Shown here piece after piece: positions 1-64,000 of a stretch of 64,000 nt of DNA. The DNA is from Limnanthes douglasii subsp. nivea. Lineage: Eukaryota; Streptophyta; Magnoliopsida; Brassicales; Limnanthaceae. The number at the start of each line of letters is the position of its first letter. The stretch's first letter is position 1. Location: NCBI GenBank assembly GCA_036936605.1, contig JAUPFV010000004.1:295038009-295102008 (forward strand). The letters run 5' to 3'. The position numbers were made by a program, and so were the translations under genes. Below the pieces are notes generated by a model. That model worked only from the letters and a program-made list of their open reading frames with translations, was not told the origin of the DNA and did no database searches.

Positions 1-115
1 AATCAACAAATATATACTTGTGAAGGATCTTCCAATGTATGAAAGAACACTTGGTAGGATTTAGATTATTCTAAATAGTTTTGAAAACAGAAGAGTTATT
101 ATATTTAGTCCTGAC

Positions 116-2550
116 TCATTCCCAAGTTTCTTTCATGTTATACTTACCATTTTTGGCAAGTTTCCAAATCATACAATCATCTTTATCCACCTTGATAGAG
201 AGATGTTTAATTCTCTCTTTAACATCAGGTTGGATAAGGTTAATAATGCTAGAAAAATCCCATCCATTGTTGGACCAATACTTGCTAACCTTTTCACCAG
301 AAAACCACATATTGTTGTCAGCATCATTTAGCTTCAAAATAGGCTGATTATTGGTCCAATTATCAATCCAAAATCAACTTGACCATTGCCCAAACTCCAG
401 CTGATATGCATCTCAGCAGCAGCTCAAATTTTAATCATTCTCTTCCAAATCATTGATCCAGCTTTAAAAGAATTAATTTGTAAAGGGTGGTGAGTATGAC
501 AGTATATGTTGTGCATTAAGTTAGACCAATAAGTTTTGTTTTCTCTGAAAGTTTCCCAAAGATTATAAGAAATAGAAGTTTGAATATCTTCAAGATTTCT
601 AACATTTAAACCTCCCTCATTAAATGTTTTACAAATACTCTTCCATGTACACAAATGAATTTTATTTTTAGCATTGCTTGAACCCCAAAGGAATCTATTA
701 AAAATAGTTTCAATCTTAGTAATAATTCCTAATGAATTTTATTTTCAGCATTGCTCAAACCCCACAAATGTTTTGTTGCTGATTTTGTAAATCAGATTAT
801 TGTAATTGTTGACCTTGTTGCTAGTGTTGATTGTCACTCCTAAATAGTCAGTAGGCAAGAAGCTAGAAGAGAAACCAGAATTGTTAGTGATAACATTAAT
901 CCTAGAGTGGCTAATCCCAGCAGCCATCACTATCTTAGTTTTTTCTTTATTAATTACTTGACCATAAATGGTTTGATATCTTTTCAGAAAGTTCCAGAGA
1001 TTATCAATAGTAGACTCCTTGCAATTGGTGAATATCAAGATACCATCAACAAAAGGAAGGTTGTTTATATGCATATTGTATCTGCTTCCTTAATACATAA
1101 ATTTGTTAAGATAAAACAGAGAGTTAATACCTCTTATCAGCACTTCTTCAGCAATGATGAAAAGATGAGGAGAGATAAGATCTCCTCGTCTTAAATCTAT
1201 TTTAGTTTTGAAAAAACCAAAGACTTCACCATTAACTAACATTGACACATTAATAGCAGTGATAATATTTTTTATAAGGCAACAAAATCTGGTTGGGAAA
1301 CCAAACTTATTGATGACTTTCGGAATAAAACAATGAGTCAGCTTGTCAAATGCCTTAGACATATCAAGTTGAATCAAAATGTTATTATCCTTAATTTATC
1401 TATTAAGGTCATAAATTAACTCCTTCGAGATGAGAATGTTATACTGAATACACTTACCATAGACAAAGCCTCCTTGATTGGGAGAGATGATTTTGGGCAG
1501 AATAACAGAGAGTCTGTTAGAAATAATTTTGGACATGATACAGTTGAGAAGAGAACAAAGACTTATCGGTTTATAACCCTTCCACCTTAGACAATTAGTA
1601 AGCTTGGGAATTAAACAAATACATTGGCAAAATGCCACTGGGAATGTTCTTACCAAGCATAAAATCCTTCATAACGTTGATCATGTCATATTTAATTATG
1701 TGCGAGCAACATTTATAAAAACAATGAGTGTAACTATCCATACCAGATGCACTTGCAGGATTCATAGTCTTGATGATGTCCCAAATTTTGGCTTCATCAG
1801 GAGGCTTAAGCAGGTTTTTGTTGTCCTCATCAGTGATAATGGTGGGAATGATATTGAGTAAATCATCATTCATACAACTCTCCTCCTCGTCCCTGTTTGC
1901 ATAAGGATAATCTGTAAGAGCTTTCTCAAAGAAGTCAACAGCAGACAGACCAATAGCCTTCTTGTCAGTAATCCAGGTATCACCATTCTTAATCCCATTG
2001 ATGTTATTTCTTCTACACTTCTTTTTAACAAAGCTGTGGAAAATTTTCGTATTTTTATCACCCTCGATGGTCCAGTTGCAATAACATTACTGCTTCCAAT
2101 AAACCTCCTCCATTCTCTGAGCCTTAATAAGAAAAACATTAGCTTTAGCAAGTTTTTGCTTAAATTCAATGCTTTGGAGATTCTGATGATTAAGCTCCAT
2201 AGCTAAGACCTCCTCTTCTAACTATAAACTTTTTTGAATATGTTACCAATGTTATTACTGTTCCAGCTGATCAGACATTTCTTGAGCATCTTTAATTTGT
2301 TCCAAATGATGAAAAAATGATCTCCTATCAAATCTTGATGCCAATTATTTTCCACAAATAAAAGAAAGCTCTCATCCATTATCCACATTTCCTGAAACTT
2401 GAAGCTAGATTTTACTCTAGTAAACTCATTAGAAATAGATATGATAATAGGCATGTGGTTTGAACATGTCCTAGAATGATGATATATCTTAGTATTAGAA
2501 AATGAATTAGACCATTTATTGTTGATAAAACTCTGTTTAATCGCTTCCAA
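116..2550 (-). pseudogene. LINE ORF2: endonuclease remnant, reverse transcriptase, zf-RVT
   Basis: Fragments in changing frames give ORF2 in order. An endonuclease end with HHSRTCSNHMPIIIS lies at 2550-2218, where the usual SDH is SNH. The RT fingers follow: an SASGMDSYTHCFYK segment and then LIPKLTNCLRWKGYKPISL at 1656-1396. The palm has LDMSKAFDK and RRGDLISPHLF at 1377-1090. The catalytic box reads FVDGILIF at 1074-745, where FADD is expected, so the second Asp is lost. A zf-RVT-like tail with W-K-L-A-K-N-G-K-Y lies at 337-116. Loss of the FADD box and at least six frame breaks make this non-functional. Confidence 0.8.
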
Positions 2551-2774
2551 TTGGAATCATTAGACCAAGTTTACTTGATGCCAGTATAGCCAGCGTCTTC
2601 TATACTACAATGGATTATCATTTCATTGAAATCATTAGTGTTATTAAGGCAAAAAGTACTACAACATATATGTTCATAAACTGAACAAACAACCTTATTA
2701 TCAGCCTTAGGAGTAGAATCAGAGTCCATATTATCGTATCCGGTATTATTATCATTGGCTCCATAAGATAGAGC

Positions 2775-3464
2775 TTAAAGAGCTTTTATGATTTCTCCTT
2801 GTTCAGGAGTTCTGAATCCAACAATTTCATTCTGTTGTTGCTCATTTTCTTGATCTTTAGTTTCCAAAACATTGATAACAACATATTTGAGTTTATTTAC
2901 CTCTTCATCTGCTTCATCAACATTTTCTTTATGAATTTTCTTGCATTTCTCTTTGCAGTGTCCCAGATAATGACAATGAGTACAATATTGTGGAACACTC
3001 ATATATGATATTATGATCCATTGACCAAAGTTGGATCCAAAACCTATCCAAACATCATTTTGGAGCTTACAGGTAACATCCATTTCAACAAGAGCAGTAC
3101 ATGATAGAAATATATTTTTTTCATTAGGAACTTTCACCATCAGCGTCTCACCTAGCATATATGATATGGTTTTAACCAAATTCTTATCATACAGGTACTA
3201 TGGCATGTGAAGTTTGATCCAAACAAGAGAAATAAGACTCTCCTCCGTATAATCTCCAGCCCATTTCAAGAGCCTCATGGTTGTACTGTTGATAGTCCAG
3301 ATTGAACGTTGCCATATTTTGCATAGGTCTTGCTTAGCGTCAAACTCAAATATGATATGTCTGGAGTCCCAGACTCCGTACCTATACGCCGACTGCAATT
3401 TTAATAATTCAAGAATCTGTGTTAACAGATTTCTTTTAGGTAAGCCATGAGTAAATTTTCCCAC
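2775..3464 (-). pseudogene. LINE ORF1: DUF4283 + CCHC zinc knuckle
   Basis: This encodes the nucleic-acid-binding ORF1 protein of the LINE. The first part (3464-3198) has the DUF4283 pattern: a fold ending with a W-I-x-L segment before a short proline break. The second part (3179-2775) is in the same frame and carries CTHCHYLGHCKEKC, a perfect CX2CX4HX4C zinc knuckle. One in-frame TAG near 3190 separates the halves. The product would coat LINE RNA. The protein is short for its class and the Gln/Glu-rich end is close to the stop. The domain calls come from pattern recognition, not from a profile search. Confidence 0.75.
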
Positions 3465-3480
3465 AATTGAATGCTTTGAT

Positions 3481-3814
3481 TAGACTTTCAAATGTTCAAG
3501 AAAACCGTTACTATATTGAATCGATAAATGATCAGATTTGATAGTAACAGATTCTGGTTCAAATTCGATTTTTCCTTCATTCCTTGAATTCTTCTTTACG
3601 ATGTCAAGCATATGATAGAACTTTAGCATCTAGATTGTTATTGTTGACTGCCATAGCTTCTTTCAAATCACTAGATTTGAACAAGGAAGAAAAGAAAAGA
3701 AGGAAGAAGATCTTTATCAAGAAAGAATCTCCTTTTTCTTGGAGAGAAAAAAAGCCATCATTTGAAATTCCCGCTAATATTGTTTTTAATATTTTCAAAC
3801 ACTAAAATAATTTG
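3481..3814. other. LINE 5' flank, no gene seen
   Basis: Mixed AT-rich sequence between the LINE ORF1 and repeat H. Short open stretches exist on both strands, but none resembles a known protein. It may hold the LINE 5' UTR. Confidence 0.4.
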
Positions 3815-3933
3815 TTTTGTTAATAAAAATAAAAAGTGTAATGCAAAATTTCTATCCTTTTTTATGTCGTTCGGATATCTCTCGAGGAAATAAGAAATAA
3901 AACTCAAATCCGATCTCTCTAGATTGCCACTCG
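3815..3933 (-). repeat. Copy of low-copy repeat H, part a
   Basis: About 115 bases are clearly related to 39721-39827. Both run from a TTGTTAATAAAAA tract through GCAAAATTTCTATC and GATCTCTCTAGA to GCCACTC. On the minus strand both stay open and give similar peptides containing KDRNFALHF or DKDRNFALHF. This could be a piece of a decayed host gene or of an unknown dispersed repeat. The second half of H (compare 39927-40105) is absent here, because MULE-1 begins soon after. Confidence 0.6.
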
Positions 3934-4308
3934 AAAACCAAGTAATTTGTCTGGCTCTAACCGAACACACATATCTAAAAGGGCTTTGGCTAAATTAGGG
4001 CCCAAAAAATGTTAACCATTCCCAAATTCTAGAGAATCTTTTTTAATAAATAGTCAAATACGGTTTTGCCCTTTGACCAAGAATCTTTAATTTTGTCTTC
4101 TAGTGTATTGTGGGTATACTTAACCAAATATAGAAGAACACAAAATTACTCCTCCCAACAACCCTCTTATACTCAAAATTTAACCAAGAATTCAAAAACT
4201 CAAAATAATTAGGAAAGTCCAAAAAATTCAAAAACTCAAAAAACTCCATACACTCTCAAACCTCCAAAAATCAACTAATTTTCCAACAAAAATTCAAATC
4301 ATTGAAGA

Positions 4309-7300
4309 ATGGATTCAACGCGTGAGAAGGTTGATGAAGAGCGTGGAACTCCAAACATGGTACTTGTTCTAACCAATCTTTCGAAAAAAAAAGTTTCCAT
4401 TTTGGTAGATTTTCCATTTTTAGAAAGTTGGACTCGAACTCCTCCGCCGGGGGTAGCATCCTCAACTGGCGGGGTTGAAGAACATTCAACTTTGAGGATG
4501 AATGTTCCCCGCCGGTCGAGGTCATTCCCAACCGTCTGTAGAATCGAGTACCACCCGCAGGTGTTAGTACTAGTGTCCTGGCGGGGTTATAGTATCGTCA
4601 CCGGTCGGGCCGAATACGTAGAAATATTTACTAATTGGTTGAAAATTGTTAGGTTTAACCCCGCCCGTTGAGTAATTTTCAACTGGTGGTCCCCTGGCGT
4701 TTTGAGTATTTTCAACCGCCGGGGTGTTTATTACACCGCCGGAGAGTAGGTCTCCAACCGTCGGTTGGTTTTGTATAACCCCGCCGGTATGGTATTAACC
4801 GGCGGGGGAAGGCGTTAATTAATATTATTTTTGGAACCCTAACACAATATCCTGTTTTTTTTACGTGGGCCGATTATTTAAAGAGTGAAAATTATAAGGA
4901 GGAATATTTAAAGGAGGAAGATTTTAAGGCCGATGATTTTAGTTCGTACATGGTGAAGGAGGAGGAAACAACGGTGTCTTGCTCGGTTGATTATAGCCAT
5001 TTGTTCGACACCAAATGTCACTACTCTCAAGTGGAGTTGATCGAATGGGTGAAGCAGACCGCAACAGATAACGGGTTTGTGGTAATATTACGACGATGCG
5101 ATAGACTTGATAGAATAACTCCAAGAATTGAGTTTGTGTGCGAAAGATCTGAAGTTTACAAAAAAATTGGTTGATCCGAAGCATCTAAAGAGGAAGTCAA
5201 CCGACACGAAAAAATGCGGATGCCCTTTCACCCTAAAAGAAAAGAAGTTGGGCGATGATTTATGGGGTTTAGAGGTCGAATGCGGCATTCACAATCACGA
5301 CACTACATCGTACAAAGAAGGTCATTCTTACTTGGGACGATTTAACAATGAAGAGATGGATTTCGTAGTTACTTCTATGAAAATGAGATTCCATCATCAG
5401 GACATTCTCGGTGGGGTTAAGAAGTTGAACCCCAAGAATTATTCCTCAATGCGCACCGTCTACAACGCTCAACTAAAACATCGGAAGCTCGAGAAAGGTG
5501 GTCGGTCGCAATTGCAATACTTGTTGGGCGAATTTAAGCGGCTAAACTACTACGAATTTCATAGAAAGTACGTAGACGGAAGTGATGCCATAGGAGAGCT
5601 TTTCTTCGTGCACCCGGTTAGTTTGGATTTGTTACGCACATTTCCAAACGTGATTGAAATGGATAACACGTACAAGGTGATCAAATACGAGATGCCATTG
5701 TACGAGGTCGTCAGAGCCACTTGTACGGGGAAGACTTTCTACATCGGATTCGCGTTCATGTCGAGGGAAAAATTCGAGAGCTACAAATGGGTGTTAGAGT
5801 GCTTACATTCTTTGATGGTAACTCACCCCATCGAATTACCATCCATCATTTTAACGGATAGAGACTTGGCGCTTGTGAATGCGGTGGAGGATGTGTTCCC
5901 CAATGCAACACACATGTTGTGTCAATGGCACATCAACATGAACGTCCTATGGAAAACAAAAAAGATCATAAAGGATACGAAAGTGTCCAACGCATTCTTG
6001 AAAGTGTGGAATGAAATGATGTTGGCTGAAACGGAAATAGCGTTCAACGACTACCGAGCTGAATTGCACCGTGACTTCAAAGAGTATCCGCAAGCAATTG
6101 AATATACGAAACGTTGGTTAGGGCCTTACGGTGACAAAATTGTGATGTGGAGAACCAACAAGTGGATACATTTTGGTAACCAAACCACAAACCGCGTGGA
6201 GAGCGCTCATTCGACCCTCAAACATTTCATCGGTAGGAGCAAAGGTAACTTTGAATCTTTTTGGTTGAAGTTGCATACCTTGATAGAATTGCAGCACGGG
6301 GACATAAAGGGTTAATTCGAAAAGAGCTGCATGTTAGCCCTACACAAGTTTGCAAACAAGGTGTACGACAAACTCAAAACCAACGTCTCACACTATGCCT
6401 TGGATATTTTGTCCGGCGAAGTAGATTGTGCTCGCAACATGACAACCGCGGGTTGTATGCCTTTCGGTTGCTCAATACAAAGCACACATGGTATCCCTTG
6501 CGCGCACGATATCTACGAGTTTGTTTCCAAAGGGTTATCGGTGTCGCTAGAGTTGTTTAACGAACATTGGAAGAGGTTGGAAATTTTAGTCCGTACAAAC
6601 CTCACGACTATGGAACAACTAAAAGCGAAGCTTGACAAACTACTATGTGATGTCATGGAATCCAAAGATGAAGCGCGAATAGAGCACGTCTACAAAAAAT
6701 GGTTTGTCGTCGTCCATCCTAGAGCCATTGGTGAAGCCAAAAGCGCGCGGTCGTCCACCTAACAAGTGCAAGCTTTCTATTGTCGTTGATGATACATCCA
6801 CTAAACGCGACAAAAGTGGGCACGAGTATGTGCTTGAATCAGAAAATGCTAGTTATCCTTCATTTACGGATGAATTCAAATCTCCTCCGGTAACGTCAAC
6901 TAAAGGGAAAACAATTCCATGGAATAAAATTAGTTCTGATGGTGCTGCCGCTCGTAAACAAGGTAGTATGATATCAACCCAAGCAAGTGGAACAATCCTT
7001 TCTAGTGGAACGGTTGGTTGTAGGTCAAGCTCAACGTTACCGGATAAGGCAAGTTTTGTAGACCCTAAAGGATACCTAAGACAATTCCCCATCTACTTTA
7101 GACCATTTGTGGAGTCAATTAATGACGTAAAAGCCGATGGCCATTATGGGTACTGCTCCATAGCGTATGCGTTAAGCAGGCAACAAGATGGGTGAAGGTT
7201 GATAAGGGATTCCCTTTACAACGAGCTGATGGATTATGCATCCGTGTATGTTAAAATATTTACAAGCATGGAGGAACTGATTTATGGTGCGGAGTGTGTA

Positions 7301-7759
7301 AAGTGCTCTGGTAACGTGGATACTAAAGCCCATTGGATGTCCATACCCGAGATGGGGGTGGCAATTGCATCTGCGTTTAACTACGTACTCCATTTTGTTG
7401 GAGTGTACCGAAATATGGACGTCGGCTTCACTTTTCTCCCCCTAAGAGGTGCACCGCCTCCAATGTCAAATCGGGTGGAAATCGAATTGGGTTGGATCAA
7501 GTCCAACCATTTCGTTAATGTAAGTATTTTTTGACCTTCACGATTAGTTTTAACATTAAGACATTTATTTTATCGACGTTTCATTTTGTAGCTTGGGATT
7601 AGGGTGGACGCCCCTTGTGCAAGGATACATCCATGTTGCCTGAAGTTGCGTTCACTTGAAGCAGAGGGTTGGGCATTGCCGATCGTCTCTCGTTGCAGAA
7701 GATATCAAGAACTAAAAAATGGTTGCCCCGATGTAACAGATTTATCCGATTTTGCTTGA
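4309..7759 (+). pseudogene. MULE-1 transposase (FAR1-DDE-SWIM-OTU), broken
   Basis: This would cut and join MULE-1 ends in the nucleus. Inferred exon 1 is 4309-4359. Intron 1 is 4360-4898, phase 0, and holds a palindrome array. The main exon runs to a GTAAGT at about 7520, and a last exon ends at TGA 7757-7759. Seen in order: FAR1-type zinc finger with TKKCGCPF and HNHD; D in MDNTYK and in TDRDLA; CQWHIN; SWIM with GIPCAH; an AT-hook-like ARGRPP; an OTU-like domain. Damage: a frameshift in an A7 run near 5163, TAA at about 6313, a frameshift near 6740 and TGA near 7195. The OTU active-site DGxC reads DGHY. The gene structure follows the intact MULE-2 homologue. Confidence 0.85.
4435..4815. 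repeat. MULE-1 palindrome array in transposase intron 1
   Basis: Repeated blocks of CCCCGCCGGT-type arms face ACCGGCGGGG-type arms across 10-20 bp AT-rich loops, so each block can fold into a hairpin. At least six arm copies are seen, moderately diverged. The surrounding sequence is AT-rich, so the GC content jumps sharply. The array lies wholly inside the inferred first intron of the transposase. Confidence 0.8.
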
Positions 7760-7989
7760 TTACTATGTTATTGTAATGCACATGCATGCTAAAATTTGGT
7801 GTTTTTTGAGTTGATGTTTGTCATAAAAACACAATAATTTTATGTTCGAGTTGGTCGTTTCTTTTATGTTCGCCTTTGTGCTTATATATGCTTCTTACTA
7901 ACGTATGCATGTTCCTCAAACGTTAATAACATACAAATAAAATATAGCCTCTTGCGAGGGACGTGGCTTGGCATAAAAGTAACAACTTA
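7760..7989. other. 3' flank of MULE-1 transposase
   Basis: AT-rich sequence after the stop, with several ATGCATGC-like and polyadenylation-like AATAAT/AATAAAAT stretches. No reading frame. It probably holds the transposase 3' UTR. Confidence 0.4.
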
Positions 7990-8450
7990 TGAAACTTTCA
8001 TGTCTATCCCCGCCGGTTCGTATTTTTCATACCGGCGGGTGGAATAATAAACCGCCGGTTTCGAATTTTGATACCAGCGGGGACATGGGTGGGCATTAAG
8101 GAGAAAATGAACATTTTTTATCTTAGTCAACCGTCGGGTGGATATTTCATACTGGCGGTTAAAATACTCAACCGCCGGTGTAAAAACTTCCCCGACGGTT
8201 GAGAATTTTGATATCGCTGGTATATATGGGTACAAATTAAGGCAAAATGAAAATTAGTTTCATGTTAGTCAACCGCTGGTTCTATATTTTCACACCGGCG
8301 GTTGAGATTTTTGAGACAGGCGGTTGAATGGCACCCTTATGAATAATTTAGTTTAGGTTTCTGTCGGTTGAGTATTTGTCAACCGGCGGTTCACAAGGTC
8401 CCCGGCAGTATACAATTTTCGAACCGACGGGGTGGGCTATAGATTAAAAA
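7990..8450. repeat. MULE-1 palindrome array 3' of the transposase
   Basis: A second CCGCCGG array with the same arms as in intron 1, such as CCCCGCCGGTTCG facing CATACCGGCGGG near 8008-8040. About ten arm copies are spaced 20-60 bases apart with some decay. It lies between the converging ends of the transposase (+) and the small gene at 8593-9060 (-). This matches the position of the 100-bp array in MULE-2 (44811-45240). Confidence 0.8.
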
Positions 8451-8592
8451 CAATAACGCTAAAACTTTGTTTGCCGGCATTATAACATTACACATTTAAT
8501 TCAAAGGCATTGCATAATTAGAAATACATAAGCAAATAAGTTAAAACATATGATAGATAAGCTAACCCTAAGTAAACATAGCACACTCAGTT

Positions 8593-9060
8593 TCATGGAG
8601 ATGGATAGTTCCATCCATACTTAAAACGTTTTTCGAATGAATATTCCTCTTCGTCACTACTTCCTTCGGGACTTGTGTTAGTATCAACGGTGATGGCTAT
8701 TGATTCGGCTATTTCTTGCTCAATTTTCCTCTCCGCATGTGACACCATATCCTGCGTAATTGTACTTTGGAATCTTATGTTGAAAACTTTTCGGACTTTG
8801 CTTCGGACTTCAAAAGGAAGTGACTCAATCTGTATAGTCACTGTTCTAAGATAAGCTAATCTAACGGCCACATCTTTGCATCCGCGTGGTCGGGGCATTA
8901 AACATCCTGGACACGATGCCTCCTTACCGTGGTTGAAGAACATTCTGCACAAAACCGCATCAACGAAACCAGGAATCTCCTCTTGCATCATACCTCTGAC
9001 GAAGTCAAATGCGCTTAGGAGGTTTACATCTTCGTGGACGTTCCAACCAGAATCAGCCAT
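8593..9060 (-). CDS. Small SANT/Myb-like MULE accessory protein (155 aa)
   Basis: A single-exon frame that starts at the ATG complementary to 9058-9060 and ends near the palindrome array. The protein opens with W-x-V-H-E-D, as in Myb/SANT-type small proteins. It has D-A-V-L-C-R-M-F-F about 35 residues in and S-x-I-T-Q-D-M-V further on, and ends in an acidic Ser/Glu stretch. The same skeleton is seen in the proteins at 12403-9564, 43709-43293 and 44159-44536, so this is a paralogous family carried by MULEs. A TATAAATA box lies at 9101-9108 and tandem GGGAG boxes lie upstream. The frame is intact although the neighbours are broken. A DNA-binding role is inferred; no function is established. Confidence 0.65.
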   Translation of the reverse strand: MADSGWNVHEDVNLLSAFDFVRGMMQEEIPGFVDAVLCRMFFNHGKEASCPGCLMPRPRGCKDVAVRLAYLRTVTIQIESLPFEVRSKVRKVFNIRFQSTITQDMVSHAERKIEQEIAESIAITVDTNTSPEGSSDEEEYSFEKRFKYGWNYPSP

Positions 9061-9097
9061 TGTTATAACTTAAATGTTTAGTTTCATACTCATATTC

Positions 9098-9325
9098 TAG
9101 TATTTATAGAGTATGAGTCGGTGGTCAATTCTAAAATAATAAGCGGGAAAGGGTGTTATTATTCCCGCTTATTATATGTTTCGAAGCGAGAGTCTCATTT
9201 GGTTGGAGACTTATTTGGCGGGAGTTTTTTTTTGGGAGATTATATGGTAAAGTTTTTGTTGGGAGTTTATGTGGCAAAGTTTTTTGCGGGAGTTTATTCC
9301 ACAAAGTTTTTGCCGGGAATTTAAT
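9098..9325 (-). promoter_or_regulatory. Promoter of small MULE-1 gene: TATA box and 27-bp GGGAG repeats
   Basis: Upstream of the 8593-9060 gene lies a TATAAATA box (9101-9108, minus strand). Next come an inverted repeat around AATAAGCGGGAA / TTCCCGCTTATT (about 9133-9170) and two to three 27-bp repeats whose minus-strand core is AAACTCCC (about 9240-9320). TTCCCGC and TTTGGCGGGA resemble E2F sites. That reading is inference. Confidence 0.5.
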
Positions 9326-9563
9326 GTCTATAAAATAAATTCAAACATAACAACTTAGCATTACAACTAGAATGAGGTTTAATGAATGTATCTCCTTCGA
9401 TGATGTATCCTCTTAGAATGCGGTGATATGTAAAATACATAAATATTGAACAACAACTAGAAACTCAAACATAACAACTTAGCATTGCATAAGAAATAAG
9501 GAGAATAACAACATTTCGAAACATAAATAATAAAAGCACGTTCGAAGACGACACATTGCACTA
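9326..9563. other. MULE-1 intergenic spacer with a short direct repeat
   Basis: The string CAAACATAACAACTTAGCAT occurs twice, near 9343 and near 9466, about 123 bases apart. This points to a local duplication at the 3' side of the small gene that ends at 9564. No frame is seen. Confidence 0.5.
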
Positions 9564-9617
9564 TTAGTAGTCGTATCGCAAGCTGTGTAAAACATCGTCG
9601 CCATCCTCCCTTGCCAT

Positions 9618-10029
9618 TGATAAGGAAGAATAAAAGACAAGGAGAAAAATGTAAAGAAGAAACTTGGCAGGAGAAAATAGCAAAGGAAAAGTGTGATAGG
9701 AGGAAAATGCATAGAAATAACTGTGTAAGGACCAGATTGTACAAATTGTATAAAGAGATAGCCAAAATAGGAAGAAAGTAAAATATAGGAACCAAAAGAT
9801 GTAATTAGTCCAAGTTAAAGTGTGTGGGGTCCGCAATTTTACTATAAAAGGACCACACACGCTTCACAAATCCCGAGATGAATAGTACGAGACTTTCTCT
9901 CTCTACTTAACCTAATAATCTAGATTTTCTCTCTCTAAAACTGACACTAAGGTATTTCTGTATCGCAAAATCATCTATCAACAATCCTCGTATCGCATAA
10001 TCACCCATGGACCATCTTAAAACTCTTCA
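9618..10029 (+). repeat. 5' LTR of Gypsy fragment
   Basis: Begins TGATAAGGAAG and ends CTTCA just before the primer site, about 412 bases. Its 3' half is shared with 54801-55207 and, inverted, with 62506-62937: a GTGTGGGGTCCGCAATT block, a CTATAAAAGGACCACACACG TATA region and a CTCTCTCT leader. Confidence 0.8.
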
Positions 10030-10030
10030 G

Positions 10031-10048
10031 TGGCGCCGTCTGTGGGAA
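10031..10048 (+). promoter_or_regulatory. Primer binding site of Gypsy fragment
   Basis: TGGCGCCGTCTGTGGGAA follows the LTR end by one base. It is identical to the site at 55209-55226. The TGGCGCC start fits complementarity to a tRNA CCA end; the tRNA was not identified. Confidence 0.75.
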
Positions 10049-10107
10049 GCGAGGATCGCTCTAACGGGAATTGCTTCCTGGAAATAATCCCTGTCCCGAG
10101 GAGAACT

Positions 10108-12081
10108 ATGGAAGGGGACGATGTGGTCAACAATTGCGAGGAGAACTTGATAGGCGATGATTACCGGAATGATATGGAATACGAGGGAGAAGGAGGTCAG
10201 CGAGTCGAAAACGCTTTTGATGACTCAGATCTCCTGGCTCGGAGGAATGAATTGCTGCTGGAAATTGAAAGATTGAAAGCAGAAAAGGAAGTCGTACAGG
10301 AGAATCTTCGATCCGAGATAAGGAGAGAGGCTGTTATTGAAAATGAGGAACGCGAAACTGAATTTCGTCCCAAAAATAGGGACGACAAATATCGGGGGCG
10401 CGAGCGGCGATCTCCGAGGAGAAGAGAGAGTCGTCGTTCGGATTCAGCCGACTCAAGCGACTACTCGCGATACAGCACTTCGGAATCGTCTCCTTGGAGA
10501 TACCACAGGAGGAAAAACGTGATCATAGGCGAACCGATTTCCGAAGAGGAAGAGGTTCGGAGAGGAAATCCTCGAGAGAAAAGAGTCACCATGACCGGGG
10601 TGGCGATCGGTCTCATGAACAGGCAAAGTGTCCTGACAAGAAAGAGGATATGGGCCCTCGAAATTCAAAATGGCAGCAGCAATACACTTTACCTTCCGAG
10701 GAGGGTTTGTACCTTTCGAATAACGATAATTTGAGATCCAACATTTATCGTACAGGTCACAACTAGAGAGCCTCTCCTCTGTCCTCGGAGATCTTAGTGG
10801 GAAACCTCCTGAAGCACTTTGATATTTCGAAGTTAGAAAAGTTCGATGGGACACAGGATCCAGATAATCACATCGAGCAATTTAAGAATTTTATGATCAA
10901 TTTCGACGACGATGATAAGCTGCTATGCAGAGCATTCTCTCAGACTTTCAAGGGAGTAGCATCTAAGTGGTACAACAGGCTACCTCAAGGCTCAATAAAG
11001 AATTTTGATATGTTCTGGAACATCTTCAGGCAACACTTCGTGGGGAGCAAGAAGTTCTGAGCCAACGGAGACACGATCATCTATTGTCGACAGAAGGTGA
11101 GGGAGAGCCTCAAGAATTACACTAATCGCTTCGTCAAGACAAAAACGGATATGGAATATTGTAAGGATTCTGTGGCGCTGGCAGCTTTCAGGATGGGTAT
11201 GCTCCCCAGGTTGTTGAAGGATACGGTGGCGGAAAGTCAGGCGATGACTTTCGGAGCATTGCTGGATCAGGTTGAGAAGAGGATCTTGGTAGAAGAGACC
11301 CAAGCCTCGGAGAAAGGAGATCAGTTGGACCAGAATCAATTTCAGAGGACTGAGTCGAACGCCCAGGGCCCTCGATCGAACGTTCAGACTAAAAGTACGG
11401 GTCAATATCCTCCGAGGCAAAAATCGGACCCTCAGTACTATGGCAATCAACAAAACTACAATCAAGGAGCGAGACTCATGTCAAACAAGTGGGTTCGACC
11501 CGATTATTTTGCGGAGCTGACAGAAAATGTTGCTGCGATATTTGATAAAGCTAAATATACGGTCCCGTTCAGGAAGCCTTTTCCAATACAGACTCCGAGG
11601 GAAAGCAGAAGCGTCAACAAATATTGCAAGTATCATGAGGATATTGGGCACGGCACCAAGGATTACATAGCTTTGAAGAAAGAGGTGCAAGCCCTGATCG
11701 AGAACGGAATGTTGTTAGAGTACGTCAAAAAACACTCCCAGAAAAATGTCGTGGTAAAAGCTGTCTCAAAGAACACTGACATAGCCATGGTGATTTCCGA
11801 AGGGGTCGACAATTTTGACATCGAGCAAGAGTATTTAGATCCCAAGGTGGGGAGAAACAATGTGAACTTGGTGGAAGAAGAAATTCCGAAGGGGAGAGTG
11901 GATAGCCTTTGTGCGTTCTTCGATTCTCTGGCAATTTTCGGGGGAGACACAATCGCGGGAAATTCCAACAGTTCTCGAAAAAGGCACATGGTCAACCTGA
12001 CCACACAAATTGAGGCTGGAGTGTCAGCACAAATGCACCGATCGCCTTCCCCCATTATTTGTTTTGATGATGATGATATGC
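10108..12081 (+). pseudogene. Gypsy gag, decayed
   Basis: Starts at the ATG at 10108, at the same place as ATG 55266 of the related element. It has an acidic and Arg/Ser-rich N terminus, a frameshift near 10500-10560 and then a retrotransposon gag domain: the KFDGTQDPDNHIEQFK, KWYNRLP and NFDMFWNIFRQHF blocks at 10797-11060. A TGA at about 11058 stands where the sister copy has AGA. The C-terminal knuckle-like motif CKYHEDIGH ends in KDY, where the sister has KDC. Gag would package the RNA; this copy cannot do so. Confidence 0.8.
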
Positions 12082-12451
12082 GGCATAACCATAACCTCCA
12101 CATATGCTACCATATCCTAGTGATATAGTCGTAGACTGTCATGTCCCAGACCTTTACCGCCTCCTCTTTTATTCTTCGCGGCATGAACAACAACTTTGTG
12201 AGTGGTTGGACGAAAAGGTACCGTCTCTTGATTTCGCCACGGTTGCGCACAATGACACTTCTAGTTTGTAAACAACCGTAGTTGTAGTACATATGACATA
12301 CGACCCTTTCAAAAAATGCATCACTCATATCTCCACCCAACTCGGCGCGAAAATCCTTCACTGCTACAAGCATATAGTCGTCTTCATTAGGCGTAAACTC
12401 CATTTTTTTTTAGTGTTTGGTGGATGTCATGTTACTTGATAATACTTGCAT

Positions 12452-12550
12452 ATTTATAATGGTAAAACATGTTGGCGGGAGTCTCAGTTGGCGGGAGTTT
12501 CAGTTGGCGGGAGTCGCACTTGGCGGGAGTCTCTTTTGGCGGGAGAGTCA
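12452..12550 (-). promoter_or_regulatory. Promoter of split small gene: TATA and five 16-bp GGCGGGAG repeats
   Basis: A TATAAATA box lies at 12452-12459 on the minus strand, about 50 bases before the ATG. Directly upstream, a 16-bp unit with core TTGGCGGGAG repeats five times with exact spacing at 12471, 12487, 12503, 12519 and 12535. The regular spacing and the place next to the TATA box suggest binding sites. TTTGGCGGGA also fits the degenerate E2F consensus WTTSSCSS. Confidence 0.6.
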
Positions 12551-12564
12551 TTTACTATGTTGCT

Positions 12565-13035
12565 AGTGGTTCCCCGCCGGGTTACACATTTTCTACCGCC
12601 GGGGTGGAAGGAACATTTCCCTTGGAATTGCAATGATTAATTGGTCTAGAACCCCGCCGGGTCAGAATTTTTCACCTGTCGGTTGAAACACTACACTGGC
12701 GGGATTAAAACATCCCCGACGGTTTACATTTTTCATACCGGTGGGGTGAGTGCAAACAAGAGACTTCCAGTTTGTATGGAATGTTGGTCCAGGGCCCCGC
12801 TTGTCCCCAAATGTCATACCTTCGGTTGACTATGTTCCCGGCGGTTGACTAATATCCAACCGCCGCGGTGGAAGATTAGAAACTCATATTTTTCCACTCG
12901 TCATCAACCGACGGCTGACATATTTTAAATCGCCGGGGTTGTGTCCAACCAGGGGGTGGAATTTGTTCAACCGCCGGGGTTGTGTTCAACCGGGGGGTGG
13001 AATTTGTTCCACCGCCGGGTTGGAAGGAATTCCAA
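12565..13035. repeat. MULE-1 palindrome array between small gene and PMD gene
   Basis: A third CCGCCGG array with arms such as ACCCCGCCGGGT, CCGGCGG and AACCGCCGGGG. Near 12960-13020 a roughly 43-bp piece containing CAACCGCCGGGGTTGTGT is tandemly repeated. It is GC-rich against an AT-rich background, and many arms can pair. Confidence 0.75.
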
Positions 13036-13238
13036 ACACTAAAAGTTCAAACTTGCTTAAATGGAAAATGTGTTTTTGTTTTGGTTGAATTCATGGTACA
13101 AGGAGAAACAATACACAAAATGACATTATATCACGCGAACAACGTAGTTAACAACAAATTGAAAACAAGAGTATCGTGATCATCGTACAACAACACAAAA
13201 TGTAAAACAAACACAATCCACAAAATGTAGTTCGCAAA
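13036..13238. other. 3' flank of MULE-1 PMD gene
   Basis: AT-rich sequence with ACAACA and ACAAAATG repeats. It is probably the 3' UTR of the PMD gene on the minus strand. No coding potential was seen. Confidence 0.4.
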
Positions 13239-14537
13239 CTAAAACAACATGCAAATGAAGAATGCGACTACCATAAACAGAAGCCACGGACTAGTGATCT
13301 CCAACACCTTCTTTGCGAACGACATGAGCTCGTCAGGGGAATTGTCCAATGGCCAAACACGATTAATCGTGTTGATCGCATCAACCACGGACCTCTCGGT
13401 AAGAATACAAGGAGTGTTGTTAAACCAATTGTACCTCTTCACGTACTCCTTGTACTGTGGGGATGACGTGTGGCTACTCCCTTCCAAGGGCCTCGAGTAC
13501 CTATCGATAATGTAAAGGTGTTCCCTCCACTTCGCCCAGTGCCTCCCATGCAGCGCATAACGGAGATTGTCTCCTCTTTGCAAACCGGTTCTAGCCAAAA
13601 GGGGGTCCATCGGCTTTTCCTGGATCCAACCAAACTGCCTCATCACTCGGTCCGGGTGATATGCTTCGCTTACTAGCATAAGGCGAATAAGGTTCTAATA
13701 CACCCCTATTGCATGCTCAGGCTACACTTCACGTACATCCTCATAAGGTCGGAATATTACCTACAAAAAAGCAATTACGTATATAATCATATAATTAATA
13801 GTCAAATAATAATATACGTAAACAACAATACTTACTTCTGTCTTTTCTTGCGCCGTGAGGATGTCACGGTCGTAAGGCTTCCCACGAGCTACTAATCCAG
13901 CGATCCTCTTGGGCAACCACGCTAGCATTTTTAGATCAGTCAGGCTATAACCGTTGTTAACCGCCGCCCGGAAGATGGGAAAATGGTCGTAGATCCAATA
14001 TTTCATCAGGGCCGAAAACCCGACCAAGCTCTTCAAGGAGTGCTTCGATCCGCCTCCCAAGCTTTTGTACAACCACACGAGTGCACATGTACCCCATGCA
14101 TACTTACGGAGGTCAGACAAATCCTCGAGGTAGTGGAGAAAATCTAACTGGATGTTCTTCTGGCTCGTGTTTGCGAAGATGGTACACCCAAGGAAGAACA
14201 TGATGTATGCCCTACTAGCTGATTTCTTCATCTCCGTAGTGAGGTCGGAATTGGAATCCCAATACTCCTCCCCGGAGAACGTCGTCTGTAGCCATCGAAG
14301 GACAAAATCACTCCCGCCATGCGCCTCAATATCCTCCCGCACATCATCCGCCGAAACTCCCAACAAATCAGTATAACGTGCATATGTCGCACCTATATCC
14401 TCTGTCCTAAAGGTGTCGATAATTCTCCTCTCGACTGGGAGGCCAGTGATGATATACACATCATCTAGCGTGATGGTCATCTCCCCGAATGCAAACTGGA
14501 AGGTGTTGGTCTCTTGGTGTCACCTCTCTATGAACAC

Positions 14538-14885
14538 TGATGACGCGGCGGAAACAGAAGAAGAAGCAACGATAGATGAAACCCTAATTCAAGGGTAACA
14601 TGATGCAACCCTAATCTAAGGGTAACAAAGAGTAAAAATTTTAGAGATAAAAAAATCTATTATCCCAAAAACTTCAAAATAACTTAAGGCATAAGAGGCT
14701 TTATATAATAGCTTCTCAAAACCCTAAATTAGAATACAAGGAAATAAAATAAATATTTTAAAATAACATAAAATCAAATAAAATCAAATCTTAATATAAT
14801 TAGATTTGATTTAAATACATAAGATATTTGAATAAAATAAAATAAAATAAATAAGGCTTTTGTTTGGACTTTTTGGGCTACATCA
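14538..14885 (-). repeat. TRIM LTR, outer (3' LTR in element sense)
   Basis: 348 bases, TG...CA ends. Very similar to 15410-15757 and 16266-16640. Rich in AAATAAAATAAA and AAACCCTAA tracts. Confidence 0.9.
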
Positions 14886-15409
14886 TCCTCTCCTGGTTGA
14901 CAAGAATTCGTCCTCGAATTCACAGCACCATCACCATCAAGAACCCAAATTATATATTTTATTTTATTCAATCGTCACATTAGGAATTATAATTGTTGAC
15001 CTTATCGGAATAAGATAAATTCTTCTCGGGTGTTCCTTATTCGAAGTCACACTGAAGCCATCCAGTTGAAGGAAAAAATAGTTTCCAAAACCTTTTCATA
15101 GCCTGAAGACAACATCCCCATGTCCAGTTGATGAAAAAAAAATGGTTTTGAAAACCTCTTCATAGCCTGAGACATCATCTCGATAAGCAATTTTTACCTT
15201 GATTCGATGATTGGTAGCCAATTTAAACTCCCTCAGTAACCGCTCAATATGATCGTCATTGAAACGCCTAGTGTGTCTCCCGCATACCAAACGATCTTTG
15301 AGATATTCATGACCATATGTTGTTCTCTCCTTTAGACCTTGAATGAGATGAAATCAAGATTCAGAAACATGCTTGACCCGTAGCAGGAACTGAGGTTCTG
15401 ATACCAAAC

Positions 15410-15757
15410 TGATGACGCAGCGAGAATAAAAGAAGAGGCAACGATAGATGAAACCCTAATTCAAGGGTAACATGATGAAACCCTAATCTAAGGGTAACAA
15501 AGAGTGAAATTTTCAGAGATAAAAAAATCTATTATTCCAAAAACTTCAAAATAACTTAAGGCATAAGAGGCTTTATATAATAGCTTCTCAAAACCCTAAA
15601 TTAGAATACAAGGAAATAAAATAAATATTTTAAAATAACATAAAATCAAATAAAATCAAATCTTAATATAATTAGATTTGATTTAAATACATAAGATATT
15701 TGAATAAAATAAAATAAAATAAATAAGGCTTTTGTTTGGACTTTTTGGGCTACATCA
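15410..15757 (-). repeat. TRIM LTR, shared middle
   Basis: 348 bases, shared by the two tandem TRIM units. It is the product expected after unequal recombination between LTRs. Confidence 0.9.
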
Positions 15758-16265
15758 TCCTGTCCTGGTTGACAAGAATTCGTCCTCGAATTCACAGCAC
15801 CATCACCATCAAGAACCCAAATTATATATTTTATTTTATTCAATCGTCACATTGAGAATTATAATTGTTGACCTTATCGGAATAAGATAAATTCTTCTCG
15901 GGTGTTCCTTATTCGAAGTCACATTGAAGCCATCCAGTTGAAGGAAAAAATAGTTTCCAAAACCTTTTCATAGCCCATGTCCAGTTGATGAAAAAAAATG
16001 GTTTTGAAAACCTCTTCATAGCCTGAGACATCATCTCGATAAGCAATTTTTACCTTGATTCGACGATTGGTAGCCAATTTAAACTCCCTCAGTAACCGCT
16101 CAATATGATCGTCATTGAAACGCCTAGTGTGTCTCCCGCATACCAAACGATCTTTGAGATATTCATGACCATATGTTGTTCTCTCCTTTAGACCTTGAAT
16201 GAGATGAAATCAAGATTCAGAAACATGCTTGACCCGTAGCAGGAACTGAGGCTCTGATACCAAAC

Positions 16266-16640
16266 TGATGACGCAGCGGGAATAAAAGAAGAGGCAACGA
16301 TAGATGAAACCCTAATTCAAGGGTAACATGATGAAACCCTAATTCAAGGGTAACATGATGAAACCCTAATCTAAGGGTAACAAAGAGTGAAATTTTCAGA
16401 GATAAAAAAATCTATTATTCCAAAAACTTCAAAATAACTTAAGGCATAAGAGGCTTTATATAATAGCTTCTCAAAACCCTAAATTAGAATACAAGGAAAT
16501 AAAAAAAATATTTTAAAATAACATAAAATCAAATAAAATCAAATCTTAATATAATTAGATTTGATTTAAATACATAAGATATTTGAATAAAATAAAATAA
16601 AATTAATAAGGCTTTTGTTTGGACTTTTTGGGCTACATCA
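16266..16640 (-). repeat. TRIM LTR, outer (5' LTR in element sense)
   Basis: 375 bases. It is longer than its partners because a 26-bp block around AACCCTAATTCAAGGGTAAC is duplicated within it. Confidence 0.9.
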
Positions 16641-17369
16641 AACACCTCCGCCAACTGTACGTGCGTCTTGAACTTCAGAAGATGGCGCATTGGCGTCACT
16701 TCCAACAAAGCTTTGACACCCAACTGCTTGCTAAGGTCCCACTGACCGAGAAGACCGTACTTCGACTGGACGGTGATACTAGATCGTGCCTGCAAAAAAT
16801 CCAAACACACATATAATTTTAACACAAACAAAACAGTTAAACTAATAACAAAATATAAGTTAATCCAAAATTAAATAACTTACGTCGTCCATGAATGTGT
16901 AGTATGGCTCATGTTGCGCGTAATCCGGGAACAGAAGGATATTGTTTTGCGCTAAAAACAAGTTCCTCCATCATTCCGGATCACTAGGACGTTCGACCGT
17001 ACTCTCTCTTCGAAGTGGTGGCATTGGGACCTTCGTTTCCTCCTCTGTCTCGACCTCGTATATTAGCGCACGTGGAGGAGTCGGTTGTACAGCGGGCTCC
17101 CTTGTGGCATCACGATCCCTTGTGGCATCATATTTTCTATACCGCAAGGATCTTTCGGTGTGGCCCGGGCGCACCTCACGCTCGGGGCGTTCCATTTGTT
17201 CGGGGAGATCGACCGCCGCCCCTCGGCTACCTTGCCTTTCTTTTGGGGAGGGACTTCCTGTTCTCGCCTCGGGATTTTTGGCGCCTTCTCTTTAGCGAGG
17301 CGAGGTGCTTTGTGTCTACGGGAACAAATAGATCAAAATAAGTTAGAATTTCTACAAAATTAACTAAGG

Positions 17370-17612
17370 CCCCCGTCGGTTGAACTATTTTCACCCGGCG
17401 AGGAAATATATTTAATTTCAAAATTCAATTTCGACCCCGTCGGGTGAACAATTTTCAACCGGCGGGGATTTAATATTAATTTAAAATCTAATTTCGACCC
17501 CGCCGGGTCAATCCAGCCACAACTGCGGGGCTTAAGAACATGAACAAATCTAGGTTGGTAACCCCCCGAGTCAACCCGTTTACACCCGACAGGGATGAAG
17601 AACTTTCTGGAC
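17370..17612. repeat. MULE-1 palindrome array at the PMD leader (copy 1)
   Basis: CCCCGTCGGTTGA / TCACCCGGCGAGG-type and related arms upstream of the first recognisable PMD exon. The last 110 bases (about 17500-17612) are also the core of the MITE at 20663-20855. The position matches the palindromes in the PMD leader intron of MULE-2. Confidence 0.75.
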
Positions 17613-17948
17613 CAGATAGGTTTTAAATTTTAAATATAATTTATCTACCATTGTAAATTAATCGTAAATCTCATATAAGATATTAGTGATGCACGAAATA
17701 TATATATATATGGACTGGAGGATATGGTTATTGGTAGATGAGTAAAATTAATTTTTTGAAAGGACTTTTAACCACACCAATTACTCATTAGAAGTAAATG
17801 TGTTAAACCTATTGGTTAGATTGAAAGTTGAAAAGACAAAGGTAGATGGACTTGAATGATTACATGCATTAAATATACGTGTGCCATTAAATTTGTGAAA
17901 GTAAGTATGGTTGCAAAATGGGACTCAGCCTTGGGCATTGTGTTTTGC
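17613..17948. other. Spacer before acidic-protein gene
   Basis: AT-rich, with a short TATATATATATA run near 17700 that is two bases longer in the second copy. No gene seen. Confidence 0.4.
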
Positions 17949-17958
17949 TATAAATAGA
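17949..17958 (+). promoter_or_regulatory. TATA box of acidic-protein gene
   Basis: CTATAAATAG about 95 bases before the ATG at 18053, followed by a CT/CA-rich leader. It is kept in copy 2 at 25511-25520. Confidence 0.65.
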
Positions 17959-18052
17959 GGGTGATATTTGAACCTATTCCTCTCACACTTCCCTGCAAAG
18001 CAAAAAACAACCAGAAACTCTAGCCTAAGTTGAAACCCTACCACCTTCGAAA

Positions 18053-18415
18053 ATGGCACCTTCCTCACCTTTCTCACCACCTAACTCCGGCGACGACGGG
18101 TGGTCGACTGACCACTACGTAGACAACAAGGCGTACAAGCGTACCACAACGTCGGAGTACTCTGATGATGAAGAAGATGACTGGTCCGTTTGGTCTGAGG
18201 ACCAAGAAGATCCTACGGGTCATGGGATTCATGGTCGTTCGACGACAGTTATGAGTCTGAGGATGAAAAACTTCCAAAAAGGAAGAGACGTAGGAGCAGT
18301 TGCAAGTGGGAAAAATAAGAGGATGATGATTCAGAAGAGGCAGACGACGAGAAGTCTGAAGACAAAGAAGACGAGGAAGAGGAGGAGGGATCTGATGAAG
18401 AGGATTCTGACTAGG
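18053..18415 (+). pseudogene. Small acidic protein gene, copy 1 (frameshifted)
   Basis: Starts MAPSSPFSPPNS. The protein is Ser/Asp/Glu-rich and would resemble a small nuclear acidic protein. Compared with copy 2 at 25616, one C is missing at about 18212, which moves the reading frame. No family was recognised. Acidic low-complexity proteins are hard to place, and it may be an accessory gene of MULE-3 or a captured host fragment. Confidence 0.5.
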
Positions 18416-18479
18416 TTTGAACATGTTGATGTAGTTTCATGGAACTTTTGGTTTATATTTTGTTATTTTTAATGTTTGT

Positions 18480-19183
18480 TTATGCTTTTTTTGGACTGTA
18501 ACTTTCACCAACCCTGTGCAGTAGTCTCATTTTTTGACAGGGTTGGTGTATTTGGAAGATCTGTAGCAGCGAATGATTTTATGTTAATGTTAACGTTTGA
18601 CTGTATTTTCCGTTCTCTAGTTTAAACTGGTGGGTTAATTCTGAAATGAGCAACAAGTTAACATATGATATGTTGCAGTTGACTGAAGCAGTTTTAATTG
18701 CAGTTATCTCATAGAATCGCATTGTATGAACACTAACATATCAGAGTTAGGGTAACATTAAAAGACCAGTTTATCTAGACCTAATCTATCAGATGTAAGC
18801 TAACTTATCTATCAACCACTGTTTATGTCATATTTATGTCATCAATATATCTAGCTATTAAATAACGAGATGAATCAGGCAGGGAAGATTTAAAGGACCT
18901 CGTGAACAAATGTAAGAAAGGTATCAGATGGATGTACAGCAAAACATAAAACATAAATTGATGTATCTGTCGGATGTAAAATCCACGATCTATCAATGTT
19001 ACATAGAGTGTCTATCAGAGTATAACAGCGTATATAGCAATGTAGCTCTGAATAGATATCAGAGTCTGAGACAAACAGACATAGTACATGTCAATGTTAA
19101 AAGGGTACAAAAACATAAGTTGAAAGATAAGGAGTGCTTATCTTTGAGATGTAAAATGTTACAAAAAAATCGGTAAAAAATGT
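18480..19183. other. Spacer between acidic gene and MULE-3 transposase
   Basis: A short inverted pair ACCAACCCTGT / ACAGGGTTGGT lies near 18510-18547 and could form a terminator-like hairpin. The rest is AT-rich and non-coding, with scattered TATCAGA and ATGTAA repeats. Confidence 0.45.
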
Positions 19184-20662
19184 CTAGAACAGAGCATCAC
19201 ATGACCTCCTATTATGCCCCGATTTGAAACATCGACCACAACGGGACTGGCTGCTGGTAACTTCACCTCTTGATGGAATACGTTTTTTCCTCGGACGGCC
19301 AGGTCGTCTTTTAACGTTCGGGGGCTTCACCACGGGCTCTCCATCATAGTCTGGAGTACTGGATTCACCAAACTCTGTTATAGCCGGTATGTTAAATGAA
19401 TAGCTGGACCGGTAATTCGCAGTACTGAAAAACGGCTCATCCAACGTCATAGGATCCTCGTTTATAGATGCAATTGCAGCCAATGCATGAGCGCATGGGA
19501 AACATTCTTGCTGCCAAGAGCCGCATGTGCATTTGAAATCAAGTATGTTGACCACCATGACTGGGTCTGACAAAACCTCAAAATAAGCGGCAGAGGACTT
19601 GCGAACTAACCATGTCCGACTGCATTGTACATTCTCTTTGAACATCTTGTCAAACTCGGGGCACAAATGCGTGTTCCAACTCAGGCCCTCTCCTAAACGT
19701 CGAGACATTTAAGTCATCAGAAGAGCTCTAATCCGGTCCACCAATTCAACTATAGGCAGATGGCACAACTTTTTAATCTGGGAATTGAACGATTCAACGG
19801 TGGTTGATGCCATCGCTCCATACCGTTTGCCTTTCACATATGCCTGAGCCCATTTTTCTGGTGGGAGATTTCTTACAAAGTTGCCAATACGCTCACCGCC
19901 TTGGCGTAAAAACTGACCAAAACGTTCATTAAAAAGTTCCACCATCGGGGCATAAGCACAGCTCTTAAACATCACTAGAATATTTTGTTTGTAGACTCTA
20001 TTAGTGTGTTCAAGAGCTTTAGTCAAGTTCTGGATAAGATGGAAGATGCAATAAGCGTGGTAGTCAGTAGGATAAAGAGTTGCGACAGCGCTAATAATAC
20101 CAGCATGGCGGTCTGAAATGAAAGTTATTTGGCGCCCTAACAGATGAGGTTTTAAACTTTCCAAAAACCAAAACCAGTTCTATGAGTCTTCACTACCAAA
20201 TATACCAAAAGCTACGGGGAACAGACCTGAAACGGAAACGATAAAGTTGAAAAACAACACTACATTGACAGGGGTGAACGAACTAAAATCACAATGTATA
20301 TGCAACTTATCTAGTAGACTAAGGGAGCTTGTGTAATTATCAACGTAGCAAATGGTATAATGCATAAATCGCAACGTCACATAACCAAGCTAGCAATCAT
20401 TAATAACTAAAACAGCATGGTATGTAAACTAATTTATCAATCAGTACTAATAAATCGCAATATATGTTAACCTATCTAGCGGACTAAATGTACATTGAAA
20501 GTTGGACTGACCGTTGTTTCCATCTTTTGCCACTGCTGAAAGCAACACGCCACCATGTTTCCCTGTTAGGTGGGTTCCGTCAACGTGCAGTAGAGGGCGA
20601 CAGGAATGGAAACCCTGAAGACACGCACCAAACGCTATAAAACAGCGACGGAAAACATTGTC
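19184..20662 (-). pseudogene. MULE-3 MuDR-type transposase, broken (copy 1)
   Basis: Minus-strand order: catalytic start with RRCFIAFGAC and HVDGTHLTG (about 20660-20515); an intron; a block with D in ISDRHAGI (20164-19709); then SWIM CTCGSW...CFPCAH, an AT-hook-like RPGRPRKKR and a C-terminal zinc knuckle CGRCFKSGHNRRSC (19708-19184). This is a different transposase type from MULE-1 and MULE-2, with no FAR1 finger and no OTU seen. In-frame stops: TAG near 20185 and TAA near 19709. A MITE at 20663-20855 cuts the first block, and no N-terminal domain was found. Confidence 0.85.
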
Positions 20663-20855
20663 GGGTCTGTTCGAAACCCCCCGCCGGGTCAATCCAGCCA
20701 CAACTGGCGGGGCTTAAGAACATGAACAAATCCAGGTTGGTACCCCACCGAGTCAACCCGTTTACACCCGACAGGGATGAAGAACTTTCTGGAAAAAATT
20801 AGATTCCCCGCCGGTGCGAATATGCTCACCCCGGCGGGGGGTTTCGAACAGACCC
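20663..20855. mobile_element. MITE with 26-bp perfect inverted ends (copy 1)
   Basis: The ends start GGGTCTGTTCGAAACCCCCC and match as inverted repeats for 26 bases. The 193-bp element carries about 110 bases also found at 17500-17612 of MULE-1, so it may be a deletion derivative of that family. The flanking 9-mers agree only at 6 of 9 positions, so a target duplication is uncertain. It lies inside MULE-3 coding sequence. Confidence 0.8.
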
Positions 20856-20917
20856 AAAAACGTCATTGGAAACCTGAAACAAAACTCCAAATCCTAACCT
20901 AAAACACCAAATCGGTC

Positions 20918-23900
20918 ACACGATTAATCGTGTTGATCGCATCAACCACGGACCTCTCGGTAAGAATACAAGGAGTGTTGTTAAACCAATTGTACCTCTT
21001 CACGTACTCCTTGTACTGTGGGGATGACGTGTGGCTACTCCCTTCCAAGGGCCTCGAGTACCTATCGATAATGTAAAGGTGTTCCCTCCACTTCGCCCAG
21101 TGCCTCCCATGCAGCGCATAACGGAGATTGTCTCCTCTTTGCAAACCGGTTCTAGCCAAAAGGGGGTCCATCGGCTTTTCCTGGATCCAACCAAACTGCC
21201 TCATCACTCGGTCCGGGTGATATGCTTCGCTTACTAGCATAAGGCGAATAAGGTTCTAATACACCCCTATTGCATGCTCAGGCTACACTTCACGTACATC
21301 CTCATAAGGTCGGAATATTACCTACAAAAAAGCAATTACGTATATAATCATATAATTAATAGTCAAATAATAATATACGTAAACAACAATACTTACTTCT
21401 GTCTTTTCTTGCGCCGTGAGGATGTCACGGTCGTAAGGCTTCCCACGAGCTACTAATCCAGCGATCCTCTTGGGCAACCACGCTAGCATTTTTAGATCAG
21501 TCAGGCTATAACCGTTGTTAACCGCCGCCCGGAAGATGGGAAAATGGTCGTAGATCCAATATTTCATCAGGGCCGAAAACCCGACCAAGCTCTTCAAGGA
21601 GTGCTTCGATCCGCCTCCCAAGCTTTTGTACAACCACACGAGTGCACATGTACCCCATGCATACTTACGGAGGTCAGACAAATCCTCGAGGTAGTGGAGA
21701 AAATCTAACTGGATGTTCTTCTGGCTCGTGTTTGCGAAGATGGTACACCCAAGGAAGAACATGATGTATGCCCTACTAGCTGATTTCTTCATCTCCGTAG
21801 TGAGGTCGGAATTGGAATCCCAATACTCCTCCCCGGAGAACGTCGTCTGTAGCCATCGAAGGACAAAATCACTCCCGCCATGCGCCTCAATATCCTCCCG
21901 CACATCATCCGCCGAAACTCCCAACAAATCAGTATAACGTGCATATGTCGCACCTATATCCTCTGTCCTAAAGGTGTCGATAATTCTCCTCTAGACTGGG
22001 AGGCCAGTGATGATATACACATCATCTAGCGTGATGGTCATCTCCCCGAATGCAAACTGGAAGGTGTTGGTCTCTTGGTGTCACCTCTCTATGAACACTG
22101 ATGACGCGGCGGAAACAGAAGAAGAAGCAACGATAGATGAAACCCTAATTCAAGGGTAACATGATGCAACCCTAATCTAAGGGTAACAAAGAGTAAAAAT
22201 TTTAGAGATAAAAAAATCTATTATCCCAAAAACTTCAAAATAACTTAAGGCATAAGAGGCTTTATATAATAGCTTCTCAAAACCCTAAATTAGAATACAA
22301 GGAAATAAAATAAATATTTTAAAATAACATAAAATCAAATAAAATCAAATCTTAATATAATTAGATTTGATTTAAATACATAAGATATTTGAATAAAATA
22401 AAATAAAATAAATAAGGCTTTTGTTTGGACTTTTTGGGCTACATCATCCTCTCCTGGTTGACAAGAATTCGTCCTCGAATTCACAGCACCATCACCATCA
22501 AGAACCCAAATTATATATTTTATTTTATTCAATCGTCACATTAGGAATTATAATTGTTGACCTTATCGGAATAAGATAAATTCTTCTCGGGTGTTCCTTA
22601 TTCGAAGTCACACTGAAGCCATCCAGTTGAAGGAAAAAATAGTTTCCAAAACCTTTTCATAGCCTGAAGACAACATCCCCATGTCCAGTTGATGAAAAAA
22701 AAATGGTTTTGAAAACCTCTTCATAGCCTGAGACATCATCTCGATAAGCAATTTTTACCTTGATTCGATGATTGGTAGCCAATTTAAACTCCCTCAGTAA
22801 CCGCTCAATATGATCGTCATTGAAACGCCTAGTGTGTCTCCCGCATACCAAACGATCTTTGAGATATTCATGACCATATGTTGTTCTCTCCTTTAGACCT
22901 TGAATGAGATGAAATCAAGATTCAGAAACATGCTTGACCCGTAGCAGGAACTGAGGTTCTGATACCAAACTGATGACGCAGCGAGAATAAAAGAAGAGGC
23001 AACGATAGATGAAACCCTAATTCAAGGGTAACATGATGAAACCCTAATCTAAGGGTAACAAAGAGTGAAATTTTCAGAGATAAAAAAATCTATTATTCCA
23101 AAAACTTCAAAATAACTTAAGGCATAAGAGGCTTTATATAATAGCTTCTCAAAACCCTAAATTAGAATACAAGGAAATAAAATAAATATTTTAAAATAAC
23201 ATAAAATCAAATAAAATCAAATCTTAATATAATTAGATTTGATTTAAATACATAAGATATTTGAATAAAATAAAATAAAATAAATAAGGCTTTTGTTTGG
23301 ACTTTTTGGGCTACATCATCCTGTCCTGGTTGACAAGAATTCGTCCTCGAATTCACAGCACCATCACCATCAAGAACCCAAATTATATATTTTATTTTAT
23401 TCAATCGTCACATTGAGAATTATAATTGTTGACCTTATCGGAATAAGATAAATTCTTCTCGGGTGTTCCTTATTCGAAGTCACATTGAAGCCATCCAGTT
23501 GAAGGAAAAAATAGTTTCCAAAACCTTTTCATAGCCCATGTCCAGTTGATGAAAAAAAATGGTTTTGAAAACCTCTTCATAGCCTGAGACATCATCTCGA
23601 TAAGCAATTTTTACCTTGATTCGACGATTGGTAGCCAATTTAAACTCCCTCAGTAACCGCTCAATATGATCGTCATTGAAACGCCTAGTGTGTCTCCCGC
23701 ATACCAAACGATCTTTGAGATATTCATGACCATATGTTGTTCTCTCCTTTAGACCTTGAATGAGATGAAATCAAGATTCAGAAACATGCTTGACCCGTAG
23801 CAGGAACTGAGGCTCTGATACCAAACTGATGACGCAGCGGGAATAAAAGAAGAGGCAACGATAGATGAAACCCTAATTCAAGGGTAACATGATGAAACCC

Positions 23901-24891
23901 TAATTCAAGGGTAACATGATGAAACCCTAATCTAAGGGTAACAAAGAGTGAAATTTTCAGAGATAAAAAAATCTATTATTCCAAAAACTTCAAAATAACT
24001 TAAGGCATAAGAGGCTTTATATAATAGCTTCTCAAAACCCTAAATTAGAATACAAGGAAATAAAAAAAATATTTTAAAATAACATAAAATCAAATAAAAT
24101 CAAATCTTAATATAATTAGATTTGATTTAAATACATAAGATATTTGAATAAAATAAAATAAAATTAATAAGGCTTTTGTTTGGACTTTTTGGGCTACATC
24201 AAACACCTCCGCCAACTGTACGTGCGTCTTGAACTTCAGAAGATGGCGCATTGGCGTCACTTCCAACAAAGCTTTGACACCCAACTGCTTGCTAAGGTCC
24301 CACTGACCGAGAAGACCGTACTTCGACTGGACGGTGATACTAGATCGTGCCTGCAAAAAATCCAAACACACATATAATTTTAACACAAACAAAACAGTTA
24401 AACTAATAACAAAATATAAGTTAATCCAAAATTAAATAACTTACGTCGTCCATGAATGTGTAGTATGGCTCATGTTGCGCGTAATCCGGGAACAGAAGGA
24501 TATTGTTTTGCGCTAAAAACAAGTTCCTCCATCATTCCGGATCACTAGGACGTTCGACCGTACTCTCTCTTCGAAGTGGTGGCATTGGGACCTTCGTTTC
24601 CTCCTCTGTCTCGACCTCGTATATTAGCGCACGTGGAGGAGTCGGTTGTACAGCGGGCTCCCTTGTGGCATCACGATCCCTTGTGGCATCATATTTTCTA
24701 TACCGCAAGGATCTTTCGGTGTGGCCCGGGCGCACCTCACGCTCGGGGCGTTCCATTTGTTCGGGGAGATCGACCGCCGCCCCTCGGCTACCTTGCCTTT
24801 CTTTTGGGGAGGGACTTCCTGTTCTCGCCTCGGGATTTTTGGCGCCTTCTCTTTAGCGAGGCGAGGTGCTTTGTGTCTACGGGAACAAATA
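20918..24891 (-). pseudogene. MULE-1 PMD gene, copy 2 (lacks 3' end)
   Basis: Same exons as copy 1, shifted by 7561 bases. The duplication junction cuts off the last part of the final exon, and the frame instead runs on into unrelated sequence. It adds a unique stop: GAG to TAG at 21993, in the PVERR segment just after the TGLP motif. It inherits the TRIM and the other stops, so it is non-functional. Confidence 0.85.
22099..24201 (-). mobile_element. Double TRIM, copy 2
   Basis: The same three-LTR TRIM as 14538-16640, carried along by the duplication and not independently inserted. Its AACAC flanks are at 22094-22098 and 24202-24206. Confidence 0.93.
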
Positions 24892-24930
24892 GATCAAAAT
24901 AAGTTAGAATTTCTACAAAATTAACTAAGG

Positions 24931-25173
24931 CCCCCGTCGGTTGAACTATTTTCACCCGGCGAGGAAATATATTTAATTTCAAAATTCAATTTCGACCCCG
25001 TCGGGTGAACAATTTTCAACCGGCGGGGATTTAATATTAATTTAAAATCTAATTTCGACCCCGCCGGGTCAATCCAGCCACAACTGCGGGGCTTAAGAAC
25101 ATGAACAAATCTAGGTTGGTAACCCCCCGAGTCAACCCGTTTACACCCGACAGGGATGAAGAACTTTCTGGAC
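24931..25173. repeat. MULE-1 palindrome array at PMD leader, copy 2
   Basis: Duplicate of 17370-17612, offset 7561. Confidence 0.75.
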
Positions 25174-25615
25174 CAGATAGGTTTTAAATTTTAAATATAA
25201 TTTATCTACCATTGTAAATTAATCGTAAATCTCATATAAGATATTAGTGATGCACGAAATATATATATATATATGGACTGGAGGATATGGTTATTGGTAG
25301 ATGAGTAAAATTAATTTTTTGAAAGGACTTTTAACCACACCAATTACTCATTAGAAGTAAATGTGTTAAACCTATTGGTTAGATTGAAAGTTGAAAAGAC
25401 AAAGGTAGATGGACTTGAATGATTACATGCATTAAATATACGTGTGCCATTAAATTTGTGAAAGTAAGTATGGTTGCAAAATGGGACTCAGCCTTGGGCA
25501 TTGTGTTTTGCTATAAATAGAGGGTGATATTTGAACCTATTCCTCTCACACTTCCCTGCAAAGCAAAAAACAACCAGAAACTCTAGCCTAAGTTGAAACC
25601 CTACCACCTTCGAAA

Positions 25616-25882
25616 ATGGCACCTTCCTCACCTTTCTCACCACCTAACTCCGGCGACGACGGGTGGTCGACTGACCACTACGTAGACAACAAGGCGTACA
25701 AGCGTACCACAACGTCGGAGTACTCTGATGATGAAGAAGATGACTGGTCCGTTTGGTCTGAGGACCAAGAAGATCCCTACGGGTCATGGGATTCATGGTC
25801 GTTCGACGACAGTTATGAGTCTGAGGATGAAAAACTTCCAAAAAGGAAGAGACGTAGGAGCAGTTGCAAGTGGGAAAAATAA
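25616..25882 (+). CDS. Small acidic protein gene, copy 2 (88 aa, possibly cut short)
   Basis: Opens MAPSSPFSPPNS and ends with a basic K-R-K-R-R-R stretch, a possible nuclear localisation signal. After the TAA at about 25880 the same frame stays open for some 31 highly acidic codons, to TAG 25976-25978. The ancestral product was probably about 120 residues. A TATA box lies at 25511-25520 and no intron is needed. No homologous family was recognised. Its place between the PMD end and the MULE-3 transposase makes an accessory MULE gene possible, but this is inference. Confidence 0.5.
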   Translation: MAPSSPFSPPNSGDDGWSTDHYVDNKAYKRTTTSEYSDDEEDDWSVWSEDQEDPYGSWDSWSFDDSYESEDEKLPKRKRRRSSCKWEK

Positions 25883-26747
25883 GAGGATGATGATTCAGAA
25901 GAGGCAGACGACGAGAAGTCTGAAGACAAAGAAGACGAGGAAGAGGAGGAGGGATCTGATGAAGAGGATTCTGACTAGGTTTGAACATGTTGATGTAGTT
26001 TCATGGAACTTTTGGTTTATATTTTGTTATTTTTAATGTTTGTTTATGCTTTTTTTGGACTGTAACTTTCACCAACCCTGTGCAGTAGTCTCATTTTTTG
26101 ACAGGGTTGGTGTATTTGGAAGATCTGTAGCAGCGAATGATTTTATGTTAATGTTAACGTTTGACTGTATTTTCCGTTCTCTAGTTTAAACTGGTGGGTT
26201 AATTCTGAAATGAGCAACAAGTTAACATATGATATGTTGCAGTTGACTGAAGCAGTTTTAATTGCAGTTATCTCATAGAATCGCATTGTATGAACACTAA
26301 CATATCAGAGTTAGGGTAACATTAAAAGACCAGTTTATCTAGACCTAATCTATCAGATGTAAGCTAACTTATCTATCAACCACTGTTTATGTCATATTTA
26401 TGTCATCAATATATCTAGCTATTAAATAACGAGATGAATCAGGCAGGGAAGATTTAAAGGACCTCGTGAACAAATGTAAGAAAGGTATCAGATGGATGTA
26501 CAGCAAAACATAAAACATAAATTGATGTATCTGTCGGATGTAAAATCCACGATCTATCAATGTTACATAGAGTGTCTATCAGAGTATAACAGCGTATATA
26601 GCAATGTAGCTCTGAATAGATATCAGAGTCTGAGACAAACAGACATAGTACATGTCAATGTTAAAAGGGTACAAAAACATAAGTTGAAAGATAAGGAGTG
26701 CTTATCTTTGAGATGTAAAATGTTACAAAAAAATCGGTAAAAAATGT

Positions 26748-28226
26748 CTAGAACAGAGCATCACATGACCTCCTATTATGCCCCGATTTGAAACATCGAC
26801 CACAACGGGACTGGCTGCTGGTAACTTCACCTCTTGATGGAATACGTTTTTTCCTCGGACGGCCAGGTCGTCTTTTAACGTTCGGGGGCTTCACCACGGG
26901 CTCTCCATCATAGTCTGGAGTACTGGATTCACCAAACTCTGTTATAGCCGGTATGTTAAATGAATAGCTGGACCGGTAATTCGCAGTACTGAAAAACGGC
27001 TCATCCAACGTCATAGGATCCTCGTTTATAGATGCAATTGCAGCCAATGCATGAGCGCATGGGAAACATTCTTGCTGCCAAGAGCCGCATGTGCATTTGA
27101 AATCAAGTATGTTGACCACCATGACTGGGTCTGACAAAACCTCAAAATAAGCGGCAGAGGACTTGCGAACTAACCATGTCCGACTGCATTGTACATTCTC
27201 TTTGAACATCTTGTCAAACTCGGGGCACAAATGCGTGTTCCAACTCAGGCCCTCTCCTAAACGTCGAGACATTTAAGTCATCAGAAGAGCTCTAATCCGG
27301 TCCACCAATTCAACTATAGGCAGATGGCACAACTTTTTAATCTGGGAATTGAACGATTCAACGGTGGTTGATGCCATCGCTCCATACCGTTTGCCTTTCA
27401 CATATGCCTGAGCCCATTTTTCTGGTGGGAGATTTCTTACAAAGTTGCCAATACGCTCACCGCCTTGGCGTAAAAACTGACCAAAACGTTCATTAAAAAG
27501 TTCCACCATCGGGGCATAAGCACAGCTCTTAAACATCACTAGAATATTTTGTTTGTAGACTCTATTAGTGTGTTCAAGAGCTTTAGTCAAGTTCTGGATA
27601 AGATGGAAGATGCAATAAGCGTGGTAGTCAGTAGGATAAAGAGTTGCGACAGCGCTAATAATACCAGCATGGCGGTCTGAAATGAAAGTTATTTGGCGCC
27701 CTAACAGATGAGGTTTTAAACTTTCCAAAAACCAAAACCAGTTCTATGAGTCTTCACTACCAAATATACCAAAAGCTACGGGGAACAGACCTGAAACGGA
27801 AACGATAAAGTTGAAAAACAACACTACATTGACAGGGGTGAACGAACTAAAATCACAATGTATATGCAACTTATCTAGTAGACTAAGGGAGCTTGTGTAA
27901 TTATCAACGTAGCAAATGGTATAATGCATAAATCGCAACGTCACATAACCAAGCTAGCAATCATTAATAACTAAAACAGCATGGTATGTAAACTAATTTA
28001 TCAATCAGTACTAATAAATCGCAATATATGTTAACCTATCTAGCGGACTAAATGTACATTGAAAGTTGGACTGACCGTTGTTTCCATCTTTTGCCACTGC
28101 TGAAAGCAACACGCCACCATGTTTCCCTGTTAGGTGGGTTCCGTCAACGTGCAGTAGAGGGCGACAGGAATGGAAACCCTGAAGACACGCACCAAACGCT
28201 ATAAAACAGCGACGGAAAACATTGTC
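26748..28226 (-). pseudogene. MULE-3 transposase, copy 2
   Basis: Duplicate of 19184-20662, offset 7564, with the same two in-frame stops and the same domain order. Here the original right flank of MULE-3 continues past 28482, so the 5' side of the gene is more complete than in copy 1. Confidence 0.85.
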
Positions 28227-28419
28227 GGGTCTGTTCGAAACCCCCCGCCGGGTCAATCCAGCCACAACTGGCGGGGCTTAAGAACATGAACAAATCCAGG
28301 TTGGTACCCCACCGAGTCAACCCGTTTACACCCGACAGGGATGAAGAACTTTCTGGAAAAAATTAGATTCCCCGCCGGTGCGAATATGCTCACCCCGGCG
28401 GGGGGTTTCGAACAGACCC
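28227..28419. mobile_element. MITE, copy 2
   Basis: Duplicate of 20663-20855. Confidence 0.8.
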
Positions 28420-28481
28420 AAAAACGTCATTGGAAACCTGAAACAAAACTCCAAATCCTAACCTAAAACACCAAATCGGTC

Positions 28482-28913
28482 ACACCATATCTACCCTAGC
28501 ATCAATAAACAACTAAAAACAACTTTATACACATGCTTCGCCTATTCTAACAGTCATTCTATATCAAAATCTTAAAAACTTAAGAAAAAATAAATATAGC
28601 AAAAAAACAATATTTAAGTATAAACTTACTATTTTCCTTTTCTCATTGTCGTTCTTCACTAGGTATCGATCTACTCAAATTCTTGAAGTTTGAATTTGAG
28701 ACTGATTTGAAAGTTTGGAGTAATGGAGAAATAAGAGAGAAAGTTGGGTTGGTTTAGGTTTGTTTTTGTTTTGAGATGGTTAGTGGATAGGGATAGAACC
28801 TAGTAAATTCTAACGAAGCCATTTTCAGTCAATATTTCATTGACGGAGATCTTGTGTTCGCTGACCAATCATGCTTAACATCGGCCAGAGTTCGTACGTG
28901 GACGAGTCTATAG
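28482..28913. other. Right flank of MULE-3 transposase
   Basis: Original continuation of the minus-strand transposase region. It probably holds intron and 5' leader sequence, but no further transposase domain was recognised. No inverted repeat end of MULE-3 was found. Confidence 0.4.
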
Positions 28914-29140
28914 GAACTGTTAGACGACGGTTTTACCAATTTTGCGAATAAGTTGTTTATATTTGAGCCCGAGAAAGTAGATCCGGCGGCCGCTTGCGAT
29001 AGATATGAATTTTGTTTTCTCCAAGGCCAATGTATTGAGGAGTCGTCGGTTAGAAGAGGCTAAGAGGATTGAGAGGTATAAAATTCTTTGTTCTGCTATA
29101 TGTTTTTACTATTATTGGAGCCATCAAATTTATATAGTTA
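28914..29140 (+). repeat. Copy of low-copy repeat H, part b, without MULE
   Basis: Closely matches 39932-40127 plus 49052-49100: GACGACGGTTTTACCAATTT, GAGAAAGTAGAT, AAGGCCAATGTATTGAGGAG and ATTGAGAGGTATA. Some differences between the copies are synonymous in a frame reading D-D-G-F-T-N-F-A-N-K, which hints at past coding. At the place where MULE-2 sits in the other copy, this one reads on (GCTATATGTTTTTACTATTA, then GGAGCCATCAA). It is a paralogous empty site. Confidence 0.75.
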
Positions 29141-29189
29141 CACTTGTGTGGTCTCCGGAGGGAAAGAATCTTAACACTACGGGTGTTTA

Positions 29190-29545
29190 TCGGTCTGGTT
29201 TGGTGCGGATTTTGTCGGAACCGGAACGCTAAGCTTTCGGTTCTATATATTGGAACCGGACAAGATTATTAAGTTTTTGGTTGGTCTGGTCCGGATTAGT
29301 CCAATTAATTTCGATTCTAATTTCGGTTCAGTTTCGGTTTGGTCCGAATTCGATTGTTTTCGGTTCGGTGCGGTTTTGTTCGAACCGGACCGCTAAGCTT
29401 TCGATTCTATATTTTGGAACCGGACAAGATTATTAAGTTTTCGGTTCAGTCTGGTCTGGATTGGTCCAATTAATTTCGGTTCCAATTTCGGTTCAGTTTC
29501 AATTTGGTCCGAATTCGATTATTTTCGGTTCGGTTTGTTATCATT
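29190..29545. repeat. TTCGGTT-rich tandem repeat, period about 166 bp
   Basis: Two units, with GTGCGG starts near 29203 and 29369. Each has GGAACCGGACAAGATTATTA and many TTTCGGTT/TTCGGTT boxes. Non-coding. Confidence 0.75.
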
Positions 29546-29639
29546 TTGGTTTTGGATCGATTCATTTAAAAAAATTAAATTTAATTAAAATTTAATTTTT
29601 AATATTTTTAAATAGAAAAATAACCCAAAAGTCAAAATT

Positions 29640-31040
29640 TAGAAATTAATATTAACCATCAAAGTATTATAACATTCTCACTAGACCTATAATCCATTGT
29701 TTCTCCAAAAACTCTAGAGCCTCAAACCTTTTATTCTATTAGGTTTACTTGAATAGTCAAGTGTTGTAGGACTTCTCAAAATCCAACTTTGTGACAGTTA
29801 TATTAGAGCAAGCTGGAGACTCAAGAATGGCTAACCTATATGGCAATATCACCATAAACTTTTTGTTAATAGCTAAAGCAATAAAAGCAAATTTCAAAGA
29901 TACGCAATCAAGACAAGATTGATACACATAAAAAAACGAATAAATAATTTTCTTTTGCTAATGGAATTGTATCTAATATCCATCCACCTCTCAAGGCATG
30001 TTTGTAATTTTTGTAGAATTTATCATTTACTTGCTAAAATTCTACATGAGGCTTGTCACTCTGATATGTATTACTAGAGATACACCACTTTATCATCATT
30101 TGGAGTTTTATAAAAATGGATTGTATTACAAGAAAGAGATACACCAATTTAGCTCTATAAAGCTCCAATGCCTCAAACCTTTTATTCTATCAGGCTTACT
30201 TGAAGAGTCAAATCTGTACCAGATTTGTCGATATCTAAGCCTGTAATGGTTGATATCAAAACAAATTTAAGACTCAATAATGACTAACCTATATAGCAAT
30301 ATCACCACAGACAAAAAAAATGTTAAAAGCCCAAGCAAAAACAAATAGCTAATCTTTTCTGCACGTTAGGGGAACTTAAGAAATTAAGAAATGAGACTTT
30401 TGAAAAAATTGTTACGCATGAAAAAACAAACAGCTAATTTTTTTAGCACAGAACTCAAGAAATGAGAGTTTTGAAGAGTGAAAAAAATAATATAAACGGT
30501 ATAATACCATCAACTACTTTGCTAATGAAACTGAAGATAGTATCTCTCTGCCGCTCAATAGTCGCATTTCTTAACATAAAACAATCACAAACTCATTTTG
30601 CCAGGTGAACCGATCTCGCCTCGAGGCATATTTGTTCTTCTTTAAAATTTATCAACTTCTTGTTTTAGAAGAGAACATCTTTACCTAAAGTGAGATTGTT
30701 ATTCAAATCGGTCATCATACAACTCGAACTCACTCTGATACCAACTATCACAAGCTTAAATTATAAGAAAACTAACAGTAGTCAAGTAAACCTAAAAATA
30801 AAAAAGTAGAAGATTTAGAGTTTATTTTAAAAAAATAGATTGTAGATACAATCCATTTTCTTGCTAAAAACTTCAAAACCTCAACCTTTTATTATATTAG
30901 GCTTACTTGAAGAGTCAAGGGTTGCACGAGTTATCAATACATAAGCCTGTGACAGTTTGTATCAGAGCAAGAATGACTAACCTATATGTCAATATCACAA
31001 CGAAAAGATTTCATAGATAAAGCAAAAAAATCTAAAGATA
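29640..31040. repeat. TRIM-like debris with tRNA-Met-type primer sites
   Basis: Three diverged copies of one sequence (about 29700-29900, 30160-30330 and 30880-31030) share CCTTTTATTCTAT, ACTTGAAGAGTCAA and GACTAACCTATAT. Two of them contain TGACAGTTxxTATyAGAGCAAG, a decayed LTR-end/primer-site junction of the TGGTATCAGAGC type. An inverted CTCTGATACCAACTATCACA lies near 30734. This looks like nested old TRIM or Copia-type fragments without coding capacity. Confidence 0.55.
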
Positions 31041-31931
31041 CGCAATCAAACCTCAAAACAAAATTGGTACACATGAACAAAGGAATAGCTAATTTTCTTT
31101 TGGGCGTTGGAAGAACTTAAAAATGAGACTTTCGAAAAGTGAAAAAATAATTTAACAAACTTATTACTAAGGGCCACTAATGTTGTTTTATATTTTATAA
31201 AAAAATTAACTAATAACTAGTCGAAGTGAGATCAGAGATTGGTTAAATTGGTTGTCGGTCACAGTAAATCAGAAACACGGACCAATAGAGACTCATCATA
31301 TCTCAAAAGAGACCTAAAAGAAGAACATGAATGAAATAGAGAGCATCAGAGACTTAAATACTAGGAATCATTAAGATTCATATTGTTGCAGTTTTCATTC
31401 TCATCATCTGCTCTCCATTTCTTACACTAACAAAACAAGAAGAAAGCAAATTCAAATAGTGTAGAGATTACCTGGAGAAATCCAAAGATCAAAACTATTA
31501 CATTGGAGGAGATGAATACAGGCGGAGTACTTTGCCTATTGCGGTGGCCATTTATAGGTGTTGTTGAGAAACCCTAGTTCGTAAAACGGTGCTTTCTTTC
31601 GGCTTTTAAAATCAGGGAGATTTACGTAATGGTTCTAAATTTTATCTCTATTTACCCAAACATACTCTAACAGATCTATTTTATAAATAGATCCAACCTA
31701 TTTAAGAAAAGACTCAATTGTCTTTAAAAAAACAAAACAATTATAGTCCAAAATCAAAACAATTATAGTCCAAAATCAAAATATTTAACTTCAATTTCAA
31801 AATCAATTCTTTTTTCTCAAACTTTCTTTGTCATATTATCAAATTTATTAATGGTAAAATTGTATTTAAAATTTAAATTTGGACTAATAGGTAAATAAAA
31901 TCATATTTTGATAGATATTGGTAAAATCTAT
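31041..31931. other. Non-coding stretch
   Basis: AT-rich. It contains a direct repeat of CAAAACAATTATAGTCCAAAAT near 31735-31780. A plausible minus-strand leader lies around 31400-31600, but no frame supports a gene. Confidence 0.35.
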
Positions 31932-32178
31932 AGACAAAGCTATTTCCTCCATCTTATTTTTTATTTCCTCTATCTTTCAAACTTTCAAAAACACTAGGGA
32001 CTTGCTTTCACCAAATTACCCTTATTTTTATTTCAAATTTATAACTAGATGTCATTTATCTAATAGATAGTCTTATATGAAAAAACACAGCATTAACCTA
32101 ACTTTAATCCAAAATATATGATTCTACCTCTAAAATTAACCCTAAAACAACGAACTTCAATTTTATTGAAGATTAATC

Positions 32179-32244
32179 ATGGAAAATGAAGAAACCCAAA
32201 CAAAGCCGGAGAACAGAACTCAGTCGACAAACAAGATAATTTAA
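32179..32244 (+). pseudogene. Possible remnant of a MULE transposase first exon
   Basis: A 21-codon frame opening MENEETQTKPENR. The MULE-2 transposase exon 1 opens MDNEEMG and the MULE-1 exon opens MDSTREKVDEE. All three are acidic and are followed by a palindrome array. No splice donor at a matching place is certain, so the reading is tentative. Confidence 0.35.
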
Positions 32245-32391
32245 ACTTGTTTTTACGTTTTACAACTTCGTAGCTTGAAAATACCTATTTCGAAACTTTT
32301 TTTTTCAGCTAAACCCGATTTTTACAGTTCTGAAAGAAAAACAACTATTTCCGAACCGGGCATTAGGAATCAGGTGTAATTTAAAAAAAAA

Positions 32392-32600
32392 TGTGCATCT
32401 GATTCCGAGAGGGCCACTCGGAATCAGATGTCTTAAGTTTGAACCAAGTTGCAACTGATTCCGAGTGGCCCACTCGGAATCAATTGCAAGTTTTCAAAAA
32501 ATATGTGCAACTGATTCCGAGAGGGCCACTCGGAATCAGTTGCAAGTTTTCAAAAAAAATGTGCAACTGATTTCGAGAGGGCCACTCGAAATCAGTTGCA
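32392..32600. repeat. MULE-4 palindrome array, 56-57 bp period
   Basis: Four near-perfect hairpins at 32394, 32451, 32507 and 32563. Each has arms AACTGATTCCGAG and CTCGGAATCAGTT around a GGGCCA loop, separated by AAGTTTTCAAAAAAATGTGC linkers. In the fourth unit both arms carry the same compensating change (TTTCGAG / CTCGAAA), so pairing is kept. Confidence 0.92.
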
Positions 32601-33801
32601 AACTTTATGTCGCGTTAAAAACATCATCCGATAAACATGCTCGATGCATTTAAAAAATTGCAGAAAACTTTTCCAAACCAAACCCTAATCGAAAATGAAA
32701 AAGCAAAGAAAAATGAAGAAATCATACATTTTCCAAGCCTTTTATCTTCTCTCTTCGAATGGTTTTGTGAAGAATGGGTTTTCTTCACCAAGCTTCTCTC
32801 TTTTGTGAAGAACGGATTTTCTTCTCCAAGCTTTTTCTCTCTCTTCAATTTGTAAGTACTGGTTTTGTTTTTTAAGAAAAAATGGGTATGAGGGCAAATG
32901 TGTATTTTCCTTTATGGAGGAAATAACAACATGGTTTTTTTTCAAATTATGGGGGAAATAATAATTTTGATGGGGAAATAGCTTTGGCCAAAATCTATTT
33001 GAGGCTAGACTTATTAGTAAATTGTACGTTTTTTAACCCAATTAGTATAAACCCCTTTAAAATTATAATATAAAACTTCTGTGTATTCATCAATTTTACT
33101 TAAACCCATTACTAGTTTTAGGTTATTTTTAATTAATTTTGGTAACATTATTTATTTAATTAAAAATATTTATTTCGGTTGTCAGTTTTTGTACCAGATT
33201 TATAAATCTAGAATAAATACATAGGTTTCGACATGAACGCTTATTTTTTTCTAATAATCTTTTAAGTCTACATAGGATAGCCGAGTTGATGTAGTACGAC
33301 ATGCTTGTTACCAAATGTTATGAGTTTGAATCCCTTTACAAACGTTTTTTGGGTTGTATCGGTTCCTGGTTCACCTTCTACGATTGGTTTACATACTGTT
33401 GTGTCACGTTGAAGGTTTATCCTGCACACTCGTTGTCTAGCGGTTGCGGTTTCTTTACGAAAAAAATCAAATCAAATTTTGTGTCAAGTTAAAGGTTTAC
33501 TACCCTGCACACTCGTTAAATAGCGGTTGCGGTTTCTTTTCAAAAAAAAAGTTTCAAATCAAATTTATATTATAAGGTTTGTATGTTGATTTTTTTTGTT
33601 TTTAAAAAAAATCACAACTACTGCATGTGCACTATGCCTGTGAGATAATTTTTTGAATCTATTTGGAACTATTCTCTGTAATTATTGAACTTAAATAGGT
33701 GAGGTCCAATTATTATATTATGCGCTGGTTTTGACTGCTATTTTGAAATAACACATACTAACATACTAGGTCAAATATACAATTAATTAAAACAATTATT
33801 C

Positions 33802-33804
<3 letters not shown>

Positions 33805-33856
<52 letters not shown>
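33805..33856. repeat. (AT)26 microsatellite
   Basis: 52 uninterrupted bases of AT repeat. Confidence 0.98.
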
Positions 33857-33859
<3 letters not shown>

Positions 33860-34124
33860 AATTCAAATCTGTCTAGTGATAAATAATATTTTTTATTAAT
33901 TAAAATATTATTTATTTTTTCTAATACAATATTTTTTTAATTTTATAAGTAAATATATATATATAAAAATTACATTCTAATTTTATTATTTTTATGCAAG
34001 TTTTACATTTGAATCCACGAAGTCTAGATTACGAAGTCTAGATTTTCTAAATTTTCTGCGCTAGATGGAAATAAATTTAATAAATATTAGTTATTAAAAT
34101 AAAATTTCAAGCATCAAAAGAATA

Positions 34125-34262
34125 GTATCTTTGCTTTTTCATCATCTTCTTCAACTTATTCTTCTTATTCCTCCTCAATTTTATCTTCATCTTCCTCATT
34201 GTTAGACTCTTCATCTTCATCTTCTTCCTCTGTAACTTCTTCTTCCTCCTCCTATTCTAAGT
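34125..34262 (-). repeat. Pyrimidine tract (CTT/CTC-rich)
   Basis: Dense TCTTCATCTTCTTCCTCC sequence. The minus strand would give an acidic Glu/Asp run with stops. Low complexity or the tail of a decayed acidic-protein gene. Confidence 0.6.
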
Positions 34263-37109
34263 TCTCTAGTTTTCTATTTATAGGTGTAAGAACATAATAA
34301 AGTAAGTTGTACAGAGTCATCTTCATCTCTTGAATAAGAAACAGAGTATGGAAAAGAATATTCAACGGAAAGGGAGAAGATCTCATTGTCATAAGAAATT
34401 GAATAGTATTACTCTATAATCTTCATTGTGTATGGTGCGAAAGAGCTTGAGTAATGAGAGATCATTTTGAATTTTGTGAGTTTATTTCTAATTAGTTTAT
34501 GAGTTATGTTTGTATGAAACCATACTAAAGTTGTACACATAATTTACAGGAAAAATAATTAGTGAAATCAGCCATTTTCACTGGTGCTCTAACCAATTCT
34601 CGATAGCCGTTTTTAGTTATTTCTTTAGTTAGTCGTTGTTATCTCACGCTGTCAAATCAAACAATAAGTTACCCAATAGAAATTGATTAACAACCTTAAA
34701 TATTGATATGACAAAATTGGTTGGAAGATAGTGATTTATTTTAATTATATACGAGACAAAAATATTTTTTTAATTAAATAAATGGGTACCAACCGATGAA
34801 AAACATACGAGACTGCATGGAATTAAACATGTTAGTCGCGGAAATATTAATTAATTAACGAATGTGATAAAACATGCAATATCATAACAAATAATGTGCG
34901 AGTTTACTACAATTAAACATGAAATTCAAACACAACTAAACATGCAAGACTATTGTAAAACAAATATACGAGACTTGCAGTAGTTTATGTAAAAAAATAT
35001 GTTTGTTTACTTACAAGATATATTATTTACAATAAATTGGACCATCGGAAAATACTATATTAAGAGAGCTTTCAATGAACGTTTGTATTATCATTATTAA
35101 GGAACTAATAAAACATATATGCTATCATCAATGAAGATATGGCTTCACTGTATTCTTTACAAACAAATCCATTATGGATAAAGACTTTAGTATATTACCA
35201 AACAAAAACGCCACAGTCGAGGCTTCCTAGTTTTGTTATGTGATATGTTTTCATCTTTTTACTTTATATGGCTTATTATTCATAGGTGTGATTTTTTTTC
35301 TAAAAGTATGCTAATTGTTAACAAGAGGAGACATGAGTTAAAAGTTTACATGCAAGACCGGTAAAAAAGAAAAAAAATATGCATGACTTTAAATACTTAC
35401 CAATAAATCAAATGATTTTCTTATTTATCACATGTGCATTACAAGGAGACAACAATGGGTTACAGTTTGTTGTTACTCCCGTTCCAACATCAATATCCAG
35501 TAATGTCCAATGGTTCATTATATTTTTTGAGATAATGTATACTATAAACAACACATAATACGCGTTTGCATGCTTAGCGAGAAGTACCTCGCCAACCATT
35601 TTTGTTAAATTTTTCTTCATGGTCATTAGAGTGTGCATTAACACAAAGGAATACAAACAGATTTTGTTTAATAATGTATACCTGATTTTCGGTATACTTA
35701 CTGTTGTATGAGCAGAAAGCGCTATAACGTGACATTTATCTGAGTACTTCCCATCGAAACCCATGGTTGGTACTTCCTAGTTGTTTTCTCAAAGAGTCTT
35801 ATAACTTTATGTATCAATAATCTACCAAATGACAAGTAAGGGAAATGTTATACACGAGGTGAGACTAAGAAGTATTGTAAAAAGATAATGCAATACTAGG
35901 TCATCGTTACAATGTGAGACTTATACATTTTACCTTAAAATCCAGGCCGCGTTCATTAGGTAGCACCATCAGATCACTTATATAGACATTCATTCGATAG
36001 TGTCCCTATGATGGTAATACTATACTTCTAGATCTTCCTGTTTTTCTACCTTTTGTATCTTACACACTTTATGGTATTCACCAATATGTGTTTGTTGTTA
36101 ACATTTTTATAGTGTTTGTTATTCGGTTGTTTTGTGTTGGGTTTTTATAGCGTCTTGTGTGGCTGGTTCGGCTTTTGGTTGATGGAGTTAGGCCTTTTCT
36201 GCTTGCGGGGTTTCCCTTGTTTTCGGTAGTGTTTTTTTTCTGTTTCGTGTGGATTTTCTAGTTGTTGTTCTTATGAGACCGGATGGTTCGACTGTTTTGT
36301 TGGGTGTTTTGTTTCTTGTTCTGGTGAGTGTTCTTTTTGTTGTTCTCGTTGGTGTTCTTTTGGTACCCGTGGTAGTTGACTAATAGTGGTGGTACTGCTG
36401 ATTCAGTTGGTTTTGGATCACAAATAGGTAGAGATAGTGTCATGTCAGGGCCTTAAAGTTCCAGCTTCCAACGTTACTTAACAATAATTTTTTCTTGTTC
36501 TTAGACCTGTAAAAACAATGTGATATATATTAGTATGAGATGTGTGAGACTGAAATAAATAAAACTGAGATAACAAGCAAGAGTAAGAGAAATATATACT
36601 TATTTTTTTCTTTTATTTTTCAAGTGAACGCTTCATACGGTAGAACTATACCACTTGTATATATTGCTTCGTCTTTTAAGTTCCAGTTTCTGATGTAAAA
36701 GATAACTCATCTTAAAGGGTGTTGGAGTTTTCCTTTTTTGTTTGACTAATTTAGCTATGGTGCAACCAATATTAAAGTCATCTATGAAACATATGGTTTA
36801 TGTTGGGGGTTTTCGGATTGGTGTTTCTTTTGATGTGGGTTAGTTTGTTCGGGTTGAGGTGGTTTGTTGTTTGGTTGGGATGTTCTCATTGGTGGCTATA
36901 TGGGGTTTGAAGGCTTTGCTTTTAGTTTTTTAGCTATGAATTTAGTCATCTTCTTAGGCCTTGAATCTAGTACATGATCTCGGTTCTCAACTGGATTATC
37001 TCCCAAACCCACCAGCTTTCTCTGCATTGAATAATCATATTCCGGTCATTGTAAGTGTTAATTCACTCTTAAATTTCTATAAAATGATACGTATCTCACC
37101 AAAACATAT

Positions 37110-38345
37110 ATGACTAGTTTAAATCAACATGCGAGATTATTGTAAGCTAAACCACGCAAGACAACTGTTACTAAAACATGTAATTCTACTACAACTAAAC
37201 ATGTGATTCTACTGCAAACTAAACCATGTGAGACTAGTGTTACTGATTATGCAATTCGGCTGCAACTGAATATGAAATTCTACTTCAATTAAACATTTGA
37301 TTCTACTATAACTATAATGTACGAGACTATTGCAACCAACACGTGTTTCAACTTAAACTAAACATGTGATTATACTTAAACTAATCATTTGAGACTAAAA
37401 AATTTGATACCTCATTATATATGAGATGTTTTATCTTTTAAATTATATCCAAGGTTCATAATTTTGACTATAATCCCCACCATTTGTAGCATCTTGGAAT
37501 CATATTTGTTGTTGCTTCTTCTTGCGTACAGGTTGTATGTTCCATGATGAATGACTTCATAAAAAATATATCAGCATCATTACAACTAATTTGTACTTGT
37601 TTAAATATATAGAATTATGCTTACCATTAAAAGTGGAACACATCAGATAAATCTATCAAGTTTGTGAGAGACACATGCTTTAGTTAATCCAAGTATCTTC
37701 TCTTTCATTGCGCCATACCAATCATAGTTGTCAATTTTTGAAGATTTTTGACATAAATGCCGTTATTGCACCCAGTATATATCCCGATACTGAATATCAC
37801 AATGTAGAGCACAAAACATGATAAAAACCATATCATTCACAACCTCGCATTGATGGTTTTGTCTATTACTTATTGTAAAACATAATAGAATTATAACAAA
37901 TAGGCTAATCATAAAAAAACTACATCACATACTATTTCAATATACTATGTGGGGCCTTATCTCAAATAAACCATGCGAGACTAGTGCAATTAAACATGCG
38001 GTCCTCGTGAAAAAACCACATATTAGTTATGATCAAATAAACTATGACTAGTGTAATTAAACATGAATCATGGTAAAAAAAACATGATAGGCTAGTCAAA
38101 AAACCATGTGAGACTAGTGCATGTAAACATGTAATTTTGGTTAAAAAACCACATGTCAGTACTAACCACACAACCATGTGAGATTAGTGCATCTTGGTGA
38201 AAAAATACATATTATATTAGTGCAAGTAAACCACGTGAGACTGGTGCATGTAAACACGTCATCCTGGTGAAAAAAACTATATATCATGATAAGCCATGTG
38301 AGACTAATGCAATTAAACTGATCTACAACTGAAACATGTGTTACC
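37110..38345. repeat. Diverged repeats around ATGTGAGACTAGTGCA
   Basis: The motif CCATGTGAGACTAGTGCA with a following TAAACATG occurs many times with irregular 40-70 base spacing (for example near 37200, 38100, 38170, 38225 and 38300). Weaker relatives lie near 34880-34990. An old tandem array, non-coding. Confidence 0.6.
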
Positions 38346-39720
38346 AATGATAAATTCATACATTTATCAAATTATTTAATATTGGTTTTGATTTATTTTT
38401 ACCAACTTTTCTTCAATTTTAGTAAAAAACGTATGTTTTCATCATCCCAGACTCTGGTTCTTAACTATCGGTGTAACGATGTTTTAATCCTTCTTTTGAT
38501 TTTAAAATCATTCGCTCATCACCATGTTTCAAACCTAAAATAGTTTTTGTGTTATTGGTGGTTCGTTTTTACAAGTTTGGACCGAATGCAAAAAATATAT
38601 TCTTCTATTGAGTATGTCTTTATGATCTTGGTTATAATCTAATAATACTTTTTCATTAATAGAATCTCATTACAGAGACCATAAGAAACCTTCAATACCG
38701 TATAGAAAGACGTTTCTTTTACAACTTCTATGTGTTCATTGGTAAGAATGTTACTTTTCTCTTTCATCAAATATAATATGTTAACAAAATCAAATGTGAA
38801 AAAAGTATGCTTTAAGAGACATTTTATCGTGCAACAAAACCATGTGAGACAGATTGATGAAATAAGCCAGACTACAGACCTAGGTAGTAAATCCATACGA
38901 ATATTTATAAATATACGTGACATCTTTAAAATAAACATGAAATGCGCAAGCCGGCATGTGAATATATAATTCACGTGTAAAAAATGAATCACAATATGCA
39001 AACCAATGCGAGACGTGTGTAGGACAAATGGATAAGATTCAAGACGAAGTTCGTTTTCACCTTCACATTGAATAAAACTGCAAATTGGATCTCAAAACAT
39101 GAAACAATAGGACATGAGGCAATATATTAAAACATAATTACTAAAATATAACACATCAAATACAAATGGTACGACATTTTCATACTTTGAAACCTTGTGT
39201 TTATAAGTACGAATGCGAGTTTCACTAATTTACCCTAATTGACAACATATTTCTTGTTAATTCAAGATTTTTAGACTAAAACAAAGAAGTGGTACATGTA
39301 ATAATATAATTTTAGACTATTGTACTTCAAATAAAGATTAAATGAAGGACGTATTGAAATAATCATGCTTCAAATAAAGTTTGTAGTTTATAATTAGTTT
39401 TCTTAACTCACTTTAAATCGGAGTTCATCGACGTTAATTTTATTTTTTTGGTTTCTGGGTTTAAGATGGAAATTAGTAGAAAGAAAGAAAAACATTTAAA
39501 ACATTTTTATTTAAATGAGAAAGAAAAACATTTGCCAACCCAAAACGTCATATATACTAATAGAGTATATTTGCCCAATTGTATGGTCCAATCTATAATT
39601 ATAGTTTATGATATTATGCGATAATAAAATATTTGGTTGAGTATTTATGGATAGTCCTCGCAAATAAATATTAAAAAAATATGAGACCCATTTTAATTTT
39701 ATTGAAAAAAAAAAACTTAT

Positions 39721-40127
39721 CTTGTTAATAAAAAAAAGTGTAAAGCAAAATTTCTATCTTTATCGGACGGATATCCCTCGAGAAATGAGAAATAAAATTC
39801 AAATTGGATCTCTCTAGATCGCCACTCATAATTCATAAAGCTCAAATCCCTCTCTCCTCTATCTGTCCGTATCTGTAAAAAAACGTTTTCCAACGGCACC
39901 GCGTCCGGCCAGGATTTCATTCGATCATGTTGGAATTGTTCGACGACGGTTTTACCAATTTTGCGAATAAGTTGTTTATAATTGAGCCGGAGAAAGTAGA
40001 TTCGAAGGCAGGTCGCCGTCAAATATGGATCTTGTTTTCTGCAAGGCCAATGTATTGAGGAGGAGTGGTCGGTTGGAAGAGGCTAAAAAGATTGAGAGGT
40101 ATAGTTTTTTGTTTTGCTATTTGTTTT
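39721..40127 (+). repeat. Most complete copy of repeat H, left of MULE-2
   Basis: Joins both parts seen separately at 3815-3933 and 28914-29140. An ATG at 39927 opens L-E-L-F-D-D-G-F-T-N-F and the frame stays open to about 40050. Another frame, from an ATG at about 40025, reads through K-A-N-V-L-R-R and L-E-E-A-K-K-I-E to an AG/GTATAG that could be a splice donor. A possible acceptor lies at 49098 beyond MULE-2. H may be part of a decayed low-copy host gene, with MULE-2 inside its intron. The product was not recognised. Confidence 0.5.
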
Positions 40128-40162
40128 GGGCCAGGCTAGAAATAATACACATTTTTATAGAT
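40128..40162 (+). repeat. MULE-2 left terminal inverted repeat
   Basis: 35 bases, with 32 of 35 matching the complement of the right end. The mismatches cluster at positions 16-18. Confidence 0.95.
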
Positions 40163-40609
40163 TTAGAACCGCTAGATCTTATACCTAATTGATAGATCTC
40201 GCACCTAAATTTTGACCATTTTACCCTTTTCAGAAAACCTAGCTATAAAAGCGTTTGATAGATCTCTCACCACTTTTTTCCTCTCTTTCTCCTTCTCTCT
40301 CTAGAAACCTCTTAAGACCCATTTCTGAAATTCGACTTTTTGAAGAATCTAAACCGAAGAAAACGTAAAGGTAAACGATACGAACATCATGGTGTAATTT
40401 TTTTTTGATTTCATTCGGTATAAACTGTCGAATCTAGGTTTTTAGGTTTTGTGGTTTCGATTTCAAAAGTTGGATTTTTGTATGATTTTAGGTGTTGTTT
40501 TGTTAGATTAGTGTTATATTGTTGTTAGTACTGCTAGGATCTACGTTTTGGTGCTTGGTTTTGTTAGAAATGAGGCTGTTTTGGGGTTGTAGGCATTAGG
40601 GTTCGACAT
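40163..40609 (+). promoter_or_regulatory. PMD promoter and leader exon of MULE-2
   Basis: CTATAAAAG lies near 40244. A CTCTCTTTCTCC leader follows, and a probable 5' UTR exon ends at a GTAAAC donor at 40371. The matching acceptor TTTACAG is at 40859-40865, just before the ATG, so the leader intron contains the palindromes at 40610-40795. Confidence 0.55.
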
Positions 40610-40795
40610 TGCTGTCAAGGCCTCGTCGCAGGCCGTTCGTGCGATGAAGAGGGGTCTTCGTCGCACGGCCAAAATGAGACGAGGCCTTGACCCAGTCTCA
40701 TTTTGGGCCTGCGACGAGGCCCAAATGAGGTCTCATTTTGGGCCTGCGACGAGGCCCATATGAGGTCTCATTTTGGGCCTGCGACCAGGCCCAAA
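40610..40795. repeat. MULE-2 palindromes in PMD leader intron
   Basis: Several GTCTCATTTTGGGCCTGCGA arms face GGCCCAAAATGAGAC-type arms. A second pair, TTCGTGCGA and TCGTCGCACGG, is also present. The same arms occur at 44811-45240 and 48405-48660. They account for spurious open frames in the region. Confidence 0.85.
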
Positions 40796-40866
40796 TTGAT
40801 TTTTTTTTTTTATATTCCTTTTGTTTTTTCATTCTAATTCATATTTTTTTGCGTTGTATTTACAGG

Positions 40867-42857
40867 ATGCCTCGATTCAAGATTAAAGCAAAAAATCCGT
40901 TCAAAAAAATTAGGGCCGATGCCGAGGCGGCAGCAGCAGCGGATAGAGCGCGGGCCGAGGCCGAGGAGGCTGCTTCGAGCGAGGAACATGTTCCCGGTAC
41001 ACGTAGTATACGACGTCTCCGTCGTGGCGGTGATTATATTCCTACTCCTGCTGATGGTACCACAGGGGCAGCTTCTACGTCGCATCCCCCTGACGAGGAG
41101 TACGATGACGATGTAGATGCACCGCAGTATATGGAGGGTGATGCATCTCATGTACCGGACTATACGGAGGACGATGCACCTCACGCGCCAGAGGCAGCAT
41201 TCCACTCATCTGAGGGTGAGGATGTTGGTTTTCATTCCGTGCTGTCGCATGTTCCGGCACTTTACCCGGATTACACCCTGCACGAGGCTTATAGCGTCTA
41301 TCACGGAGATGTAAGTGTTACACCTTTATACTGTTTTATAATTTTCTTACGTGTTCTGTACACATGTTTTTAATTATTATTGTTTTACGAATTTACATAT
41401 TTTATACATATTGCAGGATAGGGTCACTCTCCGATGCTTCGCTATGTACGACAGTCTCCGGAGATGGGACATTACAAAGCAGAGCAGGGTACGGGCCAGG
41501 GTGATGGAGACTATATTCGGTCCACTCGTCGATGCACTCACCCGCTGGCATACGAACCTCCATTTGGTGGAGGCATTCTTAGAGCGGTGGCATGAGGAGA
41601 CTTCTTCTTTCCATTTCTCGTTCGGGGAGATGACAGTCACATTGGACGATGTCCACGTCATCACTGGACTACCGGTTGTAGGTAGGTCCTTCACAGCTAT
41701 ACCCTTTGACGATGATGTTGAGAGGCTTGCTACTTATGCTGCCATGCTAGGTGTGCGGCAATCGGAGCTTAGTAAAAACCTTAGGAATGCTGGTAGTGTG
41801 AAGCTAGGGTGGCTGCATAGTACTTTTAGTAGTTCTCAGTATAGTGATAGGAGGATCACTGATGCCCAGGTAGATCATGCCACCCGTGCCTACATACTAT
41901 ATCTGTTAGGTACCACTATTTGCGCGAACAAAACCGGGAACAGCATTCCATTAGATTACCTCCAGTTTGTGAACCAGTACCAGAGTTTGCATATGTACAA
42001 CTGGGGCCAGTTGGTTTTAGCGCAGCTGTACCACGCCCTTAGTCAGGGATCTCTCCATGGTACGGGAGGCATTTGCGGGTTTCTAGCGTTGCTGGAGTCG
42101 TGGATTTTTGCACACTTTGTTCAGCTCCGAGCTCCACTTTTTCCGGGTTACGACGTATCCATGCCCCATATGTGCCGACATGCGCCGCGGAAGATTGGTG
42201 TCTCCCATGAGGTCCGCATGCAGATGAGACACGTACTGGCGACTTGCACTGAGGCAGATGTAAGTCATTTTCTTTCAATTTAATTATTTTAATTATAAGT
42301 ACTTTTACTAATATAAATGGGCTAAATTATTCTATTTACAGGTCCTGTTCCTCCCGTTCACTGGTTTACGAGACCCTTTTCCGTTCCAGCAGATCAGTTA
42401 TGTTGAGTTGAACCTTGCTTCGTTCGACGTGGTTGCGGCGTACTACCCAGACCGTGTCATTCGACAGATGGGGTATGTACAGTTGATTCCTAAGAATATA
42501 CGCCCTCCTAAGTCGAAAAAAGTAGGGAAGAAGTGGGTCACAGACTTAAAGTGGGACGATCACTTGTGGCAGAATTGGGAAAGCCACGTGTTCACTCCTT
42601 TTAGCACCGAGTACCGTGGTAGTGGACCTAGTGCTGACCCGATGTACTACATTTGGGCGAGGAAAAGGCTATGGTACATCGTTAGTTGTCCTGCGCCGGA
42701 GAGAGGTCCTCGGGTGGAGCCGGACGGTGGTGCTGTTTATTCAGGATACGAGCAGATTGCTGCGTTTGCTCCTACGCTACCTACTTTGGATCACCCTGAT
42801 CTTCTAGAGTCCGCCCTCATGATGTGTAGGATCGCCGAGAGGTACCGACGGCATTGA
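40867..42857 (+). CDS. PMD (plant mobile domain) protein of MULE-2, 600 aa
   Basis: Spliced from 40867-41310, 41417-42259 and 42342-42857. The introns have GTAAGT donors and TTGCAG/TTACAG acceptors, and all junctions are phase 0. The N terminus starts MPRFKIKAKNPFKKIR, then an Ala/Arg/Glu-rich segment and an acidic stretch. The PMD occupies about residues 150-560, with FGEMTVTLDDVHVITGLPV, YILYLLGTTICANK, a Y-N-W-G-Q block and YYPDRVIRQMG. The fold is shared with MAIN/MAIL1-type proteins and with transposon-borne PMDs. The start follows an acceptor and is supported by the homologous MULE-1 gene. No stops interrupt it. The molecular role in the element is unknown. Confidence 0.9.
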
Positions 42858-42902
42858 TGATTATTCTCAGAAAAACTTTGTTAGCTTTTTGGACATCAAC
42901 AC

Positions 42903-43098
42903 TATATTGTGGTAATCGGTAAATTGTTTGACTGCTTTTAATTTTTGTAATCGGTTAACTCTATGAATGCTTTTAATTTTGGTAATCGGTAAATTGTATG
43001 ACTGCTTTTAATTTTTGTATTTTAATTTATTGTATGACTGCTTTTAATTTATTTTAATCGGTTTGATTACTTTGAATGATATACACACTCAAAATTAT
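42903..43098. repeat. Short repeats after PMD stop
   Basis: GACTGCTTTTAATTTTTGTA and GTAATCGGTAAATTGTATGA recur about four times at 50-60 base spacing. Probably in the PMD 3' UTR. Confidence 0.65.
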
Positions 43099-43290
43099 AA
43101 TGAAACAGAAACACACATTCGTACTTGAAATGAAACTCACACTGAAACAGAAATACACACTCATACTTAAAATGAAACTCACACTGAAACAGAAATACAC
43201 ACTCATACTTAAATTGAAACTCACACTCAAACAGAAATACAAACTCATACTTAAATTGAAACTCACACTCAAACAGAAATACACACGCAA
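43099..43290. repeat. 42-bp tandem repeat between converging genes
   Basis: About 4.5 units with core GAAACAGAAATACACACTCA; starts at about 43141, 43183 and 43225. It lies exactly between the 3' ends of the PMD gene and small gene A. Confidence 0.9.
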
Positions 43291-43292
43291 AA

Positions 43293-43709
43293 TTATCTAT
43301 CTGGCCAGTTCCATTTCATCAACCTCCTTTCTTCTTTCGCATCTTTGTAGTCACGGATTTCCTGTATCTGGATGTCATAAATGTCAGAGCGGACCGCATC
43401 CAGCTGGCCCTCTGTTATATAATCCGTCGCTTGACAGTTGAACCGGTTACACGCAATACGACGTTCCAATTCATTGAGGTCAGAAACTAGATGTCGACGG
43501 GTTTTGACCAAGACCGACCACCTAGCTCGCACTTCATCAACACACCTTGAAATGTAAGGCGGCTGAACACCATCTCTTCCGCACAGGAAGTACATCTGGC
43601 ATACTAATGCCTCGCAATACCTTTTACCACCCTCTGGAATGTGCTTATTACCAACTTCAACTGATGCCCTCATCAGATACTGATCTTCCAACTCAGTCCA
43701 TGAACCCAT
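43293..43709 (-). CDS. Small SANT/Myb-like protein A of MULE-2 (138 aa)
   Basis: Single exon. Starts M-G-S-W-T-E-L-E-D with the W and E-D of SANT-like N termini. The middle has EALVCQMYF and the later part has T-D-Y-I-T, aligning with the D-A-F-F-x-R-V-L-C-x-M-Y-Y skeleton of protein B and the MULE-1 proteins. It ends in a basic K-W-N-W-P segment. It is divergently transcribed from protein B across 449 bases with a TATAAATAG box near 43763-43770 (minus). Probably nuclear and DNA- or transposase-associated; this is inferred from family shape only. Confidence 0.8.
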   Translation of the reverse strand: MGSWTELEDQYLMRASVEVGNKHIPEGGKRYCEALVCQMYFLCGRDGVQPPYISRCVDEVRARWSVLVKTRRHLVSDLNELERRIACNRFNCQATDYITEGQLDAVRSDIYDIQIQEIRDYKDAKEERRLMKWNWPDR

Positions 43710-44158
43710 TTTTCAACTAGATTTATCAACTAATGATGAAGTTTCAATGTGCATGAAGCTTCTATTTATAGACGGACCCGAAAACTCCCTCTCATTTTCA
43801 AAATTCAAAAAATCTCTCTCGTTCTCGAACATTCTAATAATCCCGCTCAATTGTAAAATATCAAAACTCCCTCTCATTTTCAAAATTCAAAAACTCCCTC
43901 TCATTTTCAAAATTCAAAAACTCCCTCTCATTTTCAAAATTCAAAAACTCCCTCTCGTCACAGGAAATTCAAAAAATCCCGCTCACATTCTAAACTCCCT
44001 CTCATTTTCAAAATTGAAAAACTCCCTCTCATTTTAGGAATTCTAAACTCCCTCTCATTCTCTAAAATAAAGTCCCACCTAAATTGTCTTCACTATATAA
44101 AGGGACTACAAGTCCGATTACATTCATACCATCTTCTCAAACTTAGAAAGTTCAACAA
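43710..44158. promoter_or_regulatory. Bidirectional promoter with 27-bp AACTCCC repeats
   Basis: Divergent genes A and B share this spacer. A TATA box for A is near 43763-43770 and one for B (TATATAAAG) is near 44094-44102. Between them (about 43783-44065) eight or more copies of AAACTCCCTCTCATTTTCAA repeat, strictly 27 bases apart in the central part. Variants read AATCCCGCTCA. MULE-1 small-gene promoters have AACTCCC or ACTCCCGCC boxes in similar positions. Confidence 0.75.
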
Positions 44159-44536
44159 ATGGAGTTTACTCCCCATGAAGACTACCATTTGCTCTTGGCG
44201 GCAAGACTTACCCGCCGAGAGATGGGGGAAGATACTAGTGATGCTTTTTTTGATCGGGTGCTTTGTAAGATGTACTACGGTTACGGCCGTTTACAAACAG
44301 AAGGGCTCCTCGTGCGGAACCGTGACCAAATCAAGCGGAGGTATATTTTTTGCCAACCGCTCCAGCGTTTGTTGTTTCAGCCGTATAAAATTAAGCAAGA
44401 AGCGGCCGCCGTCTTCAACATGACAGTGGTAGACTACATCAGTAGGGATATGGTTGCGTATCTTCAGGATAGGATTGCGGAAAGGGAGGAAGGGGTTCAT
44501 TCTGACGACAACTTGGGTTACGACTTCGATGATTGA
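44159..44536 (+). CDS. Small SANT/Myb-like protein B of MULE-2 (125 aa)
   Basis: Single exon with the ATG 57 bases after the TATATAAAG box. It starts MEFTPHED and has SDAFFDRVLCKMYYGYG, LVRNRDQIKRRY, an M-T-V-V-D-Y-I-S block and an acidic tail. It is about 60 percent identical by eye over 95 residues to the broken MULE-1 gene at 12403. This sequence constraint across two otherwise diverged elements implies selection for function. A DNA-binding helper role is plausible. No published family name is known to me. Confidence 0.85.
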   Translation: MEFTPHEDYHLLLAARLTRREMGEDTSDAFFDRVLCKMYYGYGRLQTEGLLVRNRDQIKRRYIFCQPLQRLLFQPYKIKQEAAAVFNMTVVDYISRDMVAYLQDRIAEREEGVHSDDNLGYDFDD

Positions 44537-44810
44537 GCATTTGGTTGTTGCCATTTCTGTGTTTAATTATTTTCTTATGTTTCGTTAAGTTAAAAGTCAT
44601 AACTTAATGATTTCCTCTTCTTGCAACCACTTCAATTGTACTTGTTGTTTTCTTCTATTTCTTCATAATGTACTAGTTGTTTTCCTGAACTTCTTCAAAA
44701 TGTACTTGTTGTTTTCTCCCATATACTGGTATTATATTCCAAACAAATGTCCAAAATGATAAAGTAGGACTATTTTCTGTCTCAAAAACTGAGCCCCAAA
44801 TATCTCCTCC
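44537..44810. other. 3' flank of gene B
   Basis: Three loose copies of TGTACTTGTTGTTTTCTTC/ATTTCTTCA, about 42 bases apart. No gene. Confidence 0.5.
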
Positions 44811-45240
44811 CGTCGCAGGCCCAAAATGAGACGAGGCCCAAAGGGCGTCTCATTTTGGGCCTGCGACAGAAGCCTTCTGTCCAAGATAATGGGCCAATTT
44901 TTTGGTCACACGTCGCAGGCCCAATTTGCGACACGGCCCATAAGGTGTCGCATTTTGGGCCTGCGACACAAGGCTTCTGTCCAAAATAATGGGCCATTAT
45001 TTTGGTCTACCGTCGCAGGCCCAATTTGCGACACGGCCCATAAGGTGTCGCATTTTGGGCCTGCGACACAAGGCTTCTGTCCAAAATAATGGGCCATTAT
45101 TTTGGTCTACCGTCGCAGGCCCAATTTGCGACACGGCCCATAAGGTGTCGCATTTTGGGCCTGCGACACAAGGCTTCTGTCCAAAATAATGGGCCATTAT
45201 TTTGGTCTACCGTCGCAGGCCCATATTGCGACCATGCCCA
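44811..45240. repeat. MULE-2 palindrome array, exact 100-bp period
   Basis: CGTCGCAGGCCC starts at 44811, 44911, 45011, 45111 and 45211 (last unit partial). Each unit holds a long hairpin, for example arms GCAGGCCCAAAATGAGAC and GTCTCATTTTGGGCCTGC in unit 1, plus an A-T-rich AATAATGGGCCATTATT palindrome. Units 2-4 are nearly identical and share a changed arm pair (ATTTGCGACAC / GTGTCGCATTTT). Gene B points into the array from the left, and the transposase 3' end lies to the right. Confidence 0.97.
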
Positions 45241-45498
45241 AAAATGATACGTGTTTCCAATGAAAATTACGTTCAACTTGAAATCGTCAAACTAATTTGT
45301 GAAACTTCAAAAAACACCGTGAACTATATTATATCAAAATTACATCAAAATTACATCAAAAGTACACCATCGTACTTCAAAATTACATGACAAGTACATC
45401 AAAAGTACATCAAAATTACATATGTTACAGTTACATATGTTACAGTAGATGTTAGGAAAACTAATAAACTAAAAGTACAAATGTTGCACGAAAACATT
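45241..45498. repeat. Short TACATCAAAA repeats at transposase 3' end
   Basis: AATTACATCAAAAGTACATC units repeat irregularly at 45335-45420, and ATATGTTACAGTT repeats at 45419-45448. Probably the transposase 3' UTR. Confidence 0.55.
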
Positions 45499-48400
45499 TC
45501 AAACATTTGAAACGTCCTCGTCTCTAGTCAAATCTGTGACATGGGGTTTTTCGTTCAAGTTGATTTTCCTTGCGGGCATTATCTGTGTAAATTTGTTCAA
45601 CCGCCGGTAGTATGGATGCGCCCATTGATTCGCTTCTTCGGTTGCGTAAGCGGCCCAACACGGGTATAATGGAGGCAACGGTCCATCGGGTGGAGTAGTA
45701 ATCTGCAAGGAAATTGCGTAAACGAATGCATTAGTAGTGATAGCGTAAGAAATTTTGATTGGAAACGAAATAGACTTACATTAACAAAGTGACATCCATG
45801 CACGAAAGCTATCCCAACTTCTATGATCGTCGAATTGTTGACGGGTGGCTTTCCACGTATTGGTAGATACGTTAACGAGGCTGCGAGCGATACATGGTAT
45901 ACCATGCATTGATACCTTGTCGCGATGACCAGTCCAATGTCCGGAAATGTCATCCAATAGTGGCTACTAGGATTCGGCTTGAAGTAATCTAATCTTTGTA
46001 TCAAATCGTCAAACACCTTCTCCGAACCATATACATCCAACCAACATGCACGGTTGTCCCGCAACTCCTTCAACAAATCGCGTCTAACATCAGCCCATCT
46101 ATCTTCGTCGTTGTATATTGAATGCGCTACGGAACGATATCCGCATTGTCCGTCCGGAAGAACGTCGACTAACTTTGAAATGTAAGTGTGTAGAAAGGTC
46201 GGGATGCAATCCGGATACAATGTTAACTTCCCATCCTTAACAATTTTCTTAGGCCTTCCAACCTTCTTTTTTGCTAATGGAGGTTTGGGTGGAACGATGG
46301 GAGCCACTTTGGATGCGGCCGTGCTCCCTAACGTGTTTACGGGTGTACTACCTACCGAGTTAGCCGGAGTACTAGCACTAGCGGTTTGTTCAATGGGATA
46401 TTCCCACGAACTAGGGTTCCGTTTAGTCGATTTATCAACGCCTCCCTTTGGTCTACCCTTAGCTCTAACTGCTTCTTTAGGATCTTGAATATGACTTGTC
46501 TCGGGCATCAAAATTTGCATTACTTTATTGATAATGTGGTCTTGTTGGTCGGGGCGGAAACTACGAATGGAGTTGTCAATTAAGGAAATCTTTTTTTGCA
46601 ATTCCTCTTCGCGAGAGGTAGGATCCCTGTGCACAATATCTAATCTTTTCCAAAAAATATCCACATCTTCTAAAGGGATGCACCTACCTTCTCTAGCTAT
46701 AAAGGCAATTTCACATGCACAAGGTAAACCATGAGTTTTCCTAAGGAAACAACCCCCACATGCCACCCGATCTACTCCTATATTCCGAGCACGTACAATA
46801 GCAACTGTCAGTATCTTTAGCCCCGCATGTGACACATGACCTTTAAGATTTTTGGTCAAAACACCATCGAAGCCGGGAATTGATCTAAACTTACTTCGCT
46901 CGAATGATTCGACGATACCCGCATGCTGCTTCGTTAACAAGTTATGAACTTTTTCCCAAAAAGTCTCAAAGTTGCATTGATTTGTCCCAAGATATTTTTT
47001 TAGGGACGAGTGTGCACCCTCCGCCCTACATAGTACAAGTAATAAATTATCAACATACTTGAACTTTAATAAAATAACTCAACATAAAGTAGGATAGAAG
47101 GACTAACCTATTTGTAGTTGTTTGGCCATAATGCTTAATAGTGTTCGTTTTGTACGCAAGGAACTTGTCAGCATATTTTGTTATCCACGAGTCCATGACG
47201 TACGCAAAGCACTCCGGTTTAGATGCGAACATCTCCTTAAGTGTATCGAGGTTCTTTTGGTAACTCTCAAACGTGTTCGCCTCCGCAGCGTAACTGTAAA
47301 ATTCAACAAATTGTTTCGCTACCACATCATCGTGCAATATCTTCCGAACCGCCCCAAGGATGTTCTTACTAATGTGCCACGTGCATAACAAATGGTGCGT
47401 TCCGGGAAAAATTCTATCAACCGCACGCATGAGAGCTAACTCCCGATCGGTAACAATGATGGATGGAAATGCGCACACGCTATCCATCATCAAACCACGA
47501 AGAGTTTCCAGAGCCCATACGTAGTTTCCAATCTTCTCTCCGCTCATAAACACGTACGCGACGGTAAATGTGATGGAAGTGGACGTAAAACCGACAACCT
47601 CTAACAACGGCATCTTATACCTAGTCGTCTTGTACGTACAATCCATGAATAACACGTTCGGGAATGTACGTAATAAGTCTATGCTAGTAGGATGTGCGAA
47701 GAAAAAGTCAGTGATCACCTTTGTATCATCTTTCAAACGCTCCCACGTCGAGTATCCATTCTCCTTCAACTTCGTCAATAGATATTGCATTTGGGTTTGC
47801 CCCCCGTGTTCAGCGTCCCGATGTTTTTGGCGGACATTGTAGATTGCACGCATGTTCGAAATGTTTTCGGGATATTGGTGCTTCAAACCACTATATATCT
47901 CCCTAGGGCGCGAACCAAGGTGAGACAAACTACGAACTAGTTCCTCTTCGTCAAGTTTTAGCCTACAAGCGCGGGAATGACCGTCTAGGCGAACGTAGGG
48001 TTCATGATTGTGAGTACCGTTTATCACCTCCAAACGCCATTTCATGGCTAGTACGTCGATCGGATGACCTTTTAGCGCAAACGGACAATTGCATTTCTTC
48101 GTCGATGTCTTCCTTTTTTTCAAAGTGTCCGGCTTTGCCTTTGATACGTATACACCGTATCGCTCGCAAACGTACTCTAACCTAGGAGTCCTTCCCCATT
48201 TCCCACTATCGTAGAGTTTTCTTATAGTGACAAACTTGATCTTCTTTGATTCAATCTCCACGAAAGCATCTAATTCGTCTTTAGTGAATAATCTATCCGT
48301 GGTGAATATTTTACTGTAATCGGCATCCATAAATGGAGGCTGGGCAGGTTCCTCCTGCAAAAGATACAATCAAAAAGTATGAGTTCATATATACAAGTTG

Positions 48401-48756
48401 CAGTAGCAGGCCCAAAATGAGACATGCTATGATACCCGTCGCAGGCCCAAAATGAGACGGATACAAAAGGGCGTCTCATTTTGGGCCTGCGACAGAGGCT
48501 CTCTGGCCAAAAAATATGGGCCATAAATTTTGCCTTCCGTCGCAGGCCCAAAATGAGACGGTCAGCTAGAACCGTCGCATTTTGGGCCTGCGACGGTCGC
48601 GCGCTGTTCGTGCGACGACATTACTGTTCATCGCACGAACAGCGTGCGACAGCCCTGAAATTTAAAAACCTCGTTTTCGGTCGTTACCTCCATCCGGTAA
48701 GCTTCCTCCTCCTTCAGTAAGTCTTCCAGAGAAATGCCCATCTCTTCGTTGTCCAT
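45499..48756 (-). CDS. MULE-2 transposase with OTU domain, 921 aa, intact
   Basis: Spliced from 48756-48688, 48354-47108, 47025-45780 and 45702-45499 with GT-AG introns and consistent phases. FAR1/WRKY-type zinc finger about residues 48-140 (KKCNCPF, NGTHNHE). MULE DDE core with Asp about 261 in FMDCTYK and Asp about 326 in VTDRE, then LLCTWHI. SWIM-like finger about 528-546, where HGLPCAC has Cys in place of the usual His. AT-hook-like GRP motifs lie near 629 and 696. The OTU-like cysteine protease domain spans about 728-860 with PDGQCGYRS (Cys about 733) and GCHFVNV (His about 851). It should bind the inverted ends and move the element in the nucleus. The OTU part suggests ubiquitin or SUMO-type processing; the substrate is unknown. 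Confidence 0.92.
48405..48660. repeat. MULE-2 palindromes in transposase intron 1
   Basis: Two units of the 100-bp type (starts near 48437 and 48538) with arms GCAGGCCCAAAATGAGAC / GTCTCATTTTGGGCCTGC. Next to them is a perfect-looking hairpin with arms GCGCTGTTCGTGCGACGA / TCATCGCACGAACAGCG. All lie inside the 333-base intron 48355-48687. Confidence 0.92.
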
Positions 48757-49007
48757 AGATACTCCGATTTAAGATTTTTCGAAATGGGTTTTATGGGTTT
48801 AGTCGAAAAAAGCTAATTTTTTCGAATTAATGAGTTTAGATTAGTAGATGTTACTACAAAGCTTGTAGATCTAGTGTAATATCGGATAGATTAAGTGTTT
48901 CGGCCGATTTGGAGACAAAATGGCACAAATGTCAAAATCTAGAGAGAGGAAGGGCAATTTAGGAATTTCAACTTTCAGTTTCAAAAATTAAGAGAGTAGG
49001 GTGAGAG

Positions 49008-49042
49008 ATCTATAAAAATGTGTAACTTTTCTAGCCTGGCCC
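49008..49042 (-). repeat. MULE-2 right terminal inverted repeat
   Basis: Complement of the left end with three mismatches; the 9-bp target duplication follows directly. Confidence 0.95.
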
Positions 49043-49170
49043 ATTTGTTTTTGGAGGAATATAAATTCTTGTGGAGCCATCAAGAATTTATATTCAGTCT
49101 GCAGAGGAGTGAAGAAATATTAAGACGAGTTTATGGACAAAAATATTTTAAAACCACATTGGTATGTCCA

Positions 49171-49242
49171 GGGCATTTGGTCTAGTGGTATGATTCTCGC
49201 TTAGGGTGCGAGAGGTCCCGAGTTCAATTCTCGGAATGCCCC
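49171..49242 (+). tRNA. tRNA-Pro (AGG)
   Basis: 72 bases that fold as a tRNA. The acceptor stem pairs GGGCATT with AATGCCC, and a C discriminator follows. The D arm has GGTCTAGTGGTA, an A-box. The anticodon stem CTCGC / GCGAG encloses TTAGGGT with anticodon AGG. The T arm has GGTCCCGAGTTCAATTCTCGG, a B-box. A TTTT run follows about 12 bases downstream as a Pol III stop. No intron and no mismatch were seen. It lies 128 bases after MULE-2. Confidence 0.97.
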
Positions 49243-50439
49243 TGTATTTGCTTTTGCACATATATATATTTTGCATTTTAGCATGTGGCTCTATGGATTC
49301 CCAGCTGATTGAGTGGGTTACAAATTACAATGAACTCAAAGAGAAGAGCAATGCGAAAATTGCAGGTTTGTATGAGTAAAGGTTAATTATTGACTTGCGG
49401 CGCACATAATTGAGAAGATTGATAATGATACACAGAGAGAGGAGTAAGAGAGACAAGAAATCGAGGTGGCACAGGAGAAAGTGGAGTTAGACAACATGGA
49501 ACAGATTTGTAGCGAGGTAAATCGGATTGAAAACGAATACACAGAAAATCCGTCTGCGAAGTGTTTTGCGACAAGTCAGATATGGAAGCCTCTTTGATTC
49601 TTTAGCAGGCACTTGCCCCTAATGAGCGCAGACACACACTCAGCCGAAGGATCGTTACACATTGGCTTATCTCCCACCGGGTTATAGTAGCTATAAAGAA
49701 GATATTCTTGAGGTCGATGAATATTATATAGCATTATTTTACTGATTTTAGACTGCTCCGGACCACTCTCACTCGGTCTCTCATAATATATATTTGACGT
49801 ATTTGTAGAAGAATGACCTTATAGCCTCCATCTTGTGAATCCCCGATCATCCTAGTACATCGTTATACGAGCTTCATTTATCGACCATGAACAAAGTTTT
49901 AACGTCTTCTTGATCTGTTTGCTTCTTACTCCTACAAGAAGTTCAATTTTACTCAAACATTTGTGGATCGGTTTGGAAATCAAACTATTTTTTTTGTCTC
50001 GAATTCGGTTTGTTTTCGTCTATTTATTAATACATGAATGACTCTTTAATTGAATAGTACAAGTGTTGTTATATTTTCATACTATTTATAAGTACGAGTG
50101 TTATAATTGTTTGATAAATAATTTGTTATATAGTTATTATATAGTAATTTAAAGGTAGGATAAGGTTGTTATAGTTTTATTATTATACTTTGATTATTAT
50201 TATATGGGTTAATTAAAAATACTACAAGTGTTGTTATATTTTGACCATTACTTACTAGTGATACAATTATTGTAGAAATAGTTGATTATAGTATAACTTG
50301 TTATAGTTTAATTATTTTTTAAAGTTATAAAAAATAATTTTTACTGCATATAGTCTTTCATAGTTTATATTCTTGCGAGTCATAAGTTGTACAAATGTTC
50401 TCAAAGTAATATACTTATAATATAATATCTATTACAAAT
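49243..50439 (+). other. Decayed sequence with coding-like traces
   Basis: At 49290-49600, a frame broken by a few stops reads like a coiled-coil protein: M-D-S-Q-L-I-E-W-V-T-N-Y-N-E-L-K-E-K-S, and later V-A-Q-E-K-V-E-L-D-N-M-E-Q. It may be an old gene fragment. From 49750 on the region is AT-rich without signal. Confidence 0.35.
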
Positions 50440-51990
50440 TTCAATCATCTTGGTTTTGACTTGTTTTTTCTTCTGATTCAAGATCTTCATACTCACTTTC
50501 TGAAGCTCCATCTCCAACTTTATCCATAAGATCTTGTTCAAGTTCATCCTCAACATCGTCTAAAAATTCATCCAAAATGTCCATTGGATTCTTTTCATTT
50601 TTCGTATTCTTGGTCTTGCATCATTTGATATGCCGCAGTCCAGTCCTGGACTACAACAAGCACTCCAAGTGCATGGCCCATCAGTCTTGTTCATTTAGTC
50701 ATGTATTGCAACCTAGCCTAACTTAAAGCACATTCACTTCCAACTATAGTCATAGGTGTTGAAGCAATCTCTTTGACTATCTTGCAAAATATAGGAAACT
50801 CGTCTTCTTTGGTACTCTATCACCTTAAGATATCAAGAGGGTTTAGGGAGTTTCTACTAATCTAACATAAATCGAGTGTTCAAATATGTAGTCACTTCAT
50901 TATCAGCTTGAGGGGTTTCTCTTGTATCCCCCATATCTAACATTGTCATTTCCACATAATTAGGACAATTTATGCCTTTACTCCTATTAATACTATTATT
51001 ACTTGCTGCATTTGACGATCTAACATTTACATATCTTCCAGCATACCTATTATAGATTGTATAAATGTAAGTGTCAACTTCTCGAACATATACTTCAAGG
51101 TTATATGTTTCATCTTCATGAAGTTTTAAGGCTAACTAAAAATATATAATTGGTTCATCTTTGAAAAGGATAAAAATGCAATCAATAGCATAAGCGTATG
51201 GGATGAGATGGAATACTTTAAAAACATTGCTTCTATATTAGGCACCAACTCGCAATATACATTATTATCCCTATATTTTTATATGCATGACAAGATTAGT
51301 AATTTTATAAATGACCAAGTGAATGTTATGAGTATATTGCGTAGAAACAATTTAGTTGAATTTTTAAACAGTCTCAAGAGCCTTATCATTATAGCACAAT
51401 AACCATAATTTCGATTTTTAAAGAGGTTGATCAGGATAATGTTTATTATAAATCATAGTAATCTCTTCTTTATACACATCACCACATGCAAAAAGATAAT
51501 ATGTAGAGTTCTATCTAGTTTCGACATCTAAAACAAGTTTTTCTACTAACCTTAATGTTTTCTTTCCAATCATTTTTTCGAGGAACGAGGTCGAGTATAG
51601 TAAGAACCCTATTTTAATAGGATTGATATAATCCTCCGCTATCATACTTATTCAATCTGTTACAATCAATTGAAGTATATGATATAAACATCTAATGTGA
51701 AACATTTTAGGAAATAAAGGGTTGCAATGATCTTTAAGATACTCAATAGTTCTCCGGTTTGCAAATACATTGTTGAACAAAATAGACATAATTTTATTCT
51801 TAAGTTGAAAAACATTCAATCACTCAATGATACTATCTATAATTATAGAAGTGTTGTGTTTGCCAATAGATTCAAACCACATAATTTTTCGTTGAAGTAT
51901 CCATTGAGGATCCATCTGATGTACAATAAGACCCAACATATCAAAATCAATAAATGTTGTTATATCATTAGTGAGAGAAACATTACATGG
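50440..51990 (-). pseudogene. Decayed hAT transposase
   Basis: Minus-strand pieces match hAT order. A segment near 51680 recalls the R-C-x-x-H-I-L-x-L block. Near 51515 there is L-D-V-E-T-R followed by a stop and N-S-T-Y, where hAT proteins have TRWNSTY, so Trp was lost. Near 50800-50620 a C-terminal dimerisation block is seen: A-S-T-P-M-T-I-V-G-S-E-C-A-L-S and V-V-Q-D-W. Several further stops and frame changes make it dead. Ends and target duplication were not found. Confidence 0.65.
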
Positions 51991-52238
51991 AAAACTATAA
52001 TAACATAGGCCCCAATTTTTTTAACATAGACCCCCCAATTTACCCCTTTCAATGAGGTTCTGCACCTCTTTTTTCAAATCTATGCAGTCATGGGTATCAT
52101 GCCCAATGCCATTATGATATTTACATAAACGGGTACTCTGGTTTTCTCTGGGAGACTGTAATGCAGCTGGCTTTCTAAAGTGCACTTCGTTTTTAGTTTT
52201 GTCTATATTGTAGCCACACTTTCTCCCAACTCAGCAAA

Positions 52239-53171
52239 TCATTCTGGTTGAACCCAATACCCTCTTTTATTTCTCACTTGCTGGTTTTGGTTCTGATTGG
52301 ACTGATTCTGCCTGGACTGGTGCGACCCCTGTCCAGTTTCCTTCGATCTGTAACCGGATTGATTTGTTGTTTGTGGTGCCGATGTTGTAGTTGTGGATCT
52401 GATCTGGCGAGTTACTCTAGAAATTTTGGCTTTTTCAACGTTGATTTGTTTCCCCAGTTGATTCAACAACCCTCAAAAGGTCATAGCTTTTTTCCGGGTC
52501 ACATAATCAACCAAGTTACCCGGATTCAAACCTTGCCTAAGAGAGCCAATTGCCACTTGTTCAAAGCAGACTGCTAACCCATTCTTTGTGTTTACAAACA
52601 TGTTGATGTATTCTTGTAAAGACTCATTTGGCTCCTGGGCGCAATGGATGATCGTATCATTCCCTTTAAGATCTTTACTTCCAAAGAGTTGCATCTGAAA
52701 AGAAACCCAGAATATGTCAAAAACAATTATAGATCCCTGAGGGAGACTATTATACCATTTGAGGGCCCTCCCATTGAAGGTTTGAGAGAAGTACCTACAC
52801 AGCAATTTTTCGTCATTGTCAAAGTTCATCATAAAATTATTTTTAAATTGTTGAAGATGGTTGTTCAGATCTTTACTCCCATCGTATTTTTCCATCTTGG
52901 AACGACCAAATCTTTTACGAAGGTATCTGGAGAGTATTTTTGCGGATAAAGGTGCTTGTCTCTAGTTTTGGCTACGACTAAACATAATATCTTCATTGGT
53001 AGTAGCAAAAATAATTGGTTCTGATGCAAAAGCAAAAGGATCAATCAGCAAACGATCAATATGATGATCAGCTGAACCGGTCATTTTTCCCTGATACTTC
53101 TTGAGCCTGCCATGTTTATCCCTCTTTCTTGAATGTTTTTTGGTAATCCTTATTTTATTTGTTGCCGTCAT
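52239..53171 (-). pseudogene. Gypsy gag fragment
   Basis: Retrotransposon gag domain with D-G-S-K-D-L-N-N-H-L-Q-Q-F-K near its start and F-D-I-F-W-V-S-F-Q in the middle. At least two frame changes. It is homologous to, but clearly diverged from, the gags at 10797 and 55876. Confidence 0.75.
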
Positions 53172-53573
53172 TCATCACTGTTGGAAAAATTGACTCTTCA
53201 AGCTCTGCATCATTAGAGGAGTTGCTGGAGGATTCCAAAGTGGAATTCTCTACACGTTTTGATTGATGCGTTTTCTTGGAACTGAGATGAGTCTTCAGGG
53301 ACTGCTTGTTCTCACCATGATTATCAGTATGGTGTAGCCCTGACGCACCAGGTTGTTCTTTAACTCATTTTTTACATGTTTTGACGCCCTCAAAACCTCA
53401 GTTTCAGCTCTTAATTGATCTCGCTCCTCAACAATGTACTCATTATTTTATTTTACTCCTTCCACCTCTGGAGGTGGAGTATTTAGTCCATACAGATCCA
53501 TCCGAATTGGTTGTTGTTACTGGTTTTGAATTTGTGATTCAGGCATCGTCGCCTCCCACTATGGTCGCCAATT

Positions 53574-53918
53574 TGGTGAGGATTATTTATGATTAAAGGG
53601 TAGTTTGGGAAAGAGTTTTGAGAATTTAATGTTTAATGTAAAATGTAGAGAGATAATTAAGGTGTGTGCTAGCAATAAATTTTGATTACCCTCATTAATG
53701 AAAGTAGTTGAGATATTTATACTTATTTAATGATCTATGGGCCTTTCGAGTCGGATCATGGGCTTGGGTTAAGTTTAGCCCGAGAGATAAAATGACTGGC
53801 AACTAGCTGAGTCAAGTTCCACTAAGTTATACTATTCTGTAGGGTATGGTAGTGGTTATGTCCGAACTGCCCCTCGGATATATACAATGGTCAGTGTCAA
53901 AGAAATTCGACCTCATCA
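53574..53918 (-). repeat. 5' LTR of minus-strand Gypsy fragment
   Basis: 345 bases, minus-strand TGATGAGGTCG to CTCACCA. A TATAAATA box lies near 53718 on the minus strand. The start TGATGAGG resembles the LTR start of the other Gypsy family here. Confidence 0.75.
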
Positions 53919-54800
53919 AAGATATTATTTAGAATAAATATAAACAAAATTACATTCATATATTAAAAAAATATCATGTAAAAATAAAATATTTACTTTG
54001 AGAAATCCAGGTGTGCGAGCAAATAAAATGATCATCTTTATGTACGGTCTTTCAGTCGCCCGAGACAAAAACAAAGTTTTTTCCATATTTTCTAATAGTT
54101 ATAAAGGCTTTTCATGATCTTTACTCTATTAACCACTGTAAACAAAGAAATGATTGTTTTAATGCCTGAAACCTTCAGCATCGTTAAAAACTTTTGAACA
54201 CCAAAATGCTCATACACTTGTCGGCACAACCTAACTTGAGCAAATAAAATTTTCCACAAAAAAGTTTAATAAGTCTTGACTAAGAGGGAAACGAAGACCC
54301 ATTACTTAAATATATGTGAAAAATAATTTTGCATGCGCTCGTGCATCCAAGGGTGTTTCCTCAACTGTGAGAAATTGAATATGAATATCCGAAAGAATCC
54401 CAAAATCCATTTCTTAAATGTTTTATTCTCAATTTTTAATATAAACATACTTGTGTTGAGATTAGCTCATAGTATTGGTTGAAGTCAATAAATTTCACGA
54501 CTGTAAGTTCAGATCTTCCGTTAGATTATGTTAATGCCAATAATAAATAAAATAAATTACTTGTAATGGGCCATCAATAGCTTTGGACAAACATAGATTT
54601 TTACAAGGAGCAAGTGGATCCCCATTCTCCCCATATTATTTAGGAGAATGAGTCTCATAAAGAGCACTTGTGCTCTAATTTTATATATCATAGTCACTGA
54701 CTTCATGATTAAAAGTGGATTTCAAATTTTTATTTCTTGTTACGTCATAGAAAATATAAAAACTATATGGTTAGTGTAAGAAAATAAATCAACTCATCAT
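53919..54800. other. Non-coding spacer
   Basis: AT-rich, with no open frame of note and no recognisable repeat. It separates two Gypsy elements of opposite orientation. Confidence 0.4.
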
Positions 54801-55207
54801 TAATGAGGGAGAATAAAAGACATGGTGAAATTGTAAAGAAAAGGTTATTTAAGGAGAAAATTGCAAGAAATAAATATAATAGAAGAGAATTGTAAAGAAG
54901 AAATTGTATTAGGGGAAAATTGTATAGACTACTAAAAAAGTAGCCATTATGAGAAGATGAAAATAGATAGGGACTAAAAATGTAATAAACGGGAGTTAAA
55001 GCGTGTGGGGCCCGCAATTGTACAATAAAAGGACCACACACACTTCACAGATCTTGAGATGAATATAATATTACTTTCTCTCTCTACTTAGCCAAATCCG
55101 TACTTTATCTCTCTAAAAAGACTCCTAAGTAAAGCTTTATAGACTGTTGTGACACTAAAAGATCTTCGTATCACAAAATCACCCCTAAGCATCCTTAAAA
55201 CTCTTCA
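54801..55207 (+). repeat. 5' LTR of Tat-like element
   Basis: About 407 bases, from TAATGAGGGAG to TCTTCA. Contains CAATAAAAGGACCACACACA as promoter region and a CTCTCTCT leader. Confidence 0.8.
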
Positions 55208-55208
55208 G

Positions 55209-55226
55209 TGGCGCCGTCTGTGGGAA
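55209..55226 (+). promoter_or_regulatory. Primer binding site
   Basis: TGGCGCCGTCTGTGGGAA, one base after the LTR, identical to 10031-10048. Confidence 0.75.
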
Positions 55227-55265
55227 ACGAATATTGTTCTGACGACAATCCCTTCCTGGAAATAA

Positions 55266-57190
55266 TTCCTATTCCGAGGGAGATTATGGAAGAGCAAGGC
55301 ACGTGGGGGGCAGCGAGTCGGAGACACTTTTGATGACTCAGATCTGTTGGCTCGAAGGAATGAGCTGTTGCTAAAGATCGAAAGATTGAAGGCAGAAAAA
55401 GAAACCGTACAGGCAAATCTTCGCTCCGAGATAAGAAGGGAGCCTGATAGTGGAAAAGAGGAGCGTGAAACCGATTTTCGTTCTAAAGCCAGGGACGACA
55501 GATATAGGGGATATGAACGACGATCATCGACGAGGAAAAAAAAAGACGTGTGGATTCATCTGACTCGAGCGATTATTCTCGATACAGCTCGTCTGAGTCG
55601 TCTCCTAGGAAAAACCGCAGAAAGAAAATACACGGTCGAGGGCACACAGATCACCGGAGGGGAAGAAGCTCGGAGAAAAGATATCTGAGGGAGAAGAGTT
55701 ATCATGATCAAGCTAATGAACGGGACTACGGCCAGACAAAGTTCCCCTCTGGAAACCAAAACGCTGGCCCACGAAATTCAGAATGGCAACATCAGTATAC
55801 CCTGCCGTCTGAATGGGGATTATATTTTCCGAACCATGAAAATTTGAGATCCAACGTTTATCGGACGGGTCATAATTGGAGGGATTCTCCTTTGGACCAA
55901 AAATATTAGTGGGCAATCTCCCTAAGCACTTTGATATCTCGAAGTTGGAAAAGTTCGATGGAACACAAGACCCCGATAACCACATCGAGCAGTTTAAAAA
56001 CTTTATGATTAATTTCGACGACGATGATAAATTGTTGTGCAGAGAATTTTCTCAGACCTTCAAGGGGATATCTTCCAAGTGGTACAACAGGCTTCCGCAT
56101 GGCTCGATAAAGAATTTTGACATGTTCTGGAATATCTTCAGACAGCACTTTGTGGGGAGCAAAAAGTTTAGAGCCAACGGAGATACGATAATCTATTGTA
56201 GACAAAAAGTAGGGGAGAGCTTGAAGAACTATACCAATCGATTCGTTAAAACAAAAACGAACATGGAATATTGTAAAGATTCAGTGGCACTTGCAGCTTT
56301 CCGGATTGACCTACTCCCCGGACTATTAAAAGACACAATAGCAGAAAGTCAGGCCATGACCTTCGGAGCTTTGCTGGACCAGGTGGAGAAGAGAATTCTG
56401 GTGGAGGAAACTCAAGCTTCGGAGAAGAGATCCGGTGACCAATTGGATCAGAACCAGTTTCAGAGATCCGAGTCTAACAATCAAGGGCCTCGCACCAATG
56501 CTCAGGCCAAAAGCACGGGTCAGTATCCGCCGAGGCAGAAAATAAACTCACAATATTATGGCAACCAGCAGTATAATAACCAAGGGACCAGACCAATGTC
56601 GAATAAGTGGGTCTGGCCCGACTATTTCGCGGAGTTGCCGGAAAACGTTGCGGCTATATTTGATAAGGCGAGGTCCACGGTGCCGTTCAGGAAACCTTTT
56701 CCTATTCAGACTCTGAGGGAAAGCAGAAGTGCTAACAAGTATTGCAAGTATCACGAAGATATTGGGCATGACACCAAGGATTGCATAGCCTTAAAAAAAA
56801 AGAAGTGCAATCTTTGATCGAAAATGGAATGTTGCTAGAGTTTGTGAAAAAACACTCCCAGAAAAATGTTGTGGTAAAGGTTGTTCCAAAAAACACTGAT
56901 ACAGCCATGATGATTTCCGTGGAAGTTGATCTTTTTGATATTGAGCGAGAATATCTGGATCCTAAGGAAGGCAGGAACAATGTGAATTTGGTGGAAGAAA
57001 TCATTCCGAGGGGGAAAGTAAACAGCCTCTGTGCTTTTTTGAGTCAATGGCAATCTTTGGAGGGGATACCATAGCGGGGAATTCCAATAGCTCGCGGAAG
57101 AGACACATGGTCAATCTGACTACCCAGATTGAGGCAGGGGTGTCAGCACATATGCACCACTTACCCTCACCTATCATATGTTTCGATGAT
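55266..57190 (+). pseudogene. Tat-like element gag
   Basis: The N-terminal acidic/Arg-rich part has frame changes near 55320 and 55540. The gag domain core at 55876-56817 is open, with KFDGTQDPDNHIEQFK and NFDMFWNIFRQHF. The knuckle-like CKYHEDIGHDTKDC is intact. A frameshift follows in the A9 run near 56795. The C-terminal part ends at a TGA near 57200 where the sister copy has an Arg codon. It forms the particle in intact relatives. Confidence 0.85.
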
Positions 57191-57208
57191 GATGATATGT
57201 GAAATATC

Positions 57209-60200
57209 GCGGGCCCACACGAAGATGCGGTAGTGATTGTTGCGGGTATTGCTGGAGTTCAAGTTCAGAAGATACTTGTTGATACAGGAAGTTCAGCGAA
57301 TATCATATTTATGAGCACTTACAGGCGAATTTCCGACCCACCAGTTATACGCCATTCAAACAGAACTATAGTAGGTTTTACCGGTGCCACAGCGGTGGTG
57401 GTTGGAGAATTTCAGGGTGTGGTTGAGTTAGGACGGGGGCCGTTCAAGAAAGAGGTGGAAGTCTTGTTTATTGTTGTCGACACGCCAACTTCGTATAATG
57501 CTATTCTGGGTCGCTCTTGGTTGTCCCGAATGCATGGAGTAATTTCGACGGTGCATCAATGCCTGAAGTATGTGATAGGGAACAACATCAGGACGGTTAG
57601 GAGCAGCCAGAAAATGGCCCGCGAATGTTATCAAATCGTTTTATCTTCGAAGGAAAGTCGGGGAGGAATTTCCGATAAGGCATAATAGTTAAAGGGGCCT
57701 CCCTCGGACATCATTCCATGTGATGATCCGAGGGAGACCCCCGGGTTTCTGGTCCCAGAAGAGGATTCTGAGGGACATGATTTTGGGCATGGAAAATTCC
57801 TCAAGATCGGAGTCAAACTTTCTTTTGAGTTCAAAGAGAGACTAATTGCGTTTTTTTCTAACAAACTTGATATGTTTGCTTGGTGTGCACAGGATGTCAC
57901 GGGCGTGCCATCAGAAGTAATATGCCATAAACTTGCGGTACGACTTGATGTTAGACCCATTATCCAGAAGAGGAGACCAGTTTCTCAGGAAAAGGCTACC
58001 GCCATTCTTTTAGAAGTGGAAAGACTATTGAGCATAGGCCACATTCGCGAGTCGAATTATCCCATATGGGCCTCGAATCCAGTCTTGGTGCGGAAGAAGA
58101 ACGGCAAATGGAGAATGTGCGTTGACTTCATAGATTTAAACAGAGCTTGTCCCAAGGATCCATTTCCGGTGCCTCGCATTAATCAGTTAGTAGATTCGAC
58201 CTCGGGCAATCGGCTATTGTCTTTTATGGATGCATACTCAGGGTATAACCAAATCCGGTTAGATGCTCAAGATGAAGAAAGCACTTCTTTTATTACCGGG
58301 AGAGGGTTATATTTCTACAAGGTTATGTCGTTTGGCTTAAAGAATGCAGGGGCAACTTATCAGCGCCTGGTCAATAAAACCTTTGAGGGACAGATTGGTC
58401 GGAATGTGGAAGCATATATCGATGATATACTGGTCAAAAGTTCACGGGACGAAGATCATTTTGCTGACCTTGAGGAGTCTTTTAATAATTTAAGCAAGGT
58501 CAACTTGAAACTAAATCCGAACAAGTGCATTTTCGGGGTAAGGTCGGGCAAATTTCTTGGTTACATGATCAGTGAAAAAGGCATCGAGGCTGACCCATAA
58601 CAGATAAAAGCTTTAGTTACCATGACTCCCCCTCGGAATATCAAAGAAGTCCAAGTCCTAACAGGGATATTGGCCGCTCTGAATAGATTCATTTCTCGTT
58701 CTTCGGATAAATGCGCACCCTTCTTCAAGGTATTGCAAAATGCGAAACAGTTTCATTGGACCGACGAATGTTCAGCCGCTTTTCGCCACATCCAAGAATA
58801 TTTGACGTCCTCTCAGGTATTGTCTAAACCATTGGTAGGGGACAGGTTAATTGTCTATGTAGCGGTATCCGATTGTGCGGTCAGTGCTGTTCCACTTCGG
58901 GAGGAAGACACTTTTTTTAAAAATTTATTTACTACGTCAGTAAAAGTTTGCTGGAAGCAGAGAAATGATACCTCAAATTGGAGAAGGTAGCTTTGGCTTT
59001 GGTCACAGCTGCTCGGAAGATGAAGCCTTATTTCCAAGCACACCCTATAGTTGTTCGAACGACATTTCCCTTAAAAGGTTTGTTACAAAGGCCCGATATC
59101 TCTAGACGGATAACTAAATGGTCAGTGGAATTGGGAGATTTTGACATAGTATTTGAGCCTCGAACGGCGATAAAATCCCAAGTTTTGGCTGATTTTTTGG
59201 TTGAGTTCCATTCCGATAGAGAGGATATGGAGATCATTAACCGTCTTGATGGAATGGAATGGTCAGTACGAACGGATGGAGGGTCGAACAACTCTGGAAT
59301 TGGTGCGGGTGTCCAGTTGGTTTCTCCAGAAGGGATATCTATGTTCCAGGCTATTCGATTTGGTTTCAAGGCCACTAACAATGAGGCGGAGTATGAGGCA
59401 GCATTGGCGGGCTTGCGTTTAGCTCGGATATGCGGGGCCAAAAAGATTAGACTAATCAGTGACTCACAGTTGGTGATAAACCAAACGCTGGGAGAATCCG
59501 AGGCCAGAAAAGATAAGCTGATACAATATCTGAAAACACTAAAATATTTGGTTTCTGAGTTCGATGGGGTCCAATATGAGCATATTAGGAGAGAGGCAAA
59601 TATCATCCCATATTCGTTGGCCGCAGCTTCTCGAACGGAGGGATACCCATGGGTCTTGATTCAGGAACATCATTCGGTCATGGACGATGCAGACCATTAT
59701 ATGAGTATTATAGAGGTAAGTAATGTTATTACACATGATTGGAGGTCGGAAATTATTGACTTCTTGGCAAACGATATTTTACCTGCTGCAAAGTATGAGT
59801 CAAGGGAGATCAGATTTAAGTCTCACGGGTATATTTTATTGGGGGGCGTTCTGTATAAGAAATCTTTGAGCCGCCCATTATTAAGATGTCTGAACAAGGA
59901 TGAGTCGCAGTTTGTCCTGTCTGAATTGCACGGCGGGGAAGGTTCAGCCTATTGTGGTTACAGAGCGCTAATTCGGCGGGTGTTTCTTGCTGGATATTAT
60001 TGGCTGACTATTTGTTCTGATGCGAAAGATTTGGCCAAACGATGTGATACGTGTCAGCGTCATGCAAACACAATCCACAAGCCTGCAGTGACAATGGAGA
60101 GCATCTCCGAGTCAGTCCCATTTGACAGATGGGACGTCAATCTCATTAGGCCTCTACCAATGGCGTCTGGGGGCAGACAGACCATAATCATAGCGGTCGA

Positions 60201-60924
60201 TTATTTCTCTAAATGGGTGGAAGCGGAACCATTAGCAGGGACGAAAGCCAAAGATGTTATCAAATTTATCGTCTCAAACATTTGCTGTCGCTTTGGGGTA
60301 CCGCTGCAGATTACAACGGATAATGGACCTCAATTCGACAACAAGGAGTTTAAGAGTTTTTGCATTTCCAGGGGCATAAGATAATGTTTTTCCGCTCCGT
60401 TTCATCCTCAGGCTAATGGTTAGGTCGAAGTGACCAATCGAACAATTCTGGATGGGTTGAAGAAGAATTTGGAAGGAAAGGCCGGAAAGTGGCCTGATTA
60501 TTTACAAGAAGTACTATGGGCTTATACGACAACGCCTCGAACTGCTACCGCTGTATCTCCTTTCTCCTTGGTATATGGTATGGATGCGGTTGTCCCTTCG
60601 GAAATCGTCTTCCCATCATATCGCGTGGCAACTTATACGGAGGAATCGAATAACCAACGCCGAATCTTGGCGTTGGATTTAGTTGAAGAGAAAAGACAAC
60701 GCGCACAATTGAAATCTTTGCATTATCAAACACTTATGAGGAGTAGATATGCTTCCAAGGTGAAGCACAGAGATTTTAAGGTGGGTGATAAGGTCTTACA
60801 CAAAGTCTTTCTCCACACTAAGGAAAAAAGTCTTGGAAAATTGGGACCCAACTGGGAGGGACCTTATGAAGTCACAGAGAAAGTAAAACAGGGCACGTAC
60901 CGTTTGAAAGATAAAGAGGGGTGA
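57209..60924 (+). pseudogene. Tat-like element pol: PR-RT-RH-aRH-INT
   Basis: Protease with LVDTGSSANI (57233-57685). RT with R-M-C-V-D-F, FMDAYSGYNQI and catalytic YIDD (57872-58600). First RNase H (58622 to about 59200), frameshifted near 58925. A second RNase H with RTDGGS, N-N-E-A-E-Y-E-A and I-S-D-S-Q (about 59260-59640). Integrase with CDTCQRH, D in VDYFSKW and TTDNGPQF, ending at 60924. Stops: near 58598, TAA at 60382-60384 and TAG near 60421. The dual RNase H places it in the Tat lineage. Confidence 0.9.
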
Positions 60925-61125
60925 TGTCTGCGACTTCCATGGAACATTGAACACTTAAAATTGTATCTTGAATAAGGAGTTAGTTAGAACATAACATTTA
61001 TCCTCTTTTGTATTTTCCGGTTACCAAATATAGCGAGGGCATACTCTTTCCTACCATGCTAGGCACAGGAAGGTTTTAACGAGGTGTACCTATGAGCTGC
61101 TTAATACAAAGTATTTTTTGCCTTA
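60925..61125. other. Spacer after integrase
   Basis: Untranslated 3' region of the Tat-like element. No frame. Confidence 0.5.
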
Positions 61126-61560
61126 CACTATTATTTGGGTCACAATATTTTGTGTCTCGAATTGTTTCATCACTCACACTATTATTTGGGTCACAATATT
61201 TTGTGCCTCGAATTGTTTCATCACTCACACTATTATTTGGGTCACAACATTTTGTGCCTCGAAATATTTCATCACTCACACTATTATTTGGGTCACAATA
61301 TTTTGTGCCTCGAATTTTTCATTACCTTAAACTATTATTTGGGTCACAATAATTTGTGCCTCGAATTGTTTAAATCCTTCGAACTATTGTTTGGGTCACA
61401 GTAATTTGTGCCTCGAATTTTTCATTACCTTAAATCATTATTTGGGTCACAATAATTTGTGCCTTGAATTTTTTTTAAAAAAAAAATCCTTCGAACTATT
61501 GTTTGGGTCACAATAAGTTGTGCCTTAAATTTTTATTTGGGTTACATTCGGTGGTTCCTC
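61126..61560. repeat. 51-bp tandem repeat in Tat-like element
   Basis: About eight units with cores CACTATTATTTGGGTCACAA and TTTTGTGCCTCGAATT. The first ones start at 61126, 61177 and 61228; later units are diverged and uneven. It lies between integrase and the antisense gene. Confidence 0.92.
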
Positions 61561-61931
61561 GAATGATATTACCCTTCGGATTATTCGTTGGGACACAATA
61601 TGCTGTGTCTCGAGTTGTTTACACTTGTAAGTCATTATTAATGCCATGCCTTAGCCTATTTCTTTTTCTCCGGATAATTCTTAATGCATACCACAGGGCG
61701 AAGGAATGTAGATGATTAAATCGGTACAAAAATATGAATCGGCAAACACGTGGGAGAAAACGATAGCTAATAAATTACATGGTTAAATGTTCCAAGTCAA
61801 TGCATACACAAAAGTTTGAGGAGTACATCTCCTCGAATAAACAACGAAGGAAAACAATATTTCCTCCTCGAAAATAAACAAAAATTGCCTTCTAAGGTCT
61901 TATACACAACAAACTATGTCACCATGTTTAC
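61561..61931. other. Spacer before antisense gene end
   Basis: Probably the 3' UTR of the antisense gene. No frame and no strong repeat. Confidence 0.4.
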
Positions 61932-62505
61932 CTACTGTTGTGATTTCTCAGAGGAATCACTTCCCTCAGAATCCGACGACTCACTCTCACTAACAACAAT
62001 ATGAGGAGGACGAAGATCCGGGGACACGAGTTTCCAAAAGCTACCAAGGTCGTATTCAGGGTGCTTTGCATGAAGTTGAGTTATTAGACCTACTCGGACT
62101 GTTGCATCTCGGTCAGCAAGGTTATTGGCGCACTTGCTCGCATAGACATTCACAGTCTTTTTCTTCTCCTCCTCCACTTGCCGAGGGAAATCTTCGATGC
62201 GCTTCACCAATCCTTCTATGTCCTTGTAGATTTTTCATAGTCATCAATACAGTTATTGAAGCCTTTGCGCACTACTTCATGAGCCTTTTGATATTCAATG
62301 ATGGGTTTCTCTTGGCCCTCCGTCTTTTTCTGATAAAGGTCCCTTTCCTCTTGGCAACATCTCTCAAGCATGATGACATAATTTTCCGATGCAGATAATC
62401 TTTCATATAGTGCATCTGCTTGGCTCTCCATAATAGCATATTGCTTTTTGGCTTCTTCAAGTTGTGAAGCCAGCAGGGAAGCTTTGAACTTATAGTGGTT
62501 CTTCC
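61932..62505 (-). pseudogene. Antisense gene (aORF) of Tat-like element, C-terminal part
   Basis: Minus-strand frame from 62505 shows coiled-coil heptads (L-L-A-S-Q-L-E-E-A-K-K; Y-E-R-L-S-A-S-E-N). After a one-base shift in an A-run near 62240 it continues with V-K-R-I-E-D-F, H-P-E-Y-D-L-G-S-F and an acidic Ser/Glu end. Such coiled-coil ends occur in 'putative gypsy type transposon' proteins encoded antisense in plant Gypsy elements; that family link is from memory. The N-terminal part is displaced by the insertion at 62506. Confidence 0.6.
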
Positions 62506-62937
62506 TGAAGAGTTAAAAGATGGTCCGAGGGAGATTTTGTTAGGTGAGGATTTGTTGATAGGGGATTTGGTGATAGAGGAATACTTGAGAGTCAAATCTA
62601 GAGAGAGAAAGTGTTAAAGTAATAGAGAGAGAAAGTCGTACTATTCATCTCGAAATTCGTGAAGCGTGTGTAGTCCTTTTATAGTACAATTGCGGACCCC
62701 ACACGCTTCAATTTGGTCTAATTACATATTTCGGTCCTTGCTCTAAAGTTCCTTCCTATCTTGACTATATCTTTACAATTAACGCATTTTAGCCCTTATA
62801 CATTTATTTCTATGCATTTTGGCCCTTATACATTTATTTCTATGCATTTTGGCCCTTATACATTTATTTCTATGCATTTTGGCCCCTATACATTTATTTC
62901 TACGCATTTTGGCCCTTGTCTTTTATTCTTCCTCATC
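62506..62937 (-). repeat. 3' LTR of reverse Tat-like element
   Basis: 432 bases, minus-strand TGATGAGGAAG to TCTTCA. Shares the GTGTGGGGTCCGCAATTGTA and CTATAAAAGGAC blocks with the other LTRs of the family. It contains a private 30-bp tandem repeat with core ATTTATTTCTATGCATTTTG (starts at 62791, 62821, 62851 and 62881). Confidence 0.85.
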
Positions 62938-63450
62938 AGTAGCCCCCCAGTCTTAGTAAAAATCGTTTTGCTAAGACTGAAAAATTCTCCTCAGGCCAAA
63001 ATCATTACTCCTTCGAACTACAGGATTCCTTCGAACAGGAGCTCCACAAAGCCCCTTCGACAACCCATCTCTTCGACCCGCTTATAAACCTTCTCGAACA
63101 TCTGAAAAAGGCCTCTTCGAACTTCTTCTGTACTGAGTAGCCCCCTCAATCCTTGCAATATTTTAAGCAAAATGGTCGTCGGGAAATTATTTACTTAGGC
63201 AAAAAATGGTGCTAGGATTGATGATGTCACTGCACAAATACCAGCGTCAGCATACTTTTGGAGAAACGGTACCCATTCTTTTGTCAGAAAACCCTTCCGC
63301 TTCCCATGACAATCTCTGACACAAGACTCTTCATCTTCTGCCATAGCTAGGTTATCATACATTGTTCACCTATAAGGACCATCATACCCCTAAGCAAACA
63401 AAAGAAAATTGTCCTCGGGCTCCCTTTACCAAAGAAGCCCATTAAACTTC
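62938..63450. other. Polypurine tract and upstream region of antisense gene
   Basis: Starts with the polypurine tract (minus strand). TTCGAAC-rich sequence follows up to about 63120, then sequence leading to a TATA box. Confidence 0.5.
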
Positions 63451-63458
63451 TATAAATA
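63451..63458 (+). promoter_or_regulatory. TATA box of antisense gene
   Basis: TATAAATA in CTTCTATAAATACCAACC, about 90 bases before the open frame. It indicates that the antisense gene has its own promoter. Confidence 0.6.
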
Positions 63459-63499
63459 CCAACCTCTCCCTTCATTAATGCAACTTCTTGTTCAGTTAT

Positions 63500-64000
63500 T
63501 TCTGGAGAGATAAAGCTGGCTCATAAACCTCGTCGAATTCCTGAGTGGCTGTTGATCAGTAAACGGTTCGAAGAGAGGGTTGCCGCCGGTGAAGACGTAA
63601 GGCCTCATCCCCCACCATTAACCACAACCTTCTTCGGTGCTTGGCCTCCTTCGAACAATTCGACCGCCATTATACCTCGTGAAGTAGCTCGTCAAAGCTT
63701 ACTCAGCGAAACTAACCCTCCTAAAGAAATGGGCAAAGAAAGGCCACACAAACATTCATCAGGTTCGAAGAGGAAGAAATCCCATAGAGACAGAAAAGGT
63801 TCGCACGATCGAAAGCGAGCCAAGGAAGCTCCCCTAACCATTCGAGAACGAGTTGCCCCAATCAATATTGAACATCCGCCCGAAAGATCTTCAAGTCCTC
63901 GACAGACTTCGAGGAGTCCTCCTCGAAAAACAGCTAGTCCTTGACGGACTTCGAGGAGTCCTCCTCGAAAACCAGCTAGCCCTCGACGAAACCCGAACCA
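63500..64000 (+). pseudogene. Antisense gene (aORF) of reverse element, N-terminal part, partial
   Basis: The frame reads R-I-P-E-W-L-L-I-S-K-R-F-E-E-R and then a Lys/Arg/Ser-rich nuclear-type segment. It ends in repeats of S-P-R-x-T-S-R-S-P-P-R-K coded by 36-base units, with one TGA in place of CGA at about 63942. No in-frame ATG was seen near the start, so the start may be mutated or upstream. It continues outside the window. It fits the N-terminal half of the protein whose C-terminal half is at 61932-62505 in the sister copy. Confidence 0.5.

Follow-up and report, generated by a model that had tools for sequence, protein, structure and literature searches.

Clade-specific, binding-site-like arrays in predicted first introns of the PMD and transposase genes of Mutator-like elements in Limnanthes douglasii

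Arrays of short repeated motifs occupy the same two gene-relative intron positions in three clades of Mutator-like elements (MULEs) that have different motifs. This supports the explanation proposed here, in which the arrays would be cis-acting clusters of binding sites for a sequence-specific DNA-binding protein encoded by the element, most likely the PMD (plant mobile domain) protein. The sites lie in one intergenic region and in the predicted first intron of each of two genes, those for PMD and for the transposase. On the model of the VANC proteins of Arabidopsis VANDAL elements, the bound protein would protect these non-coding control regions from DNA methylation, and its own gene and the transposase gene would then stay expressed. 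We give the explanation as a whole a probability of about one half. Against it stands, among other points, the divergence of the transposase, which tracks the motif as well as that of PMD does. Its most secure part, judged from the spacing and conservation of the sites, is that the arrays are likely to be bound by some protein of the element.

Results

Elements and genes in the window

The window, the whole stretch of 64,000 nucleotides that was analysed, sits on a 298-Mb contig of the 1.78-Gb genome of Limnanthes douglasii subsp. nivea. Its features are listed in Table 1. The termini of MULE-2, GGGCCAGG, match and form clear ends in the TIR/TSD search, and a 9-bp TSD, ATTTGTTTT, flanks the element at 40119-40127 and 49043-49051. 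MULE-2 carries genes for PMD (+ strand), small protein X (-), small protein Y (+) and transposase (-). The PMD gene matches Pfam PMD at 8.1e-41 and 4.2e-08 and DUF1985 at 1.4e-3, and the transposase contains a FAR1-like stretch scoring below the Pfam cut-off. The best 96 of 27,365 genome candidates for the main transposase exon are all 97-100% identical in amino acid sequence, and in 86 of these 96 scored copies the matched stretch is free of stop codons. The MULE-2 family is young and abundant in the genome. Average dN/dS values, obtained from 14-16 diverged copies of the 17-19 that passed the coverage filter (20 fetched), were 0.17 and 0.21 for transposase, 0.25 for PMD (middle exon), 0.18 for Y and 0.94 for X. 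Purifying selection is acting on the transposase, PMD and Y, and is not evident for X. A 27-bp tandem array (AAAACTCCCTCTCATTTTCAAAATTCA) is also present at 43781-44068, between the divergent genes X and Y.

In MULE-1, as in MULE-2, a PMD gene adjoins a MULE transposase gene, which places both among the PMD-encoding MULEs. The PMD-side end of MULE-1 was not found in the TIR/TSD search. The MULE-1 interval includes an LTR-retrotransposon-related stretch (9615-12080), and LTR-retrotransposon sequence is also present at 54798-60924, with gag, RT and integrase matches at 55876-60924. A head-to-tail duplication of 7.56 kb (13357-20921 and 20918-28485, 99.95% identical) is either an artefact of assembly or of very recent origin. 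Near a second, SWIM-type MULE transposase at 19184-20179, about 190 bp at 20664-20855 are bounded by an inverted repeat (GGTCTGTTCGAAACCCCCCGCCGG) and by eye resemble part of the MULE-1 leader array. No stop-to-stop ORF of at least 100 amino acids was listed within MULE-4.

Table 1. Elements, genes and motif arrays in the window
Feature	Positions	Strand	Description or evidence
MULE-1 array, transposase intron 1	4444..4805		11 CCGCCGG-type sites, one mismatch allowed
MULE-1 transposase coding stretches	5119..7534	+	Pfam MULE (PF10551) 4.6e-27
MULE-1 array, transposase 3' side	8010..8430		14 CCGCCGG-type sites
MULE-1 small protein Y	12107..12409	-	59% identical to MULE-2 Y
MULE-1 array between Y and PMD 3' end	12574..13018		13 CCGCCGG-type sites
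MULE-1 PMD coding stretches	13239..14519	-	Pfam PMD 9e-32 and 1.1e-05
MULE-1 array, PMD leader side	17373..17612		5 clustered sites at 17373-17506
MULE-4, MULE-like element, 1,058 bp	31932..32989		TSD AAAATCTAT; TIR/TSD search
MULE-4 array	32366..32601		GATTCCGAG palindromes, 56-bp unit; sequence repeats and fold scan
MULE-2, complete Mutator-like element	40128..49042		TIR GGGCCAGGCTAGAAA; TIR/TSD search; near-identical genome copies
MULE-2 PMD gene, predicted 5' leader intron	40371..40865	+	GT at 40371, CAG ending 40865; splice sites by eye
MULE-2 array 1	40610..40796		GTCKCA-N9-TGMGAC units, 35-bp repeat; in predicted PMD leader intron
MULE-2 PMD gene	40867..42857	+	Exons about 40867-41310, 41417-42259, 42342-42857
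MULE-2 small protein X	43296..43709	-	138 aa; no relative in protein database search
MULE-2 small protein Y	44159..44536	+	125 aa; no relative in protein database search
MULE-2 array 2	44811..45240		About four 100-bp units with GTCKCA-N9-TGMGAC sites; between Y 3' end and transposase 3' end
MULE-2 transposase gene	45597..48756	-	Pfam MULE (PF10551) 3.3e-24; ends approximate
MULE-2 transposase, predicted intron 1	48355..48687	-	Read from sequence
MULE-2 array 3	48405..48660		GTCKCA-N9-TGMGAC sites; in predicted transposase intron 1

Motif arrays are element-specific

The first-pass annotation had reported seven arrays in the three elements, and all seven are present where it had placed them; a fourth array in MULE-1, at about 12574-13018, was missing from its list. 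The MULE-1 array on the PMD leader side is present again at 24932-25175 through the recent tandem duplication. The array of MULE-4, counted in that annotation as a third one, is real, but because it lies in a 1,058-bp element without long ORFs it is uninformative on gene-relative position. For this array, 40 genome places were scored of 995 candidates.

The motifs are specific to their elements, as had been claimed. CCGCCGG occurs 20 times in 3991-17700 versus twice in 26,578 other bases of the window (28501-40128 and 49051-64000, MULE-4 included), and in the same 26,578 bases GCAGGCCCA does not occur. Folding was scanned in 638 sliding segments of 200 nt, with 30 dinucleotide shuffles of each. 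The array of MULE-4 gave the strongest fold-back signal (z -17), followed by the three of MULE-2 (z -11 to -13), against a median of -0.3. The MULE-1 arrays gave z values of -4 to -9, only partly beyond those of some other repeats (for example, -5.4 at 29401 and -5.1 at 23201).

Array positions in other copies and clades

Twenty copies of the MULE-2 family were fetched, picked by similarity to the internal array. Reading of the alignments located the internal array in 20 of 20, a count that follows from this selection, the leader array in 19 and the transposase-intron array in 18. The leader array is missing from copy L017. The transposase-intron array is missing from L016 and L022, whose match to MULE-2 stops earlier (at 48375 and 47226, respectively). 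An internally deleted copy, L014, retains all three arrays.

Six MULE-1 relatives, L029-L033 and L035, show a transposase identity of 80-89%. They have PMD, Y and transposase genes together with arrays built on the CCGCCGG core. X was found in L030, L033 and partly in L032; Y is partial in L032, and the transposase is incomplete in L035. Three loci, L034, L035 and L036, were fetched among the 121 PMD matches listed. L034 represents a third clade, its transposase being 53% identical to that of MULE-1 and 42% to that of MULE-2, and its PMD 45% and 38%, respectively. The transposase frame of L034 is uninterrupted over 888 aa. Of its three arrays, the PMD intron and transposase intron 1 hold one each, and the third separates PMD from the small gene. 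When one mismatch was allowed, 25 of the 27 ACCATCGGT-type sites in the first 8 kb of the locus fell within these three blocks. Each block leans to a variant of its own: ACCGAGCGG in the leader, ACCATCGG in the middle and ACCGGTGG in the transposase intron. L036 comprises 1.8 kb of PMD leader, in which degenerate CCGCCGG-like sites can be made out by eye; its PMD shares about 52% identity with that of MULE-1. A TIR with a 9-bp TSD is present in L012, L013, L032 and MULE-4, as in MULE-2. The TIR/TSD search did not show such a pair for L029, L030, L031, L033, L034 or L035, the pair in L029 being of low complexity with one mismatch.

It had been proposed that sequence differs between elements while position is kept. 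The comparison with other copies, which could have overturned this proposal, leaves it standing: positions are kept across copies and clades. It holds for the PMD and transposase introns, in three clades and in most of the 20 MULE-2 copies, but not for the intergenic array, which shifts. A location at the transposase 3' side, given earlier as the common one, applies to MULE-2, and MULE-1 and L029 carry an additional array there; in 7 of 7 CCGCCGG-clade elements and in L034, however, the internal array occupies the stretch that separates the small genes from the 3' end of PMD.

Clusters of TTTCCCGC/TTTGGCGG-type sites, which we take to be a plant E2F-like consensus, lie near X/Y in L031 (3985-4826), L032 (4079-4860), L033 (3528-4873), L034 (3532-3576) and L035 (3379-4199). 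In MULE-2 the two such matches lie away from X and Y, and the eight in MULE-1 are scattered. The clusters suggest that expression may be linked to S phase.

Spacing, orientation and conservation of the sites

Gaps and orientations were counted in 24 clusters of at least four CCGCCGG-type sites from seven elements, with one mismatch allowed and sums made by hand. Neighbour gaps fell within 3 bp of a multiple of 21 in 218 of 258 cases, where about a third is expected by chance, and 113 of the 258 neighbouring sites (44%) were in the same orientation. Pair distances peaked at 21.0 bp with a value of 0.533 (826 pairs, 21 clusters, six elements), and random placement gave 0.070 +/- 0.019 in 200 draws. 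Among pairs spaced 7-39 bp, 154 of 160 lie at 19-24 bp. L034 has a period of 22.5 bp (0.573, 81 pairs; null 0.205 +/- 0.069, maximum 0.433, 300 draws), derived from two of its three arrays, the leader array having too few close sites to enter. The natural reading of the 21-bp lattice is two helical turns, which would place sites on roughly one face of the helix in either orientation. This lattice was not found in MULE-2, where the 35-bp repeat does not fit it, and the site grammar of MULE-2 is unlike that of the CCGCCGG clade.

Inverted pairing is strong in the MULE-2 and MULE-4 arrays and is not in most arrays of the CCGCCGG clade. PMD-leader arrays lean to alternating orientation (12 of 51 neighbours the same, seven elements), and some of them therefore appear palindromic: in L032, as in L033, none of nine neighbours agree in orientation, whereas MULE-1 has 3 of 4. 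The word palindrome, used for all arrays in the first-pass annotation, fits those of MULE-2, MULE-4 and some PMD leaders; the share of like-oriented neighbours shows that it does not fit the CCGCCGG clade in general. A better description is of clade-specific, regularly spaced, binding-site-like arrays, found in intergenic sequence and, in the PMD and transposase genes, in what is predicted to be the first intron.

In five elements, the PMD, X, Y and transposase sequences mapped by tblastn contain no exact CCGCCGG, whereas array blocks have 3.6-17.4 per kb; four of the five lack it in the Y-to-transposase spacer as well. In aligned blocks at two positions in five CCGCCGG-clade elements, identity is 0.85 and 0.83 in the cores versus 0.61 and 0.62 in the spacers, a difference somewhat inflated towards conservation because the cores were chosen by motif match. 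Between MULE-2 copies, identity is 86.6% in the internal array, 89.9%, 95.7% and 96.6% in other non-coding stretches and 95.8-98.0% in coding exons. The internal array is thus the most variable stretch tested, its sites nonetheless being retained; non-coding sequence at 45245-45540, with the value of 89.9%, is nearly as variable. Protein-binding sites are favoured by the 21-bp lattice that holds in either orientation, by cores more conserved than their spacers and by motifs particular to each clade; the lattice also argues against hairpin RNA and MITE insertions.

Which element protein might set the motif

MULE-1 and MULE-2, whose motifs are unrelated, are 59% identical in Y, about 37% in PMD and 41% in transposase. 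The X protein of MULE-2 shares 68% identity with that of L030 or L033. The Y identities were taken from a search with MULE-1 Y and a direct X/Y alignment. MULE-1 and L034 are 45% identical in PMD and 53% in transposase, and their motifs, CCGCCGG and CCATCGG, share CCnnCGG and have near-equal spacing; the single X/Y-like frame of L034 is 27-28% identical to X or Y. Across the three clades, motif similarity tracks both transposase and PMD similarity. The correlation is coarse, since L036, with a PMD 52% identical to that of MULE-1, still has CCGCCGG sites by eye.

The comparison suggests that the motif is probably set by PMD or the transposase, not by X or Y. The small proteins, offered earlier as possible array binders, are disfavoured because they are more conserved than PMD and transposase between clades with unrelated motifs. 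X and Y are 22% identical when aligned and look like diverged paralogues. By eye they resemble SANT/Myb-type proteins; Pfam gave nothing convincing for them, one match at E 0.013 being below cut-off. The predicted model of Y was poor (pLDDT 58) and gave no match at E 0.001.

Three clades are too few to separate PMD from transposase as the setter of the motif. PMD is favoured on account of its DUF1985 matches and because VANC is a known binder of such arrays, and we judge it to be the binder with about even confidence. DUF1985 matches were obtained for 16 of 29 PMD sequences at E values up to 0.05 (best 1.6e-06), all of the scores shown being below the Pfam cut-off (19.4 versus 35.1 bits for MULE-2 PMD; best 28.5). 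The resemblance of PMD to the DUF1985 domain of VANC is thus weak but recurrent. A predicted PMD model of medium confidence (pLDDT 69) had no PDB match at E 0.001. DUF1985 genes of the genome itself were considered as its own VANC and rejected, as only three weak matches were found among 150 scored candidates, none above cut-off.

Short tandem repeats were also observed in the N-terminal part of PMD, at 41117-41183 in MULE-2 and 939-999 in L035. They recall the tandem peptide repeats of VANC in the consulted part of PMC5735166.

Discussion

Alternative explanations

Binding by an element protein need not concern expression. The arrays could be subterminal transposase-binding sites used in transposition, similar to those of CACTA (En/Spm) or hAT elements. 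The outer arrays of MULE-2 lie about 480 and 380 bp from the element ends, transposase divergence parallels motif divergence, the internally deleted L014 keeps its three arrays, and in MULE-4, without long ORFs, an array is present between the terminal repeats. CACTA-type subterminal arrays abut the element ends, however, while MULE-2 and L032 have a large array in mid-element, more than 3 kb from either end, and L017 lacks the leader array altogether. We regard subterminal sites as unlikely. The sites could instead bind host transcription factors that drive the element genes from introns, since intronic enhancers are common, MULE-2 units contain GGCCCA, presumably the plant site II/TCP core, and CCGCCGG resembles what we take to be GCC-box-like sites. 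Yet within one host the three clades all have arrays with motifs unrelated among them, and host factors account poorly for turnover that follows the element proteins or for a spacing grammar found in two clades. Control by host factors therefore seems improbable.

Explanations that do not involve a DNA-binding protein fare worse. The strong palindromes of MULE-2 and MULE-4, and the location of two MULE-2 arrays in predicted introns, would suit a source of hairpin RNA, as suggested in the first-pass annotation, with the RNA feeding or blocking small-RNA silencing. In the CCGCCGG clade, however, pairing is not the conserved feature: 113 of 258 neighbours share an orientation, and a fixed core, not merely complementarity, is conserved at regular spacing. 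Mixed orientation and regular spacing count against hairpin RNA as a general explanation, and we consider it very unlikely here. Just as doubtful is a neutral origin, with slippage and fold-back replication generating tandem repeats. Such an origin would explain why array sequence changes fast, but not why sites of mixed orientation share a lattice, why cores are more conserved than spacers, why the tested coding stretches and the Y-to-transposase spacer of four of five elements have none, or why arrays recur in the same introns in three clades. Insertion of unrelated MITEs, for which MULE-4 could speak as a small element carrying such an array, is rejected as scarcely credible, because the arrays of one element have motifs in common and because copies and clades agree in array position.

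Significance

Binding of the arrays by PMD would bear on the molecular function of a domain whose members MAIN and MAIL1 matter for silencing. Each clade's array supplies a concrete candidate target for PMD, and the arrays of the other clades serve as the specificity control, so PMD binding is directly testable. That the function of the arrays is anti-silencing is a tentative proposal, drawn from the VANC parallel. If binding by PMD holds, sequence-specific anti-silencing would reach beyond VANDAL/VANC, and a family of host silencing proteins would be tied to what are likely its relatives in transposons. A broader and more speculative idea, which we think probably goes too far, is that PMD and DUF1985 (VANC) form one superfamily of transposon-made anti-silencing proteins with sequence specificity, and that docking arrays phased to the helix, evolving in concert with the element's PMD, are a general feature of PMD-MULEs. 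On this view a transposon anti-silencing factor would be among the relatives of MAIN and MAIL1, which act in host silencing.

Comparison with known systems

In CACTA (En/Spm) elements the subterminal repeats, which TnpA binds, present a short motif many times over, close to the element ends and in either orientation. The arrays described here likewise contain many copies of a short motif in both orientations, but they are intronic and mid-element and belong to another superfamily; MULE-2 has a MULE transposase, termini GGGCCAGG and a 9-bp TSD, which are not those of a CACTA element.

PMD-encoding MULEs have been described previously (PMC5418596, PMC6446971), and the elements here resemble them in combining a MULE transposase with PMD, often antisense. 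Here PMD is a separate gene and not a transposase fusion, and motif arrays are not described in the consulted parts of those papers. A literature search by titles and abstracts found no description of motif arrays in PMD-MULEs; Sasaki et al. 2022, which treats the co-evolution of anti-silencing in Mu-like elements, was outside its scope. According to the portions consulted, half of the members of the VANDAL group have 'PMD and/or DUF' (Dupeyron et al. 2019, PMC6446971), MULE-captured PMD has been speculated to serve anti-silencing (Ikeda et al. 2017, PMC5418596), and a 'DOWN' motif, CATGCAGTTT, is linked to host PMD proteins (PMC9899485).

The VANDAL/VANC anti-silencing system of Arabidopsis MULEs (Hosaka et al. 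2017, PMC5735166; Sasaki et al. 2023, PMC10398659) is described here from the sections consulted. VANC21 binds YAGTATTAY motifs in the VANC21 and VANB21 introns and upstream of VANA21, these motifs share one orientation, and VANC6 has other motifs (PMC5735166). The present elements differ in that PMD takes the place of a recognised DUF1985 (19.4 versus the 35.1-bit cut-off), short TIRs are clear whereas VANDAL TIRs are absent or degenerate, and sites are mixed or palindromic whereas VANDAL motifs have one orientation. They also have a 21-22.5-bp lattice in two clades, for which no counterpart in VANDAL motifs was found in those sections, and two extra small proteins; anti-silencing is proposed for them by analogy. 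The arrays look as though they function in the manner of VANDAL/VANC targets, but MULE-2 is not filed as a VANDAL element because its DUF1985 match is below cut-off, its TIRs are clear and its site orientation differs. The likenesses are that both systems are MULEs with a short element-specific motif repeated in introns (here predicted) and other non-coding regions, that the arrays change fast and the motif differs between related families, and that PMD bears a weak similarity to the DUF1985 domain of VANC. VANC6 motifs are also present in AT9TSD1, an unrelated element, and may be compared with the arrays here. Of the roles that had been suggested for the arrays, insulation from silencing, a putative one here, has the best biological parallel, namely VANDAL/VANC.
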